From: Salsipaludibacter albus
GTDB lineage: Bacteria > Actinomycetota > Nitriliruptoria > Nitriliruptorales > Nitriliruptoraceae
Length of the DNA stretch: 58,634 bases
Assembly: GCF_019798055.1 (NCBI RefSeq)
Contig: NZ_JAHOPH010000023.1
Span: 1-58,634, forward strand
Direction: 5' to 3'
How positions within the stretch are numbered: position 1 is the stretch's first letter; every line of letters begins with the position of its first letter. The notes under the pieces were generated by a model. It ran no database searches and was not told the origin of the DNA. It saw only the letters and a program-made list of their open reading frames with translations. This document shows positions 1 to 58,634 of this stretch, piece by piece. Made by a program: the position numbers and the translations under genes.

Positions 1-44
1 ACCCACCCCCCAGCCGACCCCGCCCATCCGACACCCCGTCGACC

Positions 45-150
45 GTGACCGATCAACGCAACAGTTGGCGCCAGACCATCACGCTCGACCGCCACCCCCG
101 CGACTGTGACCGACGAGCGCAACAGTCCGCATGAAGCGATCACGCTCGAC
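45..150. repeat. Two tandem copies of a short palindromic intergenic repeat
   Basis: Copy one (45-89) and copy two (106-150) both read GTGACCGA..CGCAACAGT and end in ATCACGCTCGAC. The outer GTGA/TCAC ends are inverted. A third copy lies at 33892-33929, where the arms pair almost completely. Copy two contains the in-frame GTG at 106, so an aminotransferase start there would be an artefact. The rest of 1-177 shows no gene. Confidence 0.6.
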
Positions 151-177
151 AGGAACACCCCTGACCAGGAGGACGCG

Positions 178-1551
178 ATGAGCACCACCACCGACCGAGC
201 CGACCTGGGCGCGGCGATGGCCGACGTCGACGTGCGCGCGCTGGACCGGGCCCACGTGTTCCACTCGTGGTCCGCCCAGGATGCGATCGACCCGCTGCCG
301 ATCATGGAGGCGCAGGGCTGCTGGTTCGTCGACGACACCGGCAGGCGCTGGTTCGACGGGTCGTCGCAGCTGGTCAACCTCAACCTCGGCCACCGCCATC
401 CCGACCTGGTCGCCGCGATCCGCGAGCAGGCCGGCCGCCTGCCCACCGTGGCACCCGGCTTCGCCAACGACGTCCGTGGACGGGCCGCGCAGATGATCGC
501 CGAGCGTGCGCCCGGTGACCTCGACCGGGTGTTCTTCACCAACGGTGGGGCCGACGCCAACGAGAACGCGATCCGGCTGGCCCGGGGCCACACCGGCCGC
601 CACAAGGTGCTGTCGGCCTATCGCTCCTACCACGGCGCGACGGGTGGGGCCATCGCGATGACGGGCGATCCGCGTCGCTGGCGCAACGAGCCCGGAGCCG
701 ACGGGTTCGTGCACTTCCTCGGTCCGCATCCGTACCGGTCGTCGTTCCATGCCACCGACGTCGCCCAGGAGTGCGAACGGGCGTTGGCCCACCTCGAGGA
801 GGTGGTGATGTTCGAGGGGCCGGACACGATCGCGTGCATCTTCCTCGAGACGATCGTGGGCACCAACGGTGTGCTCGTCCCGCCGGACGGCTACCTGGCG
901 GGGGTGCGCGACCTGTGTGACCGGCACGGGATCATGCTTGCCTGCGACGAGGTCATGGTCGGGTTCGGCCGAGTGGGGGAGTGGTTCGCGGTCGACCACT
1001 GGGACGTCGTGCCGGACCTGGTCACCTTCGCCAAGGGCGTGAACTCGGGCTACGTGCCGCTCGGTGGCGTGGTCATGTCGCCCGCCATCGCCGCGTCGTT
1101 CGCCGACGTCTCCTTCCACGGCGGGCTGACCTACTCGGGCCACCCGCTGGGCTGTGCCGTGGCGGTCGCGTCCATGGAGGTGTTCGAGCGCGACGGCATC
1201 CTCGACCACGTGCGCACCGAGGGGACCTGGCTGGGCGAGCAGCTGCGCGAACTGGCCGCCCGGCACCCGTCGGTCGGGGAGGTGCGGGGCCTCGGCTTCT
1301 TCTGGGCACTCGAACTGGTCCGCGACGCCGAGACGCGAGAGCCGCTCGTGCCCTTCGCCGCCGCCGGGGACGCCGCCGCACCGATGCGCGCGGTGGCAGC
1401 CGCGTGCCACGAGGCGGGCATGTGGCCGTTCATCCACCACAACCGCCTGCAGCTGGCGCCCCCGCTGGTCGCCGAGCGCGACGAACTCACCTTCATGCTG
1501 GGCGCCGTCGACATCGCCCTGGACGCTGCGGACGAGGCCACCGCGCCCTGA
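178..1551 (+). CDS. Class III PLP-dependent aminotransferase
   Basis: A 457-residue fold-type I aminotransferase that would move an amino group between an amine or omega-amino acid and a keto acid, using pyridoxal phosphate in the cytoplasm. The family signature is clear: the ACDEVMVGFGR segment places the cofactor-binding Asp near residue 256, and FAKGVNSGY places the Schiff-base Lys near 286. The N-terminal stretch (DPLPIMEAQGCWFVDDTG) and DGSSQLVNLNLGH resemble taurine- or beta-alanine-pyruvate transaminases, so an omega-amino-acid substrate is likely but not proven. ATG 178 follows AGGAGG at 167-172. A GTG at 106 is in frame but lies in a repeat. The length is normal. Confidence 0.9.
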   Translation: MSTTTDRADLGAAMADVDVRALDRAHVFHSWSAQDAIDPLPIMEAQGCWFVDDTGRRWFDGSSQLVNLNLGHRHPDLVAAIREQAGRLPTVAPGFANDVRGRAAQMIAERAPGDLDRVFFTNGGADANENAIRLARGHTGRHKVLSAYRSYHGATGGAIAMTGDPRRWRNEPGADGFVHFLGPHPYRSSFHATDVAQECERALAHLEEVVMFEGPDTIACIFLETIVGTNGVLVPPDGYLAGVRDLCDRHGIMLACDEVMVGFGRVGEWFAVDHWDVVPDLVTFAKGVNSGYVPLGGVVMSPAIAASFADVSFHGGLTYSGHPLGCAVAVASMEVFERDGILDHVRTEGTWLGEQLRELAARHPSVGEVRGLGFFWALELVRDAETREPLVPFAAAGDAAAPMRAVAAACHEAGMWPFIHHNRLQLAPPLVAERDELTFMLGAVDIALDAADEATAP

Positions 1552-1560
1552 TCGACCGGC

Positions 1561-1592
1561 CTTATGGTCCGCTTACGCCCCCTCGGAAGGGT
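1561..1592 (+). promoter_or_regulatory. SARP-type direct-repeat promoter, site A
   Basis: Heptamers CTTATGG (1561-1567) and CTTACGC (1572-1578) are spaced 11 bp. The second is 8 bp upstream of AAGGGT (1587-1592), which fits a xAxxxT -10 box. The geometry is that known for SARP/AfsR operators. It would drive the ScyD-like gene, whose start lies 35 bp downstream. Confidence 0.65.
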
Positions 1593-1627
1593 GCAGAGCC
1601 ACATGCACCCGATCGAGAGGACGCAGG

Positions 1628-2668
1628 ATGACACCGCCAAGATCTCCAGAGCCACCCGACCACCGACGCGCCCACGGGCCGATTCGAACACTGGCCATCG
1701 TCGTCGCCCTCGTGTCGCTGCTCGTGCCCGTGACGGCGACCGCCGGGCCGGCCGAGAGGACACCGACCGTCACGACCGTGGTGACGGGCCTGCAGGGGGC
1801 CTCGGGCAGCACGATCGGTCCGGACGGCGCCCTGTACGTCGTCGAAGGGGCGGTCGGGGCCATCACTCGGATCGATCGCGAAACCGGCGCAGCCGAGACG
1901 TGGGCCACGGGCCTGCCCACTGCCGTGGCGGGGATCGGCGGAGTGGTCGACGTCGCGTTCCTGGACGGGGTCGCCCACGCCCTGGTCACGCTGGTCGGCG
2001 TGGACGTCGACGAGTCCAGCGACACCCGTGTCGGGCTCTACCGCATGGAGGCTGTCGACGAATGGACCGTGCTCGCGGACCTGGGCGCCCACGCGCAGGC
2101 CAACCCGCCGCCCGACGACCTGGACGTCATGGTCGCCTCCGGGGTCCACTTCGCGCTGGAGACCTGGCGGGGCGGGTTCCTGGTCACCGACGGCCACCTC
2201 AACCGCCTGCTGTCCATCTCGGCCGAGGGTGACGTCGACGGATTCCTGCAACTCGACAACGTGGTGCCGACCGGGCTGGAGGCACGTGGCAACGACGTCC
2301 TGGTGGCCCTGGCCGGTCCGGTGCCGCACGATCCCGCGGACGGACGCGTCGTGGATGTCGGCCACCACGACGGCGCGATGCGGGAGGTGGCTCGAGGGGC
2401 GCCCCTGCTCGTCGACGTCGAGTTCGGCCGCGGGCACGACCTGTTCGGCCTGGCGCAGGGCGAGTTCGTCCCGGGGACCACGCCGGGGTTCCCGCCGCTG
2501 CCCGCAACGGGGTCCCTGATGGTGGTGCGCGACGGCCAGTTCGTGGACGTGGTCGGGCCGTTGGACCTGCCCACGTCGCTCGAGGTCGTCGGCGGGACCG
2601 CGTGGATCGTCACGCTGACCGGCACCGTCCTCCGGGTGGACGACGCCGCCGCCCCGCCCGGACGCTGA
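1628..2668 (+). CDS. Secreted ScyD/ScyE-like beta-propeller protein
   Basis: A 346-residue exported protein. A hydrophobic signal segment (TLAIVVALVSLLVPVTATAG, about residues 20-40) follows a charged N-terminus. The mature part opens with VVTGLQGASGSTIGPDGALYVVE, the first blade motif of the ScyD/ScyE group of NHL/SMP-30-like propellers. Repeated blades such as VPTGLEARGNDVLVAL and GTAWIVTLTGTVLRV follow. The biochemical role of most of this family outside cyanobacterial scytonemin clusters is unknown, and no scytonemin genes are near. ATG 1628 was chosen because the signal peptide begins there and GAGGACGCAGG precedes it. SARP-type site A lies just upstream, linking the gene to the receptor island. 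Confidence 0.8.
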   Translation: MTPPRSPEPPDHRRAHGPIRTLAIVVALVSLLVPVTATAGPAERTPTVTTVVTGLQGASGSTIGPDGALYVVEGAVGAITRIDRETGAAETWATGLPTAVAGIGGVVDVAFLDGVAHALVTLVGVDVDESSDTRVGLYRMEAVDEWTVLADLGAHAQANPPPDDLDVMVASGVHFALETWRGGFLVTDGHLNRLLSISAEGDVDGFLQLDNVVPTGLEARGNDVLVALAGPVPHDPADGRVVDVGHHDGAMREVARGAPLLVDVEFGRGHDLFGLAQGEFVPGTTPGFPPLPATGSLMVVRDGQFVDVVGPLDLPTSLEVVGGTAWIVTLTGTVLRVDDAAAPPGR

Positions 2669-2677
2669 CCGATCGCC

Positions 2678-2711
2678 ACCGGCCCCGGGCGTCGTTCGCT
2701 CCGGGGCCGGT
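2678..2711. terminator. Bidirectional hairpin terminator
   Basis: An inverted repeat with 11-bp arms (ACCGGCCCCGG / CCGGGGCCGGT) and a 12-nt loop lies between the convergent propeller and dehydrogenase genes. There is no U-tract, which is common in high-GC actinomycetes. Confidence 0.6.
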
Positions 2712-2726
2712 CACGCCGTCGAGGGG

Positions 2727-3869
<1,143 letters not shown>

Positions 3870-4037
3870 GGAAGCTCCAAACTGTGGCGAACGGGATGTC
3901 GTGCCCTCACGACGGTACGAAGTGCCCGGTGAACGACCCGGCGTCGAACAGCGGGTGATCGAACGGTGGGGCACGACCGGGAATGTGCGTTCCGGGGCCT
4001 CTGGCGCACGATCCCGCCAGCGTGACGTCGAGGCGAA

Positions 4038-4101
4038 CTTTCGCTGCCCTTACCCGCTCGGGCCGGGGACTTTCGGTCCGCTTTCCCCCGTCGTGCACGT
4101 T
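4038..4101 (+). promoter_or_regulatory. SARP-type four-repeat promoter, site E
   Basis: Four heptamers, CTTTCGC (4038), CTTACCC (4049), CTTTCGG (4070) and CTTTCCC (4081), are spaced 11, 21 and 11 bp. The last lies 8 bp before CACGTT (4096-4101). The 11-21-11 layout is identical to site D upstream of the second EK-repeat gene. The target start codon is 53 bp downstream. Confidence 0.75.
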
Positions 4102-4154
4102 GCGATCCGTGCCGATGGAGCGACACCGTGTCGCAGGGGGCACAGGAGAGAACC

Positions 4155-4781
4155 ATGGGACAGCAAGCATCCGTGGGTGCGGCCGGGGGAGCCGCACTCG
4201 ATCAACGTGGAGGTGTCCGGGGGGTCGGCAAGCTCGTGCTGGCCGTCGCCGCGGGCGCCGTGGTCGGGGCCGGGCTCTACGCGGTCGTCGACCGGGTCGT
4301 GGACGACGGGGTGGCCGTGCAGGAGGCGGCCGTGGCCGTCGACGGCAACCGGGAGGCAGCGGCCGAGCTGGCACGGGAGAAGGCGGCGCTGTTGGCCGCC
4401 GGAGCCGGGGCCGGTGCCGTCGAGGTCGACTCGGCGGCTGACGCCGCCAACGTGCTGGCGCAGGAGAAGGCTGCGCTGGTGGTCGGCAGCGGAGGGGTCG
4501 TCCTGGACGTCGACTCGGCGGCCGACGCCGCCAACGCCCTTGCACGCGACCGGGCCGGCGTGTCGGTCGTCAGCGTGGACTCTGCCGCGGACGCCGCGAA
4601 CGTGCTGGCACAGGAGAAGGCCGCGCTCCGACAGGGCGCCGTTGCCTCCGGTGCCGCTGCGGCAGACGGCGCGAACGCCAAGGTCCGTGCGGACGCACAG
4701 GCCTCTGCGGCCCAGTCCGATGGGGGCGACGGGGCTGCGGCTGCCGAGGCCGCCAACCAGCTCCGGCGTTCCGGCGGATGA
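4155..4781 (+). CDS. EK-repeat single-span membrane protein 1
   Basis: A 208-residue protein with no family I recognise. A short cytoplasmic N-terminus is followed by one hydrophobic span (about 26-46). The tail is rich in Ala and Val and built from repeats: VDSAADAAN at 91, 119 and 141, and EKAAL at 75, 104 and 154, giving units like VDSAADAANVLAQEKAAL. The low proline and regular charge suggest helices. The ATG context (AACC-ATGGGACAG) matches that of the gene at 14275, and the two share the promoter layout, so they are probably paralogues. Its position beside the WD40 receptors and its operator suggest a regulated partner of those receptors (inference). Confidence 0.75.
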   Translation: MGQQASVGAAGGAALDQRGGVRGVGKLVLAVAAGAVVGAGLYAVVDRVVDDGVAVQEAAVAVDGNREAAAELAREKAALLAAGAGAGAVEVDSAADAANVLAQEKAALVVGSGGVVLDVDSAADAANALARDRAGVSVVSVDSAADAANVLAQEKAALRQGAVASGAAAADGANAKVRADAQASAAQSDGGDGAAAAEAANQLRRSGG

Positions 4782-4795
4782 GCCCGCCGACGTTC

Positions 4796-4833
4796 GATCG
4801 GGCGCCGGTCCATCCATGGGCCGGCGCCCGATC
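4796..4833. terminator. Strong hairpin terminator
   Basis: A 16-bp stem (one G-U pair) with arms GATCGGGCGCCGGTCC and GGGCCGGCGCCCGATC and a 6-nt loop. It sits 15 bp after the EK-repeat gene stop. No U-tract. Confidence 0.7.
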
Positions 4834-4854
4834 CGTTGCGCTCCTCGGCGGGGC

Positions 4855-4886
4855 CTTACGCCGGACTTATGGGGCTGGTGCATCGT
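4855..4886 (+). promoter_or_regulatory. SARP-type direct-repeat promoter, site B
   Basis: CTTACGC (4855-4861) and CTTATGG (4866-4872) are 11 bp apart. The second is 8 bp before CATCGT (4881-4886). The site lies 100 bp upstream of the first receptor gene and implies autoregulation. Confidence 0.65.
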
Positions 4887-4937
4887 CCTGGACGGACCAC
4901 GCAGCGACAGGAAACGACCCGGGTCGCGCGTGGGGAC

Positions 4938-4966
4938 TTCACGTCCGACGACGCGTCATCTAGGGT
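4938..4966 (+). promoter_or_regulatory. Second, constitutive-type promoter of receptor 1
   Basis: TTCACG (4938-4943), a 17-bp spacer and TAGGGT (4961-4966) precede the start codon at 4987. TAGGGT-like -10 boxes recur in front of other genes here. Receptor 2 has the same arrangement. Confidence 0.5.
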
Positions 4967-4986
4967 CATGGACGGGGACTGGGAGC

Positions 4987-7900
4987 ATGGGGATGCCAGA
5001 CCTGGATGTCACGCTCGCCGGAGCGGTGTCGCTGCGGCGTGGTGACCGGCGTGTCGGCGAGCGCGCCTTCGGGGCACGCCAGCTGCGGCTGGTGACGGCG
5101 ATGCTGGTGCTCGAGCGGGACGGGCCGGTGTCGATGGACCTCCTCGCCGACCAGTTGTGGCCCGACCAGCCACCGACCCAGTGGAGGGTCGCCGTCCGCG
5201 GACTGGTCAGCCAGTTCCGCCGTCGCCTGGTCGACCTGGGCATGGGGTCCGACAGCGTCGTGGGTGACCAGGGCCGCTACGTGCTCGACCTGGGAGAGGT
5301 GCGCGTCGACCTGGAGACGGCGGCGCACGACGTGGCCGACGGGCGCCGGGCCGTCGACGCCGGCGCGATCGAGCGGGCGTCCCTGCTGGCCGGCTCGGCG
5401 CGCTCGGTCCTGTCGCGGCCGGTGCTGTCCGGGGTCGAGTCCGAGTGGCTCGATCGGCTGCGGGACCGGGTCGCACGTGACCACCTGGAGTCCCTCGTCC
5501 TGCTGGGGGAGTGCCGGCGCCGTCTCGGGGCGCCGGCCGACGCCCGTCGCGTCCTGGCCGAGGCGATCGGGATCGACCCGCTGCGCGAGGACGCGTGGCG
5601 CGCCCTGATGCGGGCCGAGGCCGCGGCCGGCAACGTCGCCCGGGCGCTGGCGGCCTACGAGGACTGTCGTCGTCGACTGGCCGACGAGCTGGGCGTCGAC
5701 CCGGCCGAGGAGACCCAGCGCCTCCATGCCGAGCTCCTGCAGGGCGTGCCTGACCCCGACGTCCTGCCGTTCGCTCGACCACCGAAGACGGACCACTCGG
5801 TGGCCATCGCCAGTCGCGACCTGGTGCCCTACGTCGGGTTGCGGTCCTTCACGACGGCGGAGGCAGATCGGTTCTTCGGTCGGGACGCCGAGGTGCAGGC
5901 GTTGGTCGACCGGCTGGCGCGGCACGGCATCGTGGCGGTCGTGGGGCCGTCCGGCGTCGGCAAGTCCTCGCTGGTGCGGGCCGGGCTGTTGCCGGCCCTG
6001 GACCGCGGGGCCATCCCGGACGCCGACACGTGGCTGCCGGTCGTGATGACGCCCACGGCCGCCCCTGCAAAGGCGTTGTGGGCGGAGCTGGCCGAGGCCC
6101 GCCCCGGGGTCGACGAGGGCGTGGTCCGAGAGGCCGTGGTCGGCAGCGAGGACGGTCTCCACGACGCCGCGGGACTGGTGCTCGCCGATGCGCCGTCGAC
6201 GGCGCGGGTGCTGCTGGTGGTGGACCAGTTCGAGGAACTGTTCACGCTCGGGACCGCCGACCGGGCGGAGGCGTTCGTGGGGTTGCTGACGGCAGCGACG
6301 GCGCGTCTGGACCGCCGGGTCGTGGTGGTCGTGACACTGCGGGCCGACTTCTACGACCGCGCGGCCGACGTGGCCGGGATGGCCGACCTGCTGTCGCACT
6401 CGCAGTTCGTCGTGCCGCCACTCGAGGGTGACCAGGTCGAGGCCGCCATCGTCGGCCCGGCCCGGCACGTCGGGGTGAGCCTGGAGCCGGGCCTGCTCGG
6501 TCGGATCGTCGCCGACGTGGCCGGTGAGCCCGGGTCACTGCCGCTGCTGCAGCACCTGCTGTACGAGCTGTGGGAGCACCGGGTCGACCGGGTGCTGACC
6601 AGGGGTGCCTACGACGACCTGGGCGGGGTCACCGGAGCGCTGGCCCACCGCGCCGAGCAGGTCCACCTCGGTCTCGAGCGGGAGGAACGAGCCGTCGCGC
6701 GCCGGATCCTGCTCCGGGCCGTGCAACCCGGCGAGGAAGGTGGTGACGCGCGTCGACCGGTTCCCGAGGACGAGCTGTACGGGCCCGGGGACGACCCCGA
6801 GCAGGTCGACGGGGTCGTCCACCGGCTGGTCGACGCCCGGCTGCTGACCGCGGGGCAGGAGACCCCCGGGGAGGGTCGCACGTTCGAGCTGGCGCACGAG
6901 GCACTGATCGCCGCATGGCCCCGGTTGCGCGGCTGGGTCGACGAGGCGCGTGGCTGGCTGCTGGACCACCGCCGGCTGACCTTCGCCGCCCAGGAGTGGG
7001 TCACCCACGACCGCCAGGACGACTGGCTCCTGGGCGGGACGCCACTGGACGAGGCACACGCACTCGTCCTGGCCGACGGCCGTGGCGACGTCGACCTGCA
7101 CCTGTCGCCCGCCGAGCACGAACTCGTCCAGGCCTCGCTGGACGCCCGCGACCTCGTCCGGACCTGGGAGGCCGAGCGTCAGCAGCGCAGACGCGACCTC
7201 GAACGACGGTCGTTGCGACGTCTCCAGGCCCTCCTGGCCGTCGTCGCCGTCACGGCCCTCACCGCCGTCGCCCTGTGGTGGGACGCGCGCAGTGACAGCC
7301 GGGTGGCAGTCGTGCGCGAGCTGGTGACCGCGGCGAACGACAACGTGTCCAGTGACCCGCAGCGCAGCCTGCTGCTCGCGCTCGAGGCCGCAGATCGGGT
7401 CAGGCCGGGGGATGCGCTGGCGGTGTCCGTGGAGGACAGCCTGCACCGTGCCATCACCAGGAGTCGCATGTTGGGGTTCGTGGCCGGCACGGGCCCCGTC
7501 ATGTCCTACAGCCCGTCGGCGGACCTGTTGGCGACCATGCGTGAGGAACCTGACGGCGACGGCTGGTCGGTCGACCTCCGCGACGCGGCGACCGGCGACG
7601 TGCGAGACACGCTGTCGGGACACGGCGGCACCGGACCGGTCTGGGACGGCGAGTTTTCGACCGATGGCTCCGTCGTGGCCGTCGGGGACCGGGCCGGGCG
7701 CCTGACCTTGTGGGACACTGCCACGGCCCGACCCTCGGAAACTCTCGAGCGGCCCGGCACGCTCCCGACGCCACAGTCCTTCTCACCCGACCTGGACCTG
7801 CTCGCGATCACCTGGGCTCGCACCGAGGAGGACGCGGACGTCGAAGTGCTGTCGCTCGACCCGTTGCAGGTGCACCACGTCGTCGCCGACATCGAACTCG

Positions 7901-9474
7901 TGCCGACGGAGTCGAACGAGGACGCGCCCGGCACGGTCACGGTCTCCGCTGGCGGGGCGTGGTTCTCTCCGGACGGGTCCCGGATCGCCGTGACCTACCC
8001 CTCGATCGCTGCCGCACGAGGGGCCGCGGCGGTGCGGGTGCTCGACACGTCGACCTGGGAGACGGTCCTCGAGCTCGACGTCGACGCGCGGGAAGCGGCG
8101 TGGAGCCCGGACGGCGCCCTGCTCGCGCTCACCGGGTGGACCGGCTCCGTGGTGGTCGATTCCTCCACCGGTGAGGTCGTGCATGGCCTGCTGGGCAACA
8201 GTCGAGACGACGAGTTCCTGTCATGGAACGTCGACTCCACGCGACTGGCCAGCGGTCGGGGGTTGGTCTGGGACATGGTCGACCGGGACGCCGAGCCGAT
8301 CCGACTGACGGGCAGTGCCACGGGCCGCTGGGTGAGGTTCACCGACGATCCCGACGTGGTCGTGTCCACGGACCACGAGGACGTGGCGACGTTCGAGGTG
8401 TCCCGCCCGGGCCGGGGGGAGGTGACCACGCTCCCCGCGGACGGATGGACGTCGGGCCTCGACTGGACCCCCGACGGCCGGTCACTGGTCGTGAGTGCCG
8501 GTGAAGGCACCATCGCATCGTGGGAGGTGTCTGACTGGTCCCTGGGGGAGGTGGTGCAGGCACACCAGCCGGGAGCGTTCGACCCGGACGCCGAGGACAC
8601 ACCCGAGGAGGAGCCTGAGTGGCCCGCTGTCCTGTATGTCGACGTCAGTGACGACGGGAGCACGCTGACCACGGCAGGGTTCGACGACGTGGCCGTGTGG
8701 GATGCAGACGACCTCGACGAGCGGCACCGGATCGAGACCGGCGGGGGCTGGGAACCGTCGACGGTGAGCCCGGACGGCAGCCACGTCGCGACGGTCGACA
8801 ACGCATCCGACGCGATCGTGGTCGTCGACGCCGACGGCGAGGTGGTGTCGCGCATGCCGCAGCGACAGGACGTCATGGTCGAGAACCTGCGATTCAGCCC
8901 GGACGGGACGACGCTGGCCAGCACGATGGCCCCGGCGACCCAGGCACTTGGCAGTTCGACGCTGCGCGCCGTGAACCTGTGGGACTGGCGGACGGGAGAC
9001 CTGCTGGAGGCCATCGAGGCTTCGCCGATGTCCGTCGACTTCTCGCCGGACGGCCGGCACATCGCCGTTGCCGGCCTCGGCCTCGGCGTGTGGGACCGCC
9101 ACGTCGGGGACTGGGATCTGGAGATCCTCGACGACACGGAGTTCGTCAACGACGTCGACTGGCTCCCGGACGGGAGTCGCGTCGCGACCTGTGCCTTCGG
9201 GGAGCGGCTCGGGGGCGGCCAGGTGCAGGTGTGGGACGCGCGGACCGGCGACGAGCTGCTGCGACTGCACGACGACATCACGGGTTACTGCCGCGTGCGG
9301 GTGAGCCCCGACGGGCGTCATGTCGCGGTCTCCGACGGCGCACCGACGAGCTCGGTCTTCGTCTGGACGATGGACCACGACGAGGTGGTCGACATTGCCC
9401 GATCCCGTCTCGTTCGGTCGTGGACCCTGGAGGAGTGCCAGCAGTACCTGCGCACCGACACCTGCCCGGCCTGA
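4987..9474 (+). CDS. Receptor 1: SARP-like winged helix + BTAD + nSTAND NTPase + TM + WD40
   Basis: A 1495-residue putative one-component transmembrane regulator. Residues 22-98 form an OmpR/SARP-type winged helix, and about 100-245 are a BTAD domain ending in DELGVDPAEETQRLH. About 278-740 are an nSTAND-type NTPase, opening YVGLRSFTTAEADRFFGR, with Walker A GPSGVGKS at 320-327 and Walker B LLVVDQFEE near 410. One span at 746-765 follows the basic RRSLRR, so the C-terminus should be outside the cell. About 830-1460 hold WD40 blades (SPDG, LWD and VWD motifs), and the end is WTLEECQQYL..TCPA. DNA binding and the NTPase switch follow from the families; the outward WD40 sensor is inferred. ATG 4993 is an alternative start. 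An autoregulatory site precedes it. Confidence 0.88.
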   Translation: MGMPDLDVTLAGAVSLRRGDRRVGERAFGARQLRLVTAMLVLERDGPVSMDLLADQLWPDQPPTQWRVAVRGLVSQFRRRLVDLGMGSDSVVGDQGRYVLDLGEVRVDLETAAHDVADGRRAVDAGAIERASLLAGSARSVLSRPVLSGVESEWLDRLRDRVARDHLESLVLLGECRRRLGAPADARRVLAEAIGIDPLREDAWRALMRAEAAAGNVARALAAYEDCRRRLADELGVDPAEETQRLHAELLQGVPDPDVLPFARPPKTDHSVAIASRDLVPYVGLRSFTTAEADRFFGRDAEVQALVDRLARHGIVAVVGPSGVGKSSLVRAGLLPALDRGAIPDADTWLPVVMTPTAAPAKALWAELAEARPGVDEGVVREAVVGSEDGLHDAAGLVLADAPSTARVLLVVDQFEELFTLGTADRAEAFVGLLTAATARLDRRVVVVVTLRADFYDRAADVAGMADLLSHSQFVVPPLEGDQVEAAIVGPARHVGVSLEPGLLGRIVADVAGEPGSLPLLQHLLYELWEHRVDRVLTRGAYDDLGGVTGALAHRAEQVHLGLEREERAVARRILLRAVQPGEEGGDARRPVPEDELYGPGDDPEQVDGVVHRLVDARLLTAGQETPGEGRTFELAHEALIAAWPRLRGWVDEARGWLLDHRRLTFAAQEWVTHDRQDDWLLGGTPLDEAHALVLADGRGDVDLHLSPAEHELVQASLDARDLVRTWEAERQQRRRDLERRSLRRLQALLAVVAVTALTAVALWWDARSDSRVAVVRELVTAANDNVSSDPQRSLLLALEAADRVRPGDALAVSVEDSLHRAITRSRMLGFVAGTGPVMSYSPSADLLATMREEPDGDGWSVDLRDAATGDVRDTLSGHGGTGPVWDGEFSTDGSVVAVGDRAGRLTLWDTATARPSETLERPGTLPTPQSFSPDLDLLAITWARTEEDADVEVLSLDPLQVHHVVADIELVPTESNEDAPGTVTVSAGGAWFSPDGSRIAVTYPSIAAARGAAAVRVLDTSTWETVLELDVDAREAAWSPDGALLALTGWTGSVVVDSSTGEVVHGLLGNSRDDEFLSWNVDSTRLASGRGLVWDMVDRDAEPIRLTGSATGRWVRFTDDPDVVVSTDHEDVATFEVSRPGRGEVTTLPADGWTSGLDWTPDGRSLVVSAGEGTIASWEVSDWSLGEVVQAHQPGAFDPDAEDTPEEEPEWPAVLYVDVSDDGSTLTTAGFDDVAVWDADDLDERHRIETGGGWEPSTVSPDGSHVATVDNASDAIVVVDADGEVVSRMPQRQDVMVENLRFSPDGTTLASTMAPATQALGSSTLRAVNLWDWRTGDLLEAIEASPMSVDFSPDGRHIAVAGLGLGVWDRHVGDWDLEILDDTEFVNDVDWLPDGSRVATCAFGERLGGGQVQVWDARTGDELLRLHDDITGYCRVRVSPDGRHVAVSDGAPTSSVFVWTMDHDEVVDIARSRLVRSWTLEECQQYLRTDTCPA

Positions 9475-9496
9475 CACGGCGCACCTGCCAGGGTGG

Positions 9497-9528
9497 CTTA
9501 CCGGTGGCTTATCCGGCGCCGACATGCT
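9497..9528 (+). promoter_or_regulatory. SARP-type direct-repeat promoter, site C
   Basis: CTTACCG (9497-9503) and CTTATCC (9508-9514) are 11 bp apart. The second is 8 bp before CATGCT (9523-9528). It lies in the 146-bp gap between the two receptor genes. Confidence 0.65.
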
Positions 9529-9564
9529 CGCCACCACACACGATCACCACGGTGGCGCCGGGGC

Positions 9565-9593
9565 TTCCCATGTGCCCTCGATGCACCTAGGGT
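9565..9593 (+). promoter_or_regulatory. Second, constitutive-type promoter of receptor 2
   Basis: TTCCCA (9565-9570), 17 bp, then TAGGGT (9588-9593). It lies 27 bp upstream of the start codon and mirrors the arrangement in front of receptor 1. Confidence 0.5.
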
Positions 9594-9620
9594 CGGTCGA
9601 CGAGGGATCGGACACGGGGC

Positions 9621-12600
9621 ATGACGGACCTCGAGGTGACGCTGGCGGGAGCCGTCACGCTGCGACGTGGCGACCGTCGCGTCGGTGATCGCGCCTTCCG
9701 GGCGCGCCAGCTGCGACTGGTCACGGCACTCCTGGTGCTCGAACGGGCCGGTCCCGTGTCGGTCGACCTGCTGGCGGACGAACTGTGGCCCGGGACGCCA
9801 CCCGCTCGGTGGCGGGTGGCCGTGCGTGGACTGGTCAGCCAGTTCCGCGGACTGCTCGTGGACGTCGGGCTGGACCGGGACGCGATCGTGGGCGAACACG
9901 GTCGCTACCTCGTCGCGCTCGACCCGGTCCGCGTCGACCTCGAGGACGCCGTCGATGCCGTGGCACACGCTCGGGACTGTCTCGATGGTGGCCACGTCGA
10001 CCGAGCCGCGGCCGCGGCCGGCGCGGCTCGTGCCGTCCTGTCCCGACCCGTCCTGCCGGCCGTCGAGTCACCCCGGATCGAGCGACTGCGCGACCGGACA
10101 GCCGGCCAGCACCTGGACGCGCTGGTGGTGCTGGGCGTCGCCCGCAGCCGTGCCGGTGCGCACGAGCAGGCCAGGTCGGTGCTGACCGAGGCGACCGATC
10201 TCGACCCGCTCCGGGAGGATGCATGGCGCATGCTGATGGAGGCCGAGGCGGCCGGCGGGAACCCCGGCCGAGCACTGGCGGCCTACGAAGCGTGCCGTCG
10301 TGAACTCGCCGACGAGCTCGGTGTGGACCCTGCCGAGGAGACCCAGCGGCTGCATGCCGACATCTTGCGCGCGGTCCCGGACCCCGTTGAGCCGGTGGAA
10401 GTGCCCCCCGGTCCGTCCTCGGTCGTGGCTCCGGTCGTCCAGCGTCCCCCCTACGTGGGGCTGCGCGCCTTCACCGCCCGCGACGCCGACCGCTTCTTCG
10501 GCCGGGACGGCGAGGTCCAGGCGCTGGTCCAACGACTGGTCCGGCACGGGATCGTCGCCGTGGTGGGTCCGTCCGGCGTCGGGAAGTCGTCGCTGGTCCG
10601 GGCGGGGTTGCTGCCCGCGCTCGACCGCGGCGCCATCCCGGACGCCGACACGTGGGTGACCGTTGTCATGGTGCCGGGCAGCGACCCGCTGAAGGGTCTC
10701 GCGGCCGAGCTCGCGACGGTGGCCGACGCCACGGACGTCGGCGGGCTCGCGGACCAGCTCCGGGCCGACCACAACGGGTTGCACCGGGTGGCGGACCAAC
10801 TCCTCGCGGACCACCCTCCCAGCGCGCGGCTGCTGGTGGTGGTCGATCAGCTGGAGGAGCTCTTCACCCTCGGGGACCGCGCCCGCACCACGGCCTTCGT
10901 CGCCCTCCTGGAGGCCGCCACGGCTCGTCTCGATCGACGCGTGTCGGTGGTGGTCACGCTGCGGGCGGACTTCTACGACCGGGCTGCCGAGGTGGAGGGC
11001 CTGGCCGACCTGCTGTCGCACTCGCAGTTCGTGGTGCCGCCCATGGACGGTGAACAGGTCGAGGCGGCGATCGCCGGTCCGGCGCAACGGTCCGGCGCCA
11101 GCCTCGAGCCGGGCCTGCTCGGACGGATCGTGGCCGACGTGGCGTCCGAACCCGGCTCGCTCCCCCTGTTGCAACACCTGCTCTTCGAGTTGTGGGAGCA
11201 TCGCGTCGACCACGTCCTGACCCGGGGCGCGTACGAGGATCTCGGTGGCGTGGCGGGCGCCCTGGCCAATCGAGCGGAAGCGGTCCATGCGGGGCTCGAC
11301 CGCGACGAACGGGCCGTCGCGCGGCGGGTGCTGCTGCGCGGGGTGCAGCCGGGTGAGGACGGGGGCGACGCCAAGCGCCCGGTCGCCGAGGCCGAGCTGG
11401 TGGGACCCACCGACGATCGCGAGGCGGTCGAGGCCGTGGTCCAGCGACTGGTGGACGCCCGCCTGCTCGCGGCGTCCCACGATGCCGCGTCGGGCAGGAC
11501 CATCGAGCTGGCCCACGACGCGTTGATCGATGCCTGGCCGCGCCTGCGTGCCTGGGTCGACGAGGCTCGCGGCTGGCTGCTCGACCATCGCCGCCTGACG
11601 GTGGCGGCCCACGACTGGGACGCCCACGACCGCCACGAGGACTGGCTGCTGGCCGGCCTGCCGCTGGACGAGGCCCACGACCTGCTGCTCGCCGACGGGC
11701 GGGGCGAGGTCGACCTGCACCTGTCGCCGAGCGAGCACGAATTCGTGACCGCGTCACTCGCGGCACGCGACCACGACCTCGCCGTGGAACGGGGCCGCAT
11801 CGACCACGAGCGGCGGCTGGAGCGGCGCTCGGTCCGACGCCTGCAGGCACTGGTCGCCGTGGTCGTGGCCGTTGCGCTCGTTGCCGGTGCCCTGTGGTGG
11901 AACGCCGCGCGGGAGACACGCCGGGCGGGGGCGGCAGAGCTCGCGGCCACGGCGAACCAGGTGGCCACGCAGGCGCCACAGCTGGCCATGCTGCTCGGTT
12001 TGGAGGCACAGCGCCGGCTGGGATCGCTGGGAGGCGCCGCCCAGGACTCCGTGGACCAGGCCCTGCGCCGTGGCATCGCCGCGAACCGCCTGGTGTCGTG
12101 GACGCGAGACACGGGCCGGGTCCTGGCGGTCGATGCCTCCGGCGAGCTGTTCGCCGAGGCCGTGCCGGAGCCGGCCGCCGACGGGACGTGGCCGGTTCGG
12201 GTCCGTCGCACGTCGACGGGCGAGGTCCTGCACCGCCTCGACGGGCACACCGGAACCGGGCCCGCCTCGATCGCGGCCTTCAGTCCGGACTCGTCGACGC
12301 TGGCGGTCGGACCCCTCGACGGCGAGGGCGTCTTCCTGTGGGACCTCGGCTCGGGACAGCTCCTGCGCCGGTTGCCCTGCGACGCGGCCATCCACGACTG
12401 GTTCGCGTTCGCCCCCGATGGTCGGATGCTCGCCGGGACGCTCGGAAACGTCGGTGGCAGCCCTGTGGCGATCTGGGACGTCGAGTCCGGCGAGCGCCTG
12501 GCGACGCTCGAGCCGACCAGCGAGGAGATCCCCACGGACGTGAGCCCGCATGCGGTGTTCCATCCCGACGGACAAGTCCTGGCGCACCTGGACGCCATGG

Positions 12601-14117
12601 CCGAGAGCATCCGCGTGATCGACACGGCCACTTGGGAGGACGTCCGCGCGCCGCTGACCTACACGGAACCCACCGAGCTGGCGTTCAGCCCCGATGGTGC
12701 CTGGCTGGCCGTCGTGGCCGACGGGCAACTGCACGTCCTCGACGCCGCCTCGTTCGAGTCCGTGCTCACGATCGACACCGGCCTGCTCGACGTGTCTTGG
12801 AGCCCGCTCGCCTGGAGCGAGGACACGACGCGGATCGCCTTCGGGTCCGACCCGGTGCGCGTGTGGACCGTCGTCGAGGACGGGTCGGTGGTCCAGCCTG
12901 GCCGGCCGCTGGAGTTGCATGCACGATCGATGGACTGCTCCGTGTTCGCCTTCACGCCGGCCGTCGACCTCTGGGAGTACTCAGCGTGTGGGGAGGGTCT
13001 GCGGTCCTGGGACCTGGCGCCGGACGCGGGTGTCGAGGTGGCGTGGCTGCCGGGCACGCCCAACTGGCAGATGGGCATCGACTGGGCGCCGGACGGGTCA
13101 TGGCTCGCCGCGCCGGTCGACGAGGTGGACCTCGTGGTGTGGTCCACCGACACCTGGCAGCGGCAGACCGTGGTGCCCTCGGCCCACGATCTGGGTGACT
13201 GGACACCGGACCTCGCGCGGATCGCCAACCTCGACGTGTCGTCCGATGGCGAGACGGTCGTGACGGCCGGGCTCGACGACGTGGCGATCTGGGACACGTC
13301 GACGTGGGAGGCCACCCGCGTCGGCCGTGGCGGCTGGGCCACCGCAACCACCAGCCCCGACGGCTCGCTCGTGGCACATGCAGCCTTCACGCGTGACCTG
13401 CCGGAGGGCGACGACCGGCGGGTCTGGGTCGTCGACCGGGACGGGACGCAGCGGGCCGTGCTGGGCTGGGGGCAGAGCCTGTGGGTCGAGGACCTCGACT
13501 TCAGCCCGGACGGACGCCTGCTGGCCGTCGCGGCCTACGACACCGCCGACGTCGAGACGGCAGAGGCGGGGGTGTACGTCTGGGACTGGCAGGCCGAGCG
13601 CCTCCTCGGGGTGATCGACGCGGGGGACAGCACGGTGGCGACCGTCGACTGGGACACGTCCGGGACCCGATTGCTGCTGGCGACCCAGCGACCCGGCACC
13701 CGGGCGGAGGTGTGGGACGTCTCCGGCGTGGGGGCCGGAAGTGCCACTGGTGAGCGCGTCCCGGACGACCGCCTCCTCCTGACCATGGAGGGCCACACCG
13801 ACTGGGTGCAGGAGGCGGTCTGGAGCCCGGACGAGGCGACCGTGGCCACTTGCAGTGGCGACGGGACCGCTCGGCTGTGGGACACCGCCTCGGGCCACGA
13901 ACGGCAGCGACTCGTCGCCGACGGGCTGACCGGCTTCTGCCGGCTGCGATTCAGCCCCGACGGGACCATGCTGGCGCTGTCGGACTCCGGTGCCGGCGTG
14001 CGTGTCTTCACGCTGGAGTCCGATCGCCTCACCGGCATCGCCGAGGAGCGACTGGTGCGTGGCTGGACGCTCGAGGAGTGCCGGGAGTACCTCGACCTGG
14101 AGACGTGTCCGGCCTGA
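9621..14117 (+). CDS. Receptor 2: SARP-like winged helix + BTAD + nSTAND NTPase + TM + WD40
   Basis: A 1498-residue paralogue of the gene just upstream, colinear from the first residues (DLEVTLAGAVTLRRGDRRVG against DLDVTLAGAVSLRRGDRRVG). Winged helix and BTAD fill the first 245 residues, Walker A GPSGVGKS is at 316-323 and LLVVVDQLEELF is the Walker B region. A single span at 741-760 follows RRSVRR. WD40 blades follow, including a canonical one near the end (HTDWVQEAVWSPDEATVATC). It ends WTLEECREYL..TCPA. The cytoplasmic half is much better conserved between the paralogues than the propeller, as expected if they share operators but sense different ligands (inference). ATG 9621 is the only start matching the paralogue. 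Confidence 0.88.
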   Translation: MTDLEVTLAGAVTLRRGDRRVGDRAFRARQLRLVTALLVLERAGPVSVDLLADELWPGTPPARWRVAVRGLVSQFRGLLVDVGLDRDAIVGEHGRYLVALDPVRVDLEDAVDAVAHARDCLDGGHVDRAAAAAGAARAVLSRPVLPAVESPRIERLRDRTAGQHLDALVVLGVARSRAGAHEQARSVLTEATDLDPLREDAWRMLMEAEAAGGNPGRALAAYEACRRELADELGVDPAEETQRLHADILRAVPDPVEPVEVPPGPSSVVAPVVQRPPYVGLRAFTARDADRFFGRDGEVQALVQRLVRHGIVAVVGPSGVGKSSLVRAGLLPALDRGAIPDADTWVTVVMVPGSDPLKGLAAELATVADATDVGGLADQLRADHNGLHRVADQLLADHPPSARLLVVVDQLEELFTLGDRARTTAFVALLEAATARLDRRVSVVVTLRADFYDRAAEVEGLADLLSHSQFVVPPMDGEQVEAAIAGPAQRSGASLEPGLLGRIVADVASEPGSLPLLQHLLFELWEHRVDHVLTRGAYEDLGGVAGALANRAEAVHAGLDRDERAVARRVLLRGVQPGEDGGDAKRPVAEAELVGPTDDREAVEAVVQRLVDARLLAASHDAASGRTIELAHDALIDAWPRLRAWVDEARGWLLDHRRLTVAAHDWDAHDRHEDWLLAGLPLDEAHDLLLADGRGEVDLHLSPSEHEFVTASLAARDHDLAVERGRIDHERRLERRSVRRLQALVAVVVAVALVAGALWWNAARETRRAGAAELAATANQVATQAPQLAMLLGLEAQRRLGSLGGAAQDSVDQALRRGIAANRLVSWTRDTGRVLAVDASGELFAEAVPEPAADGTWPVRVRRTSTGEVLHRLDGHTGTGPASIAAFSPDSSTLAVGPLDGEGVFLWDLGSGQLLRRLPCDAAIHDWFAFAPDGRMLAGTLGNVGGSPVAIWDVESGERLATLEPTSEEIPTDVSPHAVFHPDGQVLAHLDAMAESIRVIDTATWEDVRAPLTYTEPTELAFSPDGAWLAVVADGQLHVLDAASFESVLTIDTGLLDVSWSPLAWSEDTTRIAFGSDPVRVWTVVEDGSVVQPGRPLELHARSMDCSVFAFTPAVDLWEYSACGEGLRSWDLAPDAGVEVAWLPGTPNWQMGIDWAPDGSWLAAPVDEVDLVVWSTDTWQRQTVVPSAHDLGDWTPDLARIANLDVSSDGETVVTAGLDDVAIWDTSTWEATRVGRGGWATATTSPDGSLVAHAAFTRDLPEGDDRRVWVVDRDGTQRAVLGWGQSLWVEDLDFSPDGRLLAVAAYDTADVETAEAGVYVWDWQAERLLGVIDAGDSTVATVDWDTSGTRLLLATQRPGTRAEVWDVSGVGAGSATGERVPDDRLLLTMEGHTDWVQEAVWSPDEATVATCSGDGTARLWDTASGHERQRLVADGLTGFCRLRFSPDGTMLALSDSGAGVRVFTLESDRLTGIAEERLVRGWTLEECREYLDLETCPA

Positions 14118-14159
14118 AGTCGCTGGATCCAATCCTTCATGCGCCGGATCTCGTCTCGA

Positions 14160-14223
14160 CTTACGGCTGGCTTGCGCTCGTCGCCGACCCACTTACGGCC
14201 AGGTTTCGTCCGTCCGGCATGGT
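14160..14223 (+). promoter_or_regulatory. SARP-type four-repeat promoter, site D
   Basis: CTTACGG (14160), CTTGCGC (14171), CTTACGG (14192) and GTTTCGT (14203) have starts spaced 11, 21 and 11 bp, exactly as in site E. The last is 8 bp before CATGGT (14218-14223). The target start codon is 51 bp downstream. Confidence 0.75.
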
Positions 14224-14274
14224 CGTCCTCGTCACGTCGCGGCAGGTCGCCGCGGCCAGGACGGGAGACGAACC

Positions 14275-14763
14275 ATGGGACAGGTCACGACGCAACCACG
14301 GACGACCGACACCCCGGGCCCGGGCACGCGCGGGGCACGACGGGAGCAGCGGCAGGACTGGACCGAGGGCGGGCTGGGCGATGCCTGGCGGCTCGTCGCG
14401 TTCCTGTTCGCCGTCGCACTGGCGATCATGCTCGGCTGGCTGATCGGGGAGCGCGACACGGGGTCGGGGGCGGTCACGAGCGCCAGCGACGAGGCGGCCG
14501 CGATCAGCGGTGAGAAGGACGCGATGCTCGCCGCGGATGCCGTCGACGCCCTGTCGCAGGGCCAGGACGACGTCACGCTGCAGGACGAGAAGGACCAGCT
14601 GCTGGCCGCTGGCTCGGTCGCGGTCGGGACGGTGTCGTCCGGCGACGCCGTGCTGCAGGACGAGAAGATCGAGATCGCGGGTCGTTGGACCGGGCCGGCC
14701 GAACCCACGGCCACGTCGCCGCTCACCGAGCAGGACGAGAAGGAACTGCTGCTCGCCGGGTGA
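14275..14763 (+). CDS. EK-repeat single-span membrane protein 2
   Basis: A 162-residue protein of unknown family. A hydrophilic N-terminus (1-38) and one hydrophobic span (about 39-57, LVAFLFAVALAIMLGWLIG) precede a tail carrying the motif EK followed by LL or a similar pair. The Glu-Lys pairs start at 80, 105, 130 and 155, an exact 25-residue period (DEKDQLLAAG, DEKELLLAG). The protein ends two residues after the last motif. The start context AACC-ATGGGACAG equals that of the gene at 4155. It follows receptor 2 in the same direction and has its own four-repeat operator. It is probably the cognate partner or output of receptor 2 (inference). Confidence 0.75.
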   Translation: MGQVTTQPRTTDTPGPGTRGARREQRQDWTEGGLGDAWRLVAFLFAVALAIMLGWLIGERDTGSGAVTSASDEAAAISGEKDAMLAADAVDALSQGQDDVTLQDEKDQLLAAGSVAVGTVSSGDAVLQDEKIEIAGRWTGPAEPTATSPLTEQDEKELLLAG

Positions 14764-14789
14764 CGACGGGGACCGTTGCCCGGCTCCCG

Positions 14790-14823
14790 CGCCGGCATCC
14801 CGTGCGTCCTCGGGGTGCCGGCG
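14790..14823. terminator. Hairpin terminator after EK-repeat gene 2
   Basis: Arms CGCCGGCATCCCG and CGGGGTGCCGGCG pair over 13 bp with one mismatch and an 8-nt loop. They lie 26 bp after the stop codon, so the next gene is probably transcribed separately. Confidence 0.6.
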
Positions 14824-14838
14824 TCGTCGTGTCGGTCG

Positions 14839-14867
14839 TCTCCACGCGATCTCCACCTCTCCTCCAA
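14839..14867 (+). promoter_or_regulatory. Three 11-bp-spaced TCTCCAC-like heptamers
   Basis: TCTCCAC (14839-14845), TCTCCAC (14850-14856) and CCTCCAA (14861-14867) are spaced 11 bp. The spacing fits an OmpR- or SARP-type regulator, but the sequence differs from sites A-F and no -10 box lies 8 bp downstream. A related TTCAC/TCCAC pair at 11 bp occurs on the minus strand at 18251-18266. Confidence 0.3.
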
Positions 14868-14945
14868 GCCCGTGACCGGTCGTCGCGACACCGTCGTGGT
14901 TCGAGCCGCGGGAAAGGTCCCGCGACATGACCGAGAGGCACGCTC

Positions 14946-15410
14946 GTGAACACCCCACTGTTGTTCGACGCCGGCGCCCGGCAACGCCGGACCGCCGTCA
15001 TCCGTTTCCGACCCCCGGTCTCCGACCGCCCTGCCGGGACGGGTCGGGTTCGCCGACCACCGATCGCCCCCCGGACCTGGCGTTCCGTGGCCGTCTTCGT
15101 CGTGGTCGCGCTGGCCGTGGCCCTGCTCCTGGCCCGGCAGCCCGCGGCCCGCGTCGTCCTCGGCAACACCGCGGAGGAACAGCTCCTGATGGTCGAGAAG
15201 CAGGCACTCGTCGCCGGGTCGTCCCCGATTCGACGGTCGGAGGGCGCCTCGGACCTGGCCAGCGAGAAGGCCGAGTTGCTGCGACGTGGCCTCGACCCCG
15301 ACGCCGCTGCCACGGCCGCGCTCGTCGCACGCGGACTCGTGCCGCGCGACGCGTTCGACCGGGAGGCTGCCGACACGGCTGCCCTGGTTGCGCGTGGCCT
15401 GGTGCCTTGA
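14946..15410 (+). CDS. EK-repeat single-span membrane protein 3
   Basis: A 154-residue protein starting at GTG 14946. It has a basic, Arg-rich N-terminus (1-46), one membrane span (about 47-64, VAVFVVVALAVALLLA) and an outside tail. The tail holds two EK motifs (VEKQALVAG at 83 and SEKAELLRRG at 106) followed by two copies of TAALVARGLVP at 123 and 144. The topology and EK motif link it to the two other EK-repeat proteins. It lacks the SARP-type operator of the others, and only the 14839-14867 heptamers are upstream. The function is unknown. A 7-bp hairpin (CGCGGGA/TCCCGCG) lies about 25 bp before the start codon. Confidence 0.7.
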   Translation: MNTPLLFDAGARQRRTAVIRFRPPVSDRPAGTGRVRRPPIAPRTWRSVAVFVVVALAVALLLARQPAARVVLGNTAEEQLLMVEKQALVAGSSPIRRSEGASDLASEKAELLRRGLDPDAAATAALVARGLVPRDAFDREAADTAALVARGLVP

Positions 15411-15461
15411 TCCGCCTCAGACGGGTCGTGACCGTCCGCCACGTCCGATCGATCTCCATGG

Positions 15462-15490
15462 CTGGCATCCCGGGCTCCCCGGGGTGCCAG
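15462..15490. terminator. Bidirectional hairpin terminator
   Basis: Arms CTGGCATCCCGG and CCGGGGTGCCAG enclose a short loop. The hairpin lies in the gap between two convergent transcription units. Confidence 0.6.
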
Positions 15491-15552
15491 TCGTTCATGC
15501 CTGGAGGCGAGGCTGGGGCCACGGACGGCCCGCCGCCGTCGGCTCGAGGCGG

Positions 15553-16770
15553 TCACGCGGTGGCGTCCGGGAGGACCACGACGACCTCGGTCCCGCCACC
15601 ATCGCGGGGCCGGGCCGCGATCGTGCCGGAATGGGCCTCGACCAGCCGGCGCGCGATCGCCAGGCCCAGGCCCGACCCACCGGAGTCCGCCGACCGGACG
15701 AACCGGTCGAAGACGTGGGGCAGGTCGTCGGGGTCGATCCCGCTGCCGGTGTCGGCCACGACCAGCCGGAGTCCGGCCTCGTCCGTCGCCGACACGACCA
15801 CCTCGCCGCCGCGTGGGGTGTGGCGGACGGCATTGGTGAGGAGGTTGACCAGGACCTGCTCGATGCGCATCGGGTCGACCTCGACACGGCCCGGTGCCCC
15901 GGCCATGTCGGTTGCCACCGTGACACCCGCCTGGTGGGCGCGGTCACCGACGGCCCGGACGGCGGCGTCCACGATCGCGGACGGTGCGACCTCCTCGACC
16001 TCCATGTGCAGTGCGCCGGCCTCGGCGGTGGACAGGGTGGCGAGGTCGTCGAGCAGTCGTTCCAGCACGGCGACCTCGTCGACGACCGTCCGCAGGCGCG
16101 CAGGCTCGGCCTCGTAGACCCCGTCGAGCATCCCCTCGACATTGCCACGCACCACCGACATCGGCGTGCGCAGTTCGTGGGCGAGGTCGGCCAGCAGGGC
16201 CCGGCGGCGCCGCTCGTCGGTGTCGAGACGCTCGACCATCTCGTTGAAGGTGGCTGCGAGACGGCGGACCTCTCGTGGCCCCCGGGGATGGACCCGGATC
16301 GTCGTGTCGCCACCTCGGACGCGTTCGGCCGCGTCCATCACGTCGGCCAGGGGCGCGGCGAACCGACGGGCCAGGGCGATCCCGGTCGCGACCAGCACGA
16401 CGACGACGAGCACCAGCAGGCCGATTGCCCCGGCGACCGCGGCTCCGGTCGGGCCGTCGCCGAGCAGGCGCGACGTGATCGCGACGACGCCGACGACTGC
16501 GCCCAGCGCGACGACGAGGAACAGGATCGCCGCGCCGACGAAACCACGCAGGAACCGACGACGGACGTGCGGGGGAGGGCCGTGCCGACCGGCGCCGGGG
16601 TGGCCGCCCTGGGACCACCACGGCGGCGGACCGTGCTGCACCCAGGGGGGCCCGCGACCTGCCCAGGGTGGACCGCGATGTGACCATGCACCGTGCTGGT
16701 CCGAATCCCGTCGCGGGCCCGGGTCCTCGCTGGTCCACGGATCCTGCCCGTGGTCGCCGCGCTCACCCAT
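15553..16770 (-). CDS. Sensor histidine kinase with His/Pro/Trp-rich N-terminus
   Basis: A 405-residue membrane kinase that would phosphorylate the response regulator encoded just before it. Residues 1-70 are unusually rich in His, Pro, Gly and Trp. Two spans (about 77-100 and 109-134) are separated by fewer than ten residues, so there is no real extracytoplasmic sensor. A HAMP linker follows, then the H-box LADLAHELRTPM with the phosphorylated H198. The ATPase has an N-box (LVNLLTNAVRH), G1 (VADTGSGI) and G2 (GGSGLGLAIARRL). Its ATGGGTGA start overlaps the regulator's stop, implying translational coupling. The His-rich end and its neighbours suggest metal sensing (inference). Confidence 0.9.
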   Translation of the reverse strand: MGERGDHGQDPWTSEDPGPRRDSDQHGAWSHRGPPWAGRGPPWVQHGPPPWWSQGGHPGAGRHGPPPHVRRRFLRGFVGAAILFLVVALGAVVGVVAITSRLLGDGPTGAAVAGAIGLLVLVVVVLVATGIALARRFAAPLADVMDAAERVRGGDTTIRVHPRGPREVRRLAATFNEMVERLDTDERRRRALLADLAHELRTPMSVVRGNVEGMLDGVYEAEPARLRTVVDEVAVLERLLDDLATLSTAEAGALHMEVEEVAPSAIVDAAVRAVGDRAHQAGVTVATDMAGAPGRVEVDPMRIEQVLVNLLTNAVRHTPRGGEVVVSATDEAGLRLVVADTGSGIDPDDLPHVFDRFVRSADSGGSGLGLAIARRLVEAHSGTIAARPRDGGGTEVVVVLPDATA

Positions 16771-17488
16771 CGACGAACCGGTAGCCCACGCCGTGCACGG
16801 TCTGCAGCAGTCGCGGGCTGTCCGGTGTGGACTCGAGCTTGCGCCGGATGTTCTTGACGTGGGCGTCGACCGCCCGCTCGTAGGAGTCGAACGACGCGCC
16901 ATGGACCGCGTCCAGCAGTTGGGACCGGGTGAACACGCGGCCGGGCTGGGACAGGAGGACCGCGACCAGGTCGAACTCGGTCGCCGTGAGGTCGACCGGC
17001 TCGTCGTCCACGGTGACCTGTCGGGTCGCCGGGTCCAGCAGCACCGGACCGACCCGCAGCGGTCGGTCGTCGGGCCGGCGGTCGAGCTCGACCCGTCGCA
17101 GGACGGCCCGGACACGGGCGACCAGCTCGCGTGGCGAGAACGGCTTCACGACGTAGTCGTCCGCCCCGACCTCCAGGCCGAGGATGCGGTCCAGCTCGTC
17201 GGTGCGGGCCGTCAGCATCACGATCGGGACGGCCGTGCCACGACGCAGGTCCCGGGCGACGTCCAGGCCGTCGAGGTCGGGCAGTCCGAGGTCCAGCACG
17301 ACCAGGTCCGGGACCCGTCGTGCGACCGTCGACAGCGCCGCGGCACCAGTGTCCACGACGTCGACGCTGAATCCCGCATCGGCCAGGTAGTCGCGGGCGA
17401 CCGCGGCGATGCGGGGGTCGTCCTCGACCACCAGCACGTGGCCATGCGTGGTGGTCGAGGACGAGGTCGGCGTGGTCATGGCTGTCAT
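16763..17488 (-). CDS. OmpR-family response regulator
   Basis: A 241-residue two-domain regulator. The receiver has the acidic pair in VVEDDPR, the phosphoacceptor D66 in LVVLDLGLPDLDG, a Thr in MLTARTD and the conserved Lys in VVKPFSPREL. The C-terminal winged helix carries the PhoB signature LTATEFDLVAVLLSQPGRVFTRSQLL and ends VDAHVKNIRRKLE..RLLQTVHGVGYRF. It overlaps the kinase gene by 8 bp and follows two small genes of the same strand within about 30 bp. The start at 17488 has no clear Shine-Dalgarno; ATG 17479 is an alternative. Confidence 0.92.
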   Translation of the reverse strand: MTAMTTPTSSSTTTHGHVLVVEDDPRIAAVARDYLADAGFSVDVVDTGAAALSTVARRVPDLVVLDLGLPDLDGLDVARDLRRGTAVPIVMLTARTDELDRILGLEVGADDYVVKPFSPRELVARVRAVLRRVELDRRPDDRPLRVGPVLLDPATRQVTVDDEPVDLTATEFDLVAVLLSQPGRVFTRSQLLDAVHGASFDSYERAVDAHVKNIRRKLESTPDSPRLLQTVHGVGYRFVDG

Positions 17489-17518
17489 GGTGGCAGGTCG
17501 CGACCGGTTGCGGGACGT

Positions 17519-17740
17519 TCAGGCATCGTCGGTCGAGGTCGCGTCGGCGGGGGTGTCGTCGCGGTGGTGCCCGTGGCGATGGTGGTGTGGGCCGTGGCCG
17601 GCATGGCCGGCGTGGCCGGCATGGCCGCAGCCGTGGGACCGGTGTGGCCGGTCGTGCGGCGGACGGTGGCGGGCGGCGGCGGCCAGGACGGCGACCTGGG
17701 CGACGCCCAGGACGATGGCGATGCGGTGGAGGGGCTTCAT
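17519..17740 (-). CDS. Small His-rich protein
   Basis: A 73-residue protein with a hydrophobic N-terminal segment (about 7-23, which could be a signal peptide or anchor). The tail is extremely His-rich (repeated GHAGHAG, then HGPHHHRHGHH) and ends in an acidic stretch. It is preceded by an AAGGA ribosome binding site. It lies 30 bp before the response regulator gene in the same operon. His-rich tails of this kind usually bind Ni, Zn, Co or Cu, so it may be an exported metal chaperone or buffer (inference). No named family is recognised. Confidence 0.75.
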   Translation of the reverse strand: MKPLHRIAIVLGVAQVAVLAAAARHRPPHDRPHRSHGCGHAGHAGHAGHGPHHHRHGHHRDDTPADATSTDDA

Positions 17741-17760
17741 GGGTGATCCTTCGTGGAGTG

Positions 17761-18186
17761 TCAGGAGGGGGAGTCGGGCCAGGAGCCCGCCCGGTCGTCG
17801 CCCGGTCCGGCGGACGAGGTCGGGTCGTCGGCCCGGGCGTCGGTCGACGGCTGGTCGTGCTGGCGGCGGTGCCAGTCGGCGGCGCGGTCCTCCCAGTCCC
17901 CGCGATGCGGGCCGGGCGGTCCGTACCAACCCCGGCCCGGACCACCCCAGGGGCGGAACAGGAACCGGGCGAGCACGAAGAAGCCGACGACGAAGAGGGG
18001 GAAGAACAGGAAGCCCGGGAAGAACCCGGGGCCACCCTGCCAGCCACGCCCGACGACCCGGACGACCTCGGTGCCGTCGGCCGTCGCCACGCCGGCGTCG
18101 ATGCCGGCCTGGTAGGCGACGAACGCGATGGCGCCGGCGAGCGTGACCAGCAGGAGCGCGAGGGCGATGCGTGCACCGGTGCGCAC
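17761..18186 (-). CDS. Uncharacterised membrane protein of the two-component operon
   Basis: A 141-residue protein with a first span (about 5-23), a short outside loop containing YQAGIDAGVA and VVRVVGRGW, and a second aromatic span (about 54-76, GFFPGFLFFPLFVVGFFVLARF). The polar tail (RPWGGPGRGWYGPPGPHRGDWEDRAADWH) carries His and Trp. Proteins of this shape, with a GxxxG loop and a W/H/P-rich tail, are commonly found beside OmpR-type two-component genes in several phyla, but their role is unknown to me. It is the first gene of the four-gene operon. GTG 18186 was chosen because the first membrane span begins just after it; an upstream extension would be poor in family features. Confidence 0.75.
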   Translation of the reverse strand: MRTGARIALALLLVTLAGAIAFVAYQAGIDAGVATADGTEVVRVVGRGWQGGPGFFPGFLFFPLFVVGFFVLARFLFRPWGGPGRGWYGPPGPHRGDWEDRAADWHRRQHDQPSTDARADDPTSSAGPGDDRAGSWPDSPS

Positions 18187-18331
18187 GGTGGTGCCTTTCG
18201 TGGGATCGGGCGGGCTCTCCGGCCGACGTCGGCCAGCGTGGGTCGCGGTCGTGGAGATTCCGTGAACGCCGCCGGGAGGTCTCGCGGAACCTGGCACGGA
18301 AACGAGGGTCGCCACGGAGGTGGTCGAGACC

Positions 18332-18337
18332 TAGGGT
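18332..18337 (+). promoter_or_regulatory. TAGGGT -10 box
   Basis: TAGGGT lies 78 bp before the SnoaL-like start codon, in the divergent 229-bp region shared with the two-component operon. No convincing -35 box was seen. Confidence 0.35.
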
Positions 18338-18415
18338 CGGCAGGGTGCGGGGCCGGCCGGCGTCGCAGGCCGAAACGTGGCGGCCACGTCCGCCACCGGG
18401 CACAGGAGGGGCGCC

Positions 18416-18763
18416 ATGGGGCGTGCACCCGACCAGACCCTGCAGGACCACTTCGCCGCCATCGCCGCGGCAGACCCGGAACGGGTCGCGGCGGACTACA
18501 CCGACGACGCCATGATGTTCACCCCCGACGGCGTGCTGCACGGTCGTGCGGCCGTGCAGGAGGCGTTCGTCGGCATCTTCTCGGCCCTGCCGAACGCCGT
18601 GCTGTCGCCCGGCACCGTCCTGGTCGAGGACGACGTCGCGTTCGTGACCTGGACGGCCGAGTCCGACGGCGGGCGGGTCGACGACGGCGTCGACTCCTTC
18701 GTGTTCGCCGACGATGGCCTGATCCGCGTCCAGACGATCCGCTTCGCGATCACGCCGACCTGA
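18416..18763 (+). CDS. SnoaL/NTF2-like protein
   Basis: A 115-residue protein with the cone-shaped NTF2-like fold expected from its sequence: DHFAAIAAADPERVAADYTDDAMMFTPDG, then HGRAAVQEAFVGIF, and a C-terminal strand pattern VAFVTWTAESDG...VDSFVFADDGLIRVQTIRF. This matches the nuclear transport factor 2-like/SnoaL group of small polyketide-cyclase-like enzymes or ligand-binding proteins. The substrate cannot be told from sequence. ATG 18416 has a strong AGGAGGGG ribosome site. It is transcribed divergently from the two-component operon and toward the ThyX-like gene, 100 bp away. Confidence 0.8.
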   Translation: MGRAPDQTLQDHFAAIAAADPERVAADYTDDAMMFTPDGVLHGRAAVQEAFVGIFSALPNAVLSPGTVLVEDDVAFVTWTAESDGGRVDDGVDSFVFADDGLIRVQTIRFAITPT

Positions 18764-18863
18764 CCGACGTCCCGGACGGAGGTGGGCCGCCGGTCCCGCA
18801 CTAGCCTCGCGGCGACCGCGCCCGTTGCGTGCCGCCACGTCCCGACCGTGTCCGAGGCAGACC

Positions 18864-20519
18864 GTGTCCGAACCGCTCGACACCCGACCAGTCCCGCCGC
18901 CGCAGGACGACTTCACCGCCGACGAGCTGGCCCTGCTGGCCCGCCACTTCACCAGCACCGACGACCACGTCGCCGGCCTGGTCGACCTCCCGGAGGTCGT
19001 CAAGGGCGCCCTGTTCGCACGCTACTCCCGGTCGCGCAAGTCGATCCGCCGGCTGTTCGTCGATGAGTTCGCCGAGCTCCTGGCCGACGACGGCGAGGCC
19101 GCCGAACTGGACGGGGCCGGCGACGAGGTCGGGGTCGCCCAGGCCGAAGGTCTCTACCAGCGCGTCTTCAGCCAGTACGGCGACGACTCGGTCGCCCAGC
19201 TGGGTGGCGCACACGTCGCCATCGAGGAGATCTCGAACCTGCTGACCAAGCAGGTGGAGTGGGGCCGGCTGGCCGCCTACCTGGAGCAGTCCACCCGCTA
19301 CATCCCCTACGACACGCGGATCGACGGGCGGTGGCGCTACTACCGCGACCCCGATGTCATGGCCGGGCCCCACGCCCAGCACTACGTCGACACGCTCGAC
19401 GCCATTTTCGCGACCTACGCCCAGTCGATCCCGACCGTCCTGGACTGGGTCCGGTCGACCTGGCCGCAGGACGAGGCGACGTCCGACTTCGTCTACCGCA
19501 ACGCCACCAAGGCCAAGGCGCTGGACCTGCTGCGTGGCCTGTTGCCGGCGGCCACCACCTCCAACGTCGGCATGTTCGCCTCGGGGCAGTCCTACGAGAT
19601 GCTGCTGCTGCGCCTGCAGGCCTCGGAGCTGGCCGAGGCCCGCCACGTGGGCGAGCGGCTCCTGACCGAGCTGCGCCAGCTGATCCCGGCGTTCCTGACC
19701 CGGGTCGACCGCGAGGACCGCGGCGTGGCCTGGTCGGACTACCTCGCCACAACCCGTGACGACGTCCGGGCGTTGGCCGCGGAGTTCGTGCCACGTCGGG
19801 ACGCTGGCGACCACGCCACCGAGACCGAGGAGGTCATGCTGGTCGACTGGTCGCCACGGGACCCGGTGGTGGCCGAGCAGGCCCTGGTCACGGCCATCCT
19901 CCATCCCCACGCCGACCGGTCCGAGAACGCCGTCGCGGCAACGGTCGCCGGGATGTCGCCGGACGACCGGGACCGGGTCGTCGCTGCCTTCGTCGGTGAG
20001 CGGCGCAACCGGCGTCACAAGCCGGGACGGGCGCTCGAGCGGCTCTGGTACCGCTTCGACGTGCTCGGCGACTACGGCGGGTTCCGCGACCTGCAGCGTC
20101 ACCGGATGCTCACGATCGAGTGGCAGGACCTGACCACCCGGCATGGCCACGCGACCCCGCCGGAGCTGGTCGACGCCGGTGTCGCCGAGGACTACGACCG
20201 GGCGATGGAGCGGTCTGCGGACCTGTACGAGCGGCTCCTGCCCGACCATCCCGTCCAGGCCCAGTACGCCGTCTGCTTCGGCTACCGGATCCGCTACACG
20301 ATGCAGCTCAACGCCCGCGCGGCGATGCAGATGCTCGAACTGCGCTCCACGCCCCAGGGCCACCCCGCCTACCGCCGGATCGTCCAGCGGATGCACGAGC
20401 TGATCCGCGACCGCGCCGGTCACGCCACGGCCGCCGACGCCATGTCCCACGTCGACCACGGCGCGGCCGAGCTCGAGCGTCTCGAGTCCGAGAAGGCCGC
20501 CGAGCGCCGGCGCGGCTAG
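18864..20519 (+). CDS. Two-domain ThyX-like (FAD-dependent thymidylate synthase family) protein
   Basis: A 551-residue protein, about twice the length of ordinary ThyX (220-270). The N-terminal half has YGDDSVAQLGGAHVAIEEIS and EWGRLAAYLEQSTRY, which matches the ThyX signature RHRxxSxxxxSxR except that RHR is replaced by EWG. The C-terminal half has LQRHRMLTIEWQDLTTR, keeping RHR but not the serines, plus NARAAMQMLELR, the ThyX C-terminal substrate-site motif. Each half therefore keeps part of the signature. Long ThyX relatives of this kind exist in actinobacteria. Whether it makes dTMP is unknown. GTG 18864 follows GAGGCAGACC; a longer start at 18825 is possible. Confidence 0.8.
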   Translation: MSEPLDTRPVPPPQDDFTADELALLARHFTSTDDHVAGLVDLPEVVKGALFARYSRSRKSIRRLFVDEFAELLADDGEAAELDGAGDEVGVAQAEGLYQRVFSQYGDDSVAQLGGAHVAIEEISNLLTKQVEWGRLAAYLEQSTRYIPYDTRIDGRWRYYRDPDVMAGPHAQHYVDTLDAIFATYAQSIPTVLDWVRSTWPQDEATSDFVYRNATKAKALDLLRGLLPAATTSNVGMFASGQSYEMLLLRLQASELAEARHVGERLLTELRQLIPAFLTRVDREDRGVAWSDYLATTRDDVRALAAEFVPRRDAGDHATETEEVMLVDWSPRDPVVAEQALVTAILHPHADRSENAVAATVAGMSPDDRDRVVAAFVGERRNRRHKPGRALERLWYRFDVLGDYGGFRDLQRHRMLTIEWQDLTTRHGHATPPELVDAGVAEDYDRAMERSADLYERLLPDHPVQAQYAVCFGYRIRYTMQLNARAAMQMLELRSTPQGHPAYRRIVQRMHELIRDRAGHATAADAMSHVDHGAAELERLESEKAAERRRG

Positions 20520-20551
20520 CCGGAGCGTCCCGCGCCGCGCCCATGTGGTGC

Positions 20552-20597
20552 ATCGTGTGCCGATCGCGTGCGTCGACGCACGCGAGGAGCACACGAT
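20552..20597. repeat. REP-like nested palindrome, copy A
   Basis: Outer arms ATCGTGTGC (20552-20560) and GCACACGAT (20589-20597) enclose the perfect palindrome GCGTGCGTCGACGCACGC (20566-20583), with GAGGA before the right arm. The design is the same as the copy at 51377-51424. It lies 33 bp after the ThyX-like stop and may also terminate transcription. The rest of 20520-20722 holds no gene. Confidence 0.6.
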
Positions 20598-20722
20598 CGG
20601 TCGACAACCGGCGCGGTTGGACGTATCGCGACGGCGTCCCGATGCCTCCCCGGAGGTGGCGGGGGATGGCACTATCGTGGTCGTCGGCCCGTCATGGCGA
20701 CGGGCCCGGGGAGCGACCGGAC

Positions 20723-23257
20723 ATGGGAGCGACCATCGCGCAGGTCGCAGCGCCACGCCGGACGGTGTCGGAGGTGTCCCTCGAACTGGGACCGCTGGAC
20801 GCCGGCGTGGCGCCGGTCACCGTGCGCACCCCGGCCGCAAGCGTCACCACCACGATGCGCTGGCCGGGCAACGACGTGCTGGCCGGCTGGAACCTGCTCG
20901 CGGCAGGCGGGGCACCGGTCGCCGAGGGCTTCACGCTCGGGACCGAGCTCTTCGAGACCGTCTTCGCCGATCCGCGTGCCCTGCTCGTCTACCACGACGC
21001 CGGGGCGGGGGGCGCCTTCGTCCGGCTGCGGATCCGCACCGCCGACGCGGCCCTGGCGTCGTTGCCATGGGAGCTGCTCGCGGACCCCAGCCGTGGCGAG
21101 TTCCTCGGGCGCAGCGGGTCGATCGTGCGGTGGTTCGACCCGCCCGACGCCGTCCCGGTGCCGGCCGGGCGCAGCCTCGAGGCGGACGGTCCCGTGCGCA
21201 CCTTGGTCGTGGGGGTGTCCCCGCCCTCCGCACCGTTGCCGGACCTGGGGGTCGAGCTCGCAGCCATCCGCCGGGTCCACGACGAGGCCGTCGAGCGCGG
21301 CGTCGCGGTCGCACCGACCGTGCTCGAGAACGCGACCCGTCGCGACCTCGCCGACGCGGTCCGCGAGGCGACCGAGTCCGGCCGGCCCTACGACGTCCTG
21401 CACCTGTCCTGCCACGCCGGCGTGCCCGAGGGCTCCGACCACCCCGCGCTGGTGCTGGCCGAGGACGGCAACGACGACGGACTGGTGTCCCCGGACGCGC
21501 TCGCCCGCCTGGTCGCCGACGTCCCACCACGCCTGGTCGTGCTCAACGCCTGCGCGTCCCTGGACGCCGACGGCCTGTCCGCCCGGGTCGTGCAGCCCGG
21601 GTTCGCCCGCGCCCTGCTCGAGCGTGGCGTGCCGGCGATCGTGGGGATGCAGGAGGCGGTCGACGACGCCTTCGCCGCCGCGGTCGGTGGCGACCTCCAC
21701 CAGGCCCTGCTCGACGGTCGCAGCGTCGACGCCGCGGTCACGGACGTGCGTCGGTTGGTCGAGGACCGGGCCGCGGGCAGCGCCGGCCACTTCGGCATCC
21801 CGGTCGTGTACCTCGCACCGGGCCAGGACCGGCTGGTGCCGCCGCCTGCCCCGCCCGACGTGGACGACGGGCCCCCACCCCATCCCGTGGTCGCGTGGTT
21901 CCGGGCCCACAAGTGGATCGCGACCCTGCTGGTCGTGGTGATCCCGACCCTGCTCACCTACATCACGGCCGGTGACCAGATCCGCGAGATGATCGTCGGA
22001 CCCCCGCTGCCGGTCCTGACCGGGGACTTCAACCTCGCCGTCGCCGACTTCGGGCTCGGACGCGACGTGGACCCCGACCTGGCCACCCTCGACGAGTCCG
22101 TCGCCAGGCAGTTGACCGACGAGGTCTGCGACGACACGCCTGCCTTCGACCGGGGGGACTTCCAGGTCGACTGTTCCGGACCCGCGGGGATCCCACCGGT
22201 GCGGGGAGCCACGGAGCTCGACCGGGACACCAACGCCGCGGACCTGGCGGGGCAGCTCAACGCGAACATGCTGGTGCACGGGACCGTCACCGGCAGCGGC
22301 GACGACGTCACGTTCCGGTCGTGGCTGGAGATCACCGACGCCGACCTCGGCCGCGCCCCGGAGCTGGTCGGGTCCCACGAGCTCGACCCGATCGAGGCCC
22401 GGATCCTCGACGACTTCGACCGGCGGGCGTTCCGTCGGGAGGTGGAGGCGTCGACCCGCGGGCTGGCCCAGCTGGTGTTCGCACTGGGCCACTACTCCGC
22501 AGGGGAGTGGGAGCAGGCCCTGGCCGTCGTCGACGACATCGATCCCGACGACTTCCCGCTGGACCCGACCGTGGTGTTCCTGCTCGAGGGCAACGTCCAC
22601 GGACGGCTGGGCGACTTCGCCGCCGCCAGGGCGGCCTACCGCGAGGCCCGCGAACGTGACCCCGATGACCCGAACGCGGTGCTCGGACTTGCAGAGCTGG
22701 CCTTCCAGGACGCGGTCGGGGGTGGTTCCTGCGATCCGGGGACCGTCGACGTCGATGGGCTCGACGAGGCGGCAGGGCTCTACGAGGACGTGGCGGCGCG
22801 GACCGACGAGGAGGACGCGCTCGCGGCGACCTCGGCGACGTTCGGGCTGGCCCGGCTGCGCACCTGTCGATCGGTGGCCGAGCTCGCGGACGAGTTCGAC
22901 CAGGCCCGCGTGGGATTCGAGCGGGTCGTGGCCGACCACGAGAACCATCCCGAGTCCCTCGTCGACACGACCGCGGAGAGCCACTCGTTCCTCGCCCTGC
23001 TCGCCAGGAGCGATGCGGTGGCGTCGGGGGACCCGGAGGACTGGGAGGTCGTGGCCCGGCATGCGGACGCCGCACTGGACCTGCGTCCGGCCGGCGCCGA
23101 CCGCGAGTCCCACTTCCTCCAGCAGCGTGCCGAGGCCGAGCACGAGCTCGGCCAGGACGGTGCCGCGTGCCGCAGCCTCGACGAGGCGCGCGACGGCGCC
23201 ACCGATGCGCAGATGGCCGCGATCGACCGAAGCACGGAGGTGTGGGGATGCAACTGA
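20723..23257 (+). CDS. CHAT protease-like domain + TM + TPR protein
   Basis: An 844-residue protein. Residues about 60-380 form a CHAT (caspase-like) domain: LPWELLADP, then the catalytic His in LHLSCHAG (about 227-231) and the catalytic Cys in LVVLNACAS (about 276). GVPAIVGMQEAVDDAFAAA and VDAAVTDVR are typical C-terminal CHAT segments. One span (about 397-416, WIATLLVVVIPTLLTYI) follows. The outside part carries a beta-rich region with two or more Cys and then TPR repeats (YSAGEWEQALAVVDDI, GRLGDFAAARAAYREARERDPDDPNAVLGLAELAF). A cytoplasmic protease coupled to an outside TPR sensor is inferred. The lipoprotein cluster follows 74 bp downstream. Confidence 0.85.
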   Translation: MGATIAQVAAPRRTVSEVSLELGPLDAGVAPVTVRTPAASVTTTMRWPGNDVLAGWNLLAAGGAPVAEGFTLGTELFETVFADPRALLVYHDAGAGGAFVRLRIRTADAALASLPWELLADPSRGEFLGRSGSIVRWFDPPDAVPVPAGRSLEADGPVRTLVVGVSPPSAPLPDLGVELAAIRRVHDEAVERGVAVAPTVLENATRRDLADAVREATESGRPYDVLHLSCHAGVPEGSDHPALVLAEDGNDDGLVSPDALARLVADVPPRLVVLNACASLDADGLSARVVQPGFARALLERGVPAIVGMQEAVDDAFAAAVGGDLHQALLDGRSVDAAVTDVRRLVEDRAAGSAGHFGIPVVYLAPGQDRLVPPPAPPDVDDGPPPHPVVAWFRAHKWIATLLVVVIPTLLTYITAGDQIREMIVGPPLPVLTGDFNLAVADFGLGRDVDPDLATLDESVARQLTDEVCDDTPAFDRGDFQVDCSGPAGIPPVRGATELDRDTNAADLAGQLNANMLVHGTVTGSGDDVTFRSWLEITDADLGRAPELVGSHELDPIEARILDDFDRRAFRREVEASTRGLAQLVFALGHYSAGEWEQALAVVDDIDPDDFPLDPTVVFLLEGNVHGRLGDFAAARAAYREARERDPDDPNAVLGLAELAFQDAVGGGSCDPGTVDVDGLDEAAGLYEDVAARTDEEDALAATSATFGLARLRTCRSVAELADEFDQARVGFERVVADHENHPESLVDTTAESHSFLALLARSDAVASGDPEDWEVVARHADAALDLRPAGADRESHFLQQRAEAEHELGQDGAACRSLDEARDGATDAQMAAIDRSTEVWGCN

Positions 23258-23331
23258 GTCGACGTCACCCCGTGGCCGTATCACCCCGCCCGCCACGGTC
23301 CTCCCGTGGGTGGTCGCGCAACGGAGGGACC

Positions 23332-24483
23332 ATGTCGCACGCACGGGTCGTGCCTGCTCTGCTCGCCGTCGCCATGGTGGTGGCCGGCTGCGGTGGTGGC
23401 CCCGCCCCGGTCGAGACCACCACCGCGACGACGACCACCGCGCCGTCCCCGTCGCCGACCGCCGGACCGACCGCGGGTCCGACGCCCACGGCGACGACGA
23501 CCGCCAACCCCGAGACCACCACCCCGACATCCGCCCCCACCGAGGACGACACGCTGGTCCTCGCCGGCCAGTTCACCGCCTTCGTGGGCGCCGACGGCAG
23601 TGGCCCGACCTGTGACCCGTACCGCTCCGACCAGTGGTGGGGCGTGAAGCCACCCGACGGTCGCTACGTGGGTCTGTCGGACCATCGCGACATCACCCTT
23701 CCCGGCCGGACCGAGACGATCTGCCTCCTGGGCTTCGACGGGACCGTCGCGCTGACGGTGACCACACCCGACGGGCAGGACGAGGTCATCGAGGTCGATG
23801 CGACCGAGGGTGACGGTGACGTCGGTGTGCTGCAGGTCCTCGGGACCGCCGGATCGACCGCGACCGTCCAGACGGCGATGTGGCAGGAGTCGCCCAGTCC
23901 ACCGGTCGTCCTGGGCGAGCCACCGACCCTGCCCTCCGAGCCCACGCCCAGCCCCTCGCAGGACGACGACTCGACGACGCAGGACGACGACCTCGATGAT
24001 GATGACGAGGACGATCTCGATGACGACGTCGACGATCTCGATGACGACGTCGACCCGGACGACGAGACGAACACGGTCGAGTTGGACTGGGAGGTCCCCG
24101 CCGACGCGCGTGGCGAGTACACCTTCGTGGCCCGGCAGGGCGAGGTCGAGGTGTCCGCGGTCGTGCGGGTCGTCGCACCGTCGCCACTGCAGGTCGGTCC
24201 GGAGTCCGAGGGGATCCGCGTCGTCACGTTGCAGGGCTGGACGGGCGAGCCCGTGCCGGTCGGGCTGTACCGGAAGCCGGACACGGCCGAGCTGACCGCG
24301 ACCGACGGGTACCGGGGCAAGTCGTTCGAACTGGTCGAGGACCTGGGTCTCATCGGCGACGGGGAGTCCGTGGAGGTCCCGGCCGCCGGCACGGAGTTCG
24401 CCCACTGGTGCGTGATCTCCCCCGTGGTCGAGTTCGTGGTCTGTGATCCGGACGAGCCCGGGACCACGGGGTGGAAGTCGTGA
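23332..24483 (+). CDS. Paralogous lipoprotein 1, with acidic insert
   Basis: A 383-residue lipoprotein. The signal peptide ends in the lipobox VAGC, followed by a long Thr/Pro/Ser linker. The shared family segment begins LAGQFTAFVGA and continues through a Cys before LLGFDGTVALTVTTPDG. An insert of almost pure Asp/Glu (about 215-245, blocks of DDD) is unique to this member. Then come an Ig-like strand set (GEYTFVARQGEVEVSAVVRV), a VGLYRK motif and a C-terminal WCVI...VVCD Cys pair. The family is unknown to me. ATG 23332 follows GGAGGG. It begins a run of four such genes and ends in a 4-bp overlap with the next. Confidence 0.8.
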   Translation: MSHARVVPALLAVAMVVAGCGGGPAPVETTTATTTTAPSPSPTAGPTAGPTPTATTTANPETTTPTSAPTEDDTLVLAGQFTAFVGADGSGPTCDPYRSDQWWGVKPPDGRYVGLSDHRDITLPGRTETICLLGFDGTVALTVTTPDGQDEVIEVDATEGDGDVGVLQVLGTAGSTATVQTAMWQESPSPPVVLGEPPTLPSEPTPSPSQDDDSTTQDDDLDDDDEDDLDDDVDDLDDDVDPDDETNTVELDWEVPADARGEYTFVARQGEVEVSAVVRVVAPSPLQVGPESEGIRVVTLQGWTGEPVPVGLYRKPDTAELTATDGYRGKSFELVEDLGLIGDGESVEVPAAGTEFAHWCVISPVVEFVVCDPDEPGTTGWKS

Positions 24484-25505
24484 CCACCCGGGCCGTGCTC
24501 GCCGTGGCCACGGTCCTGTGCCTGGTGCTCGCCGGCTGCGGCTGGCTGCGGGCAGCGCCGACCCCGACCCCCAACGACCCCCCGGTGCCCGGGACCGACG
24601 AGCTGGGCGACGACGAGAGGCCCGGGACCGGGCCGGCGACCTCCGAGCCGATCCAGGACGATGTTCCGGCGACGGACCAGCGCGACGAGGTCGCGCCGGC
24701 GGACGACACGTCGGTGCTCGCCGGCCAGTTCACGGCCTTCCTGGGTGGTGTCCCGCACATGCAGTTCCCCGACTGCTCGGACTTCGCCGCCGAACTGCCT
24801 GACGAGCTGCCGCACGTCGGCACGGTCTCCGGCGACGAACACGTGTCGATCGGGGTGGGCGCGACGCTGTGCCTCGGGGGATTCGCGGCGGACGCGCCGA
24901 TCGCCCTGGCCGTGCAGTGGCCCGACGGCGAACGGACGGTGACCCTCGACCTCGCTGCGCTGGACGGCCCCGTGGACCTGCGCACGGTCGAGTCGAACGC
25001 GGACCCACGACGAGCGCGCACCCTGGTCGTCCCGTCGACCGAGGGGACGCAGCCGGCGGCGCGCTCCCGGTCGACCGGCGACGTCCAGTGGGCCACGCTG
25101 CGCTGGGACCTGCCGCCGGGAGTCGGGCCAGGTGGGTGGGTGGTGACGGCCGCCCAGGGTGACGTCGTTGCCACAGCCCGGATGACCGCGGGGCCGGCTG
25201 CCGACACGGTCCTGCGACTCGAACATGCCCCCGATGCCGGCCGTGCGCTGTTCCGGGCGTCGGGGTTCCCATCTGGTGCGAGCGCGGTCGGCCTCTACCG
25301 CGTCGAGCTCCCGTCCGGACTGGCCCCCGGGGAAGTCGGGGAGGCGACGATGACCCTGGTGGACGAGTTGGACCCGCTCGAGGTCGACGCGTCCGGGGCC
25401 GCGTTCCTCGAGGTCGACCTGGGGTCCCATGGGCCGGGGGCGTGGTGCGTCGTGACCAGCGTGACCGGGGAGGTGTGTGCTGGTGGCGTGCTCACGACGA
25501 CCTGA
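24480..25505 (+). CDS. Paralogous lipoprotein 2
   Basis: A 341-residue lipoprotein starting at GTG 24480, which overlaps the previous stop (GTGA). Its lipobox is LAGC near residue 18, followed by a Pro/Asp-rich linker. Shared elements in order are LAGQFTAFLGG, a Cys before LGGFAADAPIALAVQWPDG, GGWVVTAAQGDVVATARM, GFPSGASAVGLYRVE and the C-terminal pair in WCVVTSVTGEVCAGG. The surface location is inferred from the lipobox. Together with its three sisters and the CHAT-TPR protein it probably forms one operon. The function is unknown. Confidence 0.8.
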   Translation: MTTRAVLAVATVLCLVLAGCGWLRAAPTPTPNDPPVPGTDELGDDERPGTGPATSEPIQDDVPATDQRDEVAPADDTSVLAGQFTAFLGGVPHMQFPDCSDFAAELPDELPHVGTVSGDEHVSIGVGATLCLGGFAADAPIALAVQWPDGERTVTLDLAALDGPVDLRTVESNADPRRARTLVVPSTEGTQPAARSRSTGDVQWATLRWDLPPGVGPGGWVVTAAQGDVVATARMTAGPAADTVLRLEHAPDAGRALFRASGFPSGASAVGLYRVELPSGLAPGEVGEATMTLVDELDPLEVDASGAAFLEVDLGSHGPGAWCVVTSVTGEVCAGGVLTTT

Positions 25506-25506
25506 C

Positions 25507-26466
25507 GTGGCTTCGACCACCCGCCGGCTGCTGGCCGGCATGGTGGTGCTGCTCGTCGGCTGTGCCCGGATCGGCGACACCGGGTCGACTGGGACGGCCT
25601 CGCCCACGGCCCACGCGAGCGACGAGCCACCGGCCACCGCCACGCCCAACAGTTCGCCGACCACGGACGACTCGCCGTCCCCGACGACGCCGCCGCCGAA
25701 CGCCCCCAGCCCCTCGCCCAGCGCCTCGCAGTCGTCCGACGAGCCGGTGTTGGCCGCACAGTTCAGTGCGTTCGTTGGCGCGATCGGTGGGCCGTCGGAC
25801 TGCACGATCGGGGTCGAAGCGACGCCCCACGTCGGGTTGCTCGAAGCCAGTCAGCTCTCGATCGGTGAGGCCGTCGACGTGTGCTTCGTGGGCTTCGACC
25901 TCCCCGAGCAGATCCAGCTGGAGGTCGAATGGCCGGGCGGTGGTCGCACCGTCGAGGTCGTCTTCTCGGGCGGTGCCGGTCCGGTGGACCTGCGTGACAG
26001 TCCCGGACCCCTCCGGGCCGCGGTGGACACCTACGACGGGGCCGGCCACCTCCCGATCCTCGTCCGCCCCGGGACCCCGCGCGGGGACTGGCGGCTGACC
26101 GCGACCCAGGGCGAGGCGGTCGCGACCGTCGATCTGGTGTCCGCACCGGCCGCCGCCCCCACCTTGCGGCGCACGGACGCCCCCGACGACACCCTCCGGT
26201 TCCTGGTGTCGGGGTTCCCGCCCGGGGAGACGCCCGTCGGTCTGTACCACCTGCCCGAGCCGACGACCGCCCCGGGCGAGGAGTACCCCAGCGACCACGT
26301 CACGGCGACCCTGGAGCGTCCGTTCGGCACCGTGGTCGCGGATGACGACGGCGCCGGCGTGCTCGAGCTGGACGTCGGCGACCTCGGACCGGGCACCTGG
26401 TGCATCGACACGGCCGCCACGATCGACAACGACTCGTGCGAAGCCAAGGTCGTCCGGGCGCCATGA
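25507..26466 (+). CDS. Paralogous lipoprotein 3
   Basis: A 319-residue lipoprotein starting at GTG 25507, one base after the previous stop. Its lipobox is LVGC (residues 15-18), followed by a Ser/Thr/Pro linker. Shared family elements are LAAQFSAFVGA, VCFVGFDLPEQIQLEVEWPGG, GDWRLTATQGEAVATVDLV, GFPPGETPVGLYHLP and the C-terminal WCIDTAATIDNDSC. The four cysteines after the lipobox align with those of the sister proteins and could form two disulfides (inference). A longer frame reaching back to 25477 lacks a plausible signal start. Confidence 0.78.
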   Translation: MASTTRRLLAGMVVLLVGCARIGDTGSTGTASPTAHASDEPPATATPNSSPTTDDSPSPTTPPPNAPSPSPSASQSSDEPVLAAQFSAFVGAIGGPSDCTIGVEATPHVGLLEASQLSIGEAVDVCFVGFDLPEQIQLEVEWPGGGRTVEVVFSGGAGPVDLRDSPGPLRAAVDTYDGAGHLPILVRPGTPRGDWRLTATQGEAVATVDLVSAPAAAPTLRRTDAPDDTLRFLVSGFPPGETPVGLYHLPEPTTAPGEEYPSDHVTATLERPFGTVVADDDGAGVLELDVGDLGPGTWCIDTAATIDNDSCEAKVVRAP

Positions 26467-27419
26467 ACCACCGGATCGCAGGGCTGGTCGTGGCTGCCAT
26501 GGTGATTGGCCTGGCAGCGTGCGGCACCACCACCGCGGACGACACCACGTCGTCGACCCGGTCGACCTCGCCGGTGGTCGAGACGGCCTCGTCGAGCGGC
26601 CCGAGCCCCGTCACACGGTCCACCTCCACCGCCCCGTCGTCGCCCGCCGCCGCGCCGGGGGTGCAGGTGCTGGCCGAGCAGTTCACGGCCTTCATCGGCG
26701 CGGGGGCGCCCGGCGACTGTGACGACAGCCTCTGGGACCAGCCCCTCACGTCACTGCCGTACGTGGGCCTGCCCGAGCAGCGCGTCGATGCCGTGCTGGG
26801 ATCGGTCGAGCCCGTCTGCCTGGTGGGATTCGACCTCGACCTCGAGATCACCCTGGCCATCGCGCTCCCCGACGGGACGGTGCGGACCCTGGGCGTGTTC
26901 CTCACCGGCGCCGGGCGTCCGGTCGACCTGCTGGGCGGCCCCGACGACGTGGTCGGGTTCGGGGTCGCCCACGACACCGTCACGGAGGGCTCGCTCGACT
27001 GGTGGATCCGCCCGGACGCGCCCGGCGGCGAGTACGTGTTCGTGGCCGGGCAGGACGGTCTTGTCGCGTCAGGGTCGGTGTGGGTGTCGCCCGGGACGGT
27101 GCCCAGTCTGGAGGCGGTGCCTGCCGACGACGTCGCGTGGCGCCGGTTCGCCGTGTCCGGCTTCCCGTCGGGACCGGCCGCCTTCGGGGTCTACCGGGAC
27201 ACCCGAGTGGTGCCCGACCAGTCCGACGGCGGGTCGGTCTTCGAACTGGTGGCCGATCTCGGGGAGCGTGACGTGGACACGACGGGCGCCCTCGTCCTGG
27301 ACGTCCCGGTCGACGACCTGGTTCCGGGGGAGTGGTACTGCGTCGACTCGCCGGTGCTCGCCGACCGGTGTGCCGGCGGGATGGGCTTCCTCGACCCCGG
27401 GTACGTCCCGTGGGAGTGA
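26463..27419 (+). CDS. Paralogous lipoprotein 4
   Basis: A 318-residue lipoprotein whose ATG overlaps the previous stop by four bases (ATGA). Its lipobox is LAAC near residue 20, followed by a Thr/Ser/Pro linker. The shared elements are LAEQFTAFIGA, VCLVGFDLDLEITLAIALPDG, GEYVFVAGQDGLVASGSVWV, GFPSGPAAFGVYRDT and the C-terminal WYCVDSPVLADRCAGG. It is the last member of the tandem family; a convergent membrane-protein gene ends 22 bp further on. Four paralogues in a row suggest lineage-specific expansion for ligand diversity (inference). Confidence 0.8.
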   Translation: MNHRIAGLVVAAMVIGLAACGTTTADDTTSSTRSTSPVVETASSSGPSPVTRSTSTAPSSPAAAPGVQVLAEQFTAFIGAGAPGDCDDSLWDQPLTSLPYVGLPEQRVDAVLGSVEPVCLVGFDLDLEITLAIALPDGTVRTLGVFLTGAGRPVDLLGGPDDVVGFGVAHDTVTEGSLDWWIRPDAPGGEYVFVAGQDGLVASGSVWVSPGTVPSLEAVPADDVAWRRFAVSGFPSGPAAFGVYRDTRVVPDQSDGGSVFELVADLGERDVDTTGALVLDVPVDDLVPGEWYCVDSPVLADRCAGGMGFLDPGYVPWE

Positions 27420-27441
27420 CGCCTGGGGCGATCGCGCCGCC

Positions 27442-28212
27442 CTACTCGGCCTCGACGGTCGCGATCTGGATCGTGGGGGCCTGTCCGACGCGGGTGTCGA
27501 ACGACTCGCCCGAGCTGGTCAGGAACTCCAGGCTGACGACGTGGACGCCGCGGTCCAGCTCGATGGGGTAGGTCGCCTCCGTGCACCCCGTGGTGCAGTT
27601 CTCCACCTGCCGCAGGGGTGCTCCGTCGGCGCCCGTGACCAGGCTCCCGTCCACGAACACCTGGACGATGCCGGCCTCCTCCGGATCGCCGGTGCGCAGG
27701 TCGTTGGGACCCTGCCCGATCGAGCCACCCTCGATGCGCACGACCACGTCCAGCGGACCGATCGGCACGGTGTCGCCGTCGGTCGGGGAGACCAGTTCGA
27801 GGGTCGCGTCCTCCCAGCGTGCACCGATGCCCGAACCGGTCGGGTGCCAGGCGTCCTCGATCGCGGTGTGGAGCGTGAACGACGCCACGAGGCCCAGGAC
27901 CACCGTCGCGATCGCCAGTGGCGAGGTCGGCGACAACTCCAGGCGCGTGGTCGCGGCCAGCACCACGGCCACCAGGGCGGCCACGCCCAGCGGGAACCAC
28001 CAGCCGACCCAGTCCGACAGGAAGTCCGACGTGGCACCCGACAGCGATGCGAGCACGGCGCTGCCGGCCAGGGGCAGGACCAGGTCGCCCGGCTCGTCCA
28101 GGGTCAGGACGCCGAACACCGCCAGGAGGAACACGGCCACCAGGCCGAACGACGCCAGGACCAGGAGGGCCTGCCATGTCGCACCGGCGCCGGCATGGGC
28201 GAGCAGCAGCAC
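27442..28212 (-). CDS. Membrane protein with C-terminal exported beta domain
   Basis: A 256-residue protein of unknown family. Four hydrophobic spans occur in the first 140 residues (near 14-38, 45-60, 72-90 and 97-115). A hydrophilic beta-rich domain follows (LELVSPTDGDTVPIGPLDVVVRI, then VQVFVDGSLVTG and two Cys in NCTTGCTE, ending VSLEFLTSSGESFDT). The VSPTDGDTV...VVVRI pattern resembles small Ig-like domains found in exported proteins. It starts at GTG 28212 without a clear ribosome site. It converges on the lipoprotein cluster and is separated from ppdK upstream on the same strand by a strong hairpin. Confidence 0.72.
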   Translation of the reverse strand: MLLLAHAGAGATWQALLVLASFGLVAVFLLAVFGVLTLDEPGDLVLPLAGSAVLASLSGATSDFLSDWVGWWFPLGVAALVAVVLAATTRLELSPTSPLAIATVVLGLVASFTLHTAIEDAWHPTGSGIGARWEDATLELVSPTDGDTVPIGPLDVVVRIEGGSIGQGPNDLRTGDPEEAGIVQVFVDGSLVTGADGAPLRQVENCTTGCTEATYPIELDRGVHVVSLEFLTSSGESFDTRVGQAPTIQIATVEAE

Positions 28213-28250
28213 GGGACGGGTCCGATCGGTGGTGGGTCGGCGCGACGATA

Positions 28251-28287
28251 CCTCGTCCGCCGGATCGCTCGGATCCGGCGGACGAGG
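28251..28287. terminator. Perfect 16-bp hairpin terminator after ppdK
   Basis: Arms CCTCGTCCGCCGGATC (28251-28266) and GATCCGGCGGACGAGG (28272-28287) pair perfectly around a 5-nt loop, 43 bp after the ppdK stop on the minus strand. Confidence 0.75.
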
Positions 28288-28329
28288 TCCGGCCCGTCGT
28301 CCCCCGACTCGGACCGGGATCGTTCGTCC

Positions 28330-30975
28330 TCAGGCCTCCCTGCTGATCGCGGGCACCGTGGCGGCGTCCCCGGCGGCCAGCGCGGCGTGGGCCGCGGCCA
28401 GGCGTGCGACCGGCAGTCGGAACGGCGAGCACGACACGTAGTCGAGCCCGGCCCGGTCGAAGAAGGCCACGCTGGCGGGGTCCCCACCGTGCTCGCCACA
28501 GACGCCGAACTCCAGGTCCGGGGCTGCCGCCCGTCCCTCCTCGATCGCCAGTTCCACCAGCCGTCCAACGCCGTCGACGTCGATCGTTGCGAACGGGTCG
28601 GCCGGCAGCAGTCCGCGCTGGAGGTAGACCGGCATCAGTCGGGCCTCGACGTCGTCGCGTGAGAACCCGAAGGTCATCTGGGTGAGGTCGTTCGTGCCGA
28701 ACGAGCAGAAGTCGGCGTGGGGGGCCAGTTCGGCGGCCCGCAGCGCCGCGCGCGGCGTCTCGACCATCGTTCCGACCCGGACGTCCAGCTCGGTCCCGTC
28801 CACGACCTCCTCGATCACGTCCCACGCCTCGGCCACGGCTGCCGCCAGCTCGGGTCCGCTGACCGTCAACGGGATCATCACGTGTGGCCGCGGGGTGCCG
28901 CCCGCCGCCACCCGGGCCATCGCCGCCTCCATCAGCGCCCGGACCTGCATCCGGTACAGCCCGGGCTCGAGCGCCGACAGGCGGACGCCCCGGATCCCCA
29001 GCATCGGGTTGTGCTCGTCCCAGTGCTCGGTCGCGGCCAGGACCTCCTGGCCCGCGTCGTCCAGGCCGTCGGTCGCCTCGGCGATCCGCAGCTCGGTGAG
29101 GTCGGGGAGGAACTCGTGCAGCGGCGGGTCGAGCAGTCGGACCGTGACCGGCAGGCCGTCCATGGCCTCCAGCATCGCCTCGAAGTCCGCCCGCTGGAGG
29201 TCGTGCAGCTCGTCCAGCGCGGCCCAGTGCCCGTCGCCGTCCTCGAGGATCATCCTCTGCACGATCGGCAGGCGATCGCCCAGGAACATGTGCTCGGTCC
29301 GGCAGAGCCCGATGCCCTCGGCACCGAAGGCCCGTGCCCGCCGCGCGTCCTCGGGGGTGTCGGCGTTGGCCCGTACGCCCAGGCGGCGCAGGTCGTCGGC
29401 CCAGTCCAGCAGCCGAGCGAGCTCCGGGGTCGGCTCGGGGACGACCACGGGAACCTCGCCCAGCACCACCTCACCGGTCGTCCCGTCGATCGACACCAGG
29501 TCCCCGTCCTCCACGACCGTGCCGTTGACCGACATGCGTTGCGCGTCGAGGTCGATGACCAGCTCGTCCGCCCCGCACACCGCTGGCGTGCCGATCCCGC
29601 GGGCGACGACCGCCGCGTGGCTGACCAGTCCGCCCCGGCTCGTCAGGACCCCCACCGCCGAGATCAGGCCGTGCAGGTCCTCGGGCGAGGTCTCCGGGCG
29701 CACCAGGATCACGGATTCACCGTCCGCCGCCCGCGCCTCGGCCTCGTCGGCGGTGAACGCGACGTGTCCACTGGCCGCGCCCGGCGACGCGCCCAGGCCC
29801 GTGGTCAGGACGTCGAACGCGGCCTCGGCGTCGAAGCCGGGGTGGAGCAGACGCTCCAGCTGGGTCGGCTGGACCCGGGCGACCGCCTCGGCCGGCTCCA
29901 GCAGTCCCTCGTCGACCAGTTCGACCGCGATCCGCACGGCGGCCGGTGCACTGCGCTTGCCCACGCGGGTCTGGAGCACCCACAGGCGGCCCTGCTCGAC
30001 GGTGAACTCGACGTCGCACATGTCGTGGTAGCGCTCCTCGAGCCGGTCCAGCACGTCGAGCAGCTCGGCGTGGCAGTCGGGGAAGTGGTCCGCCAGGGCG
30101 CCGAACGGCTCGGAGTTGCGGATCCCGGCGACGACGTCCTCGCCCTGTGCGGCCAGCAGGAAGTCGCCGTACGGCGTGGCCTCGCCGGTGGCGGGGTCGC
30201 GGGTGAACACGACCCCCGTGCCGGAGTCGTCGCCGAGGTTGCCGAACACCATCGACTGCACGTTGACGGCCGTGCCGAGGTCGTCGGGGATGCCCTCCAT
30301 CCGGCGGTAGTCCCGCGCGCGCCGGCCGTTCCACGACCGGAACACGGCGGCAACTGCGGCCTGCAACTGCTCACGCGGGTCGTCCGGGAAGTGCCGGCCG
30401 ATGGCTCCCTCGACGGCGCTGCGGTAGGCCACGACCAGGTCGTGGGCCGCGTCGGTGTCCAGTTCCGACGGATCGGCGACGCCCGCCCACTCGAGGTGGG
30501 TCGAGCGCACGTCGTCCATGATCGCGGCGTCGACGTCGAGCACGACCTTGGCGAACATCTCGACGAAGCGCCGCCAGCTGTCGTAGGCGAGGTGGGCGTC
30601 GCCGCTGGCCTCGGCCAGGCCCTTCACGGTCTCGTGGTTCAGCCCGAGGTCGAGCACGGTGTCCATCATGCCCGGCATCGAGAAGCGCGCACCGGACCGC
30701 ACCGACACGAGCAGCGGGTCCGACGCATCCCCGAACTGCTTGCCCCGCGTGTCCTCGAGGCGGACCACCGCCTCGTCGAGCTCGGCGACCAGGCCGTGGG
30801 GCAGGGCCCCGTCGCCCGCCATGTAGGCGCGGCACGCGTCGGTGGTGACGGTGAACCCCGGGGGCACCGGCAGTCCCATCCGGGTCATCTCGGCGAGGTT
30901 GGCACCCTTGCCACCCAGCAGGTCGGCCTGGTCGGCGGTGCCGTCGCGGAAGTCCTGCAGCCAGCGGGGTGCCAT
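28330..30975 (-). CDS. ppdK: Pyruvate, phosphate dikinase
   Basis: An 881-residue enzyme interconverting ATP, phosphate and pyruvate with AMP, pyrophosphate and phosphoenolpyruvate; the length is normal. The N-terminal nucleotide-binding domain opens LLGGKGANLAEMTRMGLPVPPGF and has MPGMMDTVLDLGLNHET. The swivelling phosphohistidine domain has LTSRGGLVSHAAVVARG, with the catalytic His. The C-terminal PEP/pyruvate barrel has GIGLCRTEHMF, DPPLHEFLP and the catalytic Cys in FGVCGEHGGDP. ATG 30975 matches the family start. The 273 bp upstream are shared with dapA on the other strand and contain no gene. Confidence 0.95.
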   Translation of the reverse strand: MAPRWLQDFRDGTADQADLLGGKGANLAEMTRMGLPVPPGFTVTTDACRAYMAGDGALPHGLVAELDEAVVRLEDTRGKQFGDASDPLLVSVRSGARFSMPGMMDTVLDLGLNHETVKGLAEASGDAHLAYDSWRRFVEMFAKVVLDVDAAIMDDVRSTHLEWAGVADPSELDTDAAHDLVVAYRSAVEGAIGRHFPDDPREQLQAAVAAVFRSWNGRRARDYRRMEGIPDDLGTAVNVQSMVFGNLGDDSGTGVVFTRDPATGEATPYGDFLLAAQGEDVVAGIRNSEPFGALADHFPDCHAELLDVLDRLEERYHDMCDVEFTVEQGRLWVLQTRVGKRSAPAAVRIAVELVDEGLLEPAEAVARVQPTQLERLLHPGFDAEAAFDVLTTGLGASPGAASGHVAFTADEAEARAADGESVILVRPETSPEDLHGLISAVGVLTSRGGLVSHAAVVARGIGTPAVCGADELVIDLDAQRMSVNGTVVEDGDLVSIDGTTGEVVLGEVPVVVPEPTPELARLLDWADDLRRLGVRANADTPEDARRARAFGAEGIGLCRTEHMFLGDRLPIVQRMILEDGDGHWAALDELHDLQRADFEAMLEAMDGLPVTVRLLDPPLHEFLPDLTELRIAEATDGLDDAGQEVLAATEHWDEHNPMLGIRGVRLSALEPGLYRMQVRALMEAAMARVAAGGTPRPHVMIPLTVSGPELAAAVAEAWDVIEEVVDGTELDVRVGTMVETPRAALRAAELAPHADFCSFGTNDLTQMTFGFSRDDVEARLMPVYLQRGLLPADPFATIDVDGVGRLVELAIEEGRAAAPDLEFGVCGEHGGDPASVAFFDRAGLDYVSCSPFRLPVARLAAAHAALAAGDAATVPAISREA

Positions 30976-31199
30976 GTCGGTGTCCTGGGTCCGGAACGCG
31001 TGGGGATCTGGTCGTTGCTGGCAGCGTCGCCCGGGGAGGCCATGGGCGGACAGGGTCGGACGGTGCCGTCCGGGGGGCCACAGGTCCCGGCGAGTTCTCC
31101 CCGACCGGCGGATCGCCCCGGGCTCGGTGGCCCTGCTGGTCCGGGCGACCGTCGTCCGGGTGACCGTGGGGCGACGGGACCCGCCGGAGGGGCAGGCTC

Positions 31200-31205
31200 T
31201 AGGCT
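31200..31205 (+). promoter_or_regulatory. TAGGCT -10 box of the dapA operon
   Basis: TAGGCT lies 43 bp before the dapA start codon. It follows the TAGGNT pattern seen before several genes in the window. Confidence 0.45.
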
Positions 31206-31248
31206 GGGCAGGAACGCCCATTCCCCCACGACGTGGAGTCGCACGACC

Positions 31249-32169
31249 ATGCCAGTGTTCGGACGTGTCGGGACGGCCATGGTCACGCCGTTCCACGACG
31301 ACGGGAGCCTCGACCTCGAGGGGGCGGGCACCGTCGCCAACCACCTGCTCGCCCACGGCACCGACACGATCGTGCTGGCCGGCACGACGGGCGAGTCGCC
31401 GACCCTGGAGGAGGGCGAACGGATCGAGTTGCTCGCTGCCGTCCGGGACGCCGTCGGCAACCGGGCCGCACTGATGGTCGGCACCGGGACCAATGCCACG
31501 GCGCGATCGGTCGCGGCGACCGAGGCGGCGACCGAGGCCGGCGCGGACGCGATCCTCGCGGTCGCCCCCTACTACAACAAGCCGGACCACGCCGGCATGA
31601 TGGCCCACTTCACGGCCATTGCCAGCGCGACCGACCTGCCCGTGTTGCTCTACGACGTGCCACACCGGACCGCCGTCGAGATCCCGCTGGAGACCCTGGT
31701 CGAGCTGTCGTTCGTCGACAACGTCGTCGGCGTCAAGGACGCGGCGGGACGGCTGGGCAAGACCGCCGACGTGCTGCGCCTGACCGCCGGCCACCCCGGC
31801 GGCTTCGAGGTGTACTGTGGCGCCGACGAGTTGAACCTGCCGATGCTGGCGCTTGGGGCCGCCGGGCTGGTGTCGGTGTCCGCGCACCTGGTCGGCGACG
31901 ACCTCGCCCGCATGTGCACCGCGGTCACGACCGGTGACCTGGACACCGCGCGCGAGATCCACCTGCGGCTGATGCCCATGCACACGGCCCTGTTCGCCTC
32001 GCCGTCCCCCGCCCCGCTCAAGGCCGGGATGGAACTGCTCGGGCTGCCGGGCGGCCCGGTCCGCGGGCCGCTGGTCGACGCACCGGAACCGGTCGTCGCC
32101 CAGGTCCGCAACGCCCTGCACCACGCGGGCATCCTTCCCTACGAACCGGATTCCACTGATGACCACTGA
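31249..32169 (+). CDS. dapA: 4-hydroxy-tetrahydrodipicolinate synthase
   Basis: A 306-residue class I aldolase that condenses pyruvate with aspartate semialdehyde, the first committed step to lysine and diaminopimelate for the cell wall. The signature residues are present: the T46-T47 pair in AGTTGES, Y135 in LLYDVPHRT, R140 and the Schiff-base K163 in VVGVKDAAG. It overlaps the RNase J gene by 11 bp (ATGACCACTGA). A dapA-RNase J-ftsK order is common in actinobacteria. A TAGGCT promoter box lies upstream. Confidence 0.95.
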   Translation: MPVFGRVGTAMVTPFHDDGSLDLEGAGTVANHLLAHGTDTIVLAGTTGESPTLEEGERIELLAAVRDAVGNRAALMVGTGTNATARSVAATEAATEAGADAILAVAPYYNKPDHAGMMAHFTAIASATDLPVLLYDVPHRTAVEIPLETLVELSFVDNVVGVKDAAGRLGKTADVLRLTAGHPGGFEVYCGADELNLPMLALGAAGLVSVSAHLVGDDLARMCTAVTTGDLDTAREIHLRLMPMHTALFASPSPAPLKAGMELLGLPGGPVRGPLVDAPEPVVAQVRNALHHAGILPYEPDSTDDH

Positions 32170-33835
32170 CGCGAACGGACTCGACCGGGGTGGCGTCACC
32201 GTCACCTTCCTCGGGGGGCTGGGCGAGATCGGCCGCAACATGGCCACCCTGACCTGCGAGGGCGAGACGGTGGTGATCGACGTCGGGGTGTTCTTCCCCA
32301 ACCCCGAACATCTCGGGGTGGACCTGATCACCCCCGACTGGCAGGTGCTCGAGGACGAGAACGTCACTGCGGTCTTCCTGACCCACGGCCACCTCGACCA
32401 CATCGGCGCCCTGCCCTACTTCCTGCGGGACTTCCCCGACGTCACGGTCTACGGCACCCGCCTGACGCTGGCGTTCGTCGAGGCGATCCTGTCGGAGTGG
32501 GATGACCTGGACGACCCGGAGATGGTCGAGGTGGCGCCCACCGACATCGTCGACCACGGTCCGTTCCAGGTCGAGGTGGTGCAGGTCAGCCACTCGATCC
32601 CCGACGGCTGTGCCTTCGCGATCACGACCGACCACGGCACGATCGTCCACACGGGGGACTTCAAGCTCGACCAGACCCCGATCGACGACCTGCCGACCGA
32701 CCTCGCGCACTTCGCGCGGCTCGGTGACGTCGGCGTCGACCTGCTCCTGGCGGACTCGACCAACGCCCACCTGCCGGGCCACGTCCCGACCGAGCGCACC
32801 GTCGGTGCGACCCTGCTGGAGGAGATCCGCGGCGCCGAGGGACTGGTCGTCGTGGCCAGCTTCGCCAGCCACGTCCACCGCATCCAGCAGGTGCTGGACG
32901 CCGCCGCCGAGGTCGGCCGACGACACGTCTTCGTCGGCCGTTCCATGGTCAAGAACATGGCGATCGCCCGGGAGCTCGGCTACCTGCGGGTCGACGCCGA
33001 CAACGAGATCGAGCTCAAGGACGTCGACCGCTACCCGCGGGACGAGGTCATCGTGATCTCGACCGGCAGCCAGGGCGAGCCGTATTCGGCCCTGTCGCTG
33101 ATGGCGGCCGGCGACCACCGGCGCGTCGATGTGGGCGAGGGCGACCTGGTGATCCTCGCCTCGTCGCTGATCCCCGGCAACGAGCACGCCGTGTTCCGCT
33201 CGATCAACGGGCTGGCACGCCGGGGCGCGCGAGTGGTCCACAAGGGACTGGCCGACGTGCACGTGTCGGGCCACGCGATGCGTGACGACCTGGTCCTGTT
33301 CCACAACATCGTCGAGCCCGAGTACGTCGTGCCCGTCCACGGCGAGTTCCGCCACATGGCCGCGCACCGCGACGTCGCGATCGCGTCCGGGTGCCCGCCG
33401 GAGCAGGCGATGGTGTGCAGCGACGGCGACACGGTCGTGCTGCGCGACGGCGTCGTGACCCGGGGCGACCGCGTGCCGTCGGGGCAGGTCTACATCGACG
33501 GCCTGCTGCCCGACGTCGGGCCCGCGGTCCTGCGTCACCGGCGACGCCTGGCCGAGGACGGGGTCGTCGTGGCGGTCGTGACCGTCGACACCAGTGCCGG
33601 CGAGCTGGTCGGCGACGTCCTGGTCCAGCAGCACGGCGTGGTCTACGAGGACGAGTCGGCCCACGTGCTCGACGACGCCATCAAGGCAGTGCACGCCGAG
33701 TTGGCCGACATGCCCGACGCGCGCTGGCGGGACCTCGACGCGGTCCGTCGCCACGTCATCCAGGCTCTCGGTCGCTTCTGGCGCCACGAGGTCGGCCGCC
33801 GCCCCTTCATCATGCCGATCGTCCTCGAGGCCTGA
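32159..33835 (+). CDS. rnj: Ribonuclease J
   Basis: A 558-residue metallo-beta-lactamase/beta-CASP nuclease with 5'-3' exonuclease and endonuclease activity in mRNA decay and rRNA maturation. It opens VTFLGGLGEIGRNM, and HGHLDHIGALPYF supplies the two-zinc motif. The beta-CASP region has GRSMVKNMAIARELGYL and STGSQGEPYSALSLMA. PVHGEFRHMAAH and the C-terminal domain (RRPFIMPIVLEA) complete the family pattern. The length is normal. Overlap with dapA implies coupled translation. Confidence 0.95.
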   Translation: MTTDANGLDRGGVTVTFLGGLGEIGRNMATLTCEGETVVIDVGVFFPNPEHLGVDLITPDWQVLEDENVTAVFLTHGHLDHIGALPYFLRDFPDVTVYGTRLTLAFVEAILSEWDDLDDPEMVEVAPTDIVDHGPFQVEVVQVSHSIPDGCAFAITTDHGTIVHTGDFKLDQTPIDDLPTDLAHFARLGDVGVDLLLADSTNAHLPGHVPTERTVGATLLEEIRGAEGLVVVASFASHVHRIQQVLDAAAEVGRRHVFVGRSMVKNMAIARELGYLRVDADNEIELKDVDRYPRDEVIVISTGSQGEPYSALSLMAAGDHRRVDVGEGDLVILASSLIPGNEHAVFRSINGLARRGARVVHKGLADVHVSGHAMRDDLVLFHNIVEPEYVVPVHGEFRHMAAHRDVAIASGCPPEQAMVCSDGDTVVLRDGVVTRGDRVPSGQVYIDGLLPDVGPAVLRHRRRLAEDGVVVAVVTVDTSAGELVGDVLVQQHGVVYEDESAHVLDDAIKAVHAELADMPDARWRDLDAVRRHVIQALGRFWRHEVGRRPFIMPIVLEA

Positions 33836-33891
33836 CCGTCGCCCCCAGGCCCTCCAAGCCCTCCAAGCCCTCCAGGCACTCCTGCCCGAGC

Positions 33892-33929
33892 GTGATGGAT
33901 CAGCGCAACAGTCCGCGCTGATCGGTCAC
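33892..33929. repeat. Third copy of the short palindromic repeat
   Basis: GTGATGGATCAGCGC (33892-33906) and GCGCTGATCGGTCAC (33915-33929) form a 15-bp stem with two mismatches around AACAGTCC. The sequence matches the copies at 45 and 106. Confidence 0.65.
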
Positions 33930-34043
33930 GGCGGCGAGGTGGGCCGAGCGGTTTCCGGCCGGTTCGGGCGATCTCGGGGGCTTCCGGTCACACGCATTCG
34001 GTGCGGTTGGTGGTGGGCGGTGGCGCGAAAGGTGCTAGTCTGC

Positions 34044-34058
34044 ACCTCAAGTTGAGGT
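34044..34058. promoter_or_regulatory. MerR-type palindrome upstream of ftsK
   Basis: ACCTCAAGTTGAGGT is a near-perfect palindrome with CCTCAA/TTGAGG half-sites, as used by MerR-family regulators in actinobacteria. It lies 142 bp before the chosen ftsK start and just after a TAGTCT box. The regulator is not in this window. Confidence 0.45.
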
Positions 34059-34199
34059 TGTGACCTCGACCGGGATTGTGCTGTACTGATCGCTACTGTG
34101 GTCGATGTGGCGCACGATTCGTGGACCGCGACGGCGGTCCCACCGACCTGGCTCACGACCCCGCACCCATCCGCACCCGACGACCCGAAAGACGTCACC

Positions 34200-36704
34200 G
34201 TGGCCAAGTCCTCCACGACGACCCGGTCGTCACGCTCGACTCGCACGTCGCCGAGCCGGACCCGTTCCACGAAGAAGAAGAAGAGGCCCTCCTCGAAGGC
34301 AAAGAAGAAGACGTCGTCGAGGAAGAAGGGGTCGCGCGGCTCGGGTGGTGGGTCCGGCCGTGGCCTGTGGGCGGTCATGGGCGAGCACGTCGGTGATCGC
34401 ACCACCGACATCTACGGCTTCCTGCTGATCATCGTGGGGGTCGTCTCGGGCCTGGCGATCTATGCCGACGCGTCGGGCCCGGTGGGCGACTTCTTCGAGG
34501 CGATCTGGCGTGGGTTGGTCGGCGGCCTGGCCGGCCTGGTGCCACTGGGGATGCTCGTGCTCGGCGTCGCCGTCGTCATGGACCGCCCGATGGAGAAGTG
34601 GGCCCGGTGGCTGCTGGGGCTGACCATCACCACGACGGCCGTGCTCGCCAGCTGGAACCTGTTCGCCGGCCACCCGCACCCGTCCGACGGCATCAAGGCG
34701 CTGTGGACCGGTGGCGGCCTGGTCGGCTGGTTGCTGGCCACGCCGCTCGAGGCCGGCCTGTCCACGATCGGCGCCCAGGCCGTCCTGATCCCGCTGGCCG
34801 GGCTCGGCCTGCTCGTCGCCACCGGAACCTCGCTGGGCACGGTCGTGCACGCCGTCTCGGACTTCTTCGCCGAGCTGCCAGCAGTGCTGCGCGAGGAGGT
34901 CGACGAGGAATCCTCCGCCAAGGCATCGAAGGCTTCGGGGGCTTCGCGCGCCAGCACGACCACGACGGGCTCGTCCACCACGACCACCGTGAAGGTCGAC
35001 GAGCCCGAGCCCGACGACGCGGCCGCCGAGCGCATGCGGGCCACGCTGGCCCAGGCCGAGGCGGCCGTCGGCGGTGCCGCCGTGGCCACCGACGACCTGA
35101 CCGACGCCGACCGCGAGGCGGGCAAGACCCCCTCGCCGCCCGACCCCCTGCCCGCCAAGCAGCGCAAGGCCGCCAAGGTCCGTCCCGTCGAGGACTGGGC
35201 CGACTACCAGCTGCCGCCGCTCGACCTCCTCGGCAGCGGCCGCTCGATGGGCGCCGAGTCCGAGCGCACCATCCAGGCCCAGACCCAGGCCCTCCAGGCC
35301 ACCTTCGACCAGTTCGGCATCGACGCGACCGTCGCCCGCTGGTCGCGCGGCCCGACCGTCACCCGCTTCGAGATCGAGCTCGGCCCGGGCGTCAAGGTCA
35401 ACAAGGTCGCCAACATGGGCGACGACATCGCCTACGCCCTGGCCGCGCCCGACGTGCGGATCGTCGCGCCGATCCCCGGCAAGTCCGCGATCGGCGTCGA
35501 GGTCCCCAACCGTGAGCGTGACCTCATCACGCTGGGCGACATCCTGCGCTCCGACACGGCCGACTCCAACGCCCACCCGCTGTTCGTCGCGCTGGGCCAG
35601 GACATCGCCGGCAACCCGGCGATGGCCGACCTGTCGACGATGCCGCACCTGCTGGTCGCCGGCGCGACCGGCTCCGGCAAGTCGGTGCTGCTCAACGCCA
35701 TGGTCAGCTCGATCCTGATGCGGGCCCGGCCCGACCAGGTCCGGATGATCCTGGTCGACCCCAAGCGGGTCGAGCTCGGCGTCTACAACGGCGCCCCCCA
35801 CCTCCTGTCGCCGGTCGTCACCGACCCGAAGCGTGCGACCGACGCGGTCTCGTGGTGCGTCAAGGAGATGGAGATGCGCTACGAGACGCTGGCGCGGACC
35901 GGTCACCGCAACATCGACGGCTACAACCAGGCCATCGACGCGGGCGAGGTCGAGGACATGGTCGACCCGACCACCGGCGAGGTCTCCCTGACCCACGAGC
36001 GGATGCCCTACATCCTGCTGGTCATCGACGAGCTGTCGGACCTGATGATGGTCGCCGCGCGTGACGTCGAGGACGCGATCTGCCGGATCGCCCAGATGGC
36101 CCGAGCGGTCGGCATCCACATGGTGATCGCGACCCAGCGCCCGTCGGTCGACGTCATCACCGGCCTGATCAAGGCCAACATCCCGTCGCGGCTGGCCCTG
36201 GCGGTGGCGTCGGGCACCGACTCGCGCACGATCCTGGACGCCCAGGGCGCCGAGAAGCTGGTCGGCAAGGGCGACATGCTGTTCGCACCGGCCAGCCAGG
36301 GCAAGGCGTCACGACTGCAGGGCTGCTTCCTGACCGAGCGCGAGATCGAGCCGATCGTCGAGTTCTGCAAGCAGCAGCGGTCGGTCGACTACGTCGACGG
36401 CGTCGTCAAGGAGGGCAAGGAGGCGGCCAAGGCAGACGTGTCCTACGGCGCCGACGACGACTCCGACGAGGCCCTGCTCGTCAAGGCCGCCGAGCAGGTC
36501 GTCAACTCCGGGCTGGGCTCGACGTCGATGCTCCAGCGCAAGCTGCGGATCGGCTTCGCCCGTGCCGGACGGCTGATGGACGAGCTCGAGGAGCTCGGCG
36601 TCGTCGGTCCCAACGAGGGCTCCAAGGCCCGCGAGGTCCTGTGGGATCCCGAGACCTACGACGAGGCACTCGCCAAGGGCCTGTTCCCCGACGACCTCGG
36701 CTGA
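34200..36704 (+). CDS. ftsK: DNA translocase FtsK/SpoIIIE
   Basis: An 834-residue septal motor that pumps chromosomal DNA during division. A Lys/Arg/Ser-rich cytoplasmic start (STKKKKRPSSKAKKK) precedes about four membrane spans (within 65-230). An Ala/Thr linker follows, then the alpha domain (WSRGPTVTRFEIELGPGVKVN) and the beta motor with Walker A GATGSGKS, Walker B VIDELSDLMMVA and GTDSRTILDAQGAEKLVGKGDML. The C-terminal gamma winged helix (LGSTSMLQRKLRIGFARAGRLMDELEELGVVG) reads KOPS sites. GTG 34200 gives the family-typical basic start; GTG 34098 would add 34 residues. Confidence 0.93.
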   Translation: MAKSSTTTRSSRSTRTSPSRTRSTKKKKRPSSKAKKKTSSRKKGSRGSGGGSGRGLWAVMGEHVGDRTTDIYGFLLIIVGVVSGLAIYADASGPVGDFFEAIWRGLVGGLAGLVPLGMLVLGVAVVMDRPMEKWARWLLGLTITTTAVLASWNLFAGHPHPSDGIKALWTGGGLVGWLLATPLEAGLSTIGAQAVLIPLAGLGLLVATGTSLGTVVHAVSDFFAELPAVLREEVDEESSAKASKASGASRASTTTTGSSTTTTVKVDEPEPDDAAAERMRATLAQAEAAVGGAAVATDDLTDADREAGKTPSPPDPLPAKQRKAAKVRPVEDWADYQLPPLDLLGSGRSMGAESERTIQAQTQALQATFDQFGIDATVARWSRGPTVTRFEIELGPGVKVNKVANMGDDIAYALAAPDVRIVAPIPGKSAIGVEVPNRERDLITLGDILRSDTADSNAHPLFVALGQDIAGNPAMADLSTMPHLLVAGATGSGKSVLLNAMVSSILMRARPDQVRMILVDPKRVELGVYNGAPHLLSPVVTDPKRATDAVSWCVKEMEMRYETLARTGHRNIDGYNQAIDAGEVEDMVDPTTGEVSLTHERMPYILLVIDELSDLMMVAARDVEDAICRIAQMARAVGIHMVIATQRPSVDVITGLIKANIPSRLALAVASGTDSRTILDAQGAEKLVGKGDMLFAPASQGKASRLQGCFLTEREIEPIVEFCKQQRSVDYVDGVVKEGKEAAKADVSYGADDDSDEALLVKAAEQVVNSGLGSTSMLQRKLRIGFARAGRLMDELEELGVVGPNEGSKAREVLWDPETYDEALAKGLFPDDLG

Positions 36705-36710
36705 GTCCAC

Positions 36711-36756
36711 CTCCACCACGGTGGCGGGGTCCGCGCCACGCGGACACGGACCCCGG
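36711..36756. terminator. Hairpin terminator between ftsK and the convergent gene
   Basis: GGGGTCCG and CGGACCCC pair around a 13-nt loop, extended outward by GGTGG/CCACC-like bases. The element separates convergent genes. Confidence 0.5.
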
Positions 36757-36767
36757 TGGCCGGGTGA

Positions 36768-38090
36768 TCAGCCCCGGTCGTTCGGGCGCGGCCGGAGGTG
36801 GTGGCTCGCACCCCAGCGCACCACCTGCTTGCCGATGCGGGCGGAGTCCTCGTCGGCCGTGCGGAAGTGGATGCCGGACCAGATGCGGGCGCTGACCACC
36901 TCGTCGAGCGCCGACGACAGGCTGGTGAAGGAGCGGGTCCGTCCGGACCCGTTGGTGTCCGTCCACCCGATCGCGTCGGTGTGGAAGAAGTCCCGCATGG
37001 TGGCGATCATCGAGCCGCTCAGTCCGAGGTGACCGGACGGGTGCTCGGGATAGGGCGGTGTCGGCAGCAGCGGGGTCCACCCCGGCTCCGGGCTGGTCCA
37101 CCGGTTGCCGTCGTCGCCCGCCTCCTCGATCGCGGTGATCGGGCGCCAGAACAGCCAGTGCGCCTTGGAGTCCCACACGGTGATCATCGCGTCCGCGGCA
37201 GACAGGTAGGCACGGGCGAACAGCAGCGCGTCGTCACCCACCTCCAGGTCGTGGTCGGTCGCGACCTGGCGCAGGACCCGACTCCAGATCGCCGGCGGGT
37301 TCTCGGCCCAGTAGCGCGCCGCCTCGGTCTGGTCGGCGGTCCTGACGTCGCTGTCGGTGCCACCGACCAGGCGGACCTCCTCGTAGTCACGTGCCCAGGT
37401 CGGGGTGTGCAGCGCCGGCGGTGGTCCGGAGCGGAACTGCTCGGCGCTGTCGACGAGGAACGGCCGGACCCTGGCGACCCACGCGTTGGGGTCGTTGCCG
37501 AACGAGGGCTCGACCGGACGCCACCCACCGATCGCGGTCGACGTCGGGAACCGGAACGGGCCGTAGCGGCCGTCGTCGCTGCGGTCGGCGACCATCGCGG
37601 CCGCGGCGGCGGCACCGACCGCCACGCCACGGTCACGGGACGGGCCGGCAGGCAGGGCCGCCAGGGCGTCGGACTCGAGCTGGTCGAGGATCGACGCCTG
37701 GTCGGGCACGACGGAGACGAGCACGTCGTGGGCCGCCGTGGCGACGGCGGCGTCCACCGAGTCGCCGGGGCCGCCCGCCGACCGGTCCAGCAGGTAGGGC
37801 TCGTACCCACCCCGGATCGCCACCACGGCGTCGTGCACGGCCCCGTGCACCATGGCGAGGTGGATGACGGCGACCGGGGGTCGTTGCCCGGCCCGTGTCA
37901 ACAGGGCGTCGGTGGCGTGGCGGTTCCAGTCGATGACCGGGTCGCCGGCGGCGGCGGCCGCGGGCGCAGGACCCGACCACGGTGTGGTGACGGTCGCCGC
38001 CAGCGTGGCGAGCACCAGCGCAACGAAGGCGATCGGTCGGCGTGATCGCTGTGGAGTGATGGGAGCGTCGATCGTTCTCATCGGTCTCAT
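36768..38090 (-). CDS. Secreted vanadium haloperoxidase-like / PAP2 superfamily protein
   Basis: A 440-residue exported protein with a signal peptide (FVALVLATLAATVTT...AAAAAGD, cleavage near 45). It belongs to the vanadium-dependent haloperoxidase/acid phosphatase superfamily. The vanadate- or phosphate-binding pattern is K in SKAHWLFWRPITAI, then HPSGHLGLSGS, then R-I-W-S-G-I-H-F-R with the catalytic His. Such proteins may halogenate organic compounds with peroxide or act as phosphatases; sequence does not decide. The start at 38090 follows GGAGG; 38081 is an alternative. Its promoter carries SARP-type site F, linking it to the receptors 24 kb away. Confidence 0.85.
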   Translation of the reverse strand: MRPMRTIDAPITPQRSRRPIAFVALVLATLAATVTTPWSGPAPAAAAAGDPVIDWNRHATDALLTRAGQRPPVAVIHLAMVHGAVHDAVVAIRGGYEPYLLDRSAGGPGDSVDAAVATAAHDVLVSVVPDQASILDQLESDALAALPAGPSRDRGVAVGAAAAAAMVADRSDDGRYGPFRFPTSTAIGGWRPVEPSFGNDPNAWVARVRPFLVDSAEQFRSGPPPALHTPTWARDYEEVRLVGGTDSDVRTADQTEAARYWAENPPAIWSRVLRQVATDHDLEVGDDALLFARAYLSAADAMITVWDSKAHWLFWRPITAIEEAGDDGNRWTSPEPGWTPLLPTPPYPEHPSGHLGLSGSMIATMRDFFHTDAIGWTDTNGSGRTRSFTSLSSALDEVVSARIWSGIHFRTADEDSARIGKQVVRWGASHHLRPRPNDRG

Positions 38091-38438
38091 CGGGGGGCCT
38101 CCAGTCGAGGGGTCGGCCCGATCCTTGGTGTCGGACCGCTTCGGATCGTGCACGGAGGGTGTAAGCCAGGGGAAAGCCGGTCCCGCCGACCGAGCGACGC
38201 GCACGACGAACCGGGTGTCGCGTGTCGTGACGAGCGCGGCCGTGGCGTTCGTCACCGGCTCTGCCGGGGTCGAACGCCGTCGGTGTCGCAGCCGTGGCGG
38301 CCTGTGGCTCAGCGTGGTGACGACCCCACCGAACGGCCCGGTCGGTGGCGGGCTGCCCAGCCGGGGCCCTCGTAGCCTCGGACGCACCCCCGCGTCGACG
38401 TCCTGGTCGACGGTGGTACCCGCGACAATCGGCGCCCC
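38091..38438. other. Gene-free divergent region
   Basis: These 348 bp separate the haloperoxidase-like gene from the small membrane protein gene. They hold SARP-type site F at 38145-38176. No gene and no other clear signal were seen. Confidence 0.5.
38145..38176 (-). promoter_or_regulatory. SARP-type direct-repeat promoter, site F
   Basis: On the minus strand CTTTCCC (38176-38170) and CTTACAC (38165-38159) are 11 bp apart. The second lies 8 bp before CACGAT (38150-38145). The start codon is 54 bp further on, close to the 51-53 bp of the EK-repeat genes. Confidence 0.65.
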
Positions 38439-38609
38439 ATGTCCACGTTCCTCCTGCTCGTCCTCGTCATCGTGCTGGCGGCGGCCGCCGGCATCCTGGG
38501 CACGCTGCTCGAGGCGGCCCTGTGGATCGTCCTGGCGCTGGTGGTGGTCGGTGCGCTGGTCGGGTTCGGCCTGTGGCGCTGGGTGTCCGCGCGACTGCCG
38601 GACCGATGA
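38439..38609 (+). CDS. Small two-span membrane protein
   Basis: A 56-residue, almost wholly hydrophobic protein (TFLLLVLVIVLAAAAGILGT, then EAALWIVLALVVVGALVGFGLW) ending in RWVSARLPDR. The ATG of the DedA gene overlaps its stop (ATGA), so the two are translationally coupled. No family is recognised; it resembles small hydrophobic hydrolase-less proteins of the DUF-type often found next to membrane proteins. An accessory role to DedA is possible. Confidence 0.6.
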   Translation: MSTFLLLVLVIVLAAAAGILGTLLEAALWIVLALVVVGALVGFGLWRWVSARLPDR

Positions 38610-39250
38610 TCGCCACCGCGGCGCAGACCGCCGAGTTCACGGGTCTCACCGGGTGGGTGGTCGACGTGGTGGCCGCGTCGGGCCCGATCGGCGTGGCCCT
38701 GCTGCTGGCGCTGGACAACGTGGTGCCGATCGTGCCGAGCGAGGTCGTGCTCCCGTTCGCCGGCTACCTGGCCGCCAACGGCGAGCTGTCGTTCGTCCTC
38801 ACCCTGGTCGCTGCCACGATCGGGTCCACCGCGAGCGCCTACGTGTACTACGAGCTCGGCCGACGACTGGGCCCCGAGCGGGCCCACGACGTCCTGCTGC
38901 GCGTGCCGTTGACCGACGAGAACGACCTGGACCGGGCCACGAGCTGGTTCGACCGCCACGGCAACACGGCCGTCTTCACGGGACGGTTCGTCCCCCTGGT
39001 CCGCAGCCTCGTGTCGCTGCCGGCCGGCACCCAGGGGATGGGCAGGCTGCGCTTCGGCGTGCTGACGGCACTGGGCAGCGGCATCTGGAACGCGATCTGG
39101 CTGGGCATCGGCATGGCCATCGGGCGCAACTGGGAGAACGCCGGCACGTACTCCAACTGGTTCAACTGGGCCATCGCCCTGTTCGTCGTCGCGGTGGTCG
39201 CGCACTACGTCTGGCGGCGTCGCGCCCGACTGCCGTGGAACCGCGCCTGA
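38606..39250 (+). CDS. DedA-family membrane protein
   Basis: A 214-residue polytopic protein. The DedA/SNARE-associated core is visible: LDNVVPIVPSEVVLPFAGYLA in the first re-entrant region, then YYELGRRLG, and FTGRFVPLVRSLVSLPAGTQGMGRLRFGVLTALGSGIWN with the conserved arginines needed for lipid scrambling/undecaprenyl-phosphate recycling in characterised members. Four or more spans are seen. ATG 38606 overlaps the preceding small gene. The substrate is not known. Confidence 0.9.
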   Translation: MIATAAQTAEFTGLTGWVVDVVAASGPIGVALLLALDNVVPIVPSEVVLPFAGYLAANGELSFVLTLVAATIGSTASAYVYYELGRRLGPERAHDVLLRVPLTDENDLDRATSWFDRHGNTAVFTGRFVPLVRSLVSLPAGTQGMGRLRFGVLTALGSGIWNAIWLGIGMAIGRNWENAGTYSNWFNWAIALFVVAVVAHYVWRRRARLPWNRA

Positions 39251-39300
39251 CCCTGGGGGCAGCGCTCGCCGGCGACGTCATCCAGACGGAGACGCGCCGG

Positions 39301-39660
39301 TCAGCGCCAGCGGATCTTGCCGTCGGCGGCGGGGCGCTGCCCCCGGAGCTGCTTGACGGCGTTGGCGACCATGGCCAGCGCGGCCAGCCCCATCAGCCCG
39401 AACAGGACCAGTCCGAACTGGTCGTGGGGGTTGTCGGAGATCGTGACCTTGCTGGACTCGATCCCCGCCTCGACGGCACCCTCGGGCGCACCGGCCTCGT
39501 TGGGCACCTCGGTCGCGATGTCGAGTGGCTCGCCGCCCTCCGAGGCCTCGGTGGCCAGGGCCGGGGTGGCCAGCGCGAACGAGCACGCGGCGACCAGTGC
39601 GAGCAGCGCCGACACGACTCGTGACGTGCGGCGGCGGGACGGCGAGAGTGGGGTCTTCAT
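39301..39660 (-). CDS. Exported single-span protein of unknown function
   Basis: A 119-residue protein with a signal peptide (VVSALLALVAACSFALATPALA, cleavage near 37), an acidic outside segment (EASEGGEPLDIATEVPNEAG) and one C-terminal membrane span (FGLVLFGLMGLAALAMVANAV) followed by a short basic tail. The signal-plus-anchor layout suggests a type I surface protein. It converges on dedA with 50 bp between them. No family is recognised. Confidence 0.65.
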   Translation of the reverse strand: MKTPLSPSRRRTSRVVSALLALVAACSFALATPALATEASEGGEPLDIATEVPNEAGAPEGAVEAGIESSKVTISDNPHDQFGLVLFGLMGLAALAMVANAVKQLRGQRPAADGKIRWR

Positions 39661-39731
39661 GGTCGTGGATGCTAGCGGTCACGCCCCTGCCGGTGCACGT
39701 CGGGCGCGCTGCGGCCCCGTCACGGTGGGCA

Positions 39732-39737
39732 TAGGCT
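39732..39737 (+). promoter_or_regulatory. TAGGCT -10 box of the rodZ-like/rimO operon
   Basis: TAGGCT lies 63 bp before the chosen start of the RodZ-like gene and after the divergent gene at 39660. Confidence 0.35.
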
Positions 39738-39800
39738 GGCGGCCCGAGGACGGTCCTCGCGTGCGTGTCCGCGCGCAACTTCGCAACGGTTGGCAACGAC

Positions 39801-40631
39801 GTGGCCATTGGCATTGGTGACACCCTGCAGGCGGCCCGCCTGGCCAGGGGCGAGGATCTCGTGCAGGTGGCCGAGGCCCTCAAGATCCGCCGGTCGCACG
39901 TGGTCGCGATGGAGTCGGAGAACTTCGGGGCGCTGGGCGCGACCCCGTACGCCCGCGGGCACCTGCGCAACTACGCACGCTACGTGGGCCTGGACGCCGA
40001 CCGGATCGTGGCGGCCTACGACAACCAGTTCAGCGGTGAGCAGCACGCCACCGGCATCCACGAGGTCGCCGAGACGACGATGCGCTCGACGGCGTCGCCG
40101 CGTGAGCCGCTGCCCCGCTGGATCGTGGTGTCGGGGGTGATCATCCTGCTGCTGGCGGTCATCGCGTTCATCGGCACGCTCGGCGACAGCACGCCCCCGG
40201 TCGCGATCAACCCCGACGACCTCGCCACGCCCACACCGGGGATCTCGGCCACGGAGGGTGCCACGCCCGCGCCGTCGGCGGCCGCCACCGCGCCTGCGCC
40301 CGAGCCGTCGCCGACCCCGTCGCCCACCCCGTCGCCCACGCCCTCGCCGACCCCGTCGCCCACGCCCGACGGCGTCGTGCTGTTCCTGGCCTTCGAGGCC
40401 GACTGCTGGATCTCCCTGGAGGTCGACGGGGCGCCGCATCCCCGGTCCGACACGGTCATCACGGCGGGCGAGACGATCGACATCGAGGCCGACGACGAGG
40501 TCGTCGCCCGCTACGGCAACGCCGGTGGCGTGGACGTCGAGTTCAACGGCGACCGGCTGGGCAACCCGGGCTCCAGCGGCCAGGTCGTCGAGGTCACCTA
40601 CACGCCCGACGGTGCCGAGTCGTCCACATGA
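39801..40631 (+). CDS. RodZ-like HTH membrane protein
   Basis: A 276-residue protein. The N-terminal helix-turn-helix of the HTH_25 type (GDTLQAARLARGEDLVQVAEALKIRRSHVVAME, then YARGHLRNYARYVGLD) is followed by one span (WIVVSGVIILLLAVIAFIG, about 115-133). A Pro/Ala/Ser linker contains five SPTP repeats, and a C-terminal DUF4115-like beta domain ends it (VLFLAFEADCWISLEVDG). RodZ links MreB to the wall in rods; the actinobacterial relatives are less understood. The start is uncertain: GTG 39801 fits the domain boundary but lacks a Shine-Dalgarno, and GTG 39765 is also open. It overlaps rimO by 4 bp. Confidence 0.8.
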   Translation: MAIGIGDTLQAARLARGEDLVQVAEALKIRRSHVVAMESENFGALGATPYARGHLRNYARYVGLDADRIVAAYDNQFSGEQHATGIHEVAETTMRSTASPREPLPRWIVVSGVIILLLAVIAFIGTLGDSTPPVAINPDDLATPTPGISATEGATPAPSAAATAPAPEPSPTPSPTPSPTPSPTPSPTPDGVVLFLAFEADCWISLEVDGAPHPRSDTVITAGETIDIEADDEVVARYGNAGGVDVEFNGDRLGNPGSSGQVVEVTYTPDGAESST

Positions 40632-42304
40632 CGCCCGTCGCCCCCGACCGCACTGCCTCCCGGGTGGTCGACGACCGCCGCCGCGTGGCGATCGTCACGC
40701 TGGGCTGTGGCCGCAACGAGGTCGACAGCGACCAGTTGGCCGGCCTGCTGGGCACCGACTACGACGTCACCTCCGACGCGACCGACGCCGACGTCGTGCT
40801 GGTCAACACCTGCACCTTCATCGAGCCGGCCAAGCAGGAGTCCGTCGACACGATCCTCGCGGCGGCCGACCTGAAGGACCCCGACACCGTCGAGCCCGGC
40901 CACGATCCCGCCCGCGGCGTCGTCGTCATCGGCTGCATGGCCCAGCGCTACCCCGAGGAGCTGTCCGAGTCGCTCCCCGAGGCCGACGCGATCGTCGGCT
41001 TCGCGGGCTACCCCGCCCTGCCCGGGCTGGTGGCCGACATCCTGGAGGGCCGTGACCACGAGCGGGTCGTGGGTGTCGAGCCGTCGACCGCCCCCTCGGT
41101 CCTGCCCGGCCGGTCCCTGCCGATGGTGTCCGTCGACGCGGCGGAACCTGCCGCGACGGCCGTGGAGGCCCCCGACGACGGGACGGCCGATGCCGACGCC
41201 GCCGCCGGCGACGCCAGTTGGCTCGCGGCCGTGCCCGAGGCCGCCGGTCCGGCCGACGGCGCCAGCGTCATCGACCCGCTGGCCGTGCCTCCCGCGGCCA
41301 CCGTCGGACTGGCCACCGCCGACCAGGCCCCGGCGTCAGGACCGCTGTTCCCCCCACGGCGTCGCCAGGACGGCCCCTGGGCCTACCTCAAGATCGCGTC
41401 GGGCTGCGACCGCCTGTGCACGTTCTGCGCCATCCCGTCCTTCCGTGGCCGGTTCCGCTCGCGCGGCATCGGTGAGCTGGTCGCCGAGGCGTCGTGGCTG
41501 GCCGACCAGGGCACCCGCGAACTGGTGCTGGTGTCGGAGAACACCACCTCGTGGGGCAAGGACCTCGGCCAGTGGCGTGGACATCCGGGTGGCCGGAGTC
41601 TGGCGCCCCACCTGCTGCAGTCGTTGGCCGACGTCGACGGCATCGACCGGGTCCGCCTCGTCTACCTCCAGCCCGCCGAGCTGCGCCCCGACCTGCTCGA
41701 GGCGATCGTGGGCATCCCCGAGGTGGCCAACTACTTCGACCTGTCCCTGCAGCACGTCGCGTCCGACGTGCTCACCCGCATGGCCCGCTCGGGCAGTCCG
41801 GACCGGTTCGGCGCCCTGGTCGAGCGGATCCGCGACCTCGCGCCGGACGCCGCGATCCGCAGCAACTTCATCCTCGGCTTCCCGGGGGAGGACGACGGAC
41901 ACGTCGACCAGCTGGCCGGCTTCCTGGATCGTCACGAGCTCGACTTCGTCGGCCTGTTCACCTACTCCGACGAGGACGGCACCGGTGCGGTCGAGCTGGA
42001 CCGCCACGTCCCGGGCGAGGTCGCCCAGTCGCGGCGCGACCGGATCGCCGACGTGGTCGAGCGGGCGTCGGACCGGCGGGCGCGTGCCCGCATCGGTGAC
42101 GACGTCGACGTGATCGTGGAGCGGGTCGACGACGGCGAGGTCGTCGGGCGCAGCCACCGCGAGGCACCCGAGGCGGACGGCGAGGTGGTCCTGGTGGACA
42201 CGACCGGCGCCCCGGCCGACGTCACCGTGGGCGACCGGGTCGCGGCACGCGTGGTCGACAGCGTCGGGGTGGACCTCGTCGCGACCCCCGGGACGACCGG
42301 ATGA
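40628..42304 (+). CDS. rimO: Ribosomal protein S12 methylthiotransferase RimO
   Basis: A 558-residue radical-SAM enzyme that methylthiolates Asp in ribosomal protein S12. The UPF0004 domain has C27 in TLGCGRNEVDSD, then Cys in VNTCTFIEPA and IGCMAQRYPEEL. The radical-SAM triad is in SGCDRLCTFCAIPSFRGRFRSR, near residues 260-267. A TRAM domain ends the protein. The DSD after GCGRN and the RGRF motif favour RimO over MiaB, which is also present. About 70 residues of Ala/Pro/Asp-rich sequence between the first two domains (about 150-235) make it longer than the usual 430-490. ATG overlaps the upstream stop. Confidence 0.9.
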   Translation: MTPVAPDRTASRVVDDRRRVAIVTLGCGRNEVDSDQLAGLLGTDYDVTSDATDADVVLVNTCTFIEPAKQESVDTILAAADLKDPDTVEPGHDPARGVVVIGCMAQRYPEELSESLPEADAIVGFAGYPALPGLVADILEGRDHERVVGVEPSTAPSVLPGRSLPMVSVDAAEPAATAVEAPDDGTADADAAAGDASWLAAVPEAAGPADGASVIDPLAVPPAATVGLATADQAPASGPLFPPRRRQDGPWAYLKIASGCDRLCTFCAIPSFRGRFRSRGIGELVAEASWLADQGTRELVLVSENTTSWGKDLGQWRGHPGGRSLAPHLLQSLADVDGIDRVRLVYLQPAELRPDLLEAIVGIPEVANYFDLSLQHVASDVLTRMARSGSPDRFGALVERIRDLAPDAAIRSNFILGFPGEDDGHVDQLAGFLDRHELDFVGLFTYSDEDGTGAVELDRHVPGEVAQSRRDRIADVVERASDRRARARIGDDVDVIVERVDDGEVVGRSHREAPEADGEVVLVDTTGAPADVTVGDRVAARVVDSVGVDLVATPGTTG

Positions 42305-42996
42305 CCCCGGGGCGTGACGACGACGCCCGTCCCCGCGCCGCCCGGCGACGTGGCGAGCGCCATGGTGTCGACGGCCCGCTCGACGCCCTCGACGAGGTCG
42401 TCCCGCCCCCCGACCCGCTCGATGCCGACGAACTGCGGAGCGAACCGCAGACGATCATCAACGTGCCGAACGCGGTGACCTTCCTGCGGGTGCTGCTCGT
42501 CCCGGTGATCCTGTGGCTGCTCGCGCTGGGCGACGAGCAGTCACGCTGGTGGGCCTTCGCCATCTTCCTGTTCGCTGCGCTGACCGACTCGATCGACGGC
42601 TGGGTGGCGCGGCGCTGGCACGGGGTCACGGCCTGGGGCCAGCTGGCCGACCCGATCGCCGACAAGCTGCTGATCATCGGGTCGCTGGCGTCGCTGGCCT
42701 CGGTCGGCGAGCTGCCCTGGTGGGCGGTGTGGGTGATCGTGGCCCGCGAGGTCGCGGTCACCGCGCTGCGGGTCGGGCTGGTCCGCCGCCGCCACCTGGT
42801 GCTGCCCGCCTCGATCTGGGGCAAGACCAAGACCGTGCTGCAGGTCGTGGCCGTCCTGCTGTTCCTGATGCCGGGGATCCCGCCGGGCGTGCGCACCGCC
42901 AGCCTGTGGATCGCGGTGGTGGCCACGATCGTGTCGGGCCTGGACTACGCCCGCCACGTCAACCGGTTGCTGCGCACGGGGAATGCACCGGCATGA
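42301..42996 (+). CDS. pgsA: CDP-diacylglycerol-glycerol-3-phosphate 3-phosphatidyltransferase
   Basis: A 231-residue membrane enzyme of phosphatidylglycerol synthesis. After a hydrophilic 50-residue start comes NVPNAVTFLRVLLVPVILWLL and the CDP-alcohol phosphotransferase motif DSIDGWVARRWHGVTAWGQL with the following ADPIADK, giving the D-x2-D-G-x2-A-R pattern and two further Asp. Four to six spans follow. ATG overlaps the rimO stop and the TGA overlaps cinA, consistent with one transcript. The N-terminal extension is longer than usual. Confidence 0.9.
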   Translation: MTPGRDDDARPRAARRRGERHGVDGPLDALDEVVPPPDPLDADELRSEPQTIINVPNAVTFLRVLLVPVILWLLALGDEQSRWWAFAIFLFAALTDSIDGWVARRWHGVTAWGQLADPIADKLLIIGSLASLASVGELPWWAVWVIVAREVAVTALRVGLVRRRHLVLPASIWGKTKTVLQVVAVLLFLMPGIPPGVRTASLWIAVVATIVSGLDYARHVNRLLRTGNAPA

Positions 42997-44273
42997 GCCC
43001 TGCCGATCCCGGCCGGGCCGAGGCCGGCCCGTCCCCACGGGCCGCGATCGTGTCGGTCGGCACCGAGATCGTGGGCGGCGACCAGGTCGACACGAACGCC
43101 GCCTGGCTGGCCCGCCGCCTGCGGAGCCTGGGCGTGCGTCCCCGCCTGACCGTGGCCGTGTCCGACGATCTCGACGAACTGGTCGACGGCCTCGAGCTCG
43201 CACTGGCGCGGGCCGACGTGGTCGTGGTCGGTGGCGGACTGGGCCCGACGTCCGACGACCGCACCCGGGAGGCCGTGGCGCAGGTCACCGGCCGCGCGTT
43301 GTCCCGCCGCCCGGAGCTGGTCGAGGCGATCGAGGACCGGTTCGCGTCCTTCGACCGACGCATGCCACCCAGCAACCGGGTGCAGGCCGACCTGCCCGAG
43401 GGCGCGGTGGCGATGCCCCCGGTCGGCACGGCCCCGGGCTTCTCCTTGTCGATCGACGAGGTCGACCTGCACGTCCTGCCCGGCGTGCCGTGGGAGCTGC
43501 GCGCCCTGTTCGATCGCCACGTGGCCGACCCGGTGGCCGCCCGGTCCGGTGGGCGGCGCGAGCTGACCCGGGTCGTGCACGTCGCGGGCCTGGGCGAGTC
43601 CGACGTGGCCGAGGCCCTGGCCGACGTCGAGGCCGCTGCCGTGGCCGACCACGTCGAGGTGGCCTACCTGGCGACCAGGGGTGGGATCCGGGTCCGGTTC
43701 ACCGCCGCCGGGCACGATCGCGACGACGTCGCCGCACGGGCCGGCGCCGCGGTCGATGCCGCGGTCGGCGTGCTCGGCACGGCCGTGGTCGGGTTGGACC
43801 ACGACGGGCTGGAGGTCGCGGTGGTCCGGGCCCTCGAGGCTGCCGGGCGGACGGTCGCCGTGGCGGAATCGGCGACCGGGGGACTGGTGCTGACCCGCCT
43901 GACCGACGTCCCGGGCGTGTCGGCGGTGCTGCGGGGCGGGGCAGTGGTCTACGCGACCGAGACCAAGGCCACGGTGGCCGGGATCGATCCGGCGCTGCTG
44001 GACGCACACCCCGCCGTGTCCGAGCCCGTGACCGAGGCGCTGGCCGTCGCGGTCCGCGCGCGCTTCGGGGCGGACCTGGGCGTGGCGACCACGGCCGTGG
44101 CCGGCCCCGACGAACAGGACGGGGTGGCCGTCGGAACGGCCGTGTGGGCCGTCGCCGACGAACACGGCAGCGCGGTCTGGTCGCGCCACCTGCCGGGGGA
44201 CCGGTCCGCGGTCCGCGACCGGCTGGCCAGCGCCGCGATCGACGCGATCCGGCGGCGCCTGGCGTCGTCGTGA
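42993..44273 (+). CDS. cinA: CinA-family protein
   Basis: A 426-residue protein. The N-terminal molybdopterin-binding-like domain (AAIVSVGTEIVGGDQVDTNAAWLARRL, VVVVGGGLGPTSDDRTREA) joins a C-terminal nicotinamide-nucleotide amidase domain (VAESATGGLVLTRLTDVPGVSAVLRGGAVVY, AVAGPDEQDGVAVGTAVWAV). This is the usual two-domain CinA, involved in NMN/ADP-ribose turnover; its common position beside recA gave the 'competence/damage-inducible' name. The tail motif GPDEQDGV departs slightly from the usual GPxGGTxxKPVG. It is coupled to pgsA and to the next gene by overlapping start and stop codons. Confidence 0.92.
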   Translation: MSPADPGRAEAGPSPRAAIVSVGTEIVGGDQVDTNAAWLARRLRSLGVRPRLTVAVSDDLDELVDGLELALARADVVVVGGGLGPTSDDRTREAVAQVTGRALSRRPELVEAIEDRFASFDRRMPPSNRVQADLPEGAVAMPPVGTAPGFSLSIDEVDLHVLPGVPWELRALFDRHVADPVAARSGGRRELTRVVHVAGLGESDVAEALADVEAAAVADHVEVAYLATRGGIRVRFTAAGHDRDDVAARAGAAVDAAVGVLGTAVVGLDHDGLEVAVVRALEAAGRTVAVAESATGGLVLTRLTDVPGVSAVLRGGAVVYATETKATVAGIDPALLDAHPAVSEPVTEALAVAVRARFGADLGVATTAVAGPDEQDGVAVGTAVWAVADEHGSAVWSRHLPGDRSAVRDRLASAAIDAIRRRLASS

Positions 44274-44902
44274 CCACCGGGGCAGACGAGCAGCACACGA
44301 TGTTCGTCGCCCTCGACGTGCCCGGTCCGACCGTCGCCGAGGTGCGAGCGCGACTCGGCGACCTGCCCGTCCGGGTGGACGCGACGTGGACGCGTCCGGA
44401 CGGCTGGCACGTCACCCTGGCCTGGCTCGACCGGCTCGACCGCGAGCTGGTCCGGCGGGTCGCCGGGATCATCGGCCGGACCGTCGCCGACGTGGTCGTC
44501 GGTGGCCTCCACGGCCCGGTCGCGGGACCGGCCGGCGTCGGCGACGCCGTGCTGGGGCCACCGGTCCGGCTGGGACGGGCCGTCGCGCTCCGGGTCGAGG
44601 TTCCGCCACTGCTGGACACCCTGCAGACAACGCTGGCCGAACGACTGGCAGCCCTCGACGAGCGCCTGTCCGAGCGTGCCCGGGACGCGCTCGCGCGGCC
44701 GTGGCGTCCCCACCTCACCGTGGCGCGGGCACGCCGGGGCACGGGGCCGCAAGGTCTCCACCGGGCCGTCCGCGCCGCCTGGGACGACGCGCCGGACGAC
44801 CCGGTCGGGTGGCGGCCCGACACGGTGGGGCTGTACGCCTCCCACACCGGCGACGGACCGGCCCACTACGTCCAGCGAGACGGCTGGGCGCTGCGCGTGT
44901 GA
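44270..44902 (+). CDS. thpR: RNA 2',3'-cyclic phosphodiesterase (2H family)
   Basis: A 210-residue 2H phosphoesterase. The two catalytic HxT motifs are HVTLAW (about residue 46) and HLTVAR (about 148), and the opening TMFVALDVPGP is typical. Members hydrolyse 2',3'-cyclic phosphates at RNA ends and can ligate tRNA halves in vitro. GTG 44270 overlaps the cinA stop by four bases. The length is normal. It ends 10 bp before the stop of the convergent exonuclease-acetyltransferase gene. Confidence 0.88.
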   Translation: MTTGADEQHTMFVALDVPGPTVAEVRARLGDLPVRVDATWTRPDGWHVTLAWLDRLDRELVRRVAGIIGRTVADVVVGGLHGPVAGPAGVGDAVLGPPVRLGRAVALRVEVPPLLDTLQTTLAERLAALDERLSERARDALARPWRPHLTVARARRGTGPQGLHRAVRAAWDDAPDDPVGWRPDTVGLYASHTGDGPAHYVQRDGWALRV

Positions 44903-44911
44903 CCGGCCGGC

Positions 44912-45970
44912 TCAGGCCGCCCCGTCACCGTCGTCGGGCCCGGGTGCGGGTCGGACCCACACGACCTCCTCGTCGTCGCGTTCGTCGGTCGGGTGGAAGT
45001 CGAGCGACCGCCACATCCGCTGGGCGGTGTGGTTGTCCGGGTGCACCGTGAGCCGGACCTCGCGATCGACCAGGCGGTCCAGCAGCGCCCGGGCCGCGGC
45101 GGACCCGAACCCCCGTCCCTGGTGTCGCCGGTCGATGACCAGTCCGCCGATCCAGTCGACGTCGTCCGCGGGGTCGTCCATGGCCTCGGTGGCGTACATC
45201 ACGTGGCCGACGACGTGGCCCTCGAACACGATCCCCAGCGAGTGCCACTCGCTGCGGTCGGCAAGCAGCAGGTAGCGCGCTGCACTGGGGAACACGAACT
45301 GCTGCTGGTGGGACCGTGGCGCCACGTCGGCCACGTCCCGCCAGTTGCGGTCGGTCACCTCGACGAGGTCGACCCGGGGTCCGTTCCCGTTGCCCCCGGT
45401 GCGCGGGACGGCGTCGGGCAGCGGCGCACCGTCGGCGCGGAGCTTGGCCAGTCGGTCCCAGACCGCGTCGAACGCCCGCATGGCCTGCTGGGCGTCGTAG
45501 AGGGCGCCGTGGGCGAGGTTGTCGTCGTGCGGCACGCCCAGGGCACGACAGGTCTTTGCCAGCGAGCGTGGTCCCTCCGGCTGGTCCGCGATCAGCGGCA
45601 GGGCCAGCGTGCCGACGTCGATGAGGTGGTGGTCCCAGCTGGGCACCAGCCCGAGCTTGTGGCACATCAGCTCGAGGTGGTGGGCGTCGAAGTCCGGCAC
45701 GGCGCCGACCAGGTGGCCACCGGCCGCGTCCGCCAGCAGCTGGCGCAGCCACACGGTCGCCGGCGTGCGGGGGCGCGGACCGATCCGGTCGTGGTAGTGG
45801 GTCAGCTCGAGCGCGGCGGGCTCGGCACCGTCCAGGGTGTGCTCGGGGAAGAACTGGCGGGTCTCCTCGACCCCGTCCTCGAAGCGCACGATCCAGGCGA
45901 CCTCGGTCAGTTCGTGACGCCGATGGTCCAGGCCAGTGGCCTCGGTGTCGATGAAGACGAATCGTGGCAT
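44912..45970 (-). CDS. DEDDh exonuclease-GNAT acetyltransferase fusion
   Basis: A 352-residue protein with two unrelated domains. Residues 1-170 form a DnaQ-like 3'-5' exonuclease: VFIDTEATGL carries the first Asp-Glu pair, GAVPDFDAHHLELM the second Asp, and HGALYDAQQAM the catalytic His and last Asp. After a Gly/Asn linker, residues 195-352 form a GNAT acetyltransferase: WIGGLVIDRRHQGRGFGSAAARALL binds acetyl-CoA, followed by LTVHPDNHTAQRMWRSLDF. One continuous frame with no frameshift was read. The MPRFVFIDTE start at 45970 fits the exonuclease family. Substrates of both halves are unknown. It is transcribed away from recA. Confidence 0.85.
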   Translation of the reverse strand: MPRFVFIDTEATGLDHRRHELTEVAWIVRFEDGVEETRQFFPEHTLDGAEPAALELTHYHDRIGPRPRTPATVWLRQLLADAAGGHLVGAVPDFDAHHLELMCHKLGLVPSWDHHLIDVGTLALPLIADQPEGPRSLAKTCRALGVPHDDNLAHGALYDAQQAMRAFDAVWDRLAKLRADGAPLPDAVPRTGGNGNGPRVDLVEVTDRNWRDVADVAPRSHQQQFVFPSAARYLLLADRSEWHSLGIVFEGHVVGHVMYATEAMDDPADDVDWIGGLVIDRRHQGRGFGSAAARALLDRLVDREVRLTVHPDNHTAQRMWRSLDFHPTDERDDEEVVWVRPAPGPDDGDGAA

Positions 45971-46068
45971 TGCGGCATCCGACGGTGGAGTTCGTGGCGA
46001 GGCTATCCAGCCATCCGTGGGGATCGCCGGTTCGTGCTCGGCCTGTGGACGACGACGTGGTTGCGGGA

Positions 46069-46107
46069 CGAACGCCTGTTCGACTACGCTTCTCGAACAG
46101 GCGTTCG
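46069..46107. promoter_or_regulatory. Twin LexA boxes forming a perfect inverted repeat before recA
   Basis: CGAACGCCTGTTCG (46069-46082) and CGAACAGGCGTTCG (46094-46107) each fit the actinobacterial LexA box CGAACNNNNGTTCG. They are exact reverse complements, separated by 11 bp. They lie 148 bp before recA and 99 bp upstream of the divergent exonuclease fusion gene. Confidence 0.85.
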
Positions 46108-46254
46108 CCACCAGCGTCCGCCCGCTCCGTTTCCCCAAGCCGGCAATGCCTCCACCGGCCTGTCGCAGCCAGACCGTACGGTGCTGACCGACGAGCTCGA
46201 CCCACCCGCCCGCTCCCGTCCTGAACACCGTCGCCCCGCACGCAAGGAAGCCAC

Positions 46255-47295
46255 ATGGACCGCCAGAAGTCCCTCCAGGCCGCCCTGGCCTCGATCGAGA
46301 AGCAGTTCGGCAAGGGCTCGGTGATGAAGTTGGGCGACGACGACCGTCCGCTGATCCCCGCGATCCCCACCGGCGCACTGTCGCTGGACGTCGCCCTGGG
46401 GGTCGGCGGGTTGCCCCGCGGCCGGGTGTGCGAGATCTACGGACCGGAGAGCTCCGGCAAGACCACCGTGGCCCTGCACGTGATCGCCGAGGCCCAGAAG
46501 GCCGGGGGCATCGCCGCCTTCATCGACGCCGAGCACGCCCTGGATCCGTCCTACGCCCGGGCGCTGGGCGTCGACATCGACGAGCTGCTGGTCTCCCAGC
46601 CCGACACCGGGGAGCAGGCGCTCGAGATCGCGGACATGCTGATCCGCTCCAGCGCGGTCGACATCCTCGTCATCGACTCGGTCGCGGCCCTGACCCCTCG
46701 GGCCGAGATCGAGGGCGAGATGGGTGACACCCACGTCGGCCTGCAGGCCCGCCTGATGTCCCAGGCCCTGCGCAAGCTGGCCGGGTCGTTGAACAAGTCC
46801 CAGACCTGCGCGGTGTTCATCAACCAGATCCGCGAGAAGATCGGGGTCATGTTCGGCTCGCCGGAGACCACGCCGGGTGGCCGGGCGCTGAAGTTCTACT
46901 CGTCGGTGCGCCTGGACGTGCGTCGGATCGAGTCGCTCAAGGACGGCACCGACATCGTCGGGAACAAGGTCCGGGTCAAGGTCGTCAAGAACAAGGTCGC
47001 CCCGCCGTTCCGCAAGGCGGAGTTCGACATCATGTACGGCGAGGGCATCTCCAAGGAGGGCTCGCTGATCGACATCGGCGTCGAGGAGGGCCTCATCCGC
47101 AAGGCGGGTGCCTGGTACACCTACGACGGCGAGCAGCTCGGCCAGGGACGCGAGAACGCCCGCTCCTTCCTCAAGGAGCACGTCGACATCGCCGAGGAGA
47201 TCGAGCGCCTCGTCAAGCAGAAGCTCGGCATCATCCCGTCCGACGACCCCGAGGACGACGTCGCCGACGACTCCGACGAGGGTGATGACGAGTGA
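46255..47295 (+). CDS. recA: Recombinase RecA
   Basis: A 346-residue ATP-dependent strand-exchange protein and LexA co-protease. Walker A GPESSGKT is at 63-70; [54 protein letters not shown] and the L2 loop [32 protein letters not shown] are canonical. The tail is acidic. Length is normal and there is no intein. The downstream recX starts at GTG 47292, overlapping the recA stop by four bases. Control by LexA is indicated by the twin boxes upstream. Confidence 0.97.
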
Positions 47296-48122
47296 CCGGC
47301 CAGGGCCACGACGACCTCACGTCCCGCAGCGACGCCGACGTCGCCGACGAGGCCACCCCGTTCCGCTCGGCCGAGCAGTGGCTCGCCGAGCGCGGGATCG
47401 AGCCCCAGCCGATCCGGGTCGACCCCGGCTCCGGCGACGATGCCTCCGACGGCCCGCCCGCTCCCGCAGACCGTCCGCCACCCAGCGCCCGCGAGGCTGC
47501 CCAGCTCGCCACCGAGGCGCCGGCGACCATCCCGGGCCACGGCCACGACCCCGCGTCCGAGGTCCCGGGTGCGGACGGCACGGACACGGACCTGGAGTCC
47601 GACGCCGCGGAACCGCGCGAACCCGGTCCGCTGATGGACGAGGTCAGCCGTGCCGTCGCGTTCATCCAGCGATCCACCGCGCGCACGCCGGCATCGACCG
47701 GCCGCCTGGAGCGCAAGCTGCGGGATCGTGACGTGCCTGCCGCCGCGATCCCCCTCGCACTGCAGGACGCGGCCGAGCAGGGCCTGGTCGACGACCGGGC
47801 CTATGCCGCCGCACTGGTTGCCGAGGGTCGCGAGAAGGGGCATGCGCCGCGCCGGCTGCGGGCCGACCTGCGCACGCGTGAACTGCCCGAGGACGTGATC
47901 GAGACGGCCCTGGGCGAGGTGCGCGACCGTGACCCGGAAGCCGTCGCCTTCGACGTGGCCCAGCGCAAGGCCCGGTCCTACCGCGACCTCGACGCCGAGA
48001 AGGCCTTCCGTCGCCTGGTCGCCTACCTGGCGCGCCGCGGCCACAACGAGCACGTGGCCCGCAAGGTCGCGCGCCAGGTCGTGTTCGACGACCGCGAGGA
48101 CGACCGCGTCGCCGGCCACTGA
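47292..48122 (+). CDS. recX: Regulatory protein RecX with N-terminal extension
   Basis: A 276-residue modulator of RecA filaments. The last 150 residues carry three-helix RecX repeats ([77 protein letters not shown]). The first 115 are low-complexity, rich in Asp, Pro, Ala and Glu, except for a short motif [19 protein letters not shown] near residue 25. Typical RecX is 150-200 residues. GTG start coupled to recA (GTGA). Confidence 0.9.
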
Positions 48123-48160
48123 TCCGTCGCGGGACCCGTGCGCCGAGCGGCATCACGTCC

Positions 48161-48166
48161 TAGGGT
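48161..48166 (+). promoter_or_regulatory. TAGGGT -10 box
   Basis: TAGGGT lies 64 bp before the secreted HExxH protein gene, 38 bp after the recX stop. Confidence 0.4.
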
Positions 48167-48230
48167 CGGTCACGTCCGCGTGGGGCACCGGGTCGGGCGC
48201 CCACGAGTCGCCCGCGAGGAGACATCGACC

Positions 48231-49343
48231 ATGAAGCGCACCATCGTCGCCATGCTGGCCAGCGTCCTGCTGGTCGCAACATCCATCAGCGCCGCATCTG
48301 CCGCACCGTCCGACACCGTCGGACCCGACGTGCCGGCCGACGCAGCCGAACGGGTCGCCGCGGTGGACGCGGCGTTGGGCATCGACACGCCCTGGCGTGA
48401 TGCCCTGCAACGCGCGATCGACCCGGCCGACTACGAGTGCGAGGCGACCGAGTTCTACGACTGGATCGACGACCTCCTGGCACGCACGAACCTCGCCGTG
48501 CTCAACACCATCGAGCAGTACGCGGTGTCGGCGTGGCCGACCTACTACACCGCCCTGTTCGACGACGATCCGTCCGACGACACCGTCGGCGTGGACGGCT
48601 CGCAGACCCGCGAGCAGCGCACCCGCCACAAGGACGCCCAGCGCTTCTGGGACGTCCCGACCGACGACGTCCGGCTCCACGGGATGCACGGCGCCGACAT
48701 CGCCGACGATGCCAAGATGGTCCCGACGGTGCAGGCCCTGTTCGGCGTCGGCGCCGGCACGGCCCAGGCAGTCGTCGACTTCGTCCAGGCCCAGATCGAG
48801 GCCGAGCCCACCATCGGCTACGACCACCCCTACTTCACCCTCAACGCCTTCGCGATCGAGGGCGGCGAGATCCTGCCCGGTCTCGTCATCCCGGACAAGA
48901 TCGTGATGGGCGACGGCGTGCTGACCGCACTCGACGAGCTGGGCATCGGCGACAACGGCCCGGACTTCGTCCACGCCCACGAGTTCGCCCACCACGTCCA
49001 GTTCGAGATCGGCGCGTTCGACAGCCCGCTGCCAGCCCCCGAGGCCACGCGCCGCACCGAGTTGATGGCCGACGCGTTCGCGGCCTACAACCTCGCCCAC
49101 GCCCGCGGCGCCACCTTCCAGACCAAGCGCATCACCGAGGCGATCGTCGGGGCCTACGACGTCGGGGACTGCTCGTTCACCAACTCGGGCCACCACGGCA
49201 CCCCCAACCAGCGTGAGGCCGCCGCGACGTGGGGTGCAGGACTGGCACAGGACGCCCGTCCGCAGGGCATGGTCAGCTCGGCCCTCGACCTGTTCGACCG
49301 GTTCGAGGTCCAGCTGCCGATCCTGCTCGAGCCCGATGCCTGA
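48231..49343 (+). CDS. Secreted HExxH metalloprotease-like protein
   Basis: A 370-residue exported protein. The signal peptide (TIVAMLASVLLVATSISAASA) is followed by a mature chain containing DFVHAHEFAHHVQFE, a zincin HExxH motif, and a downstream RRTELMADAFAAYNLAHARG segment whose Glu/Asp may provide the third zinc ligand. GYDHPYFTLNAFAI and DKIVMGDGVL precede it. The overall pattern resembles uncharacterised neutral zinc metallopeptidases of the YpfJ/neutral-zinc type, but the match is partial. GAGGAGA precedes ATG 48231. A TAGGGT box supports its own promoter. Confidence 0.75.
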   Translation: MKRTIVAMLASVLLVATSISAASAAPSDTVGPDVPADAAERVAAVDAALGIDTPWRDALQRAIDPADYECEATEFYDWIDDLLARTNLAVLNTIEQYAVSAWPTYYTALFDDDPSDDTVGVDGSQTREQRTRHKDAQRFWDVPTDDVRLHGMHGADIADDAKMVPTVQALFGVGAGTAQAVVDFVQAQIEAEPTIGYDHPYFTLNAFAIEGGEILPGLVIPDKIVMGDGVLTALDELGIGDNGPDFVHAHEFAHHVQFEIGAFDSPLPAPEATRRTELMADAFAAYNLAHARGATFQTKRITEAIVGAYDVGDCSFTNSGHHGTPNQREAAATWGAGLAQDARPQGMVSSALDLFDRFEVQLPILLEPDA

Positions 49344-49357
49344 CGCACCACCGGCGC

Positions 49358-49363
49358 TAGGAT
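49358..49363 (+). promoter_or_regulatory. TAGGAT -10 box
   Basis: TAGGAT lies 43 bp before the small membrane protein gene at 49407. Confidence 0.4.
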
Positions 49364-49406
49364 CGGCGGCACTCCCACCCGCCCAGATGCAACGTGAGGA
49401 CGACCG

Positions 49407-49685
49407 ATGGACGTGCTGCAGGCGTGGTTGCTGGTGGGCGTGCCCGGGCTCGTGATCGTGGCCGCCCTGTTCGTCGGGCACTCCCGGGTCCGTGCCTACG
49501 CCGGCTACATCCTGCTGGCCGCGATCGTCGGTGTGTTCCTCGCGGTCGACGGCGGCGCGATCTCGGCCGGGATCATCGGCATGGTCGCGGTCGCGCTGGT
49601 CGCCACCTCGCAGGGCTCGCCTGACGAGGCCGACCGTCCCGAGCACCACCAGACCCGGGACCGCTTCACCCACGTCACCGACTGA
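49407..49685 (+). CDS. Small membrane protein
   Basis: A 92-residue protein with three hydrophobic segments (about 5-23, 30-46 and 52-67) and a polar C-terminal tail ([17 protein letters not shown]). No family is recognised; short proteins of this layout are often found next to miaB in actinobacteria. GTGAGGACG lies before ATG 49407. Confidence 0.65.
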
Positions 49686-49767
49686 CCGCCCGGGGACGGC
49701 GGAGCGCGGGCAGAGGCCACGTCCGGCACACTGGTGCCGCCGCCCGTCCTCGTTCGTTGGTCCCGCC

Positions 49768-51303
49768 ATGCCGCGCACCTACGCCATCCGCACCTTCGGG
49801 TGCCAGATGAACGTGCACGACTCCGAACGTGCCGCGGGCATCCTCGAGACGATGGGCTACCGGCGCACCCCCGAGGTCGACGACGCCGACCTGGTGCTGC
49901 TCAACACCTGCGCCGTCCGGGAGAACGCCGACAACAAGCTGTACGGCACCCTCGGTCACCTCAAGCCGCTCAAGGACGAGCGCGGCACCACGATCGTGGT
50001 CGGTGGGTGCCTGGCCCAGAAGGACGGCGGCACCATCACCGAGCGGGCCCCGTGGGTCGACGTGGTGTACGGCACGCACAACCTCGCCAACCTGCCGTCG
50101 CTGCTGGCCGAGGCGGACTCGTCCGAGCTGCCGGTCCTCGAGCTGGTCGAGGCACTCGAGACGTTCCCGTCCGCCCTGCCCGCCAAGCGCGAGGTCCGCC
50201 ACCATGCCTGGGTGTCGATCTCGGTCGGCTGCAACAACGCATGCACGTTCTGCATCGTCCCGTCGCTGCGGGGCCCGGAGAACTCCCGGCCCGCGGGCGA
50301 CATCCTCGCCGAGGTGCAGGCCCTGGTCGCTGACGGCGTCGTCGAGGTCACCCTGCTCGGCCAGAACGTCAACTCCTACGGACGTGACCTCGACAGCCGC
50401 CCGATGTTCGCCGACCTGCTGCGCGCGATGGGGGAGGTCGACGGCCTCGAACGCGTCCGGTTCACCTCGCCCCATCCCCGGGACTTCACGACCGACGTCC
50501 TCCATGCCATGGCCGAGACCCCCAACGTCTGCGAGCACCTCCACCTGCCGTTGCAGTCCGGCTCCGACCGGGTCCTGCGGGCCATGCGTCGTTCCTACCG
50601 GTCCGAGCGCTTCCTCGACCTCGTCGCCCGGACCCGCGAGCTGCTGCCCGACGCGGCGCTGACCACCGACCTGATCGTGGGCTTCCCGGGCGAGACCGAG
50701 GAGGACTTCGCCGAGACCCTCCGGGTCGTCGAGGCGTCCGGCTTCGACCAGTCCTTCACCTTCCAGTACTCGCCACGCCCGGGCACCCCCGCGGCCGAGA
50801 TGGTCGACGACTTCGTCGCCCCCGAGGTCGTCGCCGATCGCTACCAGCGGCTCGAGGCCTTGACCCGGCGCCTGTCCCACGAGGCCCACGCCCGCCTGGT
50901 CGGCACCACCCAGGAACTGCTGGTCGAGTCCCCCTCCAAGACCGACGACACGCGCCTGTCCGGGCGCACCCGTGGCAACCACCTCGTCCACTTTCCCCGC
51001 GACGTGGCCGGCTCGTCCGACCAGGCCGGCGAGGCCGAGGTGGCGCCCGGCGACCTGGTCGACGTGACGATCGTCGAGGCAGCCACCAACTACGCGATCG
51101 GCAGCACGCCGACGGCGGTGCGGACCACCCCGGCCGGCGACGCGACCCGGCGTGCGCTGGCGCGTGGCGACGGCTGGCAGCTGGGTGCCGACGCCGTGCT
51201 GACCCCGCCGATCGGCGACGCCTTCCCGACCGGTCGCAACGCCGACCCGTCGGTGCCCGCCGAGCGCCGGGGCCGGATCGCCCTGCCCGTCCTGCCCTCC
51301 TGA
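49768..51303 (+). CDS. miaB: tRNA-2-methylthio-N6-dimethylallyladenosine synthase MiaB
   Basis: A 511-residue radical-SAM methylthiotransferase acting on A37 of tRNAs that MiaA has prenylated. The N-terminal cluster Cys are C12 in [21 protein letters not shown] and [10 protein letters not shown]. The radical-SAM triad is [34 protein letters not shown] and [15 protein letters not shown] are family landmarks, and a TRAM domain follows. The C-terminal 60 residues after the TRAM domain are an extension. ATG 49768 gives the standard [15 protein letters not shown]. It precedes miaA, its pathway partner. Confidence 0.95.
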
Positions 51304-51376
51304 CCACCCTGCCCGAGATGACCAACCTGCTGGCCAACGCCCTGGCCGCCCCGACCTCGTGACCGCGCAACCCCCA

Positions 51377-51424
51377 TCGAGTGTGCGGCTCGAGGCCACC
51401 GGTGGCCGCAAGGAGCACACTCGA
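51377..51424. repeat. REP-like nested palindrome, copy B
   Basis: Outer arms TCGAGTGTGC (51377-51386) and GCACACTCGA (51415-51424) pair perfectly and enclose GGCCACCGGTGGCC (51394-51407). AAGGA stands before the right arm, as GAGGA does in the copy at 20552. It lies between miaB and miaA. A GTG at 51359 would read through it in frame with miaA. Confidence 0.65.
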
Positions 51425-51439
51425 CGTCCGGGGAGGCGG

Positions 51440-52360
51440 GTGTGGGCGATCGTGGGGCCGACGGCCTCGGGGAAGTCGGCGGCCGCGATGGCTGCTGCCG
51501 CACACGCCGACGGCCTGGTGGTGACCGGCGGACGTGACGTCGAGATCGTGGCGGTCGACGCGTTCACGATCTACCGCGGGTTGGACATCGCCTCGGCCAA
51601 GCCGTCGACCGCGGACCGCGACGCCGTGCCGCACCACCTCGTCGACGTCCTCGACGTGTCCGAGGAGGTGTCGGTGGCACGGTTCCAGGGATGGGCCCGC
51701 CGGGCGATCGCCGAGGTCCACGACCGTGACCGGGTCCCCGTGCTGGTCGGGGGCTCCGGCCTGTACTTCCGGGCCGTCGTGGACGACCTCGAGTTCCCCC
51801 CGACCGACCCGGACGTCCGCGCCGGCCTGGAGGAACGCTGGGCCGACGACCCGCGCGGGGCACACGACGCCGTGGCGGCGGTCGACCCGGACGCCGCGGA
51901 GCGGATCGAGCCCGACAACCTCCGCCGCAGCGTCCGCGCGCTGGAGGTCATGGCGCTGACCGACCGGCCGTGCTCGTCGTTCCGGACCGCCTGGGACGAC
52001 CACGACAGTCGCTACGACCTGGTGGTGGACTACCTCGAGCCGAGCGCCGAGGTGCTGCGCGAGCGGATCGCCACCCGGTCCGAGCGCATGGTGGCGACCG
52101 GCCTGGTCGACGAGGTCGCGGCGCTCGACCGCCATGGCCTGTCGACCACCGCCGTCCAGGGGATCGGCGTGGCCGAGGCGCTCGCCGTGCTCGACGGTGA
52201 ACTCGCCGTCGACGAGCTGGGCGACGCGATCAGCCGGCGGACCTGGAACTACGCTCGCCGGCAGCGCTCGTGGTTCCGCAAGGACCCCCGGTGTCGCGCC
52301 AGCCGGCACCCCTCCGGTGCCGAGCTGCTGGCCGTCCACGGGGTGCTGGAACACCCCTGA
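51440..52360 (+). CDS. miaA: tRNA dimethylallyltransferase MiaA
   Basis: A 306-residue enzyme transferring the dimethylallyl group to A37 of tRNA. WAIVGPTASGKSAAAMA is the P-loop; IVAVDAFTIYRGLDIASAKPS replaces the usual D(S)xQxYxxxDIGTAKP; PHHLVDVLDVSEEVSVARFQ, VLVGGSGLYFRAVVDDL and RRTWNYARRQRSWFRKDPR are conserved. GTG 51440 after GGGAGG gives a normal length; a longer start at 51359 would translate a palindromic repeat. Near the P-loop there is a 15-residue stretch not typical of the family (AAHADGLVVTGGRDVE). Confidence 0.92.
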   Translation: MWAIVGPTASGKSAAAMAAAAHADGLVVTGGRDVEIVAVDAFTIYRGLDIASAKPSTADRDAVPHHLVDVLDVSEEVSVARFQGWARRAIAEVHDRDRVPVLVGGSGLYFRAVVDDLEFPPTDPDVRAGLEERWADDPRGAHDAVAAVDPDAAERIEPDNLRRSVRALEVMALTDRPCSSFRTAWDDHDSRYDLVVDYLEPSAEVLRERIATRSERMVATGLVDEVAALDRHGLSTTAVQGIGVAEALAVLDGELAVDELGDAISRRTWNYARRQRSWFRKDPRCRASRHPSGAELLAVHGVLEHP

Positions 52361-52427
52361 CCGGTCCCGGCGTTGCCGCGACCGAGGCCGTCCCGCCACC
52401 GACCGACCACCCAGCCGAGGCATCCCG

Positions 52428-53390
52428 ATGACTGCCCTGCACCCCGACCTGGTCGACGCGCTGCTGCGTCCCGGTCGGGTTCTGCGTGCGCACGGGACCG
52501 GCAACGACTTCGTCGTGCTGCTCGACCCCGACGACGACCTGGTCGACCTGCCCGCGTCCGCCGTGGCCGCGCTGTGCGACCGCCACACGGGGGTCGGCGG
52601 CGATGGCGTGATCCGGCTGGGAGGACCGCCGCCCCCGGGCCACCTCGGCGACGTCGACGTCGCGGGTGCGGACGTCACCATGGACTACCGCAACGCCGAC
52701 GGCGGGGTCGTGGAGATGTGCGGCAACGGGGTCCGGGTGGTCGCCAAGCTCGCCGTCGACACCGGGATGGTCGACGCCGCCAGCGACACGCTGGCCGTCG
52801 CCACCCGGGACGGGCTGCGCCACGTCCGCGTGCACCGCGGCAGCCAGCCCGACGGCCCCGTGGAGCGGGTCACCGTCGACATGGGTCCGCCGTCGAACGA
52901 CCCGGTCACGATCGGCCTGGACCTCGACGCGATCGAAGGGGACGTCGAGACGTTCCGCCTCCCCGACGTCCCCGACCTGGTCTTCGCCGGCCGGTCGATG
53001 GGCAACCCGCACGCGATCGCCCGGGTCGACGACGTGGCCGCCGTCGCGCTGGCCGACATCGGCCCACGGGTCGAGCGCCATGCGGCGTTCCGCGACGACG
53101 TCAACCTCAACGTCGTGCAGGTCCTCGACGACCACCACGTCGCCCTGCGGGTCTGGGAACGCGGGGTCGGCGAGACCATGGCCTGCGGCACGGGGGCGTG
53201 CGCCACCGTCGCCGCCCTCGCCACCGCCGGTGGGGTCCTGGCCGACGACCGGCCCGTGGTGGTCAGCGTGGGCGGGGGCGACCTGTCGATCGTGGTCGAC
53301 GACGGTGGGCACCTGCTCATGACCGGCCCGGCGGAGGTCGTCGGCACGGTCGACCTCGACGCCGCCTGGGTCGCCACGCACCTGTCGTGA
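52428..53390 (+). CDS. dapF: Diaminopimelate epimerase
   Basis: A 320-residue cofactor-independent epimerase converting LL- to meso-diaminopimelate for lysine and peptidoglycan. The two catalytic cysteines are in DGGVVEMCGNGVRVV (C98) and GETMACGTGACATVAAL (C253). HGTGNDFVVLLDPDD and HTGVGGDGVIRLG are the other conserved blocks. An insert of Gly/Pro-rich sequence after DGVIRLGG lengthens it from the usual 275. ATG 52428 has GCCGAGG upstream. Confidence 0.95.
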   Translation: MTALHPDLVDALLRPGRVLRAHGTGNDFVVLLDPDDDLVDLPASAVAALCDRHTGVGGDGVIRLGGPPPPGHLGDVDVAGADVTMDYRNADGGVVEMCGNGVRVVAKLAVDTGMVDAASDTLAVATRDGLRHVRVHRGSQPDGPVERVTVDMGPPSNDPVTIGLDLDAIEGDVETFRLPDVPDLVFAGRSMGNPHAIARVDDVAAVALADIGPRVERHAAFRDDVNLNVVQVLDDHHVALRVWERGVGETMACGTGACATVAALATAGGVLADDRPVVVSVGGGDLSIVVDDGGHLLMTGPAEVVGTVDLDAAWVATHLS

Positions 53391-53429
53391 CACCGCCCGC
53401 GAACGCGCCACCCCGTCCGATCCATGACG

Positions 53430-54665
53430 TCACCAGCGCGTGCGCGACATCGTGACCTCGTCCTCGGGCGTCTCCGCGCCGGGTCCGGCGTCCCTCAGCC
53501 AGCGGGCGTAGCGACGGGTCAGCGGGCGGGCGCTGGCGCCGTGCAGCACCAGGCTCGCGAGCACGGTCAGGACCATGACGTTCACCGCGCGCTCCGGCAG
53601 TTCGCCGTCCAGGTCCTCCAGCGCGATCAGGGCGAACAGCACCGTCGCGAGACCGCGCGGGCCGAACCATCCGACCAGGGCGGTCGACGCCGGCCGCAGG
53701 CCCGACCCCGCCAGGGCGATCCCGACCGGCAGCATCCGCGCGACGGTCAGGGCGACGACCACCACGATCACCTCGGCGAGGGTGACCGCGGCCAGCGCAT
53801 CCGGCAGCAGCGCCAGGCCGAAGGCGAAGAACGCGGCCAGGGTGAACAGTCGGGCGAGGTCCTCCGAGAACTCCATGACGTGGGCGGTGTCGTCGCCGTA
53901 GGCCTGGCCGAACGCCGAGCCGGCGAGGAAGGCTGCCACGAACGTGATCGCGCCGAGTGACGTGCACACGACGATGACGAGCCCCACAAGAGCCAGCCCG
54001 AACAGCTGCGCGAACACGGTGTCGACGCGGTGGTGGCCCGCGGCCCAGCGCAGCGCCCAGCCACCCAGCAGTCCCACGACCACGCCCACCACCACTGCGA
54101 CCCCGAGCGCGACCAGTGCCTCGTTCACGGCGCTGGCCGACCCCGTCGCCTCCTCGGCGGTCAACGCGATGGCGAAGGTCACCACGGGCGTCGCCAGCCC
54201 GTCGTTGAGGCCCGATTCGACGTTGACGGTCTCGCGGATGCGCGTCGGCAGGGCCTCGGACGTGACGATGACCCGGGCCAGGGCGGCGTCGGTCGCGGCC
54301 AGTGCGCCGCCGACGAGCAGGGCAGGTCCCAGCTGCAGGTCGAGCACCAGCATGGCGGTTGCGGTGAGCAGGGCGATCGACAGGGGGAGCCCGATCCCCA
54401 GCAGGCGGGCCGGCAGGCGCTCGACGCTGCGCAGGGCACGCAGGGGGATGCGGGTCGCGTCGGCGAACAGGACCAGCGACAGGGTCACCTCGGTGCCCAG
54501 TCGGAAGCCGGCGGTGTCGACCTGCACGTCGATCGAGCCGGTCGCGGCCAGGGCCAGGCCGACCAGGGCCATGATGGTCGGTGGCGTCAGGGGACCGTCC
54601 ACCAGGCGGCGCGACAGGAGCGCCACGAGCAGGAGCACCACCAGGAAGACGGTGACGGGGACCAC
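53430..54665 (-). CDS. Cation/proton antiporter (CPA family)
   Basis: A 411-residue polytopic protein with 11-13 hydrophobic spans of the Na+/H+ exchanger domain. Landmarks are LSLVLFADATRIPLRAL, GGALAATDAALARVIVTS (the ATDA ion-site motif), RIRETVNVESGLNDGLATPVV and GWFGPRGLATVLFALIALE. This is the CPA1-like pattern with the ND-like pair in SGLNDG. It exports Na+ or K+ in exchange for H+; the specificity is not clear. The start is uncertain because the frame is open further upstream without a good ribosome site; GTG 54665 precedes the first span. It diverges from pfkA. Confidence 0.85.
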   Translation of the reverse strand: MVPVTVFLVVLLLVALLSRRLVDGPLTPPTIMALVGLALAATGSIDVQVDTAGFRLGTEVTLSLVLFADATRIPLRALRSVERLPARLLGIGLPLSIALLTATAMLVLDLQLGPALLVGGALAATDAALARVIVTSEALPTRIRETVNVESGLNDGLATPVVTFAIALTAEEATGSASAVNEALVALGVAVVVGVVVGLLGGWALRWAAGHHRVDTVFAQLFGLALVGLVIVVCTSLGAITFVAAFLAGSAFGQAYGDDTAHVMEFSEDLARLFTLAAFFAFGLALLPDALAAVTLAEVIVVVVALTVARMLPVGIALAGSGLRPASTALVGWFGPRGLATVLFALIALEDLDGELPERAVNVMVLTVLASLVLHGASARPLTRRYARWLRDAGPGAETPEDEVTMSRTRW

Positions 54666-54891
54666 GGGCGGCCGATCGGCGAGGACGGCCCATGGTGCCC
54701 GTCCGTCGGCCGGTCCGTCACGCCAGGACCCTCGTGCGGGCCGACGTCGCGTGGGCGCACCCCGGTGTGCGCAGGCAGGACACTGAGCCGGTCGCGTCCG
54801 GCCCGCGGCGGCCGCGCGCGCAACCGTCGGGCCCTTCGGCCACACTCGTCGGCGCCGAGCCTGGCACCCGACCGACCATGGAGATCCCAGC

Positions 54892-55866
54892 ATGCAGCGA
54901 CTCGCCGTGCTCACCAGCGGGGGCGACGCCCCCGGGATGAACGCCGTGCTGCGCGGGGTCGTCCGGGCCGCCGACGCGGCTGGACTGGAGGTGGTCGGCG
55001 TGCGGGACGGCTACCGGGGCCTGCACCGCGGGTGGATGGAGCCGATCGACGCCCGCGCGGTCTCGGGGATCCTCCACATCGGCGGGACGATCCTGGGCAC
55101 CGCGAGGTCGCGGACGTTCCGGTCGGTCGAGGGGCGTGAGGACGCCGTCAAGATGATGCACGAGGCCGGGGTCGACGGGCTGGTCGTGGTCGGGGGGGAC
55201 GGCTCGCTGCAGGGCGCCGACCTGCTCGCCGAGGAGGGTGACATCCCGGTCGTGGGCGTGCCGGGCACGATCGACAACGACCTCGCCGGCACCGACTTCA
55301 CGATCGGCTTCGACACCGCCGTCAACACCGCCCTGGAGGCGATCGACCGGATCCGCGACACGGCCTCGAGCCACCACCGGCTGTTCTTCATCGAGGTGAT
55401 GGGACGCCACGCCGGCTGGATCGCGACCTACGCCGGGATCGCGGGCGGCGCCACCGCGTCGCTGGTGCCGGAGCAGGAGACCGACATCGACGCGCTGCGG
55501 GAGCGCGTCCGGGACTCCTTCGACATGGGCAAGCGGTTCTGCCTCGTCGTGGTGGCCGAGGGCGAGCCGGGTGGCGCCCGGGGCGTCGCGAGCCAGATCT
55601 TCCCGGAGGACAGCGAGGTCGACCTCGACCACCGGGTGACCAGCCTCGGGCACATGCAGCGTGGCGGGTCGCCGTCGATGCGTGACCGCGTCCTGGGTGC
55701 GCGGTTGGGTGACGCCGCCGTGACGGCGCTGCTCGACGGGGCCAACCGGATCATGGTTGGCGAGGTCCGCCTCGAGCTCAACCACTGCCCGATGGTCGAT
55801 GCGTGGAGTGAGCAGTCCCACCCGCCGGCGCACCTGTTCGGACTGCTCGACCGACTCGCTCGCTGA
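54892..55866 (+). CDS. pfkA: 6-phosphofructokinase
   Basis: A 324-residue glycolytic kinase. LAVLTSGGDAPGMNAVLRG is the nucleotide-binding start; VVVGGDGSLQGADLLAEEG has the GGDGS motif of ATP-dependent enzymes; GVPGTIDNDLAGTDFTIGFDTAVNTALEAID carries the catalytic Asp in TIDND; FIEVMGRHAGWIA and LGHMQRGGSPSMRDR bind fructose-6-phosphate. Length is normal. A pyrophosphate-dependent relative is unlikely from GGDG but cannot be excluded. Confidence 0.92.
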   Translation: MQRLAVLTSGGDAPGMNAVLRGVVRAADAAGLEVVGVRDGYRGLHRGWMEPIDARAVSGILHIGGTILGTARSRTFRSVEGREDAVKMMHEAGVDGLVVVGGDGSLQGADLLAEEGDIPVVGVPGTIDNDLAGTDFTIGFDTAVNTALEAIDRIRDTASSHHRLFFIEVMGRHAGWIATYAGIAGGATASLVPEQETDIDALRERVRDSFDMGKRFCLVVVAEGEPGGARGVASQIFPEDSEVDLDHRVTSLGHMQRGGSPSMRDRVLGARLGDAAVTALLDGANRIMVGEVRLELNHCPMVDAWSEQSHPPAHLFGLLDRLAR

Positions 55867-55883
55867 CCCGCAGCGACCCTGCA

Positions 55884-55907
55884 CGGGGGGTCGACGCGAC
55901 ACCCCCC
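55884..55907. terminator. Hairpin terminator after pfkA
   Basis: GGGGGGT and ACCCCCC pair around CGACGCGAC, 18 bp after the pfkA stop and before the hflX promoter region. Confidence 0.55.
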
Positions 55908-55912
55908 GGCGC

Positions 55913-55918
55913 TACGAT
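55913..55918 (+). promoter_or_regulatory. TACGAT -10 box of hflX
   Basis: TACGAT lies 38 bp before the hflX start codon. It fits the TANNNT actinobacterial -10 pattern. Confidence 0.4.
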
Positions 55919-55956
55919 GGGGCGTCCGCAGCACCCACGCCCGTGCCTGGAGGCCC

Positions 55957-57513
55957 ATGGCCGCGCCCGACGACGCAGTCCGCGACGACCGCGTCCCCGA
56001 CGACACCCCTGACCGGTCCGCCAAGATCCCGGGCGACGTCCTCGACGACGCCGCCCACGACTCGCCGGACGCCGAGGTCGACCCGGCCGGCGCCGACGAC
56101 ATGTCCCGTGCCGAGGGTCGGCGTGCCCGCCGCGAGGTCATCGAGGAGGGCGCACCCCGCGAGGGCGTCGACATCATCCGTCCCGTCGAGCGGGCGGTGG
56201 TGGTCGCGCTGCAACGTCCGGGGACCAGTGACGCTGCCGTCCGCGCGTCCCTGGACGAGCTCACCGCCCTGCTGGACACGGCCGGCGCCACGGTCGTCGA
56301 CCGGGTCGTGCAGCGGCGCGACGCCCCGTCGGCGGCCACCTGGATCGGTCGTGGCAAGGCCGAGGAGCTCGCCAGCCTGGTCCGGACCGTCGATGCCGAC
56401 GCGGTCGTGTTCGACGACGACCTCGCACCGGCCCAGCAGCGCAACCTGGAGGAGATCATCCGCCAGAAGGTGCTCGACCGCACGATCGTGATCCTCGACA
56501 TCTTCGCCCAGCACGCGACCTCGCGCGAGGGCAAGGCCCAGGTCGAGATGGCCCAGCTCAACTACATGCTGCCGCGCCTGCGTGGCTGGGGTGAGGCCCT
56601 GTCCCGCCAGGCCGGTGGACGGGTCGCCGGTGGTGGCGGCATCGGTGGTCGTGGTCCCGGTGAGACCCAGTTGGAGGTCGACCGTCGGCGGATCAACCGA
56701 CGCATCTCCAAGCTGCGCCGCGACCTCGCCGACTACGACCGGATCCGCAGCACCAAGTCCCGCAGCCGCGACAACCGTCGGGTCCACACCGTCGCGCTGG
56801 TGGGCTACACCAACGCCGGCAAGTCGTCGTTGCTGAATGCCTTGACCGGGTCGAGTGTCACCGTCCGCGACCAGCTGTTCGCGACCCTGGACCCGACCGT
56901 GCGCAGCCTCGACATGGAGGACGGGCGCGAGGTCGTGGTGACCGACACCGTGGGCTTCGTCCGCAAGCTGCCGCACAACCTCGTCGAGGCGTTCACCTCG
57001 ACGTTGGAGGAGTCGGCCGACGCCGACCTGTTGCTGCTGGTGGTCGACGCCGCGCATCCGGAGGCGCTCACGCACCTCGAGGCGGTCCACGAGGTGCTCG
57101 AGGAGATCGGCGCCGACCAGGTCCCGGCCCAGGTCGTGCTCAACAAGGCCGACGTGGCGGACCCGGTCGAGGTCGCGTCGCTGGCCCGCCACCTGTCCGG
57201 CCAGGTCGGCCACGACCCGGTGGTCGTGTCGGCGCGCACCGGTGACGGTGTCGACGAGCTGGTCGAGGCGATCGCCGAGCGGTTGCCCGGCACCCGCATG
57301 GACGTGGTCGCCCACGTGCCGTGGGAGCGTGGTGACCTGGTGTCACTGGTCCACGAGCGAGGCGACGTCCACGACGAGGAGCACGACGCGGACGGGACCC
57401 GGCTGGTCGCGACGGTGGACGTCGCCGATGCCCGCACCCTGCGTGACTACCTCGACGAGGATCCGTTCGTCGACGAGGTGGAACCATGGGAGGAACCCGC
57501 CACCGCCGGCTGA
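55957..57513 (+). CDS. hflX: GTPase HflX
   Basis: A 518-residue ribosome-associated GTPase that can split stalled ribosomes. An acidic N-terminal extension of about 75 residues precedes the HflX domain (TWIGRGKAEELASLVRT, DDDLAPAQQRNLEEIIRQKVLDRTIVILDIFAQHA, AQLNYMLPRLRGWG). The Gly-rich GGGGIGGRGPGETQLEVDRR segment follows. The G domain has G1 GYTNAGKSSLLNAL (about 282), G3 DTVGFVRKLPHNLVEAF and G4 NKAD. Length is slightly above typical because of the extension. Confidence 0.95.
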   Translation: MAAPDDAVRDDRVPDDTPDRSAKIPGDVLDDAAHDSPDAEVDPAGADDMSRAEGRRARREVIEEGAPREGVDIIRPVERAVVVALQRPGTSDAAVRASLDELTALLDTAGATVVDRVVQRRDAPSAATWIGRGKAEELASLVRTVDADAVVFDDDLAPAQQRNLEEIIRQKVLDRTIVILDIFAQHATSREGKAQVEMAQLNYMLPRLRGWGEALSRQAGGRVAGGGGIGGRGPGETQLEVDRRRINRRISKLRRDLADYDRIRSTKSRSRDNRRVHTVALVGYTNAGKSSLLNALTGSSVTVRDQLFATLDPTVRSLDMEDGREVVVTDTVGFVRKLPHNLVEAFTSTLEESADADLLLLVVDAAHPEALTHLEAVHEVLEEIGADQVPAQVVLNKADVADPVEVASLARHLSGQVGHDPVVVSARTGDGVDELVEAIAERLPGTRMDVVAHVPWERGDLVSLVHERGDVHDEEHDADGTRLVATVDVADARTLRDYLDEDPFVDEVEPWEEPATAG

Positions 57514-57532
57514 GTCCCCGGCCCGCCCGTCC

Positions 57533-57568
57533 TCAGCGGACCGAGCGCAACACGGCCTGTCCCCGGGT
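57533..57568 (-). repeat. Out-of-frame repeat of the lexA 3' end
   Basis: Read on the minus strand, this stretch encodes VTRGQAVLRSVR followed by TGA. The true lexA end at 57622-57660 encodes GKVTAVLRSVR and TGA. The last seven codons give the same residues but differ at seven third or synonymous positions. The second copy is 89 bp downstream and out of frame. It may be an old duplication or a coincidence. Confidence 0.35.
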
Positions 57569-57621
57569 CACGGTGCGCCGGTCGTGCCGGACACCGCTGG
57601 ACAGCTGGCGCCAACGGTCGA

Positions 57622-58263
57622 TCAGCGCACGGAACGCAGGACCGCCGTGACCTTGCCCATGACGCGCGCGTCCTCGTCGGGGCGGACCAGGATCGGCTCG
57701 TAGTCCTCGTTGGCGGGGTCGAGGTAGACGTGCCCGGCCGGGGTGCGGCGGAAGAACTTCACCGTCGCCTCGCCCTCGACCAGGGCCGCACACATCTCGC
57801 CCTGCTCGACCTGCGGCTGCTCGCGGATGACGACGTAGTCACCGTCGAACACGCCGGCCTCGATCATCGAGTCCCCGCGCACCGTCAGCATGAACAGCGT
57901 GCCGTCGCCCACCAGGTCCGAGGGGAGCGGGTAGGACGCCTCGACGTGCTGCTCGGCCAGCAGCGGCGCACCAGCGGCGATCTCGCCCACCAGTGGCACC
58001 TGGCGATGCAGGGACACGGGCACGTCGCCGTAGCGGGTGGCGTCCGGGTCGAGGTCCAGCGCGCGTGGCTTGCTGGGGTCGCGGCGCAGCAGGCCCTTGT
58101 CCTCCAGCGTCGACAGCTGGGCATGGACCGACGACGGCGACTTCAGCCCGACGGCGTCGCCGATCTCGCGGACCGAGGGTGGATAGCCGTGCTCGCTGGT
58201 GTGGGCATGGAGGAAGTCCATGATCGCGCGCTGGCGTTCGGTCAGGTCGGGCTGGTCGTCCAT
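57622..58263 (-). CDS. lexA: LexA repressor
   Basis: A 213-residue SOS repressor. The N-terminal winged helix (LTERQRAIMDFLHAHTSEHGYPPSVREIGDAVGLKSPSSVHAQLSTLEDKGLL) binds the CGAAC-type boxes. The self-cleavage bond is A97-G98 in EIAAGAP; the catalytic pair is S132 in VRGDSMI and K169 in GEATVKFF. The C-terminus is GKVTAVLRSVR. ATG 58263 is the usual start. Five LexA boxes lie upstream, so it represses itself and probably a divergent gene beyond the window (in many actinobacteria a LysM protein and nrdR). Confidence 0.96.
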   Translation of the reverse strand: MDDQPDLTERQRAIMDFLHAHTSEHGYPPSVREIGDAVGLKSPSSVHAQLSTLEDKGLLRRDPSKPRALDLDPDATRYGDVPVSLHRQVPLVGEIAAGAPLLAEQHVEASYPLPSDLVGDGTLFMLTVRGDSMIEAGVFDGDYVVIREQPQVEQGEMCAALVEGEATVKFFRRTPAGHVYLDPANEDYEPILVRPDEDARVMGKVTAVLRSVR

Positions 58264-58341
58264 GCCTTGGCTCCAGTTCGCGGTGACGAGGTCCCCGGGT
58301 GGTCGGCAGCGGGGGCTGGCGGGGTGTCCACGTGCGCTGTG

Positions 58342-58356
58342 TGAACACGTGTTCGA
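58342..58356. promoter_or_regulatory. LexA box 1
   Basis: TGAACACGTGTTCGA fits the actinobacterial consensus TCGAACNNNNGTTCGA with one outer mismatch. It is the box closest to the lexA start codon, 79 bp away. Confidence 0.85.
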
Positions 58357-58382
58357 AGGCTAGCAGACACGGTGCCCGATGG

Positions 58383-58397
58383 CGAACACCTGTTCTG
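58383..58397. promoter_or_regulatory. LexA box 2
   Basis: CGAACACCTGTTCTG fits the LexA core GAACNNNNGTTC. Confidence 0.75.
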
Positions 58398-58456
58398 GTG
58401 CCGCGGTGGGGCCCCTGTCATGGAACGCAAGTGGATGTGGCGGATGTTGCCACTGG

Positions 58457-58472
58457 GCAAACACGTGTTCGG
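58457..58472. promoter_or_regulatory. LexA box 3
   Basis: GCAAACACGTGTTCGG has one substitution in the left half-site (AAAC for GAAC). Confidence 0.6.
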
Positions 58473-58479
58473 GCTTGAC

Positions 58480-58495
58480 TCGAACACGTGATCGA
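58480..58495. promoter_or_regulatory. LexA box 4
   Basis: TCGAACACGTGATCGA has one substitution in the right half-site. Its start is 23 bp from box 3. Confidence 0.6.
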
Positions 58496-58514
58496 TGTTC
58501 ACTGGCATCACGAA

Positions 58515-58528
58515 CGAACACGCGTTCG
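58515..58528. promoter_or_regulatory. LexA box 5
   Basis: CGAACACGCGTTCG is a perfect core. It lies nearest the window edge and probably controls a rightward gene. Confidence 0.8.
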
Positions 58529-58634
58529 AACGTTGGCCCCACCGGAGGTTGTCACACCCGGGTCGTAGCGTCTCACCAGATCGACCGCCGACTTCGCAAG
58601 ACCCGGACCCTCCGGCCCCGACCCCCGACCCCTG

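What the first reader, a model, noticed from the sequence alone, without database searches (positions are those of the whole stretch)
1561..14223. A family of SARP-type operators with exact 11-bp/8-bp geometry before neighbours of the WD40 receptors
Six promoters (A 1561, E 4038, B 4855, C 9497, D 14160, F 38176 on minus) share CTTAYSS-like heptamers starting 11 bp apart. In every case a hexamer fitting xAxxxT (AAGGGT, CACGTT, CATCGT, CATGCT, CATGGT, CACGAT) starts exactly 8 bp after the last heptamer. That is the known architecture of SARP/AfsR sites, where the repeats replace a -35 box. The two local receptors carry SARP-type winged helix and BTAD domains. The direct reading is a receptor-operator regulon not tied to antibiotic synthesis.
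Basis: partly seen in the sequence, partly recalled or inferred. Interest (0 to 1): 0.92.

Follow-up and report, generated by a model that had tools for sequence, protein, structure and literature searches.

The report
Membrane-receptor SARP operators controlling local genes
Two giant sensor proteins in this bacterium seem to switch on their own genes and four genes for exported or membrane proteins through a strictly spaced DNA code that occurs nowhere else in the genome, using a mechanism known mainly from antibiotic regulation in Streptomyces.

Summary
Eight CTT[A/T][C/T][G/C][C/G]-like heptamer pairs, 11 bp apart, lie in six intergenic regions. Each promoter-proximal pair is followed after exactly 8 bp by NANNNT (6/6 here; 8/8 with the sister species). 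In the whole 4.25-Mb genome the exact pattern occurs four times, all in this window (reversed control 0). A matrix trained on these sites ranks the operators of the sister species' homologous genes as its top three hits in an 18-kb locus there.

The boxes are best explained as SARP operators of receptors B (4993-9474) and C (9621-14117). Their N-termini match AfsR/EmbR in fold and in most tested contact residues, but differ at AfsR's two base-specific residues (Thr88 to Gly, Arg92 to Gln). Gly at the Thr88 position goes with a TTAY direct repeat upstream in 7/7 receptors of this subfamily, against 0/6 without it. Both receptors are SARP-nSTAND1-TM-WD40, so probably membrane-tethered. Every target other than the receptors is predicted exported or membrane-bound, and no antibiotic cluster is evident.

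Binding, activation and topology are untested. More distant relatives carry the box reversed, without a matching -10. Novelty: a new variant of a known kind (SARP/AfsR regulation).

The parts
1561..1592 (+). Operator/promoter A: heptamers 1561-1567 and 1572-1578, 8 bp, -10-like AAGGGT 1587-1592
   Evidence: score 26.9; 35 nt from -10 end to the ATG of gene A
1628..2668 (+). Gene A: probably exported ScyD/ScyE-family protein, 346 aa, N-terminal signal-like segment
   Evidence: (NF033206, 85.6 bits against cut-off 80); no homologue in 40 relatives
4038..4055 (+). Operator E, distal pair (CTTTCGC tgcc CTTACCC)
4070..4101 (+). Operator/promoter E, proximal pair + 8 bp + CACGTT (4096-4101)
   Evidence: 26.0
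4155..4781 (+). Gene E: 208-aa single-TM protein with repeated EKAALLAxG-type motifs
   Evidence: clear matches only in this genus
4855..4886 (+). Operator/promoter B (upstream of receptor 1): pair + 8 bp + CATCGT (4881-4886)
   Evidence: 28.2
4938..4966 (+). Probable second promoter of receptor 1: TTCACG-17-TAGGGT
   Evidence: sequence; TAGGGT kept near the start in C and the sister species
4993..9474 (+). Receptor B, 1493 aa: SARP (winged helix + BTAD 105-249), nSTAND1 279-676, TM ~744-762, WD40 to C-terminus
9497..9528 (+). Operator/promoter C (upstream of receptor 2): pair + 8 bp + CATGCT (9523-9528)
   Evidence: 27.0
9565..9593 (+). Probable second promoter of receptor 2: TTCCCA-17-TAGGGT
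   Evidence: sequence
9621..14117 (+). Receptor C, 1498 aa: same architecture; 70% identical to B over SARP-nSTAND1, 37% over the WD40 part; identical recognition helix
14160..14177 (+). Operator D, distal pair (CTTACGG ctgg CTTGCGC)
14192..14223 (+). Operator/promoter D, proximal pair + 8 bp + CATGGT (14218-14223)
   Evidence: 24.9
14275..14763 (+). Gene D: 162-aa single-TM protein with DEKxxLLAAG-type motifs, paralogue of E
14946..15410 (+). D2: third EK-motif single-TM paralogue; no box of its own
38145..38176 (-). Operator/promoter F: CTTTCCC ctgg CTTACAC + 8 bp + CACGAT (38150-38145)
   Evidence: 25.8
36768..38090 (-). Gene F: probably exported protein weakly matching vanadium chloroperoxidase (VCPO_2nd), 440 aa
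   Evidence: (E 1.2e-5, just below curated cut-off); 60% identical paralogue on contig C3 has no box upstream

Best explanation
The boxes are operators for the SARP domains of receptors B and C. Shown by sequence: the operator architecture, its confinement to this locus, its conservation in the sister species, the SARP fold (predicted model), and the link between operator and recognition helix. Inferred: two SARP protomers bind one heptamer pair side by side in place of a -35 box and hold sigma region 4, so that RNA polymerase starts from the NANNNT hexamer 8 bp downstream. Double operators (E, D) would bind two dimers three helical turns apart. B and C have identical recognition helices but diverged WD40 parts, so they probably feed different signals into one shared regulon. 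Both probably sit in the membrane (one TM between nSTAND1 and WD40, arginine-rich on the nSTAND1 side), with WD40 outside and the NTPase and SARP inside. A ligand outside would switch the nSTAND1 ATPase and allow SARP dimerisation on DNA, as ATP binding relieves inhibition in AfsR. Each receptor gene would keep a basal TAGGGT promoter plus a SARP-driven one (positive feedback). Outputs are exported or membrane proteins: A, E, D and F.
For: Geometry and statistics. Held-out test: the matrix from this genome gives its top three hits in 18 kb of the sister species at the EK-gene proximal box (20.5), the receptor box (17.2) and the EK-gene distal box (11.9); next best is 7.0. Both proximal boxes there also have 8 bp + CANNNT (CACGGT, CACTGT). 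The distance from -10 to ATG is conserved: 51-54 bp for E, D, F and the sister EK gene. AfsR/EmbR homology and fold: 8k60 TM 0.80, EmbR 0.85. AfsR contacts W74, P79, R87, R94, R173, R240, L243, D245, E246, D250 and L263 are kept in B and C. Gly at the T88 position goes with a TTAY-N7-TTAY box upstream in 7/7 receptors of the subfamily, 0/6 of those without Gly. Boxes A-E lie in intergenic DNA, which is 7% of the locus.
Against: No binding, transcription or topology data. The -10 is CANNNT at five of six sites here, not the usual TANNNT. In G033, G050, G025 and G007 the box is reversed towards a divergent gene and has no NANNNT 8 bp on, so the promoter rule is shown only within the genus. The receptor of the sister species is interrupted in its draft assembly. 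Paralogue C32 lacks a TM segment. The pattern was derived from the sites themselves. R59 and T63 of AfsR are not kept.
Confidence: 0.8

Rival explanations
1. The boxes are bound by the neighbouring OmpR-family response regulator (16763-17488, kinase 15553-16776). OmpR/PhoP-type regulators also use repeats about 11 bp apart.
For: The two-component pair lies 1-3 kb from D and is also near the receptor in the sister species, 71%/68% identical.
Against: The pair is not found in the fetched loci around the box-bearing receptors of G033, G025, G007 or G050 (some of these loci are short). Its own upstream region has no box. It does not explain the Gly88-box association or the SARP-specific 8-bp spacing.
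Confidence: 0.06
2. They are SARP operators, but the receptors repress, or another SARP paralogue of the genome (C54, C32) is the main user.
For: The genome has at least two more full SARP-nSTAND1 paralogues. Operator position alone does not prove activation.
Against: C54 and C32 differ at the specificity position (Leu, Ser). C32 has its own different candidate box. The box-to-hexamer spacing is the activator spacing. Boxes sit beside B and C.
Confidence: 0.1
3. The receptors bind the boxes, but the NANNNT hexamers are not -10 elements; transcription starts elsewhere (for example at the TAGGGT promoters of B and C) and the 8-bp rule reflects some other constraint.
For: Most hexamers start with C, not T. 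B and C have good-looking second promoters. Distant relatives lack the hexamer.
Against: 8/8 at one offset only, shuffles never above 4/8. A, D, E and F show no equally clear second promoter by eye, and the -10-to-ATG distance is nearly constant for E, D, F and the sister EK gene.
Confidence: 0.08
4. Chance or copying of a repeat with no regulatory role.
For: E and D could share ancestry as duplicated genes.
Against: Heptamers, spacers and flanks differ among sites while spacing is fixed; absent from the rest of the genome; conserved in the sister species.
Confidence: 0.01

Closest known systems
AfsR-afsS (Streptomyces coelicolor), PMC10936776
   Same: SARP domain fold and RNAP-contact residues; STAND-type ATPase; two 11-bp direct repeats 8 bp before the -10.
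   Different: AfsR has a NOD + TPR and T88/R92 base contacts. B and C have nSTAND1, a TM helix, WD40 repeats, Gly/Gln at those positions, and CTT[AT][CT]SS boxes. Most of their putative targets are adjacent, and they include themselves.
Pathway SARPs (ActII-ORF4, DnrI) and SARP-LALs (PimR), PMC10972967
   Same: Heptameric direct repeats, often with 4-nt spacers, sometimes more than two.
   Different: Known targets are antibiotic clusters; none is seen here.
EmbR (Mycobacterium tuberculosis)
   Same: Same fold (TM 0.85); a SARP relative not tied to antibiotic synthesis (general knowledge).
   Different: EmbR carries an FHA domain; no STAND, TM or WD40.
ToxR/CadC-type membrane-bound winged-helix activators (from general knowledge)
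   Same: Works like: cytoplasmic OmpR-type DNA-binding domain, one TM helix, external sensor.
   Different: Not filed as a member: here a BTAD and an nSTAND1 NTPase lie between the DNA-binding domain and the membrane, and the sensor is a WD40 region. Homology was not tested.

Membership tests
SARP (AfsR/SARP) regulators | N-terminal OmpR-type winged helix followed by BTAD | tested here: met
   Pfam BTAD 105-249 (E 4.8e-26, 2.7e-23); model pLDDT 95, AfsR and EmbR are the best PDB matches
SARP (AfsR/SARP) regulators | DNA-backbone and RNAP-contact residues of AfsR | tested here: met
   Most kept in B and C (Q48, W74, P79, R87, S91, R94, D71, R173, R240, L243, D245, E246, L247, V249, D250, L263); R59, T63, E176 not kept; base-specific T88, R92 changed
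SARP (AfsR/SARP) regulators | Direct repeats 11 bp apart, 3' repeat 8 bp from the -10 | tested here: met
   6/6 promoters in the window, 2/2 in the sister species; the -10 itself is inferred from sequence
SARP (AfsR/SARP) regulators | Activates transcription by holding sigma region 4 | not testable with these tools
   needs in vitro transcription
Antibiotic-pathway SARPs | Encoded in or controlling a biosynthetic gene cluster | tested here: not met
   Annotated genes of the 58-kb contig are housekeeping, membrane or exported proteins; no biosynthetic core enzyme recognised
Large SARPs as reviewed (NB-ARC + TPR) | NB-ARC NTPase and TPR sensor | tested here: not met
   nSTAND1 (393-403 bits) and WD40 instead
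STAND NTPases (nSTAND1) | nSTAND1 domain with Walker A | tested here: met
   PF20703 full length; GPSGVGKSS conserved
ToxR/CadC-like membrane activators | Single TM, sensor outside | tested here: inconclusive
   One strong hydrophobic segment with Arg-rich flank in B, C, C54, G033, G007; absent in C32; topology not measured

The most novel reading that the evidence does not exclude
A class-wide family of SARP regulators, including membrane-tethered SARP-STAND-WD40 receptors, each drives a small set of its own or adjacent genes through the fixed 11-bp/8-bp promoter frame. The heptamer sequence changes with one recognition-helix residue (Gly: CTTAC; Val/Ala: CCAAC; Ser: CTTGC/CTCGC), which would be a readable specificity code for SARPs outside antibiotic regulation.
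Probability: 0.45. Interest if true: 0.75.

Novelty: new variant of a known kind. Interest (0 to 1): 0.62.

Why it matters
SARPs are studied almost only as antibiotic switches. Here the same promoter logic appears to serve self-contained receptor regulons with exported outputs, with no antibiotic cluster nearby. It links a bacterial STAND-WD40 receptor, a kind usually of unknown output, to a defined set of target genes, so the signal can be hunted with a simple reporter. The apparent link between one helix residue and the operator sequence would, if it holds, let SARP targets be predicted from sequence.

Tried and rejected
Response regulator next door as the binder: not found near the box-bearing receptors of other genera. 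The off-window 1-mismatch hit on C6 lies inside a coding sequence, and the exact hit in G016 lies inside a coding sequence on an AT-rich contig. F paralogue on C3: no box upstream. A and F orthologues in the sister species: none found. The genome-contig search found only distant Amycolatopsis and Acidobacteriota relatives. PADLOC: only marginal P-loop matches, so no defence reading. The EK-motif protein model is too poor to interpret (pLDDT 59). Literature searches for SARP with WD40 or nSTAND1 found nothing in the held library; this is not proof that none exists.
Full report
What was checked. The six promoters were read directly and laid out in register. All stated coordinates, spacings and hexamers are correct. 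E and D each contain two heptamer pairs exactly 32 bp apart, so there are eight pairs; in these two the hexamer follows the proximal pair. The heptamer consensus over 16 units is C(15/16) T T A/T C/T G/C C/G.

Is it more than chance? CTTWYSS occurs 17 times on both strands of the 58.6-kb window, and 13 of these lie in the boxes. The only distances up to 60 bp are 11, 21, 32 and 43, against about 0.0025 expected per distance. The hexamer rule was tested separately. Across six boxes here and two in the sister species, NANNNT starts 8 bp after the second heptamer in 8/8, no other offset from 0 to 44 reaches three, and 20,000 shuffles never exceeded four at any of 30 offsets. In the whole genome the strict pattern is found four times, all here, with a reversed-pattern control of zero. 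One mismatch adds F and one hit inside a coding sequence. In 66 genomes of the class the only other exact hit is inside a coding sequence on an AT-rich contig. The pattern was written from the sites, so these counts are partly circular. The matrix test in the sister species is not.

Sister species. Only one other genome of the genus is held. Its homologue of B/C lies on contig C194, preceded by one EK-motif gene, as E precedes B. A matrix trained only on the window ranks, in 18 kb there, the EK-gene proximal box first (CTTACGT tcat CTTCCAG gcgtccgg CACGGT), the receptor box second (CTTACCA cggg GTTACCG agtgctgc CACTGT) and the EK-gene distal box third. The distal-to-proximal distance is 31 bp there and 32 bp here. 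The interval from hexamer to start codon is 51-54 bp for E, D, F and the sister EK gene, 35 for A, and about 92-106 for the receptors, which have a TAGGGT promoter in between. The sister receptor itself is interrupted: the WD40 part continues in another frame with several hundred residues missing, so it is either a broken gene or a draft-assembly error.

The proteins. B and C are BTAD-nSTAND1-WD40 proteins of about 1,495 aa, 70% identical up to the end of nSTAND1 and 37% identical beyond it. Each has one strong hydrophobic segment between nSTAND1 and WD40 with an arginine-rich flank on the nSTAND1 side, which suggests WD40 outside and SARP inside. The SARP domain models at pLDDT 95 and its best solved matches are EmbR and AfsR. 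Mapping AfsR contacts (PMC10936776) onto B and C shows most backbone and RNAP contacts kept, with T88 and R92, the two base-reading residues, changed to Gly and Gln. The recognition helices of B and C are identical (WRVAVRGLVSQFR), so they should share operators while sensing different things.

Operator and helix go together. In this receptor subfamily all seven members with Gly at the T88 position (B, C, sister, G033, G050, G007, G025) have a TTAY-N7-TTAY repeat within 155 bp upstream. Six members with another residue and with upstream sequence available have none. C54 could not be judged because its contig ends at the start codon. One SARP of a different subfamily (G039) has Gly there and no box. 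In G033, G050, G025 and G007 the repeat points the other way, towards a divergent gene (ECF sigma factor by eye in G033 and G050, a small TM protein in G007), and no NANNNT lies at +8. The motif is thus tied to the receptors across families, but the full promoter rule is shown only in the genus.

Targets. A is a probably exported ScyD/ScyE-family protein. E, D and D2 are single-TM proteins with repeated EKxxLL motifs, clearly found only in this genus. F is a probably exported protein with a weak vanadium-chloroperoxidase match. Apart from the receptors, all putative targets are membrane or exported proteins. The rest of the contig includes FtsK, RodZ, RecA, IPP transferase, RNase J and PEP-utilising enzyme genes. 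No biosynthetic cluster was recognised.

Mechanism. Most likely the receptors activate these promoters as AfsR does: paired SARP domains occupy the repeats in place of a -35 box and recruit RNAP to the hexamer. The signal would reach the WD40 domain outside the membrane, the nSTAND1 ATPase would be the switch, and B and C would amplify themselves. The signal is unknown; the EK proteins, encoded next to the receptors, are candidates. Activation, topology and signal are inferences.

Generality. Two side findings suggest a wider rule. Paralogue C32 (Ser at T88) has CTTGCGC tcgc CTCGCGC ccgtcagg CACCGT 50 bp before a divergent secreted-protein gene, although candidates at the criteria used there turn up in 9% of random 300-bp windows. 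Small SARPs with Val or Ala at that position (where the helix could be read) lie divergent from a short cysteine-containing protein gene, with CCAA-N7-CCAA repeats and in about 7 of 11 loci NANNNT 8 bp on. These were found after the fact and need an independent test.

Noticed in passing
L060:7899-7930 (minus), own genome contig C32: Paralogous SARP-nSTAND1 receptor has a divergent secreted-protein gene with CTTGCGC tcgc CTCGCGC, 8 bp, CACCGT, 50 bp before the ATG.
   Followed up: partly
L102:1092, L045:2259, L101:7650, L147:1029 and other loci: Small SARPs with Val/Ala at the AfsR T88 position lie divergent from a short MSxAKVIxCPCGYxLHG protein gene; CCAAC-type repeats 11 bp apart with CATNCT 8 bp on in several genera.
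   Followed up: partly
L061:3128, L099:1977, L064:9563, L062:9875 (all minus): Receptors of other genera carry the CTTACG/ATTACG pair reversed, 110-150 bp upstream, towards divergent genes (ECF sigma factor by eye in two).
   Followed up: partly
window 4155-4781, 14275-14763, 14946-15410; L057:8658-9287: Genus-specific single-TM proteins with repeated [DE]EKxxLLxxG motifs, always beside the receptors; function unknown, structure prediction poor.
   Followed up: partly
L057:9476-12474: Receptor gene of the sister species is interrupted: internal loss and frame change before the WD40 part.
   Followed up: partly
window 20120-23257: Large CHAT-domain protein with TPRs, about 5 kb downstream of the EK-motif genes; relation to the regulon unknown.
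   Followed up: no
window 4961-4966, 9588-9593: TAGGGT hexamers 26-27 bp before both receptor start codons, with TTCACG/TTCCCA 17 bp upstream: likely second promoters.
   Followed up: partly
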